A stretch of 38,916 bases of DNA, taken from the NCBI GenBank assembly GCA_944350365.1, contig CALVOU010000009.1, positions 1 to 38,916 on the forward strand, in the 5' to 3' direction. Positions 1 to 38,916 of the stretch are shown here, in pieces (the stretch's first letter is position 1; each line of letters starts with the position of its first letter). Made by a program: the position numbers and the translations under genes. The notes below the pieces were generated by a model that saw only the letters and a program-made list of their open reading frames with translations, ran no database searches and was not told the origin of the DNA. The DNA is from an uncultured Bacilli bacterium (lineage in GTDB: Bacteria > Bacillota_I > Bacilli_A > RF39 > UBA660).

Positions 1-81
1 CATATGTTTCCTAACTAAAACTCAAAAAAGCAGACAGAATTTCAAAAAAAATTAATCCTCTCATATGTTTCCTAACTAAAA
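1..81. repeat. 20-bp direct repeat pair at the window edge
   Basis: The same 20 bases, CATATGTTTCCTAACTAAAA, occur at 1-20 and 62-81, a period of 61 bp. On the reverse strand each copy reads TTTTAGTTAGG..., which resembles the GTTTTAG start of type II CRISPR repeats, and the 41 bp between them is spacer-like. The first copy touches the window edge, so its true length is unknown. With only two copies, this may be the end of an array or an ordinary tandem repeat. Confidence 0.5.
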
Positions 82-114
82 GGCACTTTTACGAAGTGTA
101 TTTTCTAAAAAAAT

Positions 115-399
115 TTAATATTTGTATTTTTTTATAATATTTTCTATTTCTTTTAAGTTATATTTTGCTTTATGTTCTTTAATGTAAAATGGTTTATTAC
201 TAATTTCATTTACTTTGTATTCAAGAATAGTAAGAGTAATAGGATGGATAATCAGATATTCTGTTGGTTCAATAATTTGTAAATTAGTATGTAGAAAAAC
301 TTTAATTTTTCCTTTTTTAGTTTTGAAAGTATAGTTTTTAATAAGTTCTATTATTTTGGGATTAGGTTTAAATTCTTCTATAACTTTAAATTCAAGCAT
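115..399 (-). CDS. Hypothetical 94-aa protein
   Basis: I do not recognise this family. The start is well supported: on the reverse strand the ATG is preceded by AAGGAGGAC, an excellent ribosome site about 7 bases away. The protein is Lys/Ile rich with no signal peptide, membrane segment or Cys cluster. It has short alternating beta-like and charged stretches and ends in a lysine-rich helix (IIKKYKY). It lies downstream of, and in the same direction as, the two tRNA genes but is separated from them by a terminator hairpin. No partner gene is visible and the 20-bp repeats begin just after its stop. Confidence 0.65.
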   Translation of the reverse strand: MLEFKVIEEFKPNPKIIELIKNYTFKTKKGKIKVFLHTNLQIIEPTEYLIIHPITLTILEYKVNEISNKPFYIKEHKAKYNLKEIENIIKKYKY

Positions 400-445
400 A
401 AAAAATGTCCTCCTTCCTAGAAAGAGAACATTAAAGTTTTATATA

Positions 446-482
446 AAATAAAAACTTACGAACCATTATAGTCCGTAAGTTG
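446..482 (-). terminator. Terminator of the tRNA operon
   Basis: Inverted repeat AACTTACG (453-460) / CGTAAGTT (474-481). Read on the reverse strand the hairpin is followed by a T-rich run, as expected for a Rho-independent stop after the tRNA-Cys/tRNA-Gly transcript. Confidence 0.7.
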
Positions 483-490
483 TATTCAAA

Positions 491-565
491 TGGAGCGGAT
501 GAGGGGAATCGAACCCCCGTCACAGCCTTGGCAAGGCCGTATTCGAGCCACTAAACTACATCCGC
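491..565 (-). tRNA. tRNA-Gly (GCC)
   Basis: The reverse strand folds as a complete tRNA: acceptor GCGGATG/CATCCGC, D arm with AGTGGC, anticodon loop TTGCCAA giving anticodon GCC, T arm with GGTTCGATTCC, discriminator T and an encoded CCA (491-493). It is 75 nt long. It lies 5 bp downstream of the tRNA-Cys gene, so the two are probably cotranscribed. Confidence 0.95.
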
Positions 566-570
566 AATTC

Positions 571-644
571 TGGAGGGCCTAGTCGGATTTGAACCAACGA
601 TCAGGGAGTTGCAGTCCCACGCCTTACCACTTGGCTATAGACCC
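571..644 (-). tRNA. tRNA-Cys (GCA)
   Basis: Reverse-strand tRNA with acceptor GGGTCTA/TAGGCCC, D arm AGCCAAGTGGTAAGGC, anticodon loop CTGCAAC giving GCA, T arm GTTGG-TTCAAAT-CCGAC and an encoded CCA. The discriminator base is U, the identity base for cysteine tRNA. It has 74 nt. The outermost anticodon-stem pair appears to be a T-T mismatch; otherwise the cloverleaf is normal. Confidence 0.93.
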
Positions 645-685
645 AAAGTATTTGAATTACCCCAAAAAGATAACTCATGAATATA

Positions 686-714
686 ATAGTACACTAATAA
701 TTTTTTTTTGTCAA
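686..714 (-). promoter_or_regulatory. Sigma-A promoter of the tRNA operon
   Basis: On the reverse strand, TTGACA (709-714) is followed after exactly 17 bp by TACTAT (686-691), about 40 bp upstream of tRNA-Cys. Confidence 0.75.
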
Positions 715-718
715 TTCA

Positions 719-1174
719 TGTTTTTGCTTTTTTCTATTAAATTTGTTTTCGTTAAATTCTAAGTAAAGTGCACAATTATTAAAAAATAATTAGAAATGCT
801 TAAATTACAATAGAAAATGCACAACTGAGCACAAGAAAAAGCAAGTAAATTCGATTAAATTATGACAATTTTAAGAAAAATATATTGTAAAACACATAAC
901 AAAAATAGGAATTTTTAAAATTTACAAAAGTAATTGCACAATTCCTTTATTTATCTTTTTAATGCAATTTATTATATAATAAGTAAGCATTAAGTCAAGT
1001 TATCATTGACTTAATGCTATGAAAATTGTAATAAGTGAATAATTGTCAATGGTTAAAATAAACTCGCTTTGCTCGCTATTGACAATTTAACAATTATAAG
1101 TCTTATTGCACAACTTCTGTGCACTTTCAAAAAAAATCAACGTTAAATTTGTTTTTGCTTTTTTCTATTAAATT
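719..1174. repeat. Gene-free 0.7-kb gap with direct and inverted repeats
   Basis: The gap 645-1335 contains no convincing gene. A 25-bp sequence (TGTTTTTGCTTTTTTCTATT followed by AAATT) occurs identically at 719-743 and 1150-1174. Between them a 10-bp inverted repeat, AAAGTGCACA (765-774) / TGTGCACTTT (1118-1127), bounds a 363-bp core. Inside the core are a perfect hairpin with 13-bp arms (986-998 / 1006-1018), a second inverted repeat AATTGTCAAT (1041-1050) / ATTGACAATT (1078-1087), and several TGCACAA words. The layout resembles a non-autonomous mobile element or its remnant; no transposase is present. Confidence 0.55.
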
Positions 1175-1335
1175 ATATGAGAAATAGAAAAAGAAAGTAC
1201 CTATAGTAAAAAATATTTAAAAAAATAACGGAAAAAACTCTCTTGCCTAATATTGTATGATAAAATTAAAACAAAAGATACAAGAATAGTATTATCTAAG
1301 AAAGAAGGTGTAGGGAGTAATATTATTCCTAAAAA

Positions 1336-1659
1336 ATGAAAGAGAAAATAGAAGAGTATTTAAAACGAATAAATGAGGTCAAGGGTACTGAAAGTGAACA
1401 ATTAAAAGAAGATTTTTTAATCCATATTTCCTTTTATCAACATGAACGTTTAATTCATCTCCTAGTTACGATAACTTTTGCCCTCCTTACTTTTTTCGGC
1501 TTATATTTCCTAGTTACCGTACCAAGTATCGCAATCGGAATTTTGTTCGTTATCTTTTTAATTATGTTAGCATTCTATATTAAACATTATTACTTTTTAG
1601 AAAATAATGTTCAAAAACTCTACAAAATTTACGATGACTTAACCAAAATAAAACACTAA
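1336..1659 (+). CDS. Small two-helix membrane protein, copy 1
   Basis: A 107-aa protein of unknown function. After a charged N-terminal helix come the block YQHERLIHLLVT (about residues 35-46), two closely spaced membrane helices (about 45-82), and a C-terminal KHYYFLENNVQKLYKIYDDL block. The same architecture and blocks (FQHERLIHLLVT, RHYFFLENAVQ) recur in the protein at 22007-22342, so this is a two-copy family in this genome. An in-frame TAA just upstream (1330-1332) fixes the ATG as the first possible start. The ribosome site is poor: GGAG lies about 18 bases upstream. The PerR-like gene follows 68 bp later behind its own promoter. Confidence 0.75.
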   Translation: MKEKIEEYLKRINEVKGTESEQLKEDFLIHISFYQHERLIHLLVTITFALLTFFGLYFLVTVPSIAIGILFVIFLIMLAFYIKHYYFLENNVQKLYKIYDDLTKIKH

Positions 1660-1666
1660 AAAAGAC

Positions 1667-1694
1667 TTGCATTTCTTTCTTGCAATGATATAAT
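1667..1694 (+). promoter_or_regulatory. Promoter of the perR-hydrogenase operon
   Basis: TTGCAT (1667-1672) and TATAAT (1689-1694) are separated by 16 bp. The expected transcription start falls at about 1701, directly on the Fur-type operator. Confidence 0.75.
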
Positions 1695-1700
1695 AATAAC

Positions 1701-1715
1701 TGATAATCATTATCA
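1701..1715 (+). promoter_or_regulatory. Fur/PerR-type operator (7-1-7 palindrome)
   Basis: TGATAATCATTATCA is a perfect 7-1-7 inverted repeat. It equals the core reported for Bacillus Fur boxes (TGATAATnATTATCA) and differs from the PerR box (TTATAATnATTATAA) at one position per arm. It covers the predicted transcription start and ends 12 bp before the regulator's ATG, so autorepression of the operon is likely. Confidence 0.85.
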
Positions 1716-1727
1716 ATAAGGAGTGTT

Positions 1728-2123
1728 ATGAAATACCGAAACACTAAACAAAAAGAATTGATTTTAGCCATCATCAAAAATAATCACGATCATCCAACAA
1801 TTTACGAAATTTATGATGAAGTCAAAAAGGCAGACGCCAGTATTGGCCAAGCAACAGTCTATCGCAATGTGAAACAATTCGTAAAAGAAGGGAAAATTAG
1901 TCTGTTAAAAACAAAACAAGGAATAGACCGTTATGATTTTTATCAAGACCATTTTCATCTTGAATGTTTAACCTGTGGTAAGTTATTTGATTTCTATGAC
2001 TCGAAATTACTCAATCAACTAAAGAGTAAGAATTATCTAGATGGCTTTCAAGCGACAAACTATAATTTAACGATTGAAGGATATTGCTTAGAATGTAATG
2101 GAGGAAAACGTGAAGAAGTTTAG
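1728..2123 (+). CDS. perR: Fur-family metalloregulator, PerR-like
   Basis: A 131-aa Fur-superfamily repressor: winged-helix DNA-binding half with the recognition segment [13 protein letters not shown], then a dimerisation half with [12 protein letters not shown] and a C-terminal CLEC pair, so the structural zinc Cys4 site (CxxC plus CxxC) is complete. RYD, HFH and the FDF aspartate match the PerR regulatory-metal ligands (Asp, His, His, Asp); Fur proteins usually carry Glu at the last position. This favours a peroxide sensor, in keeping with the rubrerythrin in the same operon, although the operator reads as a Fur box. AAGGAG lies 9 bases before the ATG. The stop overlaps the next gene. A true Fur cannot be excluded. 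Confidence 0.85.
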
Positions 2124-4320
2124 ATGTAAAATATGTGGTTATATTGAAGAAAGGGAAGAGTTACCAGATGGGTATACTTGTCCTCTTTGTGGAGTAGGCA
2201 AAGAAATGATGGAAGAGGTAATCGAAGAACAACGCCCAAAGAAGAAGTACCGCTGTAAGCTATGTGGCTATATCGAAGAAAATGGCGATTTGGTTGAACA
2301 AGGAGATTACCGCTGTCCAGTTTGCGGAGTTCATCAAGAATTCATGGAAGAAATCACAACAGAAGAAACTCCTCCTGAAAAAGAGGACAAAAGAATTCCT
2401 ATCGATGAAGACAATTCAGGAATCGCTAGAATCATGGAAAAGTGCATTAATTGTGGCCGTTGTAAAGATATCTGTCAAAACGTAGTTGGCATAAAATACC
2501 AAGACAAGGTAACGGGACACCCAGCTTGTGTTTCTTGTGGCCAATGTATCTTGAATTGTCCAATGGGAGCAATTGTCCCTAAATATAACTACAAGAAAGT
2601 AGCTCAAGAAATTGAAAATAAAGATAAAATTGTCATCGCATTAACTTCTCCTGCTGTCAGGGTTGCCTTAGGGGAAGAATTTAAGGAAGAAGCAGGTACC
2701 AATGTTGAAGGCAGAATGGTAGGAGCTTTAAAAGAATTAGGGTTTGATTATGTATTCGATACCACTTTTGGCGCTGATTTGACTATCATGGAAGAAGCTA
2801 GTGAATTGGTCTTTAGAATAAAAGAAAACAAGAACTTGCCTCAATTAACTAGTTGCTGCCCAGCTTGGGTGAAATATGTAGAAATTTACCATCCTGATTG
2901 GATAAAGAATTTATCTACTTGTAAAAGTCCAATTGGTATGCAAACAACAATGATTAAAACCTATTTTGCACAAATAAAAAATTTGGATCCAACCAAAATA
3001 ATTACGGTAGCAATAACTCCTTGTACAGCAAAGAAGAGTGAAGCGCTACGCGAAGAACTAAAATCAAGTAGTACTTTTTGGCACAAAGAAATCACAAGAG
3101 ATAATGATTATGTCATCACGACTAGTGAACTAGGCTTAATGTTACGAGAAAAAAGAATAGATTTTACGAAAGTCTCTGAGCAACACTTCGATTCTTTATT
3201 AGAAAGAGGAAGTGGAGCAGGTGTCTTATTTGGGAACAGTGGAGGGGTAATGGAAGCAGCTATTCGAACTGCTCATTATCTACTAACAGGAAAAGACCAA
3301 GAAGCATTATTAAACTATACACCAGTTCGTGGCTTAGAAGAAGTAAAAGAAGCAACGGTTACTATCGGAGATGTTGTACTTCAAGTTGCTGTCGTATACG
3401 GCTTACCTAATTGGGAACGCCTCTTAGAGAAAATGAGACAAGAACATAAAAAGTATCATTTTATCGAAGTGATGAATTGTCCAGGTGGCTGTATCGGTGG
3501 AGGCGGACAACCGCTAACCGCAATTAATAAGCAAAAAGAGATCCTAGAAAAAAGAATGGCTGGAATTTATCAAAGCGATAAAGACAGTCGTATTCGTTAC
3601 TCTTATCGAAATCCCGATATTGAAAAAATTTACCGTGATTTCTTAGGAGAACCATTAAGCCCAATTAGTGAGGAACTCTTACATACGAGTTACCAAGATA
3701 AAAGTAAGTTATTAAAAGAGCAATCTTTTAATATAGATAAAAAACAAGAAAAGGAAGGAATGAAAAAAATGGATTACGCAAAATTAAAAGGTTCTAAAAC
3801 AGAACAAAATTTAATGACAGCTTTTGCTGGAGAAAGTCAAGCTAGAAACAAATATTCATACTATGCTTCAAAAGCAAAAAAGGATGGTTATGAACAAATC
3901 GCTGCTATTTTCGAAGAAACAGCAAATAACGAAAAAGAACATGCTAAATTATGGTTCAAATACCTACATGGTGGCGACATCCCATCTACAATGGAAAACT
4001 TAGAAGATGCTGCTCAAGGCGAAAACTACGAATGGACAGATATGTATGCTGGATTCGCAAAAGAAGCTAAAGAAGAAGGATTCGATGAATTAGCTTACTT
4101 ATTCGATGCAGTAGCAAAAATCGAAAAAGAACATGAAGAAAGATATTTAACACTATTAAAAAATGTTAAAGATGACCGTGTATTCCATAAAGATGGAGAC
4201 AAAATTTGGATCTGCCGTAACTGTGGACATGTTTATGTTGGAAAAGATGCTTTAGATGTATGTCCAGTTTGTAAACATCCAAAATCATTTATGGAAGTAA
4301 AAGCAGATAATTATCAATAA
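2110..4320 (+). CDS. Rubredoxin-[FeFe]-hydrogenase-rubrerythrin fusion protein
   Basis: One 736-aa chain carries, in order: two rubredoxin-like knuckle pairs (CKICG/CPLCG near 5-35; CKLCG/CPVCG near 48-78), a two-[4Fe-4S] ferredoxin domain ([23 protein letters not shown], near 112-155), the H-cluster domain with all three signatures ([28 protein letters not shown], near 247-470), a small-subunit-like tail (near 480-520), and a complete rubrerythrin (from about 554) with [16 protein letters not shown] and KEHEERY diiron motifs and a CRNC/CPVC rubredoxin end. Expected activity: H2 oxidation or proton reduction coupled to peroxide reduction in the cytoplasm. I chose GTG 2110 because GGAGG (2100-2104) sits 5 bases upstream; the in-frame ATG at 2098 would place that site inside the coding region. 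A second ribosome site within the gene could also yield rubrerythrin alone. No hydrogenase maturases are in the window. Confidence 0.92.
3751..3771 (+). promoter_or_regulatory. Internal ribosome site before the rubrerythrin domain
   Basis: AAGGAAGGA (3751-3759) lies 9 bases before an in-frame ATG at 3769 (and directly abuts one at 3760), exactly where the hydrogenase part ends and rubrerythrin begins. Initiation here would give a free 183-aa rubrerythrin, the normal length for that family. Confidence 0.55.
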
Positions 4321-4343
4321 ACATTCTTAGTAGTTAATGAGTA

Positions 4344-4382
4344 AAAAGTACCGGCACAATATAAAGTTGGTACTTTTCCAAT
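4344..4382 (+). terminator. Terminator after the hydrogenase operon
   Basis: AAAAGTACC (4344-4352) pairs with GGTACTTTT (4369-4377), ending in a short T run. Confidence 0.7.
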
Positions 4383-4523
4383 GAAACAAAGTAGTCGAAA
4401 AGAACGAAAAAATAGTCAAAAAGGAAATAAAACTATTGGTAATTTTCTCCAAACAAAAACTATATAATCCGCATAAAATAAGGGTAAATAGGAATAACAG
4501 AGTGCATATTAGACCTCCCGAAT

Positions 4524-4552
4524 TTGCAAAAGCTAGTCCCCTATGGTATAAT
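4524..4552 (+). promoter_or_regulatory. Strong sigma-A promoter
   Basis: TTGCAA (4524-4529), a 17-bp spacer and TATAAT (4547-4552) with an extended -10 (TGG before it). Because transcription should start near 4559, the coding start at 4578 is the only plausible one for the gene that follows. Confidence 0.8.
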
Positions 4553-4577
4553 GGTAACTGTTCGAAAGAGAGGAATT

Positions 4578-5276
4578 ATGAAAAAAATTTGTAATTATGC
4601 TTTCAGAATAGTATGTGTCTATATCGTGGTTTTAACACTATTTAGTCTAGCTAGTGCCAATGTTACAATTGAAAAAGAATCTTACCTAGTACAAAATAGT
4701 AATATTACCAAACAATTAAACAGTAAATTGATCGCAGATGTGGTAGTAGAACAAGAAGAAATAAAAGAAGAACTAGAAATACCACAAGCTAAAGTAGAAG
4801 AACAAAAAGAAGTAATACAGCAAGAAACTACTCCAGTTATAGAAAATCAAGAATCAGGAGTAGAACAACCACAAGTATCTACGCCAAGCTATATTGCGCC
4901 AATAGACACGACTAGTTTTCCAGTACTTTCTACGAATGTTGGAACTGTAAGCCATTATGGACACGATTGTTACGGATGTACATCAGGTAAAACAGCATCT
5001 GGTTATTACATTGGTGACGGCCGTATCTATTATAATGACCCTGCCTACGGTAGTGTACGAATTGTTGCAGCAGGAAGTGAATATCCCCTGGGGTCGATTT
5101 TACGTTTAACTAATATTGGAGATTCTCCGATGTTAGTAATCGTCCTAGATAGAGGTGGAGCAATCGGATCAGGTAAAGGTCGTATTCTAGACTTGCTGAC
5201 CGAAAGCAACGCCGTAGCATACCAACAGGGACTAAAATATAATGTAAAGGTAGAAGCATTAAGATTGGGTTACTAA
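4578..5276 (+). CDS. Secreted 3D-domain (RlpA-like barrel) protein
   Basis: A 232-aa exported protein. A hydrophobic N-terminal segment (about 8-27) serves as signal or anchor, a Glu/Gln-rich linker (about 55-105) follows, and a C-terminal domain carries GKTASGYYIGDGRIYYNDP, YPLGSILRLTN and VLDRGGAIGSGKGRILDLL. The last motif matches the 3D domain, a double-psi barrel with catalytic Asp residues related to MltA/RlpA lytic transglycosylases, so a wall-cleaving or wall-binding role outside the membrane is likely. GAGAGGA precedes the ATG at 4578; earlier in-frame codons overlap the promoter. A weak hairpin with a T run overlaps the stop (5254-5292). Confidence 0.8.
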   Translation: MKKICNYAFRIVCVYIVVLTLFSLASANVTIEKESYLVQNSNITKQLNSKLIADVVVEQEEIKEELEIPQAKVEEQKEVIQQETTPVIENQESGVEQPQVSTPSYIAPIDTTSFPVLSTNVGTVSHYGHDCYGCTSGKTASGYYIGDGRIYYNDPAYGSVRIVAAGSEYPLGSILRLTNIGDSPMLVIVLDRGGAIGSGKGRILDLLTESNAVAYQQGLKYNVKVEALRLGY

Positions 5277-5353
5277 TTTTGATGCTTTTTTCTGGAATTT
5301 TTAGTGGGATATGATATAATGGAAAATAAGAAAAGGTATAAATAGGTGGTTTT

Positions 5354-6517
5354 ATGAGACAAGAGAAAAAGTTGTTCAAACATCAAACTGCGATTACGAT
5401 AATAGCAGTAATTATCACAGTAACAGTAGCTATAGGAAGTTGCTATCTACTTTTTAATCGTCAAGATAGAAATAGTGAATACAATACATTTAGAGAAGAG
5501 GATTTTGAAATTAGTTATGTCGATAATGGGAGAGGAAATGGCGATGTATTATCTTTAGTAAATGCTACGCCAATGACGGATGAAGAAGGAACTAGTCAAC
5601 AACCATATCGTTTTAATGTGACAAATACTGGAAAAGAAGAAGCTAAATTTGTAATCAAATTATCTTTTGATCAAGCCTTAATCGATGAAGATGATTGTGA
5701 AACTAAGCAATTATCGACATACTATATAAAATATAAAATTGATAATGAAGAGCCAAAAGTGTTAAGTACAGTGGAAGCGAAAGACTACGAAATTTATGTG
5801 AGCAACAATGAACTGATGCCAGGAAGTAGTGAAATTCACGAATTGAGAATTTGGTTAGCAACTAATAGTCCAGAAAGTGTGCAAAGTGGACACTTTCATG
5901 GACGATTAGAAATTGAACAGGTCACAGAGGAAAAAGAATGGCAAGAATTTCAAGTGGGGCAGGCAGTTACTTTACCAAATGGCGATAAGTATCATGTGAT
6001 CGAAGCAAGTGATAGTACAATGTCTAAAGTCAAACTATTAAGTGACTATAACTTAATTCCAACTGGAGTTCAAGATACCACTTGCGTAATCAGTGAGTTT
6101 ATTCAAGAAAAAATCACAGAAGGGAAAATTAATGATCAATTAGAAACCTACTATTGTAGTACTGGAAAATATCAAGAATTAGAAACTACGCTATATCAGA
6201 ATTATTTTAACAACTTGAAAAAGGCAGAAATCATCGATAATTATGATGAAATCCGCTTAATTACTGTTCCGGAAATTGAAAACATCGTCAACGATAAAAT
6301 AGACTCGACAACTTTTTTAACCAGTCTACAAAATGAAAATATTTCTTGGCTAACGACGGGAAATTATTGGACAGCAACGCCTAATTCTAACAATGCAAAT
6401 TTTGCTTGGGCAGTAAGTGTGGGTGAAACAGGAGTAACCCTTCAAGAATTTGAAAATACTTCAGAATATTTTGGTATTCGCCCAGTCGTGGTTATAGATA
6501 AAGATATATTACAATAG
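5354..6517 (+). CDS. Membrane-anchored surface protein with DUF6273-like end
   Basis: A 387-aa protein with one N-terminal membrane helix (about 13-34) and a large outside part. The middle (about 45-195) looks like a beta-sandwich with FNVTNTGKEEAKFVIKLSF, comparable in style to TasA/camelysin-like or other immunoglobulin-like surface domains. The C-terminal part (about 200-387) has WLTTGNYWTATP and a final FGIRPVVVID, the signature style of DUF6273-type domains common on gut Firmicutes surfaces. No catalytic residues can be assigned. A TATAAT at 5315-5320 and a GGTGG ribosome site precede the ATG, and a strong terminator follows, so this is a single-gene unit. Confidence 0.7.
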   Translation: MRQEKKLFKHQTAITIIAVIITVTVAIGSCYLLFNRQDRNSEYNTFREEDFEISYVDNGRGNGDVLSLVNATPMTDEEGTSQQPYRFNVTNTGKEEAKFVIKLSFDQALIDEDDCETKQLSTYYIKYKIDNEEPKVLSTVEAKDYEIYVSNNELMPGSSEIHELRIWLATNSPESVQSGHFHGRLEIEQVTEEKEWQEFQVGQAVTLPNGDKYHVIEASDSTMSKVKLLSDYNLIPTGVQDTTCVISEFIQEKITEGKINDQLETYYCSTGKYQELETTLYQNYFNNLKKAEIIDNYDEIRLITVPEIENIVNDKIDSTTFLTSLQNENISWLTTGNYWTATPNSNNANFAWAVSVGETGVTLQEFENTSEYFGIRPVVVIDKDILQ

Positions 6518-6542
6518 CGAGTAAAAAAAACTCGCTTTTTTG
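6516..6542 (+). terminator. Rho-independent terminator
   Basis: AGCGAGT (6516-6522), an A7 loop and ACTCGCT (6530-6536) followed by six T. It overlaps the stop codon of the surface protein gene. Confidence 0.85.
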
Positions 6543-6593
6543 ATGGACATATGGTATAATAAAGCCACTATCAACGAAAAGGAGACGGTGGAA

Positions 6594-7436
6594 ATGAAAT
6601 TATTGAACAAATGGTTATCTCCACTTATCGTAATCACATTTGGGATTATTGGTATTGTAACACCTTTTGCCATTATTCCTGCACCAAGTATAATTAGTAT
6701 TCTAGGAGGAACAGCAATCGGTTTACTAACAGGAGCAATCGTTGTAACCGGAAGTGAGCTTTTCTTTGGAGATAACGATAATCTTGAGGAGGATAAAAAG
6801 AAATTAGATCTAAAGAAAAATAGAACAAGATACAAAAAAGGAAGCAAACAAAATGCGTATTCTTTAGGAAAGAAAAAAGAAATGAGAAAAGCAGGAGCTA
6901 ATCCTCGTCCTGTTAAAAATATCTTGACCCTAGAAGAAGAAAAAAACAAAACCAATTCTACTAGCACTAAAAAACGCCCAGTTAGAAATGTTTTAAAGTT
7001 AGATGACGAGAAAGAAACTGTTGACCAAGCAACATCAAGTAATCAAAAACACCCTGTCAAAAATATTTTGACATTAGAAGAAGAATCAAAAACGACTTCT
7101 ACTAGTACTAGAAATCATCACGTTAGAAACATTTTAAAATTAGATGATGAGGAAGAAAATAAACAAGAAAATACTTATTCTTTACACCCAGTTACAGATA
7201 AGAAAAATGTGCTTTTCCAAGAACCATACAATAAAACAACATCAACAGGAACGAAAAAAGATAATTTGTGGGTAAATGATGAAAAGATAATGTATGATGT
7301 CAAATCCAGTTTAGAACATTTGAGAAAGACATTAGCGGAAACAGAAAAGCAGATTAATGAACTTCGGGCATTATTAGAAAACTTAACAGAAATTAAAGGA
7401 AAAGGTCAGTCAAAAGTGAAAATAAAAATAAATTAA
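6594..7436 (+). CDS. DPYN-family membrane protein A, with internal repeats
   Basis: A 280-aa protein of a family I do not recognise. Two hydrophobic segments lie at about 9-55, followed by a long, highly charged Lys/Glu/Ser/Thr region predicted to be disordered and cytoplasmic. That region contains four copies of a P-V-[KR]-N-[IV]-L-[TK]-L-[ED]-[ED]-E unit in alternating types (KNILTLEEE, RNVLKLDDE, KNILTLEEE, RNILKLDDE). Near the C-terminus are VLFQEPYNK and WVNDEKIMYDV, then a coiled coil (about 225-265). The LFx[DE]PYN and [IV]N[DEQ]E blocks recur in the next two genes. AAAAGGAG is 9 bases before the ATG; a TATAAT (6555-6560) rules out earlier starts. Confidence 0.75.
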   Translation: MKLLNKWLSPLIVITFGIIGIVTPFAIIPAPSIISILGGTAIGLLTGAIVVTGSELFFGDNDNLEEDKKKLDLKKNRTRYKKGSKQNAYSLGKKKEMRKAGANPRPVKNILTLEEEKNKTNSTSTKKRPVRNVLKLDDEKETVDQATSSNQKHPVKNILTLEEESKTTSTSTRNHHVRNILKLDDEEENKQENTYSLHPVTDKKNVLFQEPYNKTTSTGTKKDNLWVNDEKIMYDVKSSLEHLRKTLAETEKQINELRALLENLTEIKGKGQSKVKIKIN

Positions 7437-7448
7437 AATCATTGAGAA

Positions 7449-7484
7449 CCTCGTTTAAATAAAAAAGCATAAACGAGGCTTTAA
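7449..7484 (+). terminator. Rho-independent terminator
   Basis: CCTCGTTTA (7449-7457) pairs with TAAACGAGG (7470-7478), followed by CTTTAATTT. Confidence 0.75.
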
Positions 7485-7509
7485 TTTGTGCATGGATTGG
7501 CAAAGAAAT

Positions 7510-7538
7510 TTGTCAAATATTCTCTAATGTAATATAAT
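7510..7538 (+). promoter_or_regulatory. Promoter of DPYN gene B
   Basis: TTGTCA (7510-7515), 17 bp, TATAAT (7533-7538). The 15 bases TATAATAAAGCCACT starting at the -10 are identical to those at 6555-6569 before gene A. Confidence 0.75.
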
Positions 7539-7568
7539 AAAGCCACTTAAATGAAGGGGGAGAAAAGT

Positions 7569-8299
7569 ATGAAAACGGTGAAGAAAATGAATAGCTATGA
7601 AAAAGGATTAAGAAAAGATATCAAAAAATGGTCTAAAAAGATAGCTTTAAATCGGTTGGCCCTATGCTGTGTTAATGGGTATGAAGCACTATCAGTGTTG
7701 GGAATAATTACTGGAGCAGTTGGTTTAATCCTTAGTACAAGTCCGATTGTGTGTGTCGCTATGTTTTTTTTGGGCTTTTTTGCGAGAAGATATTATTCTA
7801 CTCAAGCAAAGGAGTTAAAAAAAGAACTCGACGTGCAACTAGCTGAAAAAGATATGTTTAAGTATGAATTAGAACGGTATGAAGAAAATAGTAAGCAAAA
7901 ACAGCTATCTCCAAAAGTAAAAACTGGCATAGAAACAAGTACAAATAAGGAGAATATGGCTGTGAAAGAACAAGGAATTCAAAAAGAAGTACGACTTTTG
8001 ATGAAATGTCAGCTATGCCAATTAGAAAAATCGGAAATTATCGAGTTCACTCTACCCCTACAGCACAAAAGCCTTTATTCCAAGATCCGTATAATCAAAC
8101 AGCGAAAAATAGCCATCTAACAATTAATCAGGAACAAGTCTTAAAAGATCCTAATCAAGATTACCAGGCGGAGGCGATTCTAGATTCACAAGATAAATTA
8201 CCAGAAAGCAATGCCCAAGAATCTTTGGCTTCTATTCAAAGAGCATTTAGAGAATTAGATAAAGAAAAGGGAAAAACTTTAATTAAAACTAGAGAATAG
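7569..8299 (+). pseudogene. DPYN-family membrane protein B, frameshifted
   Basis: The first frame (7569-8120) encodes a charged N-terminus, one or two membrane segments (about 42-72) and a charged coil, but after about 7997 it turns into unlikely sequence. The -1 frame (open 7949-8299) then gives YRVHSTPTAQKPLFQDPYNQ and LTINQEQVL, the C-terminal family blocks of proteins A and C. Reading one extra T in the TTTT run at 7996-7999 joins the halves smoothly (VRLFDEMSAM). This is a one-base deletion, a sequencing error or, less likely, recoding; no canonical slippery heptamer is seen. GGGGGAG precedes ATG 7569. The second half alone (ATG 8006) has no ribosome site. Confidence 0.7.
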
Positions 8300-8400
8300 T
8301 CTCACTAAAGGATAACGAGTGATATAAATTCAAATTGTTTTTATCCTTGTTGTCCCATGTCTTTCATAAATAATAATCAATAAAGGAAAGGAAGATAAAA

Positions 8401-9285
8401 ATGGAAAACAGAAAACAGAAAATGACAAAATCTCATTTAGGAGCTCGTTTTTTTGCCACTATATTAATTGGTGTAGTGGTTACACCGATAGTAGCTACTA
8501 CACTATTAATCATGTCTCGAATCCCAATTAGTATGGCTCTTTTATATGGAGCTATCCCAGGAATTGCTCTTGGGGGTCTAGTAGGTGCTGGTATAGGGGG
8601 ACTTAACTATATTTATTCCAAACAAAAATTAGAAGAAGAGATAAATGAAGACGAAAATTTGGTGGTAGAAGAAAAAGATAACAGTGACAAAAAGGGGACT
8701 TTAGTCAAAGAAAAAGCTAAGGTGAAGAAAGAACAACGTGAAAAGAAAAAAGCGGAGCGTAAGCAAAGAAAAGAAGCCAAAAAACAACAGAAATTAAAAA
8801 ACAAACAAGAAAAAATAGCCAAAAAGCAAAAAAAAGGCTTCCATGAAGAAAAAAAACGTACCCAAGAAACAAGTACGAAAAGACATAATAAAGTAAAAAA
8901 GAATGAAATAAGTAATATAGATAAAGAAAATATTGTTCCTTTAAAAAAACAAGAATCCAAAAAGCAACAGCCAGAATTGCAAACTACGTCGGTCAAAAAA
9001 GAGATAAAACCATTATCTACTTACCACTTAGATAAGAATAATAATCCAAATACAAAGATTGTTCTATTTAGTGATCCGTATAATCAAATGGCCAAAAAAC
9101 AAAATCCATTTAATCATAATTTAACAATAAATGAAGAAAAAATTGTCGCTGATGTGCTCGCTCGTTTAACAGAACTAAATCATGAATTAGAAATCGCCCA
9201 ACAAGAATTAATCAGAATACAACAACAATTAGCTGAGTTTGAAAAAATGAATGAACATCCGCCAATAACTAAAGTAAAATCATAG
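8401..9285 (+). CDS. DPYN-family membrane protein C
   Basis: A 294-aa member of the same family as the two preceding genes. Two membrane helices (about 14-37 and 43-73) end in a Gly-rich GGLVGAGIGG stretch. A very long Lys/Glu/Gln-rich region (about 78-205) follows, then YHLDKN, VLFSDPYNQ and LTINEEKIVADV, and a C-terminal coiled coil (about 255-282) with leucine/isoleucine heptads. The topology suggests a membrane-anchored coil on the cytoplasmic side. AAAGGAAAGGAAG precedes the ATG. The A-rich composition of the middle region makes the opposite strand look open (8613-8996), which is an artefact. Function unknown; scaffold or envelope organisation is only a guess. Confidence 0.75.
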   Translation: MENRKQKMTKSHLGARFFATILIGVVVTPIVATTLLIMSRIPISMALLYGAIPGIALGGLVGAGIGGLNYIYSKQKLEEEINEDENLVVEEKDNSDKKGTLVKEKAKVKKEQREKKKAERKQRKEAKKQQKLKNKQEKIAKKQKKGFHEEKKRTQETSTKRHNKVKKNEISNIDKENIVPLKKQESKKQQPELQTTSVKKEIKPLSTYHLDKNNNPNTKIVLFSDPYNQMAKKQNPFNHNLTINEEKIVADVLARLTELNHELEIAQQELIRIQQQLAEFEKMNEHPPITKVKS

Positions 9286-9318
9286 AATCTACTCTTGCCA
9301 AAAATAGATTTTTTTTCT
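9286..9318 (+). terminator. Rho-independent terminator
   Basis: AATCTA (9286-9291) pairs with TAGATT (9305-9310), followed by a run of T. The stem is short but the T tract is strong. Confidence 0.6.
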
Positions 9319-9338
9319 ATACTAATAACGGTGATAAA

Positions 9339-9878
9339 ATGGAATTTAAAGAAGTACTAGAAAATAGAAGAAGCATTCGTAAATATACAAAACAAGCAGT
9401 TGAAAAAGAGAAAGTAGACGCCATAATCGAAGCAGGGTTACTAGCACCATCTGCCCATAACACTCAACCTTGGCAGTTTATTATCGTAAGAGATAGTATT
9501 CCTGAAATTGTTAAATTATTAAAAGAAGAAGGAGAAAAACATCCTGAAGATGAAAGTATCAGTAAAACAGCTGATACAATATCAAGAGGAAATACACTGA
9601 TATTAGTCTATAGTGATCGCTTAGAAAATCCTGACTTTACGCTATTATCGATGGGCGCAATGATCGAAAATATGCTTTTAAAGGCAACAGATTTAGGACT
9701 AGGTTCCTTATGGATTGGTAATATTTTAAAAATCAGTAGTCAAGTTGCTCACTATTTTGAATTAGATGATACAAAATTACATCTAGTCAGTGCCGTTCTT
9801 TTAGGATATAAAGAAAAAGATCCTAAACCATTAGAAAGAAAAACCTTAGCTAATTCGATCATTAAAGAAGAAAAATAG
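9339..9878 (+). CDS. Nitroreductase-family flavoprotein
   Basis: A 179-aa FMN-dependent oxidoreductase of the nitroreductase superfamily. The N-terminal RRSIRKYTKQAVEKEKV and the APSAHNTQPWQF block are the FMN-binding signatures, and GLGSLWIGN is the central-helix region. Such proteins use NAD(P)H to reduce quinones, nitro compounds or flavins; the substrate here cannot be told. Length is normal for the compact subfamily. The ribosome site is weak (GGTGAT). It is bounded by terminators on both sides and is likely a single-gene unit. Confidence 0.88.
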   Translation: MEFKEVLENRRSIRKYTKQAVEKEKVDAIIEAGLLAPSAHNTQPWQFIIVRDSIPEIVKLLKEEGEKHPEDESISKTADTISRGNTLILVYSDRLENPDFTLLSMGAMIENMLLKATDLGLGSLWIGNILKISSQVAHYFELDDTKLHLVSAVLLGYKEKDPKPLERKTLANSIIKEEK

Positions 9879-9896
9879 ATTATCTTTCTTTTCAGT

Positions 9897-9928
9897 AAAG
9901 TTTAGTAAAAAGACTAAACTTTTTTTCT
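9897..9928 (+). terminator. Rho-independent terminator
   Basis: AAAGTTTAGT (9897-9906) and ACTAAACTTT (9913-9922) form a perfect 10-bp stem followed by T residues. Confidence 0.85.
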
Positions 9929-9964
9929 TTAGTCTGTTACAATGAAAAAGGAGGTACATACTAG

Positions 9965-12109
9965 ATGAATCAAGAAATTATTAACGAAATTAGTGAACAA
10001 TTAGCAATTAAAAATAAACAAGTAGAAGCAGTTTTAAAACTATTACAAGAAGGAAATACGATTCCATTTATCGCTCGTTATCGAAAAGAAGTAACAGGGG
10101 CTTTAGATGAAGAACAAATTAGAAAGATTAACGAAGTCTACGAATATCAAGAGAATTTATTAAAACGTAAAGAAGATGTTATTCGTTTGATCGAGGAGAA
10201 AGGATTATTAACAGAAGAATTAAAACAATCGATCATGGCTTGTCAAAAATTAGTCGAAGTAGAAGATTTGTATCGACCATATAAAGAGAAAAAGAAAACT
10301 AAAGCAACTGAAGCCATTAAGAATGGATTAGAACCACTAGCTAAAATGATGATGTCTTTTCCGACAACGGGAAATCTAACTCAGATGGCAGAAAAGTTTA
10401 TTACCGATAAAGTACCAACTGTCGAAGAAGCTATTCAAGGCGCTAAATATATCATTGCTGAATGGATCAGTGATAATGCTAGTTATCGAAAAGAATTACG
10501 TCGTAGAATGTTTAGAGAAGGAATACTAACAGCTAAGAAAAAGAAAAATGCGGTCGATGAGAAAAAGGTATACGAAATGTATTATGATTATAGCGAACCA
10601 GTTAAGAGAATGAAAGCTCATCGTATTTTAGCGGTAAATCGTGGAGAAAAAGAAGATGTTTTAAGCGTGAGTATCTCTGTTAATGAAGAAGAGATGTTAG
10701 GCTACCTAGAAACAAAAATCATCAAAAATAAATCTTCATTTGTAACATCAGAGATCAAAGAAGCAATAAAAGATAGTTACAAACGTTTAATTGCTCCTAG
10801 TATTGAACGAGAAATTCGCGCTGAATTAAAAGAAGATGGGGAAGTTGTTGCCATTGAAAACTTTGCGAAAAATGTAGAGAGTCTATTGTTGACACCACCA
10901 ATGCGAGAGAAAACAGTATTAGGTTTTGATCCGGCTTTTCGTACAGGATGTAAACTTGCTGTACTTGATCCAACCGGTAAAGTACTAGCGATTGAAGTGA
11001 TCTATCCAACTGGGCCTCATCATAAAATAGAAGAGAGTAAAAAGGTTGTTCTTGATTTGATTAACCGCTACAATATTGATATTATCGCCATCGGAAATGG
11101 AACTGCCTCTCGGGAAAGCGAAGCTTTTATTGCCGATACGATCAAAGAGTCTTCACGACCTGTTGAATATGTTATTGTTAGTGAAGCAGGGGCTTCCGTT
11201 TATTCCGCATCTCCGCTAGCGATTCAAGAGTTTCCTGATCTAACCGTCGAGAAGCGAAGCGCTATTTCTATTGGTAGAAGATTACAAGATTCTTTATCTG
11301 AACTTGTAAAAATTGATCCTAAAAGTATCGGCGTAGGACTCTATCAGCACGATGTACAAGGAAAGAAGTTAGATGATACTTTAGAATTCGTCGTCACTAA
11401 AGCGGTAAACCAAGTTGGTGTAAATATTAATACAGCCTCTTCTTCTTTATTAAAATATGTCTCAGGGTTAACCAAAAGAGCCATTAATGCACTTCTTCAT
11501 TATCGTGAAGTTCACGGTAAAATTACCTCTCGAGAAGAAATTCATCAAATCCAAGGAATTAGTGATAAAGTTTACGAACAATCTATTGGATTTATCCGTA
11601 TCCAAGAGGGGACTAATCCATTAGATAGGACTTCTATCCATCCAGAAAGTTATCCCGTTGCGGAAAAGTTATTAGCTTTACTAGGGTTTACGCCTAATGA
11701 TGTAGGGTCGGCAGCACTAAAAGAAAAATTAGCGACTTTCGACTTACAAAACAGTAACTTAGAAGTAGATAGCTATACACTTCAAGATATTGTTGATGCA
11801 CTTCAAAAACCAAATCGTGATCCACGTGATGAATTACCTAAACCGCTTTTAAAAAGTGATGTTCTTCATATCGAAGATCTTCATCTTGGAGATAAACTTC
11901 AAGGAACAGTACGTAACGTTGTTGACTTTGGTCTATTTATCGATATTGGACTCCATCAAGATGGATTGGCTCATATTTCTAAATTAACTGATCAATATAT
12001 CAAACATCCTTCAGAATTATTTTCTGTAGGCGATATTGTCGACTGTTATGTTATTGATATCAAAAAAGAACAAGAGAAAGTCTCTTTAAGTTTAATAGAA
12101 GGAAAATAG
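9965..12109 (+). CDS. tex: Tex-family RNA-binding transcription accessory protein
   Basis: A 714-aa Tex (YdcI) protein, about the usual family length. Domains in order: helical Tex N-domain with PFIARYRKEVTGALDEEQIR (about 32-52), a YqgF/RNase H-like domain starting with VLGFDPAFRTGCKLAVLDP (about 317), helix-hairpin-helix motifs (NTASSSLLKYVSGL, about 490-560), and a C-terminal S1 domain (GTVRNVVDFGLFIDIGLHQD, about 645-712). It binds nucleic acid and is linked to transcription elongation and RNA turnover. AAGGAGGT lies 8 bases before the ATG. The acetyltransferase gene starts one base after the stop, so they form an operon. Confidence 0.95.
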   Translation: MNQEIINEISEQLAIKNKQVEAVLKLLQEGNTIPFIARYRKEVTGALDEEQIRKINEVYEYQENLLKRKEDVIRLIEEKGLLTEELKQSIMACQKLVEVEDLYRPYKEKKKTKATEAIKNGLEPLAKMMMSFPTTGNLTQMAEKFITDKVPTVEEAIQGAKYIIAEWISDNASYRKELRRRMFREGILTAKKKKNAVDEKKVYEMYYDYSEPVKRMKAHRILAVNRGEKEDVLSVSISVNEEEMLGYLETKIIKNKSSFVTSEIKEAIKDSYKRLIAPSIEREIRAELKEDGEVVAIENFAKNVESLLLTPPMREKTVLGFDPAFRTGCKLAVLDPTGKVLAIEVIYPTGPHHKIEESKKVVLDLINRYNIDIIAIGNGTASRESEAFIADTIKESSRPVEYVIVSEAGASVYSASPLAIQEFPDLTVEKRSAISIGRRLQDSLSELVKIDPKSIGVGLYQHDVQGKKLDDTLEFVVTKAVNQVGVNINTASSSLLKYVSGLTKRAINALLHYREVHGKITSREEIHQIQGISDKVYEQSIGFIRIQEGTNPLDRTSIHPESYPVAEKLLALLGFTPNDVGSAALKEKLATFDLQNSNLEVDSYTLQDIVDALQKPNRDPRDELPKPLLKSDVLHIEDLHLGDKLQGTVRNVVDFGLFIDIGLHQDGLAHISKLTDQYIKHPSELFSVGDIVDCYVIDIKKEQEKVSLSLIEGK

Positions 12110-12110
12110 A

Positions 12111-12677
12111 ATGGGAAAAATCGAAATCAAACAACAAATTAAAGAGTTAGAAGATGAATTAAGAAAACTTTATGCGTTAGAAAAATACGGATATTTGACG
12201 GATACTGTTCAAAGAATCATGAATATTAACCACCAGATTGACCTTTTAAGATTTGAGTATCCCTATGCGGATGGTCCAACTTATCAAGGAGAAGAAATCG
12301 ATCTCTATTTAAATGAAGAAGAACAAGAATCTAGTGAATTAGAAGGGAAGTACTATACGATTACTCTCCATGGTACAACAAAGAGAATAGGAAGACTTCG
12401 ACTTAGTTTGGAACTAGACAAGATCATTCCCTTTTATGCGAATATTGGCTATTCTATTCTCCCAAAGTATCGAGGGAATCACTATGCCTTAAAAACTTTA
12501 GAACTTGTTCGCCAAGATCTCCTAGAAAAAGGCTTTTCCCAAATTAAAATTACTGCTTACCCTGATAATATCGCTTCAATTAAAACAATCGAAGCCTTCG
12601 GTGGACAAAGAGTAAAACCTGAGGAAGGAGAGTCTTGGAATACTTATGAAGTAGACCTCACTCAGCATAAAAAATAA
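12111..12677 (+). CDS. GNAT acetyltransferase with coiled-coil N-terminus
   Basis: A 188-aa protein. Residues 1-60 form a charged helical or coiled-coil segment; the rest is a GNAT fold with the acetyl-CoA-binding stretch ILPKYRGNHYALKTLELV (about 116-133) and the late ITAYPDNIASIKTIEAFGG block. The acceptor substrate is unknown. It starts one base after the tex stop (TAG-A-ATG) with AAGGAAA as ribosome site, so it is translationally linked to tex. The CoA loop reads KYRGNHYA in place of the usual Q/RxxGxG/A, a mild variation. A terminator follows. Confidence 0.85.
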   Translation: MGKIEIKQQIKELEDELRKLYALEKYGYLTDTVQRIMNINHQIDLLRFEYPYADGPTYQGEEIDLYLNEEEQESSELEGKYYTITLHGTTKRIGRLRLSLELDKIIPFYANIGYSILPKYRGNHYALKTLELVRQDLLEKGFSQIKITAYPDNIASIKTIEAFGGQRVKPEEGESWNTYEVDLTQHKK

Positions 12678-12709
12678 AAAGTGTATTGAGAAAACAAAAA
12701 TACTAAAAA

Positions 12710-12736
12710 GCACTTGTAAAGCAAGTGTCTTTTTTA
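12710..12736 (+). terminator. Rho-independent terminator
   Basis: CACTTG (12711-12716) and CAAGTG (12722-12727) with a TAAAG loop, then TCTTTTTT. It ends the tex operon. Confidence 0.8.
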
Positions 12737-12985
12737 CTTTTTGTTGTGTAAATCGAACAAGAAAAAATTCAAAAAAAATAGAAAAAGTAAAAATTGAGAA
12801 AATCGAAATTTATGAAAAAAGCAAAAAAATTAAAAAAGTCAAGAGAAAAATAAAGAAATGTAAAATCTATATAAAATAAGGAAAAAATGAGATGTTGACA
12901 TAATTTTTAAGATAATAAAAAAATCAAAAAAATCCAAAAAATGAAAAAATAGAAAATGTAAAATTTGAAAAAATATCAAAAGTCG
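12737..12985. other. A-rich, strand-biased gene-free tract upstream of nrdD
   Basis: About 250 bp dominated by A runs and AAAAATG/GAAAAA words on the plus strand, with few T runs and no usable open frame. It sits between the tex-operon terminator and the nrdD promoter. It may be an UP-element-like or bent DNA region, or a low-complexity tract; I see no palindromic NrdR box in it. Confidence 0.4.
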
Positions 12986-13015
12986 TTGACTAATTGACCC
13001 GCATAGTTATACAAT
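12986..13015 (+). promoter_or_regulatory. Promoter of the nrdD operon
   Basis: TTGACT (12986-12991) followed by TATACA (13008-13013, 16-bp spacer) or TACAAT (13010-13015, 18-bp spacer). The leader to the nrdD ATG is about 30 nt. Confidence 0.65.
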
Positions 13016-13052
13016 CGAATTAACAAAAAAATAGGAGTGGAGAAGTGGTAAA

Positions 13053-15365
13053 ATGACAGATACAGTAGAAGAAGTAAAAGAATTGATGGTAGTCAAGCGA
13101 AACGGGAAAAAAGTAGAATTTGATGGCTCGAAAATCGCTCTAGCGATAAAAAAAGGGTTCGATAGTATCGTCAACTCGGATCAAGAAGAAAAAGGCGAAA
13201 GAAAATACAATGAAAAAGATATACAAAAAGTATATCAAGCTGTACTTAATCGTATTGATAAAAAGTATCGGGATGCTGGAAAAATTAAAATAGAAGAAAT
13301 TCAGGATATGATTGAAGAAGAATTGGAGAAAAAAGGGTATGAAGATGTTTATCGTTCTTTTTCTGAATATCGTGATCGTAGAAATCAGTCACGGCAAAAC
13401 TTCGCTGATGATAAAAAAATGCATAAATTTTTAAAATCATTGGAAAATTTAGGCTTAAAGTCAGCAAATGAGGATGACGCTAAACGAGAAAACGCCAACA
13501 TAGATGGTAACAGTCCAATGGGAACAATGCTTCAATATGGAGCAACTGTATCAAAAGAGTTTGCAAAAGCTTATCTGATGAAACAAAAATATGCAGAGGC
13601 TCATGATAGTGGAGAAATTCACATTCATGATATGGATTTTTTTGCGATGGGGACAACAACTTGCTGTCAAATTGATTTAGCTCGTTTGTTTAAAAATGGT
13701 TTTGATACTGGACATGGATACATCAGGCCACCGCAAGATATTAGCACTTATGGTTCTCTTGCTGCAATTGCTATTCAAGCAAATCAAAACGATCAACATG
13801 GTGGCCAAGCCGTACCAGCTTTTGATTATTATATGGCACCGGGTGTATTAAAGACTTTCAAGAAACAATTCAAACAAGCAATCTATGATAGCTTAGATTT
13901 AGAAGGATTTCTTCCTTTTGTTAATATGGAAAGAATAGCTAAAGAAATAGATAAATTAGAATCAATTGAATTTGACCATCAAATTTTCTATCCGTTTGCC
14001 AAAGGTTCGGAAGAAATTAAAAAGGTTATTGAAATGAGCTATGAAAAAGCAATTCAGAAGACGAATCGTGCAACACAACAAGCAATGGAAGCATTCATTC
14101 ATAATTTAAATACGATGCATTCTCGTGCGGGAGCACAGGTTCCATTCTCATCAGTAAATTTAGGAACAGATACTTCCCCAGAAGGTAGGATGGTAATTCG
14201 AAATTTCTTGGAGGCAACAGATGCAGGGTTAGGACATGGGGAAACACCGATCTTCCCAGTCTCTATTTTTAAGATTAAAGAAGGCATTAACTATAATCCT
14301 GAAGATCCAAACTATGATTTATTTAAATTAGCGTGCAAAGTATCCGCTAAGAGATTATTTCCTAACTTTGTTTTTATCGATGCCCCATTTAATTTACAAT
14401 TTTATAAACCAGGTGATATCAATACAGAAATTGCTTATATGGGATGCAGAACGAGAGTGATTTCTGATGTGACAGATCCTAACCATCAAGTAGTAACTGG
14501 TAGAGGAAACTTATCATGGACGACAATTAATTTACCACGTTTAGGAATAAAATATGGAATCTGCTTAAAAGAACGTGATAAGGCAGACATGAAAGGATTC
14601 TATCAAGAACTAGAAGAATTGATGGACATGGTAAAAGATCAATTATTAGAGCGTTTTGAAATTCAATGTAACAAGCACAATTATAATTTTCCATTCCTTT
14701 TAGGACAAGGAGTATGGAACGACGGAGAAAAATTAAAACCAACCGATCGCCTTCGTAAGGTTTGGAAACATGGTAGTTTGTCAATCGGATTCATCGGACT
14801 AGCAGAATGTTTGAAAGCATTAATAGGCAAGCATCACGGTGAAAGCAAAGAAGCTCAAAACTTAGGCTTAGAAATTATTGGCTTCATGCGTAAGAAATGT
14901 GATGAATACGCAGAAAAATTTAATTTAAATTTTGCTTGTTTAGCAACACCTGCAGAAAGTTTGTCAGGAAGATTTATCAATATCGATAAAGCTATCTATG
15001 GTAAAATAAAAGGAGTAACTGACCGTGAGTACTACACTAATTCGTTTCACGTACCTGTTTACTACAATACGAGTATCACCCATAAGATAAAAACAGAAGC
15101 ACCATATCATGAGTTGACGAATGGTGGACACATCTCTTATATTGAATTAGATGGAGACGCCGCTCAAAACGTGGAAGCATTCGAGAAAATCATCCGTTTA
15201 ATGAAGGAATCAGGAATTGGTTATGGAGCGGTTAATCATCCAGTAGATCGCGATCCGGTTTGTGGTTATGTTGGTGTGATTGGTGATGTCTGCCCAGGTT
15301 GTGGAAGGCACGAATTTGAAAGCATTCCAATTGAACGCCTGCATGGTAGCAGTTGCGAATGTTAA
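13053..15365 (+). CDS. nrdD: Class III (anaerobic) ribonucleotide reductase, large part lacking the glycyl-radical domain
   Basis: A 770-aa oxygen-sensitive NTP reductase for dNTP synthesis. An ATP-cone (VVKRNGKKVEFDGSKI, about 13-110) gives allosteric control. The barrel follows with TTTCCQIDL (about 200, candidate thiyl cysteine) and NTMHSRAGAQVPFSSVNLG. The C-terminal zinc-type region reads DPVCGYVGVIGDVCPGCGR and then the protein ends in GSSCEC. The usual RRxTGYL glycyl-radical stretch that normally follows is absent; it is encoded by the separate small gene 49 bp downstream. The final CxC may complete the metal site. AGGAGTGGAGAAG precedes the ATG. The operon continues with the radical subunit and nrdG. 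Confidence 0.93.
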   Translation: MTDTVEEVKELMVVKRNGKKVEFDGSKIALAIKKGFDSIVNSDQEEKGERKYNEKDIQKVYQAVLNRIDKKYRDAGKIKIEEIQDMIEEELEKKGYEDVYRSFSEYRDRRNQSRQNFADDKKMHKFLKSLENLGLKSANEDDAKRENANIDGNSPMGTMLQYGATVSKEFAKAYLMKQKYAEAHDSGEIHIHDMDFFAMGTTTCCQIDLARLFKNGFDTGHGYIRPPQDISTYGSLAAIAIQANQNDQHGGQAVPAFDYYMAPGVLKTFKKQFKQAIYDSLDLEGFLPFVNMERIAKEIDKLESIEFDHQIFYPFAKGSEEIKKVIEMSYEKAIQKTNRATQQAMEAFIHNLNTMHSRAGAQVPFSSVNLGTDTSPEGRMVIRNFLEATDAGLGHGETPIFPVSIFKIKEGINYNPEDPNYDLFKLACKVSAKRLFPNFVFIDAPFNLQFYKPGDINTEIAYMGCRTRVISDVTDPNHQVVTGRGNLSWTTINLPRLGIKYGICLKERDKADMKGFYQELEELMDMVKDQLLERFEIQCNKHNYNFPFLLGQGVWNDGEKLKPTDRLRKVWKHGSLSIGFIGLAECLKALIGKHHGESKEAQNLGLEIIGFMRKKCDEYAEKFNLNFACLATPAESLSGRFINIDKAIYGKIKGVTDREYYTNSFHVPVYYNTSITHKIKTEAPYHELTNGGHISYIELDGDAAQNVEAFEKIIRLMKESGIGYGAVNHPVDRDPVCGYVGVIGDVCPGCGRHEFESIPIERLHGSSCEC

Positions 15366-15414
15366 ATAAAAAAAGAAAATTAGAATAAAAGGATAGAATA
15401 AAGGAGGAAAAAAA

Positions 15415-15597
15415 ATGGAAAAAACAGTTGGAGAAGGAGTAAAATTTGAAAGGATTAGAAGAATAACCGGATATCTTGCTGGAGATGTAAGTCGCTTCAA
15501 TAATGCTAAGAGAGCTGAAGAAAGAGATCGTGTTAAGCATAGTGGCCTTAAAGAGTTAATGAATCAAAAAAATAACACCAACACGGAAGCAGAGTAG
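15415..15597 (+). CDS. Stand-alone glycyl-radical subunit of the class III ribonucleotide reductase
   Basis: A 60-aa protein made almost entirely of the C-terminal glycyl-radical domain of NrdD: FERIRRITGYLAGDVSRFN, then KRAEERDRVKH. Gly19 in TGYL is the predicted radical residue, to be activated by NrdG. It starts with its own excellent ribosome site (AAAGGAGG, about 7 bases from ATG) and is in a different frame from nrdD, with stops between them, so it is a real separate gene and not a readthrough. nrdG begins one base after its stop. Assembly with the NrdD body in trans is inferred, by analogy to the spare radical domain YfiD/GrcA of pyruvate formate-lyase. Confidence 0.85.
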   Translation: MEKTVGEGVKFERIRRITGYLAGDVSRFNNAKRAEERDRVKHSGLKELMNQKNNTNTEAE

Positions 15598-15598
15598 A

Positions 15599-16159
15599 AT
15601 GAAAATTAGATTAGCTGCTAGCTTACAAACGGACAGTATTGTTGATGGCGAAGGGATTAGAACCGTAGTTTGGACGCAAGGATGCCCTCATCATTGCCCA
15701 GGTTGTCATAACCCAGAAACTCATGATTTCCTAGGCGGAAGAGAGTTTGATGTCGAAGAAATTATAGCTGAGCTTGATAGTTTAGAAAATCAAGATGGCT
15801 TGACATTTTCCGGTGGGGATCCTTTCGCTCAACCAGGTGCTTGTGGCGCTATCGCTAAATATGCAAAATCGAAAGATTGGAATATATGGTGCTATACAGG
15901 CTATCTTTTTGAAGATTTAATTAAACTGTCACGCACTAATTGCGAAATCACCAACTTCTTAAATTATATCGATGTATTAGTGGATGGAAAATTTGTTTTG
16001 GCAAAAAGAAGCCTCAGCACCGCCTATCGTGGAAGTACCAATCAAAGAATTATAGATGTAAAGAAAAGCTTAGAAGCCGGTCATGTGATTACTATAGATA
16101 AATATGATCATAAAGAAGAGATTAAAGGAAAACAAAAACCGGTTGGCTTATATCTGTAG
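15599..16159 (+). CDS. nrdG: Anaerobic ribonucleotide reductase activase (radical SAM)
   Basis: A 186-aa radical SAM enzyme that places the glycyl radical on NrdD. The CPHHCPGC motif (about 29-36) is the CxxxCxxC site for the [4Fe-4S] cluster; DGEGIRTVVWTQGC precedes it and the SAM-binding FSGGDPFAQP block follows at about 69-78. Size fits NrdG. It overlaps translationally with the stand-alone radical domain (TAG-A-ATG), matching its expected substrate. A terminator follows the stop, closing the three-gene operon. Confidence 0.92.
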   Translation: MKIRLAASLQTDSIVDGEGIRTVVWTQGCPHHCPGCHNPETHDFLGGREFDVEEIIAELDSLENQDGLTFSGGDPFAQPGACGAIAKYAKSKDWNIWCYTGYLFEDLIKLSRTNCEITNFLNYIDVLVDGKFVLAKRSLSTAYRGSTNQRIIDVKKSLEAGHVITIDKYDHKEEIKGKQKPVGLYL

Positions 16160-16161
16160 AC

Positions 16162-16190
16162 AAAGAGGAATATCCCTCTTTTTCTTTTCC
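16162..16190 (+). terminator. Terminator of the nrd operon
   Basis: AAAGAGG (16162-16168) and CCTCTTT (16175-16181) followed by TTCTTTT. Confidence 0.75.
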
Positions 16191-16303
16191 GAATGAACTA
16201 TTAGAAGTGTATTTAGAAATAAAAAATAAAAAAAGAAAAGACAAAGTGAAAAATATTTGTTAAAATAAAATAGAAAATAAAAAGAAATAAAAGGAGTGGA
16301 AAA

Positions 16304-16771
16304 ATGAAAATAAAAAAAGAGCAGTTAATTCCTATAATTATAGTTGTTTTAGGACTAATCTTAGTCATCGTTGGTGTTATTCTGTTAACGCAAAATAAAG
16401 ATTCTGAGCAAAATAATAATAACAATACTCAAGAGACTTTAGCTAAAGAATATTTCTGTACTCGTGAATTAACAACCGATGAATATGAAATGAAGAGTGA
16501 ATATCATATCTATGCCGATGATAACGGAAATTTAATTAGAAATCAATTCAATATGAAAACTACATATTTAACGGATGAATTATATCAACAATATACAGCA
16601 GATAGTAGTCAGTATGAAGATCCAATGACAACTTACGATCCTGAAACTAGAACGGTAACTGTAACATCAGATTATCAATATGATACTGGCGAAGGCGCAA
16701 CAATTATCAATTTCAAAGAGTTTAAAGAAGAAATTGAAAGTAATGAATTTGTCTGTATGAGTATAGAATAA
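16304..16771 (+). CDS. Membrane-anchored extracytoplasmic protein, unknown
   Basis: A 155-aa protein with a positively charged start (MKIKKEQ), one strong membrane helix (about 8-29), an Asn-rich linker (about 36-42) and an acidic outside domain of about 110 residues. Two cysteines (in EYFCTREL and EFVCMSIE) bracket the domain and could form a disulfide. Repeated Tyr/Thr strands such as TVTVTSDYQYDTG suggest a beta fold. I cannot assign a family with confidence. AAAAGGAGTGG precedes the ATG, and a terminator overlaps the stop, so it is monocistronic. Confidence 0.7.
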   Translation: MKIKKEQLIPIIIVVLGLILVIVGVILLTQNKDSEQNNNNNTQETLAKEYFCTRELTTDEYEMKSEYHIYADDNGNLIRNQFNMKTTYLTDELYQQYTADSSQYEDPMTTYDPETRTVTVTSDYQYDTGEGATIINFKEFKEEIESNEFVCMSIE

Positions 16772-16796
16772 AGATCAATTGACTTGATCTTTTTCT
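16770..16796 (+). terminator. Rho-independent terminator
   Basis: AAAGATCAA (16770-16778) and TTGATCTTT (16784-16792), then TTCT. The stem overlaps the last base of the preceding stop. Confidence 0.8.
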
Positions 16797-16905
16797 ATGA
16801 ATCAGTAAAGATTCTAAAAGAAGAAAACGAAAATAGAAAAATAGATTCACCTATATAAAACTGAAGAACTAGTAAAAAAGCAACTAAGGAAAGGAAAATA
16901 AGAAG

Positions 16906-17736
16906 ATGGAAGAAAAAGTCTTGCTCGCTAAACCGATAAAAGAACACATGTTTACACAGTTAAATACGAAAATATCAGAAATTAAACAACCATTAAAATT
17001 AGTTATTTTTCAGATCGATCCTACTCCAGAAAGTCAAATCTTTCTAGCTAGTAAACAACGTTTGGCTAAACAACTCGGTATCCTATGTGAAGTGATCAAT
17101 TATTCTATATCTACATCCGAAGAACAAATAATTGCGAGGATAGAAAAAGCAAACAAAGATCATAGTGTAACTGGTATCATGATTCAAAAACCGATTCCTC
17201 CTAAGTATGATTATCAAAATTTAATTGATCATATTGAACCGAAAAAAGATGTCGAAGGCGTGACAAAAAGTCAACAACAAACTCAAACCTTAATCGCCCC
17301 AACCGCACGTAGTGTCTTAGCTTTTATCGAATATTATCACATTCCGATTAAGAATCAAACTATCGTAATTATTGGTAGAAGCAACATAGTCGGTATGCCA
17401 CTTTATCAGATACTTCATAACCAAACTCAGGTATATTTATGTGGCCGTAATACTCCAAATATTAAGGAAATCATTCAAAAAGGGAATCTCATTGTCATCG
17501 CAATTGGAGAAAAAGAATGGTTACGAGGAGATATGATTAATCCTAATTGTACCGTAATTGATGTTGGAACCAATTACGAAAATCATAGAATTTATGGCGA
17601 TGTTTGTTGGGAAGAAGTCTATCCAAAGGTACAGAAAATCACCCCAGTTCCTAAAGGAGTAGGGGCTTTAACTTCCCTCATGTTGATGGATAACGTCGTA
17701 AGAGCTTACTCATTACAACAAGAAAGTGAAAAGTGA
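16906..17736 (+). CDS. folD: Methylene-tetrahydrofolate dehydrogenase/cyclohydrolase
   Basis: A 276-aa FolD, which interconverts 5,10-methylene-, methenyl- and formyl-tetrahydrofolate in one-carbon metabolism. Visible signatures: the catalytic-lysine helix ASKQRLAKQLGI (Lys50), GIMIQKPIPPKYD, the KDVEGVT aspartate, the Rossmann block VIIGRSNIVGMPL (NAD(P) site, about 156-168), and the final PVPKGVGALTSLML. One oddity: the usual PCTP segment before the Rossmann domain reads APTA. That loop lines the folate site, but similar changes occur in functional homologues. AAGGAAAGGAAA precedes the ATG. The PAP2 gene follows after 71 bp. Confidence 0.9.
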   Translation: MEEKVLLAKPIKEHMFTQLNTKISEIKQPLKLVIFQIDPTPESQIFLASKQRLAKQLGILCEVINYSISTSEEQIIARIEKANKDHSVTGIMIQKPIPPKYDYQNLIDHIEPKKDVEGVTKSQQQTQTLIAPTARSVLAFIEYYHIPIKNQTIVIIGRSNIVGMPLYQILHNQTQVYLCGRNTPNIKEIIQKGNLIVIAIGEKEWLRGDMINPNCTVIDVGTNYENHRIYGDVCWEEVYPKVQKITPVPKGVGALTSLMLMDNVVRAYSLQQESEK

Positions 17737-17807
17737 GGATAGAAATATCGATAAAGACATGTTATAATCTATAAATAAGAGAATAAACGACAAAGAAGCG
17801 GTGAAAT

Positions 17808-18449
17808 ATGAAACAAAAAAACATCAGTATTAGTAAATCCTTATATAAAAATATTCGGTGGATTCTCTTCGTTATCGCCTTACTTATTTTCTTTCTTCTA
17901 GCTATAACGGTACTTAATCAAGGACAATTTGCCTTTGATGAACAAGCATTTAAAGTACTAAAAAATTGGGAAAGCCCAGACTTAACCGCTTTCTTCAAAA
18001 CAGTTACTGCCTTAGCTAGTGCCCCAGTATTAATTCTATTTTGTCTTTTGATTTTTATTTTTATCAAAAAAAGAACCTATTTTTATTTAGTTGGGCTTAA
18101 CTTAATCAATACTGTAGTATTAAATAGCGCCTTAAAGTCTATCTTTAGAAGAGAAAGACCGATAGAATCGATCATTGAAGAAAGTGGATATAGTTTTCCC
18201 TCAGGACACTCCATGGCGTCTCTTACCTTTTATGGATTCCTAATTTATTTACTATATAAAAGTTCTATTCAAAAGAAGTTAAAAATATTTTTAATTACCG
18301 TTTTAGTAATAATCATTATCCTAATCGGTACTTCTAGGATTTACTTAGGTGTACATTATCTAAGTGATGTATTAGCCGGGTTTAGTTTTACCCTTGCTTA
18401 TTTAATCATCTTTACCAAATTAATTACCAATTATACGAAGGAGAAGTAA
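17808..18449 (+). CDS. PAP2-family membrane phosphatase
   Basis: A 213-aa integral membrane enzyme with about six helices. All three PAP2 motifs are intact: KSIFRRERP (C1), PSGHS (C2) and SRIYLGVHYLSD (C3, with the catalytic His). Such proteins release phosphate from lipid phosphates, including undecaprenyl pyrophosphate or phosphatidate. Pairing with the kinase gene that starts one base after its stop suggests recycling of the undecaprenyl carrier used in wall synthesis; this is an inference from context. A GCGGTG ribosome site is modest. Confidence 0.9.
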   Translation: MKQKNISISKSLYKNIRWILFVIALLIFFLLAITVLNQGQFAFDEQAFKVLKNWESPDLTAFFKTVTALASAPVLILFCLLIFIFIKKRTYFYLVGLNLINTVVLNSALKSIFRRERPIESIIEESGYSFPSGHSMASLTFYGFLIYLLYKSSIQKKLKIFLITVLVIIIILIGTSRIYLGVHYLSDVLAGFSFTLAYLIIFTKLITNYTKEK

Positions 18450-18450
18450 C

Positions 18451-18846
18451 ATGAAAAAGAAGTTTAAAAAGATAGTTAATGAACCACTATGGAGAAGTTT
18501 CTATTATGCCTTTCAGGGAATGAGACATTGTATTGAAACAGAAAGAAATATGTTGATCCATTTTTGCGCCTTTTGTTTAGTTATTTTCTGTGGTTTTTTC
18601 TTCCAAATTTCTAGTAGTGAATGGATTGTTTGCCTTTTACTCTGTGGCTCAGTGATGTCAGCAGAACTTATCAATACAGCAGTAGAAACGACGATTGATC
18701 TATGTATGCCAGATATTCATCCCAAAGCTAAGTTGGCCAAAGATACCGCTGCAGGAGCAGTCTTAGTTATTGCCATTGCCGCATTTTTTATCGGATTGAT
18801 TATCTTTTTACCTAAAGTGATTGCTTTCATAGAATCTTTGCTTTAA
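18451..18846 (+). CDS. dgkA: DgkA-type undecaprenol/diacylglycerol kinase
   Basis: A 131-aa small membrane kinase with three hydrophobic helices. Family signatures are ERNMLIH (about 31-37), AELINTAVETTIDL (about 71-84) and AKDTAAGAVL (about 94-103), with the catalytic and metal-binding glutamates present. In Gram-positive bacteria this family phosphorylates undecaprenol instead of diacylglycerol, which fits the adjacent PAP2 phosphatase. GAAGGAGA is the ribosome site and the gene starts one base after the previous stop. In some bacteria DgkA lies beside ybeY and era, but not here. Confidence 0.88.
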   Translation: MKKKFKKIVNEPLWRSFYYAFQGMRHCIETERNMLIHFCAFCLVIFCGFFFQISSSEWIVCLLLCGSVMSAELINTAVETTIDLCMPDIHPKAKLAKDTAAGAVLVIAIAAFFIGLIIFLPKVIAFIESLL

Positions 18847-18861
18847 TACGAAAAGTGATGA

Positions 18862-18896
18862 AATATCGTTCCTTTATTGGAGCGATATTTTATTTT
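18862..18896 (+). terminator. Rho-independent terminator
   Basis: An 11-bp stem with one G-T pair, AATATCGTTCC (18862-18872) / GGAGCGATATT (18879-18889), followed by TTATTTT. Confidence 0.75.
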
Positions 18897-18998
18897 ACAT
18901 ATCGTTTTTTAGTGAAGCAAGTAAAAATAAGCCATAATATCTTTTTATCTATTTAATTAATTGTCTATGATATAATAATTAACAATTGAGGTGGCAAT

Positions 18999-19589
18999 AT
19001 GGGAAAATTATCCAATATGATGTATATGATAGACTTGTTAAATACAGGGAATATTTACACTTTAAAAGAGTTGTCAGAAAAAATTGGCGTAACAGAGAGA
19101 ATGATACGTTATTATAAAAATGAGATATGTAATAATGGGATCGCGATAGAATCTTTTAAAGGTCCGAATGGTGGATATTTCATGATAGATAAAATTAAAA
19201 ATTATACAAGTATTAATAAATATGATATTCAATTATTAGATAGTATATATAATTTCTTATTAGAAAACAATTTTGAATATATAGATAAATTTAAAGACTT
19301 TTTAGATAAATCAAAAAAAATGTATTCTGTTTACGAGGAGAAAAGTAAGTGTTTTTCAAATATAGATATAAAAAATCCAGGAGAAACCGAAAAACTGATT
19401 GAAACTGCAATAAATAAAAATGAGAAAGTTGAAATTATATACAATGATTTTGATGGAAGTCAATTAAAGAGAATTATACATCCACTCCATTTATTTAAAT
19501 ATAAAGAAGACTATTATGTTACGGCTTTTTGTGAGTTAAGAAATGATATAAGACATTTCGAAATAAAAAGAATTGCTAATATAAAATAA
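18999..19589 (+). CDS. WYL-domain transcription regulator, short form
   Basis: A 196-aa regulator. The N-terminus is a DeoR/YafY-type winged helix (TLKELSEKIGVTERMIRYYKN, about 20-41, with NGGYFMI wing). The C-terminal part is a WYL domain (VEIIYNDFDGSQLKRI, PLHLFKYKEDYYV, RHFEIKRIANI), in which the name motif reads YYV. The protein ends right after the WYL fold and lacks the C-terminal WCX extension of typical 300-residue members. WYL regulators sense small ligands or nucleic acid and often control stress or defence genes. A TATAAT (18971-18976) and a GAGGTGG ribosome site precede the ATG. The next gene has its own leader. Confidence 0.82.
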   Translation: MGKLSNMMYMIDLLNTGNIYTLKELSEKIGVTERMIRYYKNEICNNGIAIESFKGPNGGYFMIDKIKNYTSINKYDIQLLDSIYNFLLENNFEYIDKFKDFLDKSKKMYSVYEEKSKCFSNIDIKNPGETEKLIETAINKNEKVEIIYNDFDGSQLKRIIHPLHLFKYKEDYYVTAFCELRNDIRHFEIKRIANIK

Positions 19590-19711
19590 ATAAGACCAAA
19601 TATTTCATTTTTTAATGTCATGTTTTTATCCTGAAGGGGAGTTTTTATCGCTTGAATCACTCTTCTTTTTGATATAATATAATAGGTAAATGCGAATGGG
19701 AGGAATCAACT

Positions 19712-20797
19712 TTGGTTAAAACGAAATTAGATAAAATTACATTACGAAAAGAAGAAATAGCCAAACAATTACAAGATTTAACGGATATTCAAAAAAAGTA
19801 TTATGTTTGCGAGAAGATAAACGAGTTGGGTTTAAATGTCAATCATAACCATTTTCAAAACTCAATAGGGAATGATTGGACACGAGCTGATGAAGTGTTA
19901 GCTTTGATATCAATTTTATTAGATTTAGAATCGAACGAAAAAGTTAATCTACTTCAAAGTGGCCTTCTTTTAGTAGGAAAAAAAGAACAAGTAAAAAATC
20001 AAACTTTGTATCAAGAAGAGATTGCTCTTTTTCAGAGCGTATTAGAAAATTATAAAAAATTAGCTGAAGAATTACACCTTGAAACGACTATTGACAAGTG
20101 CAATTTATTTAGTTATCTCCTATGGAATGGCTATTTTTCCTATAATAAAGAACATTTTTATGATTTGAATGATCGTCATCCTATAATAGGAATGTACTTT
20201 TCAGATATTATTTTTGGTCATGGAGTTTGCCTAAATTACGCAGATGCTTTAAATAGATATTTGCAAGTCTGCGAAATCGAAAGTGCTCCTTTGGTTTGTA
20301 AAGTGAATGCTTTTAAAAGACAGGATTTAGAATATTATCCAACAATTACACGGAATAGTAAGAAAGTTAGAGTTAGTTTTTCAAACACTATACTTTCTCG
20401 TTTAACGTTTCTTATAGAAAAAGTTGGAAATCATGTAATTACTTTAGTAAAAGAGCATAATCATTATTTTGCCTATGATCCAACTAATCTAATTGCATTA
20501 AATATAAATGATGATAAAACGTCATCGATAGTTACCGGACCTTTTCAATATGACTTAAAACTTTTTACTAGTTTTCTGATTACTAATGATAGCGGACAAC
20601 TTTATAATGAAATGTTATCTCATCCTGTTATTCAGGGTGTCTCTAAGGAGCAAGTGATTACTAGTTTTGAAACTACACTTTCTATTGTTAATGAGAATAG
20701 ACAACTTTTGGATTCTGCTTATGATAATATCCAACCAACTTTAGAGAAGATTACACAAACATGTATAGAAAAAAAGAAAAGAAAAAAATTGTGGTAG
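19712..20797 (+). CDS. Transglutaminase-like cysteine protease-fold protein
   Basis: A 361-aa protein with no signal peptide. A helical N-terminal half (about 1-150) leads to a transglutaminase-like core in which a Cys-His-Asp triad can be assigned: Cys173 (GHGVCLNYADALNRYL), His241 (GNHVITLV) and Asp256 (FAYDPTN). It probably cleaves or cross-links peptides in the cytoplasm; the substrate is unknown. The C-terminal helices end in a basic KKKRKKLW tail. The start is TTG at 19712 because GGGAGG lies about 10 bases upstream and nearby ATGs are out of frame. A terminator follows, so it stands alone between the WYL and ORF6N genes. Confidence 0.72.
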   Translation: MVKTKLDKITLRKEEIAKQLQDLTDIQKKYYVCEKINELGLNVNHNHFQNSIGNDWTRADEVLALISILLDLESNEKVNLLQSGLLLVGKKEQVKNQTLYQEEIALFQSVLENYKKLAEELHLETTIDKCNLFSYLLWNGYFSYNKEHFYDLNDRHPIIGMYFSDIIFGHGVCLNYADALNRYLQVCEIESAPLVCKVNAFKRQDLEYYPTITRNSKKVRVSFSNTILSRLTFLIEKVGNHVITLVKEHNHYFAYDPTNLIALNINDDKTSSIVTGPFQYDLKLFTSFLITNDSGQLYNEMLSHPVIQGVSKEQVITSFETTLSIVNENRQLLDSAYDNIQPTLEKITQTCIEKKKRKKLW

Positions 20798-20811
20798 GAA
20801 GAAACTAATAT

Positions 20812-20861
20812 AAAACAACAAATAGCTTAAATGAATGATCGTTAGCTAGTGTTGTTTTTTT
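20812..20861 (+). terminator. Rho-independent terminator with branched stem
   Basis: AAAACAACA (20812-20820) pairs with TGTTGTTTT (20850-20858); an inner TAGCT/AGCTA pair (20823-20827 / 20844-20848) extends it, followed by T residues. Confidence 0.75.
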
Positions 20862-20897
20862 GTGCGATAGAAAATTTTGTAATTTGTAAGAAACAGC

Positions 20898-20926
20898 TTG
20901 ACTATAGAACAAATGTATTATATAGT
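20898..20926 (+). promoter_or_regulatory. Promoter of the ORF6N gene
   Basis: TTGACT (20898-20903), 17 bp, TATAGT (20921-20926). It leaves a leader of roughly 95 nt before the ORF6N start. Confidence 0.7.
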
Positions 20927-20957
20927 TGGCTTGTTAGAAAAATTAATAGTCAATGTT

Positions 20958-21017
20958 ATGAAAAATAAACTAGAGGTTATTGAATACTTAGGTTTGATAT
21001 CTATGACTAATGAATAG
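20958..21017 (+). CDS. Possible 19-aa leader peptide
   Basis: A short open frame (ATG 20958, TAG 21015-21017) lies wholly within the ORF6N leader. Its stop overlaps the AGGGGGA ribosome site of ORF6N, an arrangement that allows translational coupling. No ribosome site of its own is clear. It may also be chance or a remnant. Confidence 0.25.
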   Translation: MKNKLEVIEYLGLISMTNE

Positions 21018-21027
21018 GGGGAAATGT

Positions 21028-21906
21028 ATGAATGATATTATAGTAAAAGATGAAGTGGTAATTGAAAAGTTGATTTATGAAATAAGAGGAAAACAAGTGA
21101 TGCTTGATTCAGATTTAGCGAAACTTTATGGAACGCAAACAAAAAGAATAAACGAAGCTGTTTCTAGAAATAAAGAAAAGTTTCCTGAAAGATTTAGTTG
21201 GATACTAGATAATTACGAGTTAGAAATTTTGAGGTCGCAAATTGCGACTTCAGGTTCTCATGGAGGTAGAAGATATGGTATTAGAGTTTTTACAGAACAG
21301 GGTATTGCAATGTTAGCCACTATATTAAAAACTAGTGTCGCAACAAAAATAAGTATTTCTATTATGGATGCTTTTGTATCTATGCGCAAGTATATCTCCA
21401 ATAATTTAATAGAACAAAAATACATTAATAACATGGTAATAGAACATGATTCACAAATTAAGTTATTACAAAAATCATTAGATAAATTAGAAGAAAAAAG
21501 AAAGGTCAATGAAATATATTTTAATGGTCAAATTTATGATGCCTATTCTAAAATATTAGAAATATTTAAACAGGCGACGAAAACCTTGATAATTATTGAT
21601 GCTTATGCAGATACTACAATCTTGGATATGATTAAGAGATTGAATGTAGAAGTAGTGATAATAACTAAGGATAATCACTTACTAACACAACAGGACATAA
21701 CAAAATATAACGAGCAATACCATAATCTAAAAGTTTACTACGACCACACTTTTCATGATAGATATTTTATATTAGATAAAAAGGAAGTTTATCATTGTGG
21801 AGCTAGTATCAATAGAATTGGTTATAAAACTTTTTCTATTACTCTAATAGGGGATAATGATGTAGGGAAATCATTAATGGAGAAGCTAGAAAAATTATAT
21901 AAATAA
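21028..21906 (+). CDS. ORF6N-domain protein with PLD-like C-terminus
   Basis: A 292-aa protein. The N-terminal ORF6N DNA-binding domain is clear: VMLDSDLAKLYG, NEAVSRNKEKFPERF and GGRRYGIRVFTEQGIAMLA. A helical linker follows (about 110-165), then a domain with KTLIIIDAYAD and HDRYFILDKKEVYHCGAS (about 178-270), reminiscent of a single phospholipase-D-like half site, with HDR in place of HxK. ORF6N proteins are frequent on phages and mobile elements and are sometimes anti-repressors; this one is solitary, with no phage genes nearby. I chose ATG 21028 because AGGGGGA precedes it by 6 bases; the ATG at 21010 has no such site. Confidence 0.85.
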   Translation: MNDIIVKDEVVIEKLIYEIRGKQVMLDSDLAKLYGTQTKRINEAVSRNKEKFPERFSWILDNYELEILRSQIATSGSHGGRRYGIRVFTEQGIAMLATILKTSVATKISISIMDAFVSMRKYISNNLIEQKYINNMVIEHDSQIKLLQKSLDKLEEKRKVNEIYFNGQIYDAYSKILEIFKQATKTLIIIDAYADTTILDMIKRLNVEVVIITKDNHLLTQQDITKYNEQYHNLKVYYDHTFHDRYFILDKKEVYHCGASINRIGYKTFSITLIGDNDVGKSLMEKLEKLYK

Positions 21907-21938
21907 TTTGAAAATAAAATTCTAAAGTTTAATGTTCT

Positions 21939-21968
21939 TTGACCAAATGAATGGATATCAGGTATAAT
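21939..21968 (+). promoter_or_regulatory. Sigma-A promoter of small membrane protein copy 2
   Basis: TTGACC (21939-21944), 18-bp spacer, TATAAT (21963-21968). Confidence 0.75.
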
Positions 21969-22006
21969 AAATTACATAATAAGTAAAAAGTAAGCGAGGG
22001 ATATAT

Positions 22007-22342
22007 ATGCGTAAATATTTAGGAGAATATGTTAAAGAAATTGATAAGAAATTAGAAAAGAAAAAAATTACCAGCGAAGATTTAGAAGAACATTTAACCA
22101 AAATAAATTTTTTTCAACATGAACGGCTTATTCATCTACTAGTGACCTTATTTTATGGATTGTTTCTATTTTTATCCTTAATTATCTCTTTTAAAGTATG
22201 GCCATTCCTTCTTGTATTCTATACGATTTTAGTTGTTTTGATTTTCTATGTAAGGCACTATTTCTTCTTAGAAAATGCGGTTCAGTATCTTTACAAACAA
22301 TACGATAGGATGAAAAAACTAAATAAAGAAAACGAACAATAA
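22007..22342 (+). CDS. Small two-helix membrane protein, copy 2
   Basis: A 111-aa paralogue of the protein at 1336-1659: charged N-terminal helix, FFQHERLIHLLVT, two membrane helices (about 42-81), then RHYFFLENAVQYLYKQYD and a charged tail. The blocks flanking the helices are much better conserved than the helices themselves, so the conserved His/Glu/Arg surface is probably the functional part. Function unknown. AGCGAGGGA is the ribosome site and a strong promoter lies 45 bp upstream. The 208 bp after it hold no further gene and lead to an XRE gene with its own promoter. Confidence 0.75.
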   Translation: MRKYLGEYVKEIDKKLEKKKITSEDLEEHLTKINFFQHERLIHLLVTLFYGLFLFLSLIISFKVWPFLLVFYTILVVLIFYVRHYFFLENAVQYLYKQYDRMKKLNKENEQ

Positions 22343-22550
22343 AAGAAAAAATGTGTAACCCGTAAAAACAAACCATCTTAATCAAAATAAAAGAAGAGAG
22401 TGTTTGAAAAGACACAAGGCATCTAATTCATTTTTAGCGATAAATAAACGCCAAAATAGAAATGTTAAAAATCTTTGCGTAAGTTCCAAAACTATTTGGT
22501 AGATTGTTAAGTTTTATTTTTTGTATAATGACTAGCGAGGTGAATAAAAA

Positions 22551-23114
22551 ATGAAATTAGGAGAACAATTAGTCGCTTTACGAAAGGAAAACAAATTGTC
22601 TCAAGAACAATTAGCAGAAAAAATAGGTGTAACTAGACAGACAATCTCTAACTGGGAGCTAGGAGAAACTTCTCCCAATCCTGAACAATTGAAATTATTA
22701 TCCCAAATCTTTCATGTTAGTATTGATGAATTATTAGATAATGATCAAAAAACAGCATTAGTAGAAAAAATCAGTAATACCGAAAGACTAGCAGGTATTA
22801 TCATAAAAATATTAAAAGTAATTGGTATTTTATTGATTGTTTACATAGTGTTAGCCGTAATTAGCTTTTTCTTGTTTAATACTATATCTGAATCTACTTC
22901 AAATGTACAAAGCTTAACTGCTACTTTAGAATGTACTTTAGATGGACAAAATTACACTTATTTAATCGAAAGCGACCAAGATGATAATATTGTGGGAGCG
23001 AGTGGAAGTGAATATATCAGTGACCTTTTAGAAGAAGAAAACTTTATCAAAGGAAAAATGATGGTTGCTTATATTGAAGCCTATTTTGAAGAACATGGTG
23101 GAAGTTGTAACTAA
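22551..23114 (+). CDS. Membrane-anchored XRE-family regulator
   Basis: A 187-aa protein. Residues 4-60 are a classic Cro/C1 helix-turn-helix (LSQEQLAEKIGVTRQTISNW). A basic linker leads to one membrane helix (about 82-107), and the rest (about 108-187) is an acidic domain predicted outside, with two cysteines (LECTLDG, GGSCN). A DNA-binding head tied to an outside sensor in one chain suggests one-component signalling of an extracellular cue; the ligand is unknown. It stands before the Bce-type module. GCGAGGTG and a TATAAT-type -10 (22527-22532) precede the ATG. Confidence 0.82.
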   Translation: MKLGEQLVALRKENKLSQEQLAEKIGVTRQTISNWELGETSPNPEQLKLLSQIFHVSIDELLDNDQKTALVEKISNTERLAGIIIKILKVIGILLIVYIVLAVISFFLFNTISESTSNVQSLTATLECTLDGQNYTYLIESDQDDNIVGASGSEYISDLLEEENFIKGKMMVAYIEAYFEEHGGSCN

Positions 23115-23143
23115 GATCATCATGTAAATAAAGAGTTTAAATA

Positions 23144-23187
23144 ACGAGTTATTTAGTCCAATGATGATAGGTAAAATAACTCGTTTT
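23144..23187 (+). terminator. Rho-independent terminator
   Basis: ACGAGTTATTT (23144-23154) and AAATAACTCGT (23174-23184), perfect 11-bp arms with a 19-base loop, then TTT. Confidence 0.7.
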
Positions 23188-23301
23188 GCAAGAAAAAACA
23201 ATAATAAACAAAAATAGCTACCAGGAAATAAGAAAATGATATATGATGGATATAAAGCGCAAATGAAGAAAGTGATGGTTGGTAGAAAGTCGAGGGGTAA
23301 C

Positions 23302-23538
23302 ATGAAAAAAGAATATCGTCATAAATTAGTCGAAAAAGAAGATTACACTGCTTTAGGAATATCTTTAGGTATGTGTTTTGGATGCGTGATAGGAATAATT
23401 GTAGGAATGTTTATCCACGAGATTCCACTTAGTATGATTTTTGGTATTGCGATCGGACTTGCACTTGGTAGTGGGATTGGAAGTATAATGAAGCATTCGA
23501 AGACAGAGTCAGGTAAGAAAAGAGGAAGTAAAGAATGA
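23302..23538 (+). CDS. Small glycine-rich membrane protein
   Basis: A 78-aa protein with two membrane helices (about 18-38 and 43-64) joined by HEIP and rich in glycine (GIAIGLALGSGIG), which resembles glycine-zipper packing. Both ends are charged. ATG 23302 is preferred because CGAGGGGT is 6 bases upstream; the longer frame from 23236 lacks a ribosome site. Its stop overlaps the acetyltransferase start (ATGA), so it is the first gene of the operon that continues into the two-component system. Function unknown. Confidence 0.65.
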   Translation: MKKEYRHKLVEKEDYTALGISLGMCFGCVIGIIVGMFIHEIPLSMIFGIAIGLALGSGIGSIMKHSKTESGKKRGSKE

Positions 23539-24035
23539 TTATTGAATATGAAGAAAAATATTTAGAAAACGTGCGCGATTTACTCGTTGAACTAGAAGGG
23601 TATATCCTAGAGATTGATCGTGATCATTTAGATCAACTACATCCAGAGTACCGTGAAAAAATGGCTTTATATGATTTAAAAGAATTAGAAAAAAATGAAG
23701 GTAAATGCTTCTTAGCTATGGATGAAGGAAAAGTAGTAGGATTAATTATGGGGATGATCCGTTCTTATGAAGAACAAGATTATCTAGATTACACTTGTCC
23801 CAAGTCTGGTATCATTACTGAATTAATTATCAGTAAAAAATCTAGAGGAAAAGCCTTAGGTAAACAGTTAATGACCAAGATGGAAGAGTATTTTCTTCAA
23901 AAAGATTGTGAATATATGCTTGTCGATGTATTTGCTTACAATCATAAGGCTATCCGGTTTTATGAACATGAAGGCTACCATACTAGAATGCAAACCATGA
24001 TGAAAAAAATCGTAGAAGGAGAAGAAAAAGTATGA
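23535..24035 (+). CDS. GNAT-family N-acetyltransferase
   Basis: A 166-aa acetyltransferase: GKCFLAMDEGKVVGLIMG in the central strands, ITELIISKKSRGKALGKQLM (acetyl-CoA loop, about 95-115), and NHKAIRFYEHEGY near the end. The acceptor is not known. It overlaps by 4 bases with both the gene before and the response regulator after it (ATGA junctions), so it is cotranslated with the Bce-type signalling genes. Acetylation of an antibiotic or of ribosomal or wall targets would fit but is unproven. Confidence 0.85.
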   Translation: MIIEYEEKYLENVRDLLVELEGYILEIDRDHLDQLHPEYREKMALYDLKELEKNEGKCFLAMDEGKVVGLIMGMIRSYEEQDYLDYTCPKSGIITELIISKKSRGKALGKQLMTKMEEYFLQKDCEYMLVDVFAYNHKAIRFYEHEGYHTRMQTMMKKIVEGEEKV

Positions 24036-24694
24036 AAAAGATATTAATTGTAGAAGACGATATTGAACTAAGTAAAGAATTAAAGTTATTATTAGAACAA
24101 AATGGCTATCAAGCAGAAGCTATTAGTAACTTTTCTAATACCAAGCAACAAATCTTAGAAAGTAATAGTGATCTTGTTCTATTAGATATCAATATTCCTA
24201 ATGAAAATGGAGAATATCTATTAAAAGAAGTTCGAAAAGTAAGTAATGTACCTATCATTATGGTTACTAGTCGAAATACCGAGTTAGATGAAGTCGTCAG
24301 TATGAGTTATGGTGCCGATGACTATATTACCAAACCCTATAATCCCACCATTCTCCTTCTTCATATTGAGGCATTATTCAAACGAATAGAAAAAAATAGT
24401 CCTCGTCTAAGATATCGTCATATTCAATTAAACTTAGAGAAGGGAACCATAGAGACTGAAAACGAAGAGATCACTCTTTCTAAAAATGAATTGATGATAT
24501 TTACCTATCTATTAAAAAATCAAGGGAAAATAGTTACTCGTGAGGATATTATGAATTATCTATGGGATACAGAAGAATTTATCGATGATAATACGTTGAC
24601 TGTAAATATTAATCGACTTCGTAAACGCCTTTTGGATGTTGGCTTAGGAGATTGTATTGAAACGAGAAGGGGACAAGGATATATTCTATTATGA
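24032..24694 (+). CDS. OmpR-type response regulator of a Bce-like module
   Basis: A 220-aa regulator. The receiver has the acidic pair (VEDDIE), the phospho-acceptor Asp in LLDINIP (about 51), the switch Thr in MVTSR and the Lys in TKPYNP; the output is a winged helix (about 125-220) with NTLTVNINRLRKRL as the recognition region. It pairs with the next gene (ATGA overlap). The two TNACA-N4-TGTAA sites downstream are the motif described for BceR-like regulators, so they are its probable targets. Confidence 0.9.
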   Translation: MKKILIVEDDIELSKELKLLLEQNGYQAEAISNFSNTKQQILESNSDLVLLDINIPNENGEYLLKEVRKVSNVPIIMVTSRNTELDEVVSMSYGADDYITKPYNPTILLLHIEALFKRIEKNSPRLRYRHIQLNLEKGTIETENEEITLSKNELMIFTYLLKNQGKIVTREDIMNYLWDTEEFIDDNTLTVNINRLRKRLLDVGLGDCIETRRGQGYILL

Positions 24695-25704
24695 AATTCC
24701 GTGAGTTTATTCAAGACTATCTTTTATGGATAGTAAGTGCTGTTATTGTCGGTGTTTTTCTGGTATTATTCGCATTAGCGTTCAAATGTCCTATGCCATT
24801 TATCCTTCTCCTTTCCATTACTTGGCTTCTTTTTCCAACTATTTTTCTTCTTAGTCAATATCATAAAAAGAAAGTTTTCTATTCTTCACTTCGCCAAAAT
24901 CTAGAACAACTTGATCATAAATATTTACTTAGTGAGTTAGTACCTGAAACTTACTTTTTAGATGCCAAAATTTTTAAAGAAGTATTATGGGAAATCACCA
25001 AATCTTATCAGGAAGAAATCAATCAATATAAATACAGTGTAGAAGATTTTAAAGAGTATGTCGAATTATGGATTCACGAAGTAAAAGTTCCCATTGCCAG
25101 TAGCTTACTCATCGTTCATAATCACAAGAACAACGATCCCCAAAAAATCATCGAACAGATTGGTCGAATCGAGAATTACGTAGATCAAATTTTATATTAT
25201 GTAAGAAGTGAAAATGCGGAAAAAGATTATCTGATTAAGCCATGTAATCCTCGTGATATCGTAAACAAAGTCATCGTCAAAAATAAAGAGCGTTTTATTT
25301 ACGATAAAATTAAATTAGAGATAGAGCCTTTTGAACAAGAAGTATTAACGGATAGTAAGTGGTTAGAATTTATCCTCAGTCAGATTTTCCAAAACAGTAT
25401 GAAATATCGAAGTGAAGAGTCAAAAATTAAAGTTAGTTTCCTCTATCAGAATAACGAAATTCAACTAAAGATTTGGGATAATGGTATCGGTATTTCGAAA
25501 AGTGATTTACCTAGGGTTTTTGATAAATCCTTTACTGGTCAAAACGGAAGGAAAGTAAGTACTTCTACCGGAATGGGATTATATATTGCCAGAAAACTAT
25601 GTCAAAAGTTAGGGCACAAAATAGAAATTGCTTCTGAAGAAAATCATTTTACAGAAGTTACCATCACGTTTTATCGAAACGAATTCTATGATGTAGCCCG
25701 CTAA
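24691..25704 (+). CDS. BceS-type intramembrane-sensing histidine kinase
   Basis: A 337-aa kinase with two membrane helices (about 12-34 and 38-56) joined by only a few residues, hence no outside sensor domain. The phospho-His lies in WIHEVKVPIASS (about 129-140), the N box in LSQIFQNSMKYRS, and the G boxes in WDNGIGIS and STGMGLYIARKL. In Bce systems such kinases are switched on by the ABC permease itself in response to peptide antibiotics (established for B. subtilis BceS). The permease and ATPase are encoded immediately downstream. Confidence 0.92.
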   Translation: MKFREFIQDYLLWIVSAVIVGVFLVLFALAFKCPMPFILLLSITWLLFPTIFLLSQYHKKKVFYSSLRQNLEQLDHKYLLSELVPETYFLDAKIFKEVLWEITKSYQEEINQYKYSVEDFKEYVELWIHEVKVPIASSLLIVHNHKNNDPQKIIEQIGRIENYVDQILYYVRSENAEKDYLIKPCNPRDIVNKVIVKNKERFIYDKIKLEIEPFEQEVLTDSKWLEFILSQIFQNSMKYRSEESKIKVSFLYQNNEIQLKIWDNGIGISKSDLPRVFDKSFTGQNGRKVSTSTGMGLYIARKLCQKLGHKIEIASEENHFTEVTITFYRNEFYDVAR

Positions 25705-25707
25705 ATC

Positions 25708-25721
25708 TTACAAATTTGTAA
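25708..25721 (+). promoter_or_regulatory. BceR-type operator before the ABC genes
   Basis: TTACA-AATT-TGTAA fits the TNACA-N4-TGTAA consensus of BceR-like regulators exactly; the palindrome extends to CTTACAAATTTGTAAG. A further TGTAAGG half-site lies at 25727-25733. The likely -10 is TATAAT at 25765-25770. Confidence 0.75.
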
Positions 25722-25793
25722 GATTCTGTAAGGAAAATGAATGGCACCAAATAATAAAATTTTCTATAATAGCTACTGAAGGGAAGGGATTAT

Positions 25794-26561
25794 ATGTCCA
25801 ATGTTTTAAGAATAGATAAAATTGAAAAATATTATGGAACACGCGCTAGTTTAACTAAAGCGATCAACAATATTTCCTTTGAAGTAGAAAGAGGAGAATT
25901 TGTAGCCATTATGGGGGCGAGTGGTTCTGGTAAAACTACACTTTTAAATTGTATTTCGACAATTGATAAAGTAACAAGTGGTCATATCTATGTTGAAGGA
26001 GAGGATATTACAAAACTAAAAGGCAACAAACTAAATAAGTTTCGTCGTGAACAACTAGGATTTATTTTCCAAGACTTTAACTTATTAGATACTTTGACGG
26101 CGTTTGAAAACATCTCACTAGCATTGACTATTCAAGGAGTAAAACCAAGTGAAATTGAGATGAAGGTAAACGATGTTGCGAAGAAATTAAACATTAAAGA
26201 TGTGTTACAAAAATACCCTTATCAGATGTCTGGTGGTCAAAAACAACGTGTCGCATCAGCGCGAGCCATCATTACCAATCCAAAGTTGATATTAGCCGAT
26301 GAGCCAACCGGAGCATTAGATTCTAAAAGTGCTAAGATGTTACTAGAAAATTTTTCTTACATGAATAAAGAACTAAATGCGACTATTTTAATGGTCACTC
26401 ATGATGCCTTTACTGCTAGTTACGCATCGCGAGTAATTTTCATCAAAGATGGTAAACTATTTAATGAAATAGTACGTGGTGATGATTCGCGAAAAGAATT
26501 TTTTGATAAGATTATCGATGTAGTAACCTTGTTAGGAGGCGACTTAAACGATGTTGTTTAA
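25794..26561 (+). CDS. BceA-type ABC transporter ATPase
   Basis: A 255-aa ATPase. Walker A GASGSGKTT (about 41-49), Q-loop in FIFQDFNLLD, signature MSGGQKQR (about 145-152), Walker B LILADEPTGALDS and the H-loop in MVTHD are all intact. It energises the BceB-like permease, which its gene overlaps by 11 bases. Together they would remove or detoxify cell-wall-active peptides such as bacitracin or lantibiotics and drive the BceS-like kinase. GAAGGGAAGGG is the ribosome site, and a BceR-type operator precedes the promoter. Confidence 0.93.
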   Translation: MSNVLRIDKIEKYYGTRASLTKAINNISFEVERGEFVAIMGASGSGKTTLLNCISTIDKVTSGHIYVEGEDITKLKGNKLNKFRREQLGFIFQDFNLLDTLTAFENISLALTIQGVKPSEIEMKVNDVAKKLNIKDVLQKYPYQMSGGQKQRVASARAIITNPKLILADEPTGALDSKSAKMLLENFSYMNKELNATILMVTHDAFTASYASRVIFIKDGKLFNEIVRGDDSRKEFFDKIIDVVTLLGGDLNDVV

Positions 26562-28608
26562 GCTTTCGATCAAGAATATCAAAAAAAGTTTCAAAGATTA
26601 TGCCATTTACTTTTTCACCCTTATTCTAGGGGTGGCGATATTTTACGTATTTAACGCCTTAGATAGCCAAACCGTCATGTTAGATGTTTCTAAGTCCACC
26701 CATGACTTAATCGATTTAATGAATCAAGTATTATCAGGTGTCAGTATCTTTGTATCCTTTATTTTAGGATTCCTAATTATCTATGCCAGTCGGTTTCTAA
26801 TGAAACGACGGAAAAAAGAATTTGGAATCTACATGACCCTAGGAATGAGTAAAGGAAAAATCTCTAAGATTCTATTGATGGAGACACTCCTCATCGGTTT
26901 AGTTTCCTTAGGTGCTGGTTTAATCTTAGGAATCTGCTTATCTCAATTGATGTCAGTACTAGTTGCCAATATGTTTGAAGCAGATATGACTAAATTCACG
27001 TTTACTTTTTCTACTAGTTCAATGATTAAAACCTGTTTCTATTTTGGAATTATGTATTTACTCGTTATGATCTTCAATACATTTTCCGTCAGCAAGTGTA
27101 AATTAATTGACTTGTTAAATGCCAAGAAAAAAAGTGAAACGGTTAAATTAAAAAATCCAATCCTTTGTGTTGTTGTCTTTATAATCGCAGTAGCGATGCT
27201 ATCATATGCTTACTATAATGTGATAGTAGGAGTAAATAATCTCCAATATTTTAGTGACATCTTATTTCAAATGGCTTTAGGCGCAATAGGAACCTTTCTT
27301 ATTTTCTGGTCCTTATCGGGTTTAATTTTACGTCTAGTTCAATCGATGAAAAGAGTTTATTTAAAGGGATTAAATCTCTTTACCATTCGCCAAATCAACA
27401 GTAAAATCAATACAACTGTATTCTCAATGACCGTAATTTGTTTAATGTTATTCTTGACGATTTGTATCTTTTCAAGTGCTTTATCATTAAAAAATTCTAT
27501 GTCAGCCAACTTAAAAGAATTAGTACCGATCGATATTGAATTCTATAAGCCATTAAATGCCAGAGAGACTTACCATATGGTAGTAAATGATAGCGAAAAT
27601 GAAGATTCGAAAGTATCTATTTGGGATACCCTAGAAAAGTATAACTTAGATATAAAAGATGATCTAAAAGATATCACTGAATTAACTTCTTACCAACAAG
27701 CTGATCTAACTTTCGCCAAGACTTTAGGTAATACGTTAGATGAAGTGAAAAAAGACTATCCATTTTTATTAGTGGACAGTAAAGAAGAAATTGTTAAATT
27801 AAGCGATTATAATCGAGTAGCTAAGCTTTATGACAATCCAACCTATACTTTAGAAGATGATGAATATTTAATTTTAGCTGACTATGATTCTATGGTGGAA
27901 CTTAGAAACAAGGCGCTCGAAGAAAATACCATCATCACGATAAATGGAAAAGACTATCATCCTAAATATAAAGAATGCCAAGACGGTTTTATCGATATTG
28001 CCACTAACCACATCAATGTTGGAATCATTGTTGTTCCTGATGAAGCCGTGGAGAATTTGATCGAAGCTAAGGCCTATGTCTTAGCCAATTATAAAGCAGA
28101 TACCAAAGAAGGAAAACGAGAAGTTGAAGACAAAATCAATGCCTTAGAACAAAACTATCCAAATATAGATCAAGAAACACTACTATCCGCATCAAGTAAA
28201 ATTTCCTTATACGATGCCAGTATTGGATTAAGTGCTATGGCCACTTTCATTGGTCTTTATCTAGGACTTATCTTCCTAATGGCTTCAGCCGCAATCTTAG
28301 CGTTAAAAGAATTATCTGAATCATCGGATAATAAAGAAAAATTTATTGCGCTAAGAAAAATCGGAGTAGACGAAAAAATGTTAAATCGTGCTTTGTTTAA
28401 TCAGATTGCTATTTTCTTCGCACTACCATTAATCCTTGCCATCATCCATTCCATTTTTGGTATTCAAGTATGCAATTATATCCTAGAGACTTTCGGTAAC
28501 GAAAAATTATTGCTCTCGATTGTTATGACTGCTTGTTTCTTAGGCATAATCTACGGTGGCTATTTCCTAATTACATATTTCTGTAGTAAAAATATTATTA
28601 AAGAGTAA
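26551..28608 (+). CDS. BceB-type ABC permease (FtsX family)
   Basis: A 685-aa permease with the Bce layout: about ten membrane helices and one large outside domain of roughly 210 residues (about 315-550) between the seventh and eighth helices. The FtsX-type motif FGIYMTLGMSKGKIS lies at about 91-105 and a second such region near LRKIGVDEKMLNRALF at the C-terminal side. The outside domain is the part that determines drug recognition in characterised members; it reads acidic here. The ATG overlaps the ATPase stop and is preceded by AGGAGG 12 bases away. The substrate cannot be read from sequence. Confidence 0.92.
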   Translation: MLFKLSIKNIKKSFKDYAIYFFTLILGVAIFYVFNALDSQTVMLDVSKSTHDLIDLMNQVLSGVSIFVSFILGFLIIYASRFLMKRRKKEFGIYMTLGMSKGKISKILLMETLLIGLVSLGAGLILGICLSQLMSVLVANMFEADMTKFTFTFSTSSMIKTCFYFGIMYLLVMIFNTFSVSKCKLIDLLNAKKKSETVKLKNPILCVVVFIIAVAMLSYAYYNVIVGVNNLQYFSDILFQMALGAIGTFLIFWSLSGLILRLVQSMKRVYLKGLNLFTIRQINSKINTTVFSMTVICLMLFLTICIFSSALSLKNSMSANLKELVPIDIEFYKPLNARETYHMVVNDSENEDSKVSIWDTLEKYNLDIKDDLKDITELTSYQQADLTFAKTLGNTLDEVKKDYPFLLVDSKEEIVKLSDYNRVAKLYDNPTYTLEDDEYLILADYDSMVELRNKALEENTIITINGKDYHPKYKECQDGFIDIATNHINVGIIVVPDEAVENLIEAKAYVLANYKADTKEGKREVEDKINALEQNYPNIDQETLLSASSKISLYDASIGLSAMATFIGLYLGLIFLMASAAILALKELSESSDNKEKFIALRKIGVDEKMLNRALFNQIAIFFALPLILAIIHSIFGIQVCNYILETFGNEKLLLSIVMTACFLGIIYGGYFLITYFCSKNIIKE

Positions 28609-28626
28609 AAGAAAGTAGGGGATAAT

Positions 28627-29751
28627 ATGGAAAATTATATAGAGCCAATAAAATATGCGATAATCTTATTTCCGTTTATCGCTTTTCTATTTACTCTTCC
28701 TTATATTCTCCATCAATATCATAAATATGGTTCAGTCTATTATTTACGTGTACTAATTGTCTATTCTTTTATTCTTTATTTAATCAGCGCTTATTTCTTA
28801 GTTATCTTGCCACTGCCATCCTTTGAAGAAGTTAGTCAAATGACTAGCCCAACTACCCAGTTAGTCCCATTTTCTTTCGTTCGTGATTTTATAGAACATA
28901 GTAGTTTTCAAATTCAAGACTTTTCTACTTATGTAAAAGCGTTGATGGAACCATACTGTTATGTGGTACTCTATAACATATTACTAACGATACCATTTGG
29001 TATTTACCTAGGTTATTACTTTAAATATAGTTTAAAGAAATGTGTCTTTTATGCCTTCTGTCTCAGTTTGTTTTTTGAACTTACGCAATTAAGTGGGCTA
29101 TATGGAATTTATCCTCGAGGATATCGATTGTTTGATGTCGACGATTTAATCTTAAATACATTGGGTGGTTTAATCGGTTATCTATGTTCAATTGGAATTA
29201 GAAAAATTCTTCCTAGTCGCGAAAAGATTGATCAAAAAGCCTACGAACTAGGAAAGAAAGTTTCTTGGCTAAAAAGAACAACCCTCTTTTTCCTTGATTT
29301 ATTTTTCTTTATCATTTTCGCTTCTTTCGTTCAAGGTTTCGTATCTGGCAACTTATCGTTATATCTTACCTTTCTTTTCTACTATGTCTTATACCCATAT
29401 TGGCGGAAGGGAAAAACTCTTGCCGGTAGCTTTCTCAATGTAAAAATCGAAGTAGAATCCGATCGTTCTACACTCCTTGCATTATTTTTTAGACAACACT
29501 TATTTTATATTGGCTATTTTGTTCTTCCATTTTATATTTTAATTTTAGGTGGAGGAATCACGGCTAGCTTGCCATTACCAAGAAGTATCCGTGCTGTAGC
29601 TTCTTTACTTGTTATTCTGAGCGTATTTGGTTATCTGTTTGGTAGCTTCTTACGGTTAATTAGAAAGAAAAAACCATATTATGAATGCTTAAGTAAAACA
29701 AAATTAGTTAGTACTATTGGAACTTCTGATCATAACGAGAAATATACCTAA
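28627..29751 (+). CDS. VanZ-RDD membrane protein
   Basis: A 374-aa multi-helix protein. The N-terminal half is VanZ-like (FELTQLSGLYG and RLFDVDDLILNTLGGLIGY, about 155-190); VanZ raises tolerance to teicoplanin and other glycopeptides or lipopeptides. The C-terminal half is an RDD-type domain, starting with KRTTLFFLDLFFF (about 215) and including GKTLAGSFLNVKI. Such fusions are known in Firmicutes. It starts 18 bases after the permease stop with a GTAGGGGA ribosome site, so it belongs to the resistance operon. Its stop abuts the second BceR-type operator. Confidence 0.82.
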   Translation: MENYIEPIKYAIILFPFIAFLFTLPYILHQYHKYGSVYYLRVLIVYSFILYLISAYFLVILPLPSFEEVSQMTSPTTQLVPFSFVRDFIEHSSFQIQDFSTYVKALMEPYCYVVLYNILLTIPFGIYLGYYFKYSLKKCVFYAFCLSLFFELTQLSGLYGIYPRGYRLFDVDDLILNTLGGLIGYLCSIGIRKILPSREKIDQKAYELGKKVSWLKRTTLFFLDLFFFIIFASFVQGFVSGNLSLYLTFLFYYVLYPYWRKGKTLAGSFLNVKIEVESDRSTLLALFFRQHLFYIGYFVLPFYILILGGGITASLPLPRSIRAVASLLVILSVFGYLFGSFLRLIRKKKPYYECLSKTKLVSTIGTSDHNEKYT

Positions 29752-29762
29752 CAATTTTGTAA
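29749..29762 (+). promoter_or_regulatory. Second BceR-type operator, before a 73-aa peptide gene
   Basis: TAACA-ATTT-TGTAA matches TNACA-N4-TGTAA and, like the first site, continues as TGTAAGG. A -10 TATAAT lies at 29786-29791, 23 bp away, against 43 bp for the site before the ABC genes. Confidence 0.65.
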
Positions 29763-29815
29763 GGCAAAATAAAGAATAATTATGTTATAATAATAAAAAG
29801 AAAAGGAAGAGATAA

Positions 29816-30037
29816 ATGAAAAAACTAAATTTGAAAACAATTTGTATAGCGATTATCGGAATTATTTTATCTGTTATATGTTTTGTTGTTGTTGCCCCAA
29901 TTTTACTTATTTTCTTAATTAGTAAATTTATTCGTCATCGAAAGAAAGTAACTCCTACCAATACCAGTAATGAACCATTTAATTCTCCAAAGAGAAAAAG
30001 AGAAAAAGAAGTAGTAGAAGGCGAGTTAATCGTCTAA
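29816..30037 (+). CDS. Small membrane protein with basic tail, likely BceR target
   Basis: A 73-aa protein with one or two hydrophobic helices (about 7-39), a basic stretch (KFIRHRKKV), a Thr/Asn/Ser linker and a second basic stretch (KRKREKE). Unknown family. It has its own promoter with a BceR-type operator in front and an AAGGAAGAG ribosome site, and a terminator after, so it forms a separate unit of the apparent regulon. It could be an accessory or feedback peptide of the transporter-kinase complex, or alter surface charge; both are guesses. Confidence 0.7.
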   Translation: MKKLNLKTICIAIIGIILSVICFVVVAPILLIFLISKFIRHRKKVTPTNTSNEPFNSPKRKREKEVVEGELIV

Positions 30038-30040
30038 TCA

Positions 30041-30067
30041 AAAAAAAGAATCATTGATTCTTTTTTT
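30041..30067. terminator. Bidirectional terminator
   Basis: AAAAAAAGAATCA (30041-30053) mirrored by TGATTCTTTTTTT, between convergent genes. Confidence 0.8.
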
Positions 30068-30084
30068 GTTTTATTGATCAACTA

Positions 30085-30561
30085 TTATTGAGAAACAGTT
30101 TCTTTAGTCTTTTCTCTAGCACAAAGATAATCGGTAGAAACTCCATACTTTCTAGCTATTTGATAGACAAAAGCAGTTAGTATCATTGTCTTCCCATTTT
30201 CATAAGCACTGATTGTTGATTGAGTAGTATTTAAAATCTGTGCCAGTTGCAGTTGAGTAAGATGATTCTCTTTTCGAAATTCAATTAATCTTTTTCCGAT
30301 TTCATTTTTGTCTAAAGTATCAGATACAGGAAGAAGTGGTAAATTTCCCTTTTGAAAACCCAATGCATAGTCCATACTACATTCCATCAGCACACAAAAT
30401 TTATGTAACATAGTAAGAGGAATAATTTCTTTTCCTGTTTCCCATTTTGAATAAGTTGCTTGATTAACGCCAAGAAAATGAGCTACTTGATATTGATTTA
30501 GATCTTTATCTTGACGAATATCCACTAATCGTTTAAATATCCTGTTATCATTCGCAATCAC
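30085..30561 (-). CDS. Regulator with two tandem XRE helix-turn-helix domains
   Basis: A 158-aa protein with two complete Cro/C1-type domains and little else: first LNQYQVAHFLGVNQATYSKW (about 22-41), second LTQLQLAQILNTTQSTISAY (about 101-120), separated by about 25 residues. Two binding heads in one chain could bind an operator as a monomer. The start is GTG at 30559-30561, preceded on the reverse strand by AGGTGA. Between it and the divergent gene at 30673 lies an inverted repeat, ATTTTCCC (30578-30585) / GGGAAAAT (30603-30610), a candidate operator for both. Confidence 0.82.
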   Translation of the reverse strand: MIANDNRIFKRLVDIRQDKDLNQYQVAHFLGVNQATYSKWETGKEIIPLTMLHKFCVLMECSMDYALGFQKGNLPLLPVSDTLDKNEIGKRLIEFRKENHLTQLQLAQILNTTQSTISAYENGKTMILTAFVYQIARKYGVSTDYLCAREKTKETVSQ

Positions 30562-30577
30562 ATTATCACCTAATACT

Positions 30578-30610
30578 ATTTTCCCAATTAATAAAAATAA
30601 GCGGGAAAAT
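30578..30610. promoter_or_regulatory. Candidate operator between divergent genes
   Basis: Perfect 8-bp inverted repeat ATTTTCCC / GGGAAAAT with a 17-bp AT-rich centre, placed 17 bp upstream of the tandem-HTH start and about 28 bp upstream of the -10 (TATACT, near 30640) of the divergent gene. Confidence 0.45.
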
Positions 30611-30672
30611 GATGTGTAAATACGATATTTTATGCTATACTACTAGATGAAAACATAGAGAGGAATACAAAA

Positions 30673-30870
30673 ATGGAGGACAAAAGTATAGAATTATATT
30701 GCCAATACATCATCAAACCATTAGAAATGCGGATGAGAAAGTTAGAAGAAGAATTAAGCCATAAGCATTTCTTTCGTCACAAAAAAGAAGTTGAACTACG
30801 AATTGTAAAAGAGTTATTAACCGAAAAATTATTAGAATTAAACAAAATGTTAGAAGATATACAAAGATAA
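30673..30870 (+). CDS. Small coiled-coil protein divergent from the tandem-HTH regulator
   Basis: A 65-aa, almost fully helical charged protein (KPLEMRMRKLEEELSHK ... KELLTEKLLELNKMLEDIQR) with a basic HFFRHKKE centre. No known family recognised. GAGAGGAA precedes the ATG and an extended -10 (TGCTATACT) is visible. It shares its upstream region with the regulator at 30085-30561, so it is a likely target of that regulator. A bidirectional terminator follows. Confidence 0.62.
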   Translation: MEDKSIELYCQYIIKPLEMRMRKLEEELSHKHFFRHKKEVELRIVKELLTEKLLELNKMLEDIQR

Positions 30871-30872
30871 AG

Positions 30873-30907
30873 AAAACAAAGTAATGACTATTCGATTACT
30901 TTGTTTT
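30873..30907. terminator. Bidirectional terminator
   Basis: Perfect 13-bp arms, AAAACAAAGTAAT (30873-30885) and ATTACTTTGTTTT (30895-30907), between convergent genes. The stem runs into the end of the radical SAM gene. Confidence 0.85.
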
Positions 30908-31778
30908 TAAATTCTGGTATGAAACTCTCTAATTGTGTTTTTCCTTCTTGTTGGTAGGCTTGAGTGATTCCAATATCTAAAGCATAATCAATAATTTCCT
31001 CATAATCATTTTCTGACAAAGGACGATTCAAATTAGAAAAACGTTTAAATGTTCTAACTGGTGTATACTGATTCATAATACTGATATAAATTTGATTATG
31101 ATAAGTTGTATAGAGATAGTTTAAGACTTTTTTAGAATCGTCTTTTAGACCAGGTATACATAGATGTCTAACGATTACACCACGTTGTAAAATGCCTTGT
31201 TCATTAAAAATGGGTTCTCCAACTTGTTTAACCATTTCCTGAATTGCTACCGTGGCGTAGGAAAAATAATTAGGAGCATGTGAATACAAAATACCATATT
31301 GATCATCAAAATACTTTAAGTCAGGCAAATAAATATCGACGATACCATTTAACATCTGAATTGTTTCCACACTTTCATAAGAACTGGTATTATAAACAAT
31401 AGGTAAGTGAAGCCCACGTTTTTTTGCTAATGTAATCCCTTCTACAATCCAAGGAACATAGTGAGTAGGTGTGACTAAATTAATATTATTAGCCCCCTGT
31501 TTTTGTAGATCTAAACAAATATCGGCAAATTGACTGATTGTAATTTCTTGGCCCAAATGATCATGACTAAGCTGATGATTTTGACAAAAAATACACTGTA
31601 GTGGACAAAAAGAAAAGAAAATAGTACCAGATCCTTTTTCTCCTGATAAGCATGGTTCTTCCCAGAAATGAAGAGCAGCCCGCGCGATTTTCAAAGTAGT
31701 GGAAGCTCCACAAACCCCTAACTTCTTTTTACGATCAACATTACACTTTCTAGGGCAAAGATTACATTTCCAAGTCAT
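30888..31778 (-). CDS. PflX-like radical SAM protein
   Basis: A 296-aa radical SAM enzyme related to pyruvate formate-lyase activases, of the uncharacterised PflX type (COG1313-like). The CPLQCIFC motif (Cys58, Cys62, Cys65) binds the SAM cluster. An N-terminal Cys group (CNLCPRKC plus GVCG) probably holds another cluster, as in this family. NLVTPTHYVPW and VDIYLPDLKYFD are further family blocks. The substrate is not known; no glycyl-radical enzyme gene is adjacent. The reverse-strand ATG has GGGAGGT 6 bases upstream. Confidence 0.85.
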   Translation of the reverse strand: MTWKCNLCPRKCNVDRKKKLGVCGASTTLKIARAALHFWEEPCLSGEKGSGTIFFSFCPLQCIFCQNHQLSHDHLGQEITISQFADICLDLQKQGANNINLVTPTHYVPWIVEGITLAKKRGLHLPIVYNTSSYESVETIQMLNGIVDIYLPDLKYFDDQYGILYSHAPNYFSYATVAIQEMVKQVGEPIFNEQGILQRGVIVRHLCIPGLKDDSKKVLNYLYTTYHNQIYISIMNQYTPVRTFKRFSNLNRPLSENDYEEIIDYALDIGITQAYQQEGKTQLESFIPEFKNKVIE

Positions 31779-31874
31779 TATTTTACCTCCCTAAATAATA
31801 ATATAATACCTAATGTAATAGATAAAAGCAACGAAAACAACAAAAAGGTGATATATACTTTTAAAAAAACATAT

Positions 31875-32004
31875 GATATAATGTAAGTGTGATGAGAAGT
31901 CACAGATCTTTATTATAAAACTATTATTTGATTTCCTTCTTTAAATAACTTTAAATAAAGGATAGATAACCAGTCATATAAAAAGATCCAAAGAAAAGTT
32001 AAAG
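31875..32004 (+). promoter_or_regulatory. Promoter and long structured leader of the zinc-ribbon gene
   Basis: TATAAT (31875-31880) is followed by about 130 nt before the ATG at 32016. The leader can form a long-range pair GATCTTT (31905-31911) / AAAGATC (near 31982-31988) and an inner hairpin around TTTAAATAACTTTAAA (31943-31958). A regulatory role, for example temperature response, is possible but not shown. Confidence 0.35.
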
Positions 32005-32015
32005 GAGGAAGTAAA

Positions 32016-32204
32016 ATGCCAGAATATCAAGATAAAACCATCAAATGTCTCGATTGTGGAAAAGAGTTTGTCTTCTCAGCTAGAGATCAAGAATTCTATG
32101 TAGAAAAAGGCTTTAACAATGAACCAAAAAGATGCAAAGAATGTCGCGAGAAAAGAAAAGTTGAAAGAAACAATCGACTTCAATCAGCAAATAATAACGA
32201 ATAA
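32016..32204 (+). CDS. Small zinc-ribbon protein
   Basis: A 62-aa protein with two CxxC pairs: CLDCGKEFVFSARDQEFY (about 11-28) and CKECREKRK (about 40-48), the pattern of the 'probable zinc-ribbon' family (zf-trcl type). The spacing suits one zinc ion. A charged tail follows and may bind nucleic acid. The role is unknown. AAAGGAGGAAG is an excellent ribosome site, and a terminator follows (32212-32244). Confidence 0.85.
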   Translation: MPEYQDKTIKCLDCGKEFVFSARDQEFYVEKGFNNEPKRCKECREKRKVERNNRLQSANNNE

Positions 32205-32211
32205 TTAAAAT

Positions 32212-32244
32212 AGCACTGTCATTAGACGGTGTTGTTTTTTTTAT
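32212..32244 (+). terminator. Rho-independent terminator
   Basis: CAC(T)GTC at 32214-32220 pairs with GAC(G)GTG at 32225-32231, with one T-G pair, followed by TTGTTTTTTTTT. Confidence 0.7.
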
Positions 32245-32707
32245 CTATATCTATAAAAAATAATGAATAAAAGAACAAAATTTATGATGGTGATTATTCA
32301 TTTGTTTCTTCTATTATCCTATAGAGAGTAACTTTATTTAGAAAGTAGGAAATAGAAAATACAATTCGAAGAAATGAAAAAAATGAATGCTATATTATAA
32401 TTAGATACTAATCAGTTTAAAAAAACAAAAAAAGTAATATAACTGTTTTCCCATAATTTCCCATATTTATTTAATAATTCTACTATATTTTCCTACTATA
32501 CTGGATATCAAGAAAGGAAGTGATAGAGAAAAAAGTAGAAAGCAAAAATGTATTAAAAATATATAAATCTATAATGTGATAATTATTCTTTTCAAGTTAA
32601 AATAAATATATGAAATTACTCCTACATATAAAGAATGTGAGGTGATGAAAGTCCAGATATAGAAAAAATAAGTATTTAGTGTTATACTAATTCATGGTGG
32701 TGAAAAT
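32245..32707. other. Gene-poor gap before the second two-component system
   Basis: About 460 bp with no full gene. It holds two TTTCCCATA words (near 32448-32466), a promoter-like TATACT (32496-32501), an AAGAAAGGAA ribosome-type site followed by a 19-codon open frame (GTG 32520 to TGA 32577-32579) reading ...VESKNVLKIYKSIM, and the -10 (TATACT 32683-32688) of the regulator gene. The short frame resembles the first residues of an ABC ATPase but stops at once, so it may be a gene remnant or a leader peptide. Confidence 0.4.
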
Positions 32708-33370
32708 ATGTTAAATATTTGTTTAGTAGAAGATGAAATTGATTTATCTAATTTAATAAAAACATATTTAACAAATGCAGGTTATAATGTTGCACAGTTC
32801 ACTAAAGGAGCTGATGCAATCGCTTATATTGGCAAACAACATGTTGATCTTTGGATATTAGATATTATGTTAGGAGATGATGTAAATGGTTATGATATAA
32901 TCAAAGCTATCCGTGAAGTAGAAAAAGATGTCCCCGTCATTTTCACTTCCGCTAGAGATCAAGACTTAGATAAGATTATTGGCCTTGAACTTGGTAGCGA
33001 TGATTATATAACAAAACCTTATTCACCAAAAGAACTCGTCCTCAGAGTTAATAATATTATTAAACGTGTATACAAAGAAAAAGAAACTAATCAAATAGCA
33101 TACAAAGAATATCTAATCGATGTCGATAAACGTATCGTATTAGAAAAAGAAAAAGAGATTAAGCTAACCACACTCGAATTCGATTTACTGTTATTGTTAG
33201 TTTCTAATAAAAATAAAAGTTTTTCCCGCGAAGAGATTTTAAATTTAGTATGGGGAGAGGATTACTTTGGGAGCGATCGAGTTGTAGATGACTTGATTAG
33301 AAGACTACGTAAAAAAATGCCTAGTCTTAATGTTTCAACAATTTATGGATATGGGTACCGATTGTTATGA
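32708..33370 (+). CDS. OmpR-family response regulator
   Basis: A 220-aa two-component regulator: receiver with VEDEID acidic pair, phospho-acceptor Asp in ILDIMLGDDVNGYD (about 52), FTSAR and TKPYSP; then a winged-helix output domain (about 127-220) with DRVVDDLIRRLRKK. The gene overlaps its kinase by 4 bases (ATGA). It is separate from the Bce-type pair and shares only the family. Ribosome site GGTGGTG; -10 TATACT 20 bp upstream. Confidence 0.9.
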   Translation: MLNICLVEDEIDLSNLIKTYLTNAGYNVAQFTKGADAIAYIGKQHVDLWILDIMLGDDVNGYDIIKAIREVEKDVPVIFTSARDQDLDKIIGLELGSDDYITKPYSPKELVLRVNNIIKRVYKEKETNQIAYKEYLIDVDKRIVLEKEKEIKLTTLEFDLLLLLVSNKNKSFSREEILNLVWGEDYFGSDRVVDDLIRRLRKKMPSLNVSTIYGYGYRLL

Positions 33371-34647
33371 AATATATAAAAAATAAATTAAGTCGGCAAC
33401 TATTCGTTGTAATTGCTCTTTCTTTCAGTATCATTTTAATCTCACTTGGAATTATCTTACCCAAAAGCATGTTGCCAGTATACGAAAAAAATCTATATAA
33501 CTATTTAAAACAACCCCTAGAATTAGTTAATGAAGACATAGAAGAAAACCCCATTTCTGAAGAAATTGGTTATATCTATATGTATGGTGACTTAATTTCT
33601 GTTAGCGAAAATGTTAGCGATATTATCGATATCGATAGCATTTATAAAATCACCAAATTCTTCACCCAAAAATATGGAAAGTTTATCTATAAAGGGCAAA
33701 TTTATTATTATTATTCAAACGAAACAGATTCGATCAAAAGAGTGGCTTTTACTAATGACTCCTATATAATTGAAGCCCAAGAAGATTCGATTCATAGTGT
33801 TTTTCCTATCGTTTTTATCACGTTGACTATCGTAGCTTTACTTTTGATTTTTTGGAGTTCGTTTGTAGTAAGAAGAATTGAGAAGCTAAAAGTAAAAATT
33901 GATCATATCGATGACGAAAATTTTGATCATCGGATTGACGATCAGAACAACGACGAAATTAAGTCCTTAGAGCTCGCTATTGAAGATATGCGTGTTTCCC
34001 TAAAAAACCAAGAAGAATATAGAAACCAAATGTATCAAAATATCTCTCATGATTTCAAGACTCCTCTCACTGTTATCAAGTCCTATGTTGAAGCAGTAGA
34101 AGATCATGTAGAGGATAGCGATAAAGCTATCGAAGTAATAAAAGAACAAACTCTCAAACTAGAGAATAAAGTTCACTCCTTACTTTACCTAAATAAGCTT
34201 GATTATATAAAAGACATGAATTTAATTAATATAGAAGAGGTGAATATTCAAGCGATTCTAGACTCTTCTATAGAAAAATTTAAACACCGTAATAAAGACC
34301 TAGAATTTAAAGTAATCAAGAATTCGAACGGAAAATTTTTTGGAACCGTTGATTCTTGGGAAACAGTGATCGATAATATTCTCAATAATTTCATCCGCTA
34401 TGCAGAAAAAGAAATAAAGATCACTGTAAAGAAAAATCAAATGATCTTTTACAATGATGGACCTAATATTGACTCTGATTTATTAGAGGGAATCTTTATT
34501 CCTTTTAGAAAAGGAATTAAAGGAGAATTTGGACTAGGATTATCAATTGTAAAGAAAACTTTAAGTTATATGGGTTATAAAATTACTGTAAAAAATCATA
34601 CCAAAAAAGGTGTATCATTTATTATCACAAAAGAGAATTCTAAATAA
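33367..34647 (+). CDS. Sensor histidine kinase with outside domain
   Basis: A 426-aa kinase: membrane helix (about 12-33), an outside sensor of about 105 residues rich in Tyr/Ile/Asp, a second helix (about 141-164), HAMP (about 165-215), H box ISHDFKTPLTVIKSY (about 226-240), N box ILNNFIRYA, and a G box GEFGLGLSIVKKTL. The ATPase domain is compact. The signal is unknown. No transporter genes are adjacent; a sigma-like factor gene follows after a terminator. Confidence 0.9.
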   Translation: MKYIKNKLSRQLFVVIALSFSIILISLGIILPKSMLPVYEKNLYNYLKQPLELVNEDIEENPISEEIGYIYMYGDLISVSENVSDIIDIDSIYKITKFFTQKYGKFIYKGQIYYYYSNETDSIKRVAFTNDSYIIEAQEDSIHSVFPIVFITLTIVALLLIFWSSFVVRRIEKLKVKIDHIDDENFDHRIDDQNNDEIKSLELAIEDMRVSLKNQEEYRNQMYQNISHDFKTPLTVIKSYVEAVEDHVEDSDKAIEVIKEQTLKLENKVHSLLYLNKLDYIKDMNLINIEEVNIQAILDSSIEKFKHRNKDLEFKVIKNSNGKFFGTVDSWETVIDNILNNFIRYAEKEIKITVKKNQMIFYNDGPNIDSDLLEGIFIPFRKGIKGEFGLGLSIVKKTLSYMGYKITVKNHTKKGVSFIITKENSK

Positions 34648-34664
34648 GAGTTCTCTTTTTCTTT
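34629..34664 (+). terminator. Rho-independent terminator
   Basis: AAAAGAGAA (34629-34637) and TTCTCTTTT (34651-34659), overlapping the kinase stop, followed by TCTTT. Confidence 0.75.
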
Positions 34665-34720
34665 ACAAATTTTTAAAAACCATTATAATAGAAATTCATA
34701 AACAGAAAAGAAGGTGTAGT

Positions 34721-35437
34721 ATGGAAGAAAATACTTGGCAAAAGGTCATTTGTTTAATACCGTATATCATAAATAAAGCCAAGCATTATATGGTTTATAC
34801 TACGGATTTAGAAGATTTGGTTCAAGAAGGTATAATTACCCTTTATAAAAAGATTCCACAATACGATGAGTCGCAAAATGTTTCTTATTTACGATATATA
34901 GATTATCATCTTCATCTTTGTTTTGGGAATTTCTTAAAAAAAGAACGTTATTTAGTTTCTATGCCTAAAAATACTCAGATTTTAGCTTGTAAAATAGAAG
35001 AACTCCAAAGTAAGGCAACCGCAAATCATCAATCGTTAAGTACAGCTGAACTAAGTAAAATTTTAAATACTCCTATTCAAAGAATAGAGTATCTAGAAAA
35101 TATGAATAATAATTGGAAAAACAGTGACAAAATATCACTAGAAGAGATCAAAGAAGCAGAAGTAAATGCTAATATTTCAGCAGAGAATATAGTTACGATA
35201 ACGACGAGTCAAGATCAGTTAGAAAAAGTACTCGATAATATAGAAGTACAAGAGATTTTAACGCAATTGAGAAAATTCCCTTTAATTGAACAAGAAACAT
35301 TTCTTCGTAAGTTAGGATTCGTTGACCAAGAACCGGAAACTTATGAAGAGATTGCCGAAAGTTATCATGAAACATTTCAAAATACCCAGAAAAGATTTAA
35401 AAAAGTTAAACAAAAATTACAAAAATACTATCCATAA
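34721..35437 (+). CDS. Sigma-70-like factor
   Basis: A 238-aa protein. The N-terminal third looks like sigma region 2 (TDLEDLVQEGIITLYKKIPQYDE, about 28-50), then a region-3-like stretch (STAELSKILNTPIQRIEYLENM), and a C-terminal region-4-like helix-turn-helix (TYEEIAESYHETFQNTQKRFKKVKQKL). It should direct RNA polymerase to a specific promoter set. No anti-sigma gene is adjacent, which is unusual for ECF factors but normal for sporulation-type or orphan factors. The start is ATG 34721 with GAAGGTG upstream; the frame also opens earlier (34610), but there it overlaps the kinase gene and its terminator. Confidence 0.75.
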   Translation: MEENTWQKVICLIPYIINKAKHYMVYTTDLEDLVQEGIITLYKKIPQYDESQNVSYLRYIDYHLHLCFGNFLKKERYLVSMPKNTQILACKIEELQSKATANHQSLSTAELSKILNTPIQRIEYLENMNNNWKNSDKISLEEIKEAEVNANISAENIVTITTSQDQLEKVLDNIEVQEILTQLRKFPLIEQETFLRKLGFVDQEPETYEEIAESYHETFQNTQKRFKKVKQKLQKYYP

Positions 35438-35442
35438 TTAGT

Positions 35443-35472
35443 AAAAGAGTAGTAAATAACTATTCTTTTTTA
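35443..35472 (+). terminator. Rho-independent terminator
   Basis: AAAAGAGTAGT (35443-35453) and ACTATTCTTTT (35459-35469), one G-T pair, followed by TT. Confidence 0.75.
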
Positions 35473-35512
35473 GAGTAAAGTATTGTATACTAAAAGTAAG
35501 GATGTGAACAAA

Positions 35513-36826
35513 ATGAAATATTATTGTATAGGAATAAAAGGATCGGGAATGGCAACCCTTGCCAGTATTTTACATGATTTAGGAAATGAAGTGAGTGGCT
35601 ATGACGATGTAAAAGAATGGAAATTTACACAAGTAGGATTAGAAGAAAGACATATTCCTATTTATACAGATAGTACTCATCATATCGACCCAGATACGAT
35701 AGTGACTTATTCAAAGGCATTTAGTGAAGATCACAAAGAATTAAAACGAGTAAAAGAATTAGGACTAACCATTAAAGCTTACAATGAAATTATCGGAGAA
35801 CTAACCGACCAATTTCAAACTATATCTGTATGTGGAACCCACGGAAAAACAACGACAAGCTCCCTTTTAAAACATGTAATAGAAAATGTATATGGTTGTA
35901 ATTATTTTATTGGGGATGGCTCTGGTTATGCTGATCCTAAAAATCAGTTATTTGTTATCGAAAGTGATGAATTCAATCGCCATTTTTTAACTTATCACCC
36001 TACCTACACGGTCATTACCAATATTGAGTTAGAACATACAGAGTGTTACCGTGATATTGAAGATATTATTCAAACTTTTGCCCAATTTGCTAATCGTACC
36101 AAAAAATTAATTGTTGCTTGTGGAGATAATGAAAATATCAGAAAAATAACTTTTCAACCAGAAGTGATCTACTATGGATTTTCAGAAGATAACGATATCA
36201 TAATCAAGAATCTTGTTCATAATCAAAACGGAAATAGCTTCGATTTATATGAAAAAGATGACTTTTATGGCCATTATGATTTACCACTATATGGAGAACA
36301 CATGGTACTAAATGCGACTGCTTGTATTATTTTATCGCGAAAGCTAGATATCGCCGATAATACTATTCATGATTTATTGAAAACATTTAGAAATGCTAAA
36401 CGTAGATTTGCCGAAGAAAAAGTAGGGACAAATATCGTTATTGATGACTATGCCCATCACCCAACAGAAATCAAAATGACTCTCCAAGCCGCAAAACAAA
36501 AGTACCCTGATCGTAAATTGATTGCTATTTTTAAACCAAATACTTATTCCAGAACAGAAGCATTTTATCGTGAATTTGCTGATGCCTTAAATATCGCTGA
36601 TAGTGCTTATTTAACAGAAATTGACTGTAATCGAGAAAAAAAAGAAGACTATCCTGGCGTTAGTTCCCAATTAATATTAAATTTATTAAAAAACGGTAAA
36701 ATGATTGATGAAAAGACAATCGATCAATTAAAAGAAGAAGAAAATGCGGTAATCTGTATGATGAGTTGTGCAAGTATTGAACATCTAAAACAAGCCTATA
36801 AAGAGTTAAAAAAAGAGAAGGAGTAA
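35513..36826 (+). CDS. murC: UDP-N-acetylmuramate-L-alanine ligase
   Basis: A 438-aa Mur ligase, the usual length for MurC, which adds the first L-alanine to UDP-MurNAc in peptidoglycan synthesis. IGIKGSGMATLASIL (about 7-21) is the N-terminal nucleotide fold, GTHGKTTT the ATP loop (about 109-116), NIELEHTE the metal region and DDYAHHPTE the domain 3 signature. The start is ATG 35513, preceded by AAGGATGTGA; the frame extends to 35483 but there it covers the -10 box (TATACT, 35485-35490). It shares a bidirectional terminator with the reverse yqeK operon. It shows that the host makes peptidoglycan. Confidence 0.93.
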   Translation: MKYYCIGIKGSGMATLASILHDLGNEVSGYDDVKEWKFTQVGLEERHIPIYTDSTHHIDPDTIVTYSKAFSEDHKELKRVKELGLTIKAYNEIIGELTDQFQTISVCGTHGKTTTSSLLKHVIENVYGCNYFIGDGSGYADPKNQLFVIESDEFNRHFLTYHPTYTVITNIELEHTECYRDIEDIIQTFAQFANRTKKLIVACGDNENIRKITFQPEVIYYGFSEDNDIIIKNLVHNQNGNSFDLYEKDDFYGHYDLPLYGEHMVLNATACIILSRKLDIADNTIHDLLKTFRNAKRRFAEEKVGTNIVIDDYAHHPTEIKMTLQAAKQKYPDRKLIAIFKPNTYSRTEAFYREFADALNIADSAYLTEIDCNREKKEDYPGVSSQLILNLLKNGKMIDEKTIDQLKEEENAVICMMSCASIEHLKQAYKELKKEKE

Positions 36827-36850
36827 CTAAAAAGTTATTCTTTCTCTTTT
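36811..36850. terminator. Bidirectional terminator
   Basis: Long imperfect stem between AAAAGAGAAGGAGTAAC (36811-36827) and GTTATTCTTTCTCTTTT (36834-36850), covering the murC stop and the yqeK stop side. Confidence 0.75.
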
Positions 36851-37413
36851 CTTAATTGTCCAATTAAAAGACTATTTCTTGCTTCTACAGTAAGCGGGTG
36901 TAGTAAGCTATCTTTGCAAATTGCTTTTTCTATCGCTGTAGTATAAAAATATTTTAAAACAACATCGATATTTTGAGTAGCTAATTCCTTTAATTCATCG
37001 GGAACCTTTTGTCTATTGTCCTCAATCTTATCTGCTACATAAATAATTTTATCTAACATGGTCATATCTTTTCTTCCTGTTGTATGAAAACAAATCGCAT
37101 CCTGCATTTCTTTGGTAAAATTATACTTTTCCCCTACAATTATCGCACCAACTTTTCCGTGGAGTAGAGTAGGCTTAGCTAATTCTACTGGATCGACATC
37201 TAGGTGATGATTTTTAGCAAAAAGTAATAGCTCTTGATCACTCATTTCCTTCGCAATATCGTGTGCTAATCCTGTTAGTTTGGCTATCTCGATATCGACT
37301 TGATATACAGTAGCTAGTTCCTCAGCTTTTTTCATGACTCCTAGACTATGTTGAAATCGAAAAGGGGATAGAGTGTTTTTTACCTCTTGTTCTAAGGTTG
37401 ATATACTAACCAT
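36835..37413 (-). CDS. yqeK: YqeK-type HD-domain hydrolase
   Basis: A 192-aa HD-superfamily phosphohydrolase. The metal and catalytic residues are visible: His in FQHSLGV (about 22), LAHDIAKE (HD pair, about 50-54), LLHGKVGA (about 83-90), CFHTTGR (about 108-114) and ADKIEDNR (about 126-133). YqeK hydrolyses diadenosine tetraphosphate symmetrically to two ADP (established for the B. subtilis and S. aureus proteins), controlling this stress nucleotide. AAGGAGGT is 6 bases upstream on the reverse strand. It is downstream of the hypothetical gene at 37425-37895, 11 bp apart. The usual partners nadD and rsfS are not beside it here. Confidence 0.92.
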   Translation of the reverse strand: MVSISTLEQEVKNTLSPFRFQHSLGVMKKAEELATVYQVDIEIAKLTGLAHDIAKEMSDQELLLFAKNHHLDVDPVELAKPTLLHGKVGAIIVGEKYNFTKEMQDAICFHTTGRKDMTMLDKIIYVADKIEDNRQKVPDELKELATQNIDVVLKYFYTTAIEKAICKDSLLHPLTVEARNSLLIGQLRKEKE

Positions 37414-37424
37414 TTTTTACCTCC

Positions 37425-37895
37425 TTAAATAACTAACTTTTTTTCTAAAGCTTTAGGAAGTGTAATTTCTTGATTACTTAATCGTAATTGATATAATTTA
37501 CTTAGACAATCTAATTGGTAAGCAAGACAATCGTGTTCTTGTCTTATCGCTAAAGATTTAATCTTATCTTGATTACTCATCTGATTGAAAGTAGAAGTAA
37601 GCGCTTCTATTTTATCATATAATTCTTGTGCTTGTACTTCAATTTGATCGTTACTTGTCTCTAAGAATTTTTGATAATCAATAATACACTCTAAATCTTT
37701 AAAAAAATTTATTTCCTCTACCTGTTGAAACCAGAAAAAGTCAGCCTCTTTGTTGGTATCATTACTAATTGGACTAATTAACAAATAATGAATAATCGAT
37801 TCTGGCATCGGGTAGTGAATCGCATATAAAAATTCTAAATCTACACGTTGTATGTAGATAACTTCTTGACTACCTTCCTGCTGGATTACCTTCAT
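37425..37895 (-). CDS. Hypothetical protein cotranscribed with yqeK
   Basis: A 156-aa soluble protein I do not recognise. The first half is hydrophobic and beta-rich (EVIYIQRVDLEFLYAIHYP); the second half is mostly helical and charged (DQIEVQAQELYDKIEAL ... CLAYQLDCLSKLYQLRL) and could form a coiled coil. GAGGGTGGG precedes the ATG on the reverse strand and an extended -10 (TGGTATAAT, reverse strand, -10 at 37918-37923) lies just upstream, so it heads a two-gene operon with yqeK. Confidence 0.68.
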   Translation of the reverse strand: MKVIQQEGSQEVIYIQRVDLEFLYAIHYPMPESIIHYLLISPISNDTNKEADFFWFQQVEEINFFKDLECIIDYQKFLETSNDQIEVQAQELYDKIEALTSTFNQMSNQDKIKSLAIRQEHDCLAYQLDCLSKLYQLRLSNQEITLPKALEKKLVI

Positions 37896-37989
37896 GACAT
37901 CCCACCCTCCATGATAAATTATACCACAATCAAAGAGATTAGAGAAAGTAAGACGATGAGAATTTTCTTGAATTTACAATGAGAACGAT

Positions 37990-38018
37990 TTGCATTTTAT
38001 TCTTGCTCTCACTATACT
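37990..38018 (+). promoter_or_regulatory. Sigma-A-type promoter facing the decayed gene
   Basis: TTGCAT (37990-37995), 17 bp, TATACT (38013-38018). It points into a region whose only coding trace is the pseudogene at 38151-38637. Confidence 0.5.
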
Positions 38019-38150
38019 AGATACCTAGTACTATACTGTGCGTTCTATCCATTTAAAAAAACATTCGTGAGATAAAAAAATAAAAAATTTTAGAAATGTC
38101 TGAGATAAATCACCATGAACTTAGAATAATACTAATAGAGGTGATTAACA

Positions 38151-38637
38151 ATAAAATTTAATAAATGGTTTTGACAATGAGAAAGAGATTGCTAGTGATT
38201 TAAACGGAAAATTCATCAATGAGCTTAATCCTTTGTATAGATCATTTATTGAAGAAATATACCCTGATATTCGAAATGATAAAGAAATTATCTGCTGGGT
38301 AGATGAGACTAGAAAAAAATATGATATTGTAATTACAGTATCAGTAAGAGGAATAGTTACATTAGCATAAAAAAGGGAATAAAAAGCTCTGTACATATGG
38401 AAGGAATATCTAGTTTTATTCATTTTCTGATGTTTAAACTATAATCCTAAAGATGAAAAACAAAGATTTTGTGTCCAAATCAAATGGTATAATTTAACCG
38501 ATGATATAATCCAGAACATGAATGACCATGTAATGATTAATAGATAAAGTCTTCTAAAAAATGAAATAACGGAAGATGAGGATAATAATGTTGCTGAGAC
38601 TCTATTATTAGTTAGTAAACCCCATCTTTCAAGTTGA
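38151..38637 (+). pseudogene. Decayed gene with lost start and several frame breaks
   Basis: A GAGGTG ribosome site (38138-38143) sits 7 bases before ATA, where an ATG would be expected, followed by KFNKWF. After dropping one T of the TTTT run at 38169-38172 the frame runs DNEKEIASDLNGKF ... KKYDIVITVSVRGIVTLA to a stop at 38368. A second shift gives KKGIKSSVHMEGISSFIHFL (38370-38429), and a third gives YNPKDEKQRFCVQIKWYNL (38440 onward) with one internal TAA, ending at 38637. Sensible protein text in successive frames is typical of a gene in decay. The family is not identified; the D...IKKG pattern could be a nuclease-type core, but this is weak. Confidence 0.6.
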
Positions 38638-38732
38638 ATACAGAGAATAAAAAAACAGACTCAACTGAGTCTGTTTAAGTCATCTGGAGCGAATCACATA
38701 CAAGTTACGAACTTTATTCTCTTTCTGTATTC
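38636..38732 (-). ncRNA. Inverted-repeat element encoding a possible 80-nt RNA
   Basis: The arms GAATACAGAGAATAAA (38636-38651) and TTTATTCTCTTTCTGTATTC (38713-38732) are inverted repeats apart from a 4-base insert. On the reverse strand TTGAAA (38756-38761), 17 bp and TATAAT (38733-38738) form a promoter, and the perfect hairpin with arms AAACAGACTC / GAGTCTGTTT (38653-38662 / 38667-38676) followed by a T run forms a terminator. A transcript from about 38726 to 38646 is therefore predicted. It may be a small RNA or a MITE-like insertion beside the pseudogene. Confidence 0.45.
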
Positions 38733-38813
38733 ATTATATATTAAAATTAATATATTTTCAATATTATAATTTCAACATTCTCCAATAGTATAGATTATTT
38801 TTGGTTTTAATGG

Positions 38814-38912
38814 TATAATTAGCACAACAAACAAATCGTTAAATAGTAATTTGGTACTATAAAAGTGTAATAAGTAGATCTAATAGTTAGATTGAAAATT
38901 ACACTTCTTTTT
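38814..38912 (+). ncRNA. Possible short structured RNA or attenuator at the window edge
   Basis: An extended -10 (TGGTATAAT, 38811-38819) is followed within 90 nt by three stems: ATAGTA/TACTAT (38843-38848 / 38855-38860), ATCTAA/TTAGAT (38878-38883 / 38887-38892) nested inside AAGTGTAAT/ATTACACTT (38863-38871 / 38898-38906), and then CTTTTTATT. The last stem looks like a terminator. It is either a small RNA or a leader attenuator of a gene beyond the window. Confidence 0.4.
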
Positions 38913-38916
38913 ATTA

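Follow-up and report, generated by a model that had tools for sequence, protein, structure and literature searches.

Division scaffolds of the ZipA, EzrA and MapZ type combine a membrane anchor, a charged or disordered spacer and a cytoplasmic interaction end, with a coiled coil in EzrA. In proteins of the YtxH/GvpT type, a charged helical tail follows a glycine-rich helix at the N-terminus. Both plans resemble that of three tandem paralogues (A, B and C) found in 38,916 nucleotides of DNA from an uncultured Bacilli bacterium (the window) and of a fourth, D, on another contig. The family differs from ZipA, EzrA and MapZ, in a comparison made through the Pfam and NCBIfam scans alone, in having no match in either collection, two transmembrane (TM) helices rather than one and another motif. 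No common motif was seen with YtxH and GvpT, to the latter of which D gave a sub-cutoff match (E value of 0.002; score of 18.6 against a cutoff of 80), and this likeness is likely one of composition.

With membership taken to require that the whole protein score above the curated cutoff (Pfam and NCBIfam) or match clearly (PHROGs and PADLOC), these four collections contained no curated match; scores were far below cutoffs and confined to the TM segments or the charged helix. The full-length profile had no match in the PDB, and the matches of the C-terminal profile were weak ones to coiled coils, some natural and some designed, judging by their names. The preliminary description of this DNA had called the family undescribed, and no curated profile fits it. 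As far as these searches reach, A/B/C/D is a new orphan family, found so far in four related gut-bacterium species only, with clear candidate docking motifs and a locus at which membrane proteins turn over while the neighbours stay conserved.

Architecture and conserved motifs

Genes A, B and C (Table 1) encode membrane helices at the N-terminus, then a long stretch rich in K and E and the motifs Y-x-[LV]-[HD]...LFx[DE]PYN and L-x-[IV]-N-x-[DE]. The forms, in the order A, B and C, are YSLH, YRVH and YHLD; LFQEPYNK, LFQDPYNQ and LFSDPYNQ; and VNDE, INQE and INEE. The coordinates first given for A and C were right, and the Y-x-[LV]-[HD], LFx[DE]PYN[QK] and [IV]N[DEQ]E motifs reported for the three genes are present in each. 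Searched for with a degenerate DNA pattern, LFx[DE]PYN occurs three times in the 1.47-Mb genome, in A, B and C, and never in reversed-sequence controls.

Table 1. Features of the A-B-C locus (window positions; aa, residues of the product)
Feature	Position	Strand	Remarks
387-aa secreted or membrane protein	5354..6517	+	Weak Lcl_C match, below cutoff
Gene A	6594..7436	+	280 aa; ATG at 6594, preceded by AGGAGA
Gene A layout			TM hairpin aa 10-28 and 33-51 (predicted); spacer with four NIL[TK]L[DE][DE]; LFQEPYNK; LWVNDE; four-heptad coiled coil
Hypervariable block	6598..9335		DNA similarity gone over most of A-B-C versus G016 (from 6611) and G006 (from 6598)
Four N-[IV]-L-[TK]-L-[DE]3 copies, gene A	6918..7150	+	aa 109, 132, 157 and 179
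LFQEPYN motif, gene A	7212..7232	+	DNA-pattern match
Promoter-like site 5' of gene B	7510..7538	+	TTGTCA-17-TATAAT, consensus match alone
Gene B	7569..8299	+	Frameshifted in window; LFQDPYNQ and LTINQE retained, heptads lost
LFQDPYN motif, gene B	8075..8095	+	DNA-pattern match
Gene C	8401..9285	+	294 aa
Gene C layout			TM hairpin aa 20-38 and 43-61 (predicted); K/E-rich single helix 95-167; disordered linker; LFSDPYNQ 222-229; LTINEE 241-246; four-heptad coiled coil
LFSDPYN motif, gene C	9064..9084	+	DNA-pattern match

The three adjacent genes of the preliminary description are thus present as paralogues, but B has no single open frame in the window. It consists of two overlapping frames (7569-8120 and 8006-8299), and the frame changes near 7967, at a one-base difference from the copy in the related genome G012, which is intact (244 aa; L019:6808-7542). 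Because the G012 gene sits in one frame, a programmed frameshift at the A-rich stretch was dropped, and a recent mutation or assembly error is the simpler reading. The consensus match upstream suggests, as a match only, that B may have its own promoter.

Three features were absent from the preliminary description: the frameshift in B, paralogue D and a repeated motif in A. D is located near glyQS (L018:9119-10090) and deviates at the main motif (IFEEIYKQ). The second motif, N-[IV]-[LF]-[TK]-L-[DE]-[DE], is new here; the A proteins of the four species contain 4, 4, 5 and 3 copies and each D contains one in a slightly looser form, and it was never found in B or C. Its strict DNA pattern matches gene A alone in the whole genome.

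The family was defined by N-terminal hydrophobic segment(s) together with Y-x-L, [LIV]F-x-[DE]-x-Y and L-x-[IV]-N-x-[DE], all of which A, B, C and D possess. C-terminal heptads with mostly hydrophobic a and d positions occur in A, C and D, and inspection of these positions found the pattern missing or broken in B. The coiled coil proposed earlier for A and C is upheld by these heptads and by an AlphaFold helix with pLDDT above 90 in each. Paralogues are otherwise only about 20 to 25% identical, but all 13 members share F223, Y227, L241, N244 and L259 (C numbering) without exception. Conservation across the four paralogues and four species is in keeping with the earlier proposal that the C-terminal motif is the functional site, which is best regarded as a putative site.

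Hydropathy analysis found two N-terminal hydrophobic segments in most members, and one only, at the threshold used, in B, C6 and D12. The N-termini are basic (2 to 14 K/R), and the loops between segments are short and mostly neutral. Both ends are therefore predicted, by the positive-inside rule, to lie in the cytoplasm. The tails are rich in charge (34 to 43% K/R/D/E). The two AlphaFold models, from alignments of seven sequences only, were poor overall (pLDDT of 60 and 53; pTM of 0.22 and 0.20), with confident helices solely at C 95-167 (the spacer) and at C 245-285 and A 229-270 (the coiled coil). The conserved motif falls in low-confidence sequence, as would be expected of short linear motifs.

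Distribution and the equivalent site in sister species

Among 17 genomes of the genus, the full-length profile detected the family in four, namely that of the window (G000), G012, G016 and G006, so that homologues exist in three species beyond the one first described. Tex proteins of these four are 93 to 97% identical to that of the window, compared with 69 to 80% in the rest of the genus. In a scan of GTDB contigs, two records carried the family, one being Candidatus Alloscybalousia (formerly Scybalousia) intestinigallinarum (Bacilli). Among 193 family-level genomes, the profile search gave weak matches only and no accepted member. These matches (8e-6 to 0.01) were rejected after the motif was found to be absent from the 4 of 10 loci that were read (L044, L045, L048 and L049), which presumably encode charged or helical proteins, among them a FemX-like transferase and a DnaB-like helicase. 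Other candidates were likewise rejected: the matching frame in G015 is an unrelated protein, that in G037 contains internal stops, and nitroreductase neighbourhoods in other genera hold no similar gene. An origin in phages or plasmids was also rejected, as phage, plasmid and IMG/VR records gave no match beyond helix or composition similarity.

In the other species of the genus, the site between the 387-aa-type gene and nitroreductase/Tex is occupied by different charged, mostly two-helix proteins; G005 has no such protein at the syntenic site. Those placed in groups II and III (G001, G015, G008, G011 and G004; G007, G013 and G002) resemble the family in their position at the site in most cases, a hydrophobic pair, K/E-rich spacers and, in some, short repeats of their own, such as tandem repeats of ~36 aa in G007 and ~18 aa in G004 (L100:1566-3062 and L111:3242-4387). 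They differ in that group II has its membrane helices mid-protein and G004 has none by hydropathy. Group III proteins have a C-terminal Y-x-L...VDLS region that is reminiscent in look, but profile-profile comparison of C-terminal parts of groups II and III with those of the family was not significant (E values of 0.03 to 0.48; probability under 2%), and the 80% probability obtained for group III with the full-length profile was driven by the charged spacer. The likeness shown is one of position and architecture, and by the profile criterion these proteins do not qualify as members of the family. Parts of the 387-aa protein recur in many copies in sister genomes G010, G013 and G007. A sister protein, P0003, has a PADLOC LeoBC match over its TM/charged region.

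A candidate membrane scaffold

The reading given most weight, tentatively and at somewhat below an even chance, is that A to D are cytoplasm-facing, membrane-tethered dimeric scaffolds that dock a partner through fixed motifs; both the function and the partner are conjectural. Two glycine-rich helices are predicted to anchor each protein in the membrane and to leave the long C-terminal tail in the cytoplasm, where the charged spacer, predicted to be a stable K/E-rich helix in C and disordered repeats in A, would keep the conserved end off the membrane. A leucine-zipper-like coiled coil is predicted to pair chains, within or between paralogues, and a conserved partner would then meet the Y-x-L...LFx[DE]PYN and L-x-[IV]-N-x-[DE] motifs in pairs. 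The three to five NIL[TK]L[DE][DE] copies of A may form a second, multivalent site. The outcome would be the clustering of a cytoplasmic partner on a membrane scaffold, with motifs and heptads as the fixed points of a fast-varying block whose remainder may be loosely constrained or diversified.

This reading is favoured because F, Y, L, N and the heptad leucines are invariant in otherwise diverged members, and the membrane-tethered adaptor or scaffold first suggested fits the architecture (TM hairpin, both ends inside, spacer, short motifs and coiled coil), with its role still conjectural. Against it, K/E-rich helices and coiled coils evolve readily, and heptad conservation alone needs no partner. 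In addition, this genome's copy of B is disrupted and has no coiled coil, the motif of D is deviant, and the presence of the family in so few genomes of the genus implies that its function can be dispensed with or is supplied by other proteins. If the motifs do bind a conserved partner, small gut Bacilli would be seen to organise something at the membrane by lineage-specific scaffolds.

The tails could instead be loosely constrained structural spacers, for example in organising the envelope or membrane, in which only insertion and pairing matter and LFx[DE]PYN is a lead-in to the coiled coil. Low AlphaFold confidence outside the helices, dN/dS of 0.3 to 0.5 over all protein regions and the location of the motif 15 to 25 residues ahead of the heptads are all compatible with this, as are the charged membrane proteins that occupy the site in sister species, which look unrelated and have repeats of their own. 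Nevertheless, the invariance of the F and Y of the motif and of the N of L-x-[IV]-N in every member would be surprising in a spacer, and B retains both motifs despite its lost heptads, where a mere helix cap predicts otherwise, which leaves the spacer reading rather unlikely.

Divergence and exchange of the block

A, C and D fall into clean orthologous groups that are older than the four species. Their dN/dS is 0.24 to 0.47, compared with 0.03 to 0.05 for Tex, and the family evolves about ten times faster than this neighbour. Between G000 and G012, dN/dS is 0.46 for A, 0.38 for C, 0.46 for D, 0.03 for Tex and 0.10 for nitroreductase; ratios beyond this pair are rough because dS above 1 is saturated. 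Purifying selection on A and C in this pair shows that their frames are coding and, together with the homologues in three other species, excludes a set of poorly coding frames restricted to one genome, one of the outcomes that the preliminary description had named as refuting its view.

DNA similarity vanishes over most of A-B-C in comparisons with G016 and G006, with two short weak G016 matches inside C as exceptions, while the flanks are mostly 80 to 92% identical. Synonymous distances of block and flanks run opposite. Between G000 and G012, dS is 0.33 for the 387-aa gene, 0.15 for A and 0.34 for C versus 0.95 for Tex and 0.70 for nitroreductase, and between G000 and G016 it is 1.5, 1.4 and 1.2 versus 0.44 and 0.28, respectively. 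These opposed distances show that the A-B-C block has a history different from that of its flanks, one that the 387-aa gene shares, and indicate that it was swapped between species.

D is a mosaic: counted from the start codon, its first 372 bp lack DNA similarity to G012, and both flanks are 86 to 99% identical; the tails are 90 to 100% identical at the protein level. A silent store of alternative D N-termini was rejected, as a search of the genus for a second source gave known paralogues and chance-level matches only. The hypervariable A-B-C block, its interspecies exchange and the mosaic D are new here. In four sister species, glyQS directly adjoins the alpha/beta hydrolase gene with no D between. 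The 316-aa protein adjoining D (L018:8046-8996) is 94% identical in G012, and the search used found no orthologue of it in G016 or G006. Just upstream of D in G016 are transposase-like fragments (HTH_38, IS30-resembling; L022:7941-8699, minus strand).

Both the lost similarity of the block, with its opposed synonymous distances, and the replaced start of D would suit a conflict locus, at which cytoplasm-facing membrane proteins acting as sensor, effector or immunity proteins diversify and are swapped between species through interaction with phages or competitors. If the diversity were driven in this way, it would mark such an interaction. However, A to D match no PADLOC model of known anti-phage defence and have no enzymatic domain, dN/dS is below 1 in every comparison, and the motifs, far from being diversified, are conserved. 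Disordered sequence under relaxed constraint also changes fast, and dS varies at other loci too, so that gene exchange is general in these species. Conflict is an unlikely explanation. It is similarly doubtful that membrane and tail modules are exchanged as separate cassettes with the two docking motifs fixed, the site being a hot spot at which most species of the genus have their own version.

Least probable by far is a reverse topology with the tails outside the cell as surface proteins, which would account for variability like that of surface loci and for predicted secreted neighbours (the 387-aa protein and one with a weak 3D/RlpA-like match at 4524-5276), but the charge pattern of N-termini, paired segments and loops places both ends inside and Pfam detects no wall-binding domain.

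Across positions 1 to 17000 of the window, dS between the four species jumps from gene to gene, from 0.04 to above 1, which suggests that interspecies recombination is frequent in the lineage. Within this region, a 740-aa frame (2098-4320) joins an [FeFe] hydrogenase (group A) to rubredoxin-like domains, a ferredoxin-like part and a complete rubrerythrin, and this fusion is conserved in G012, G016 and G006.
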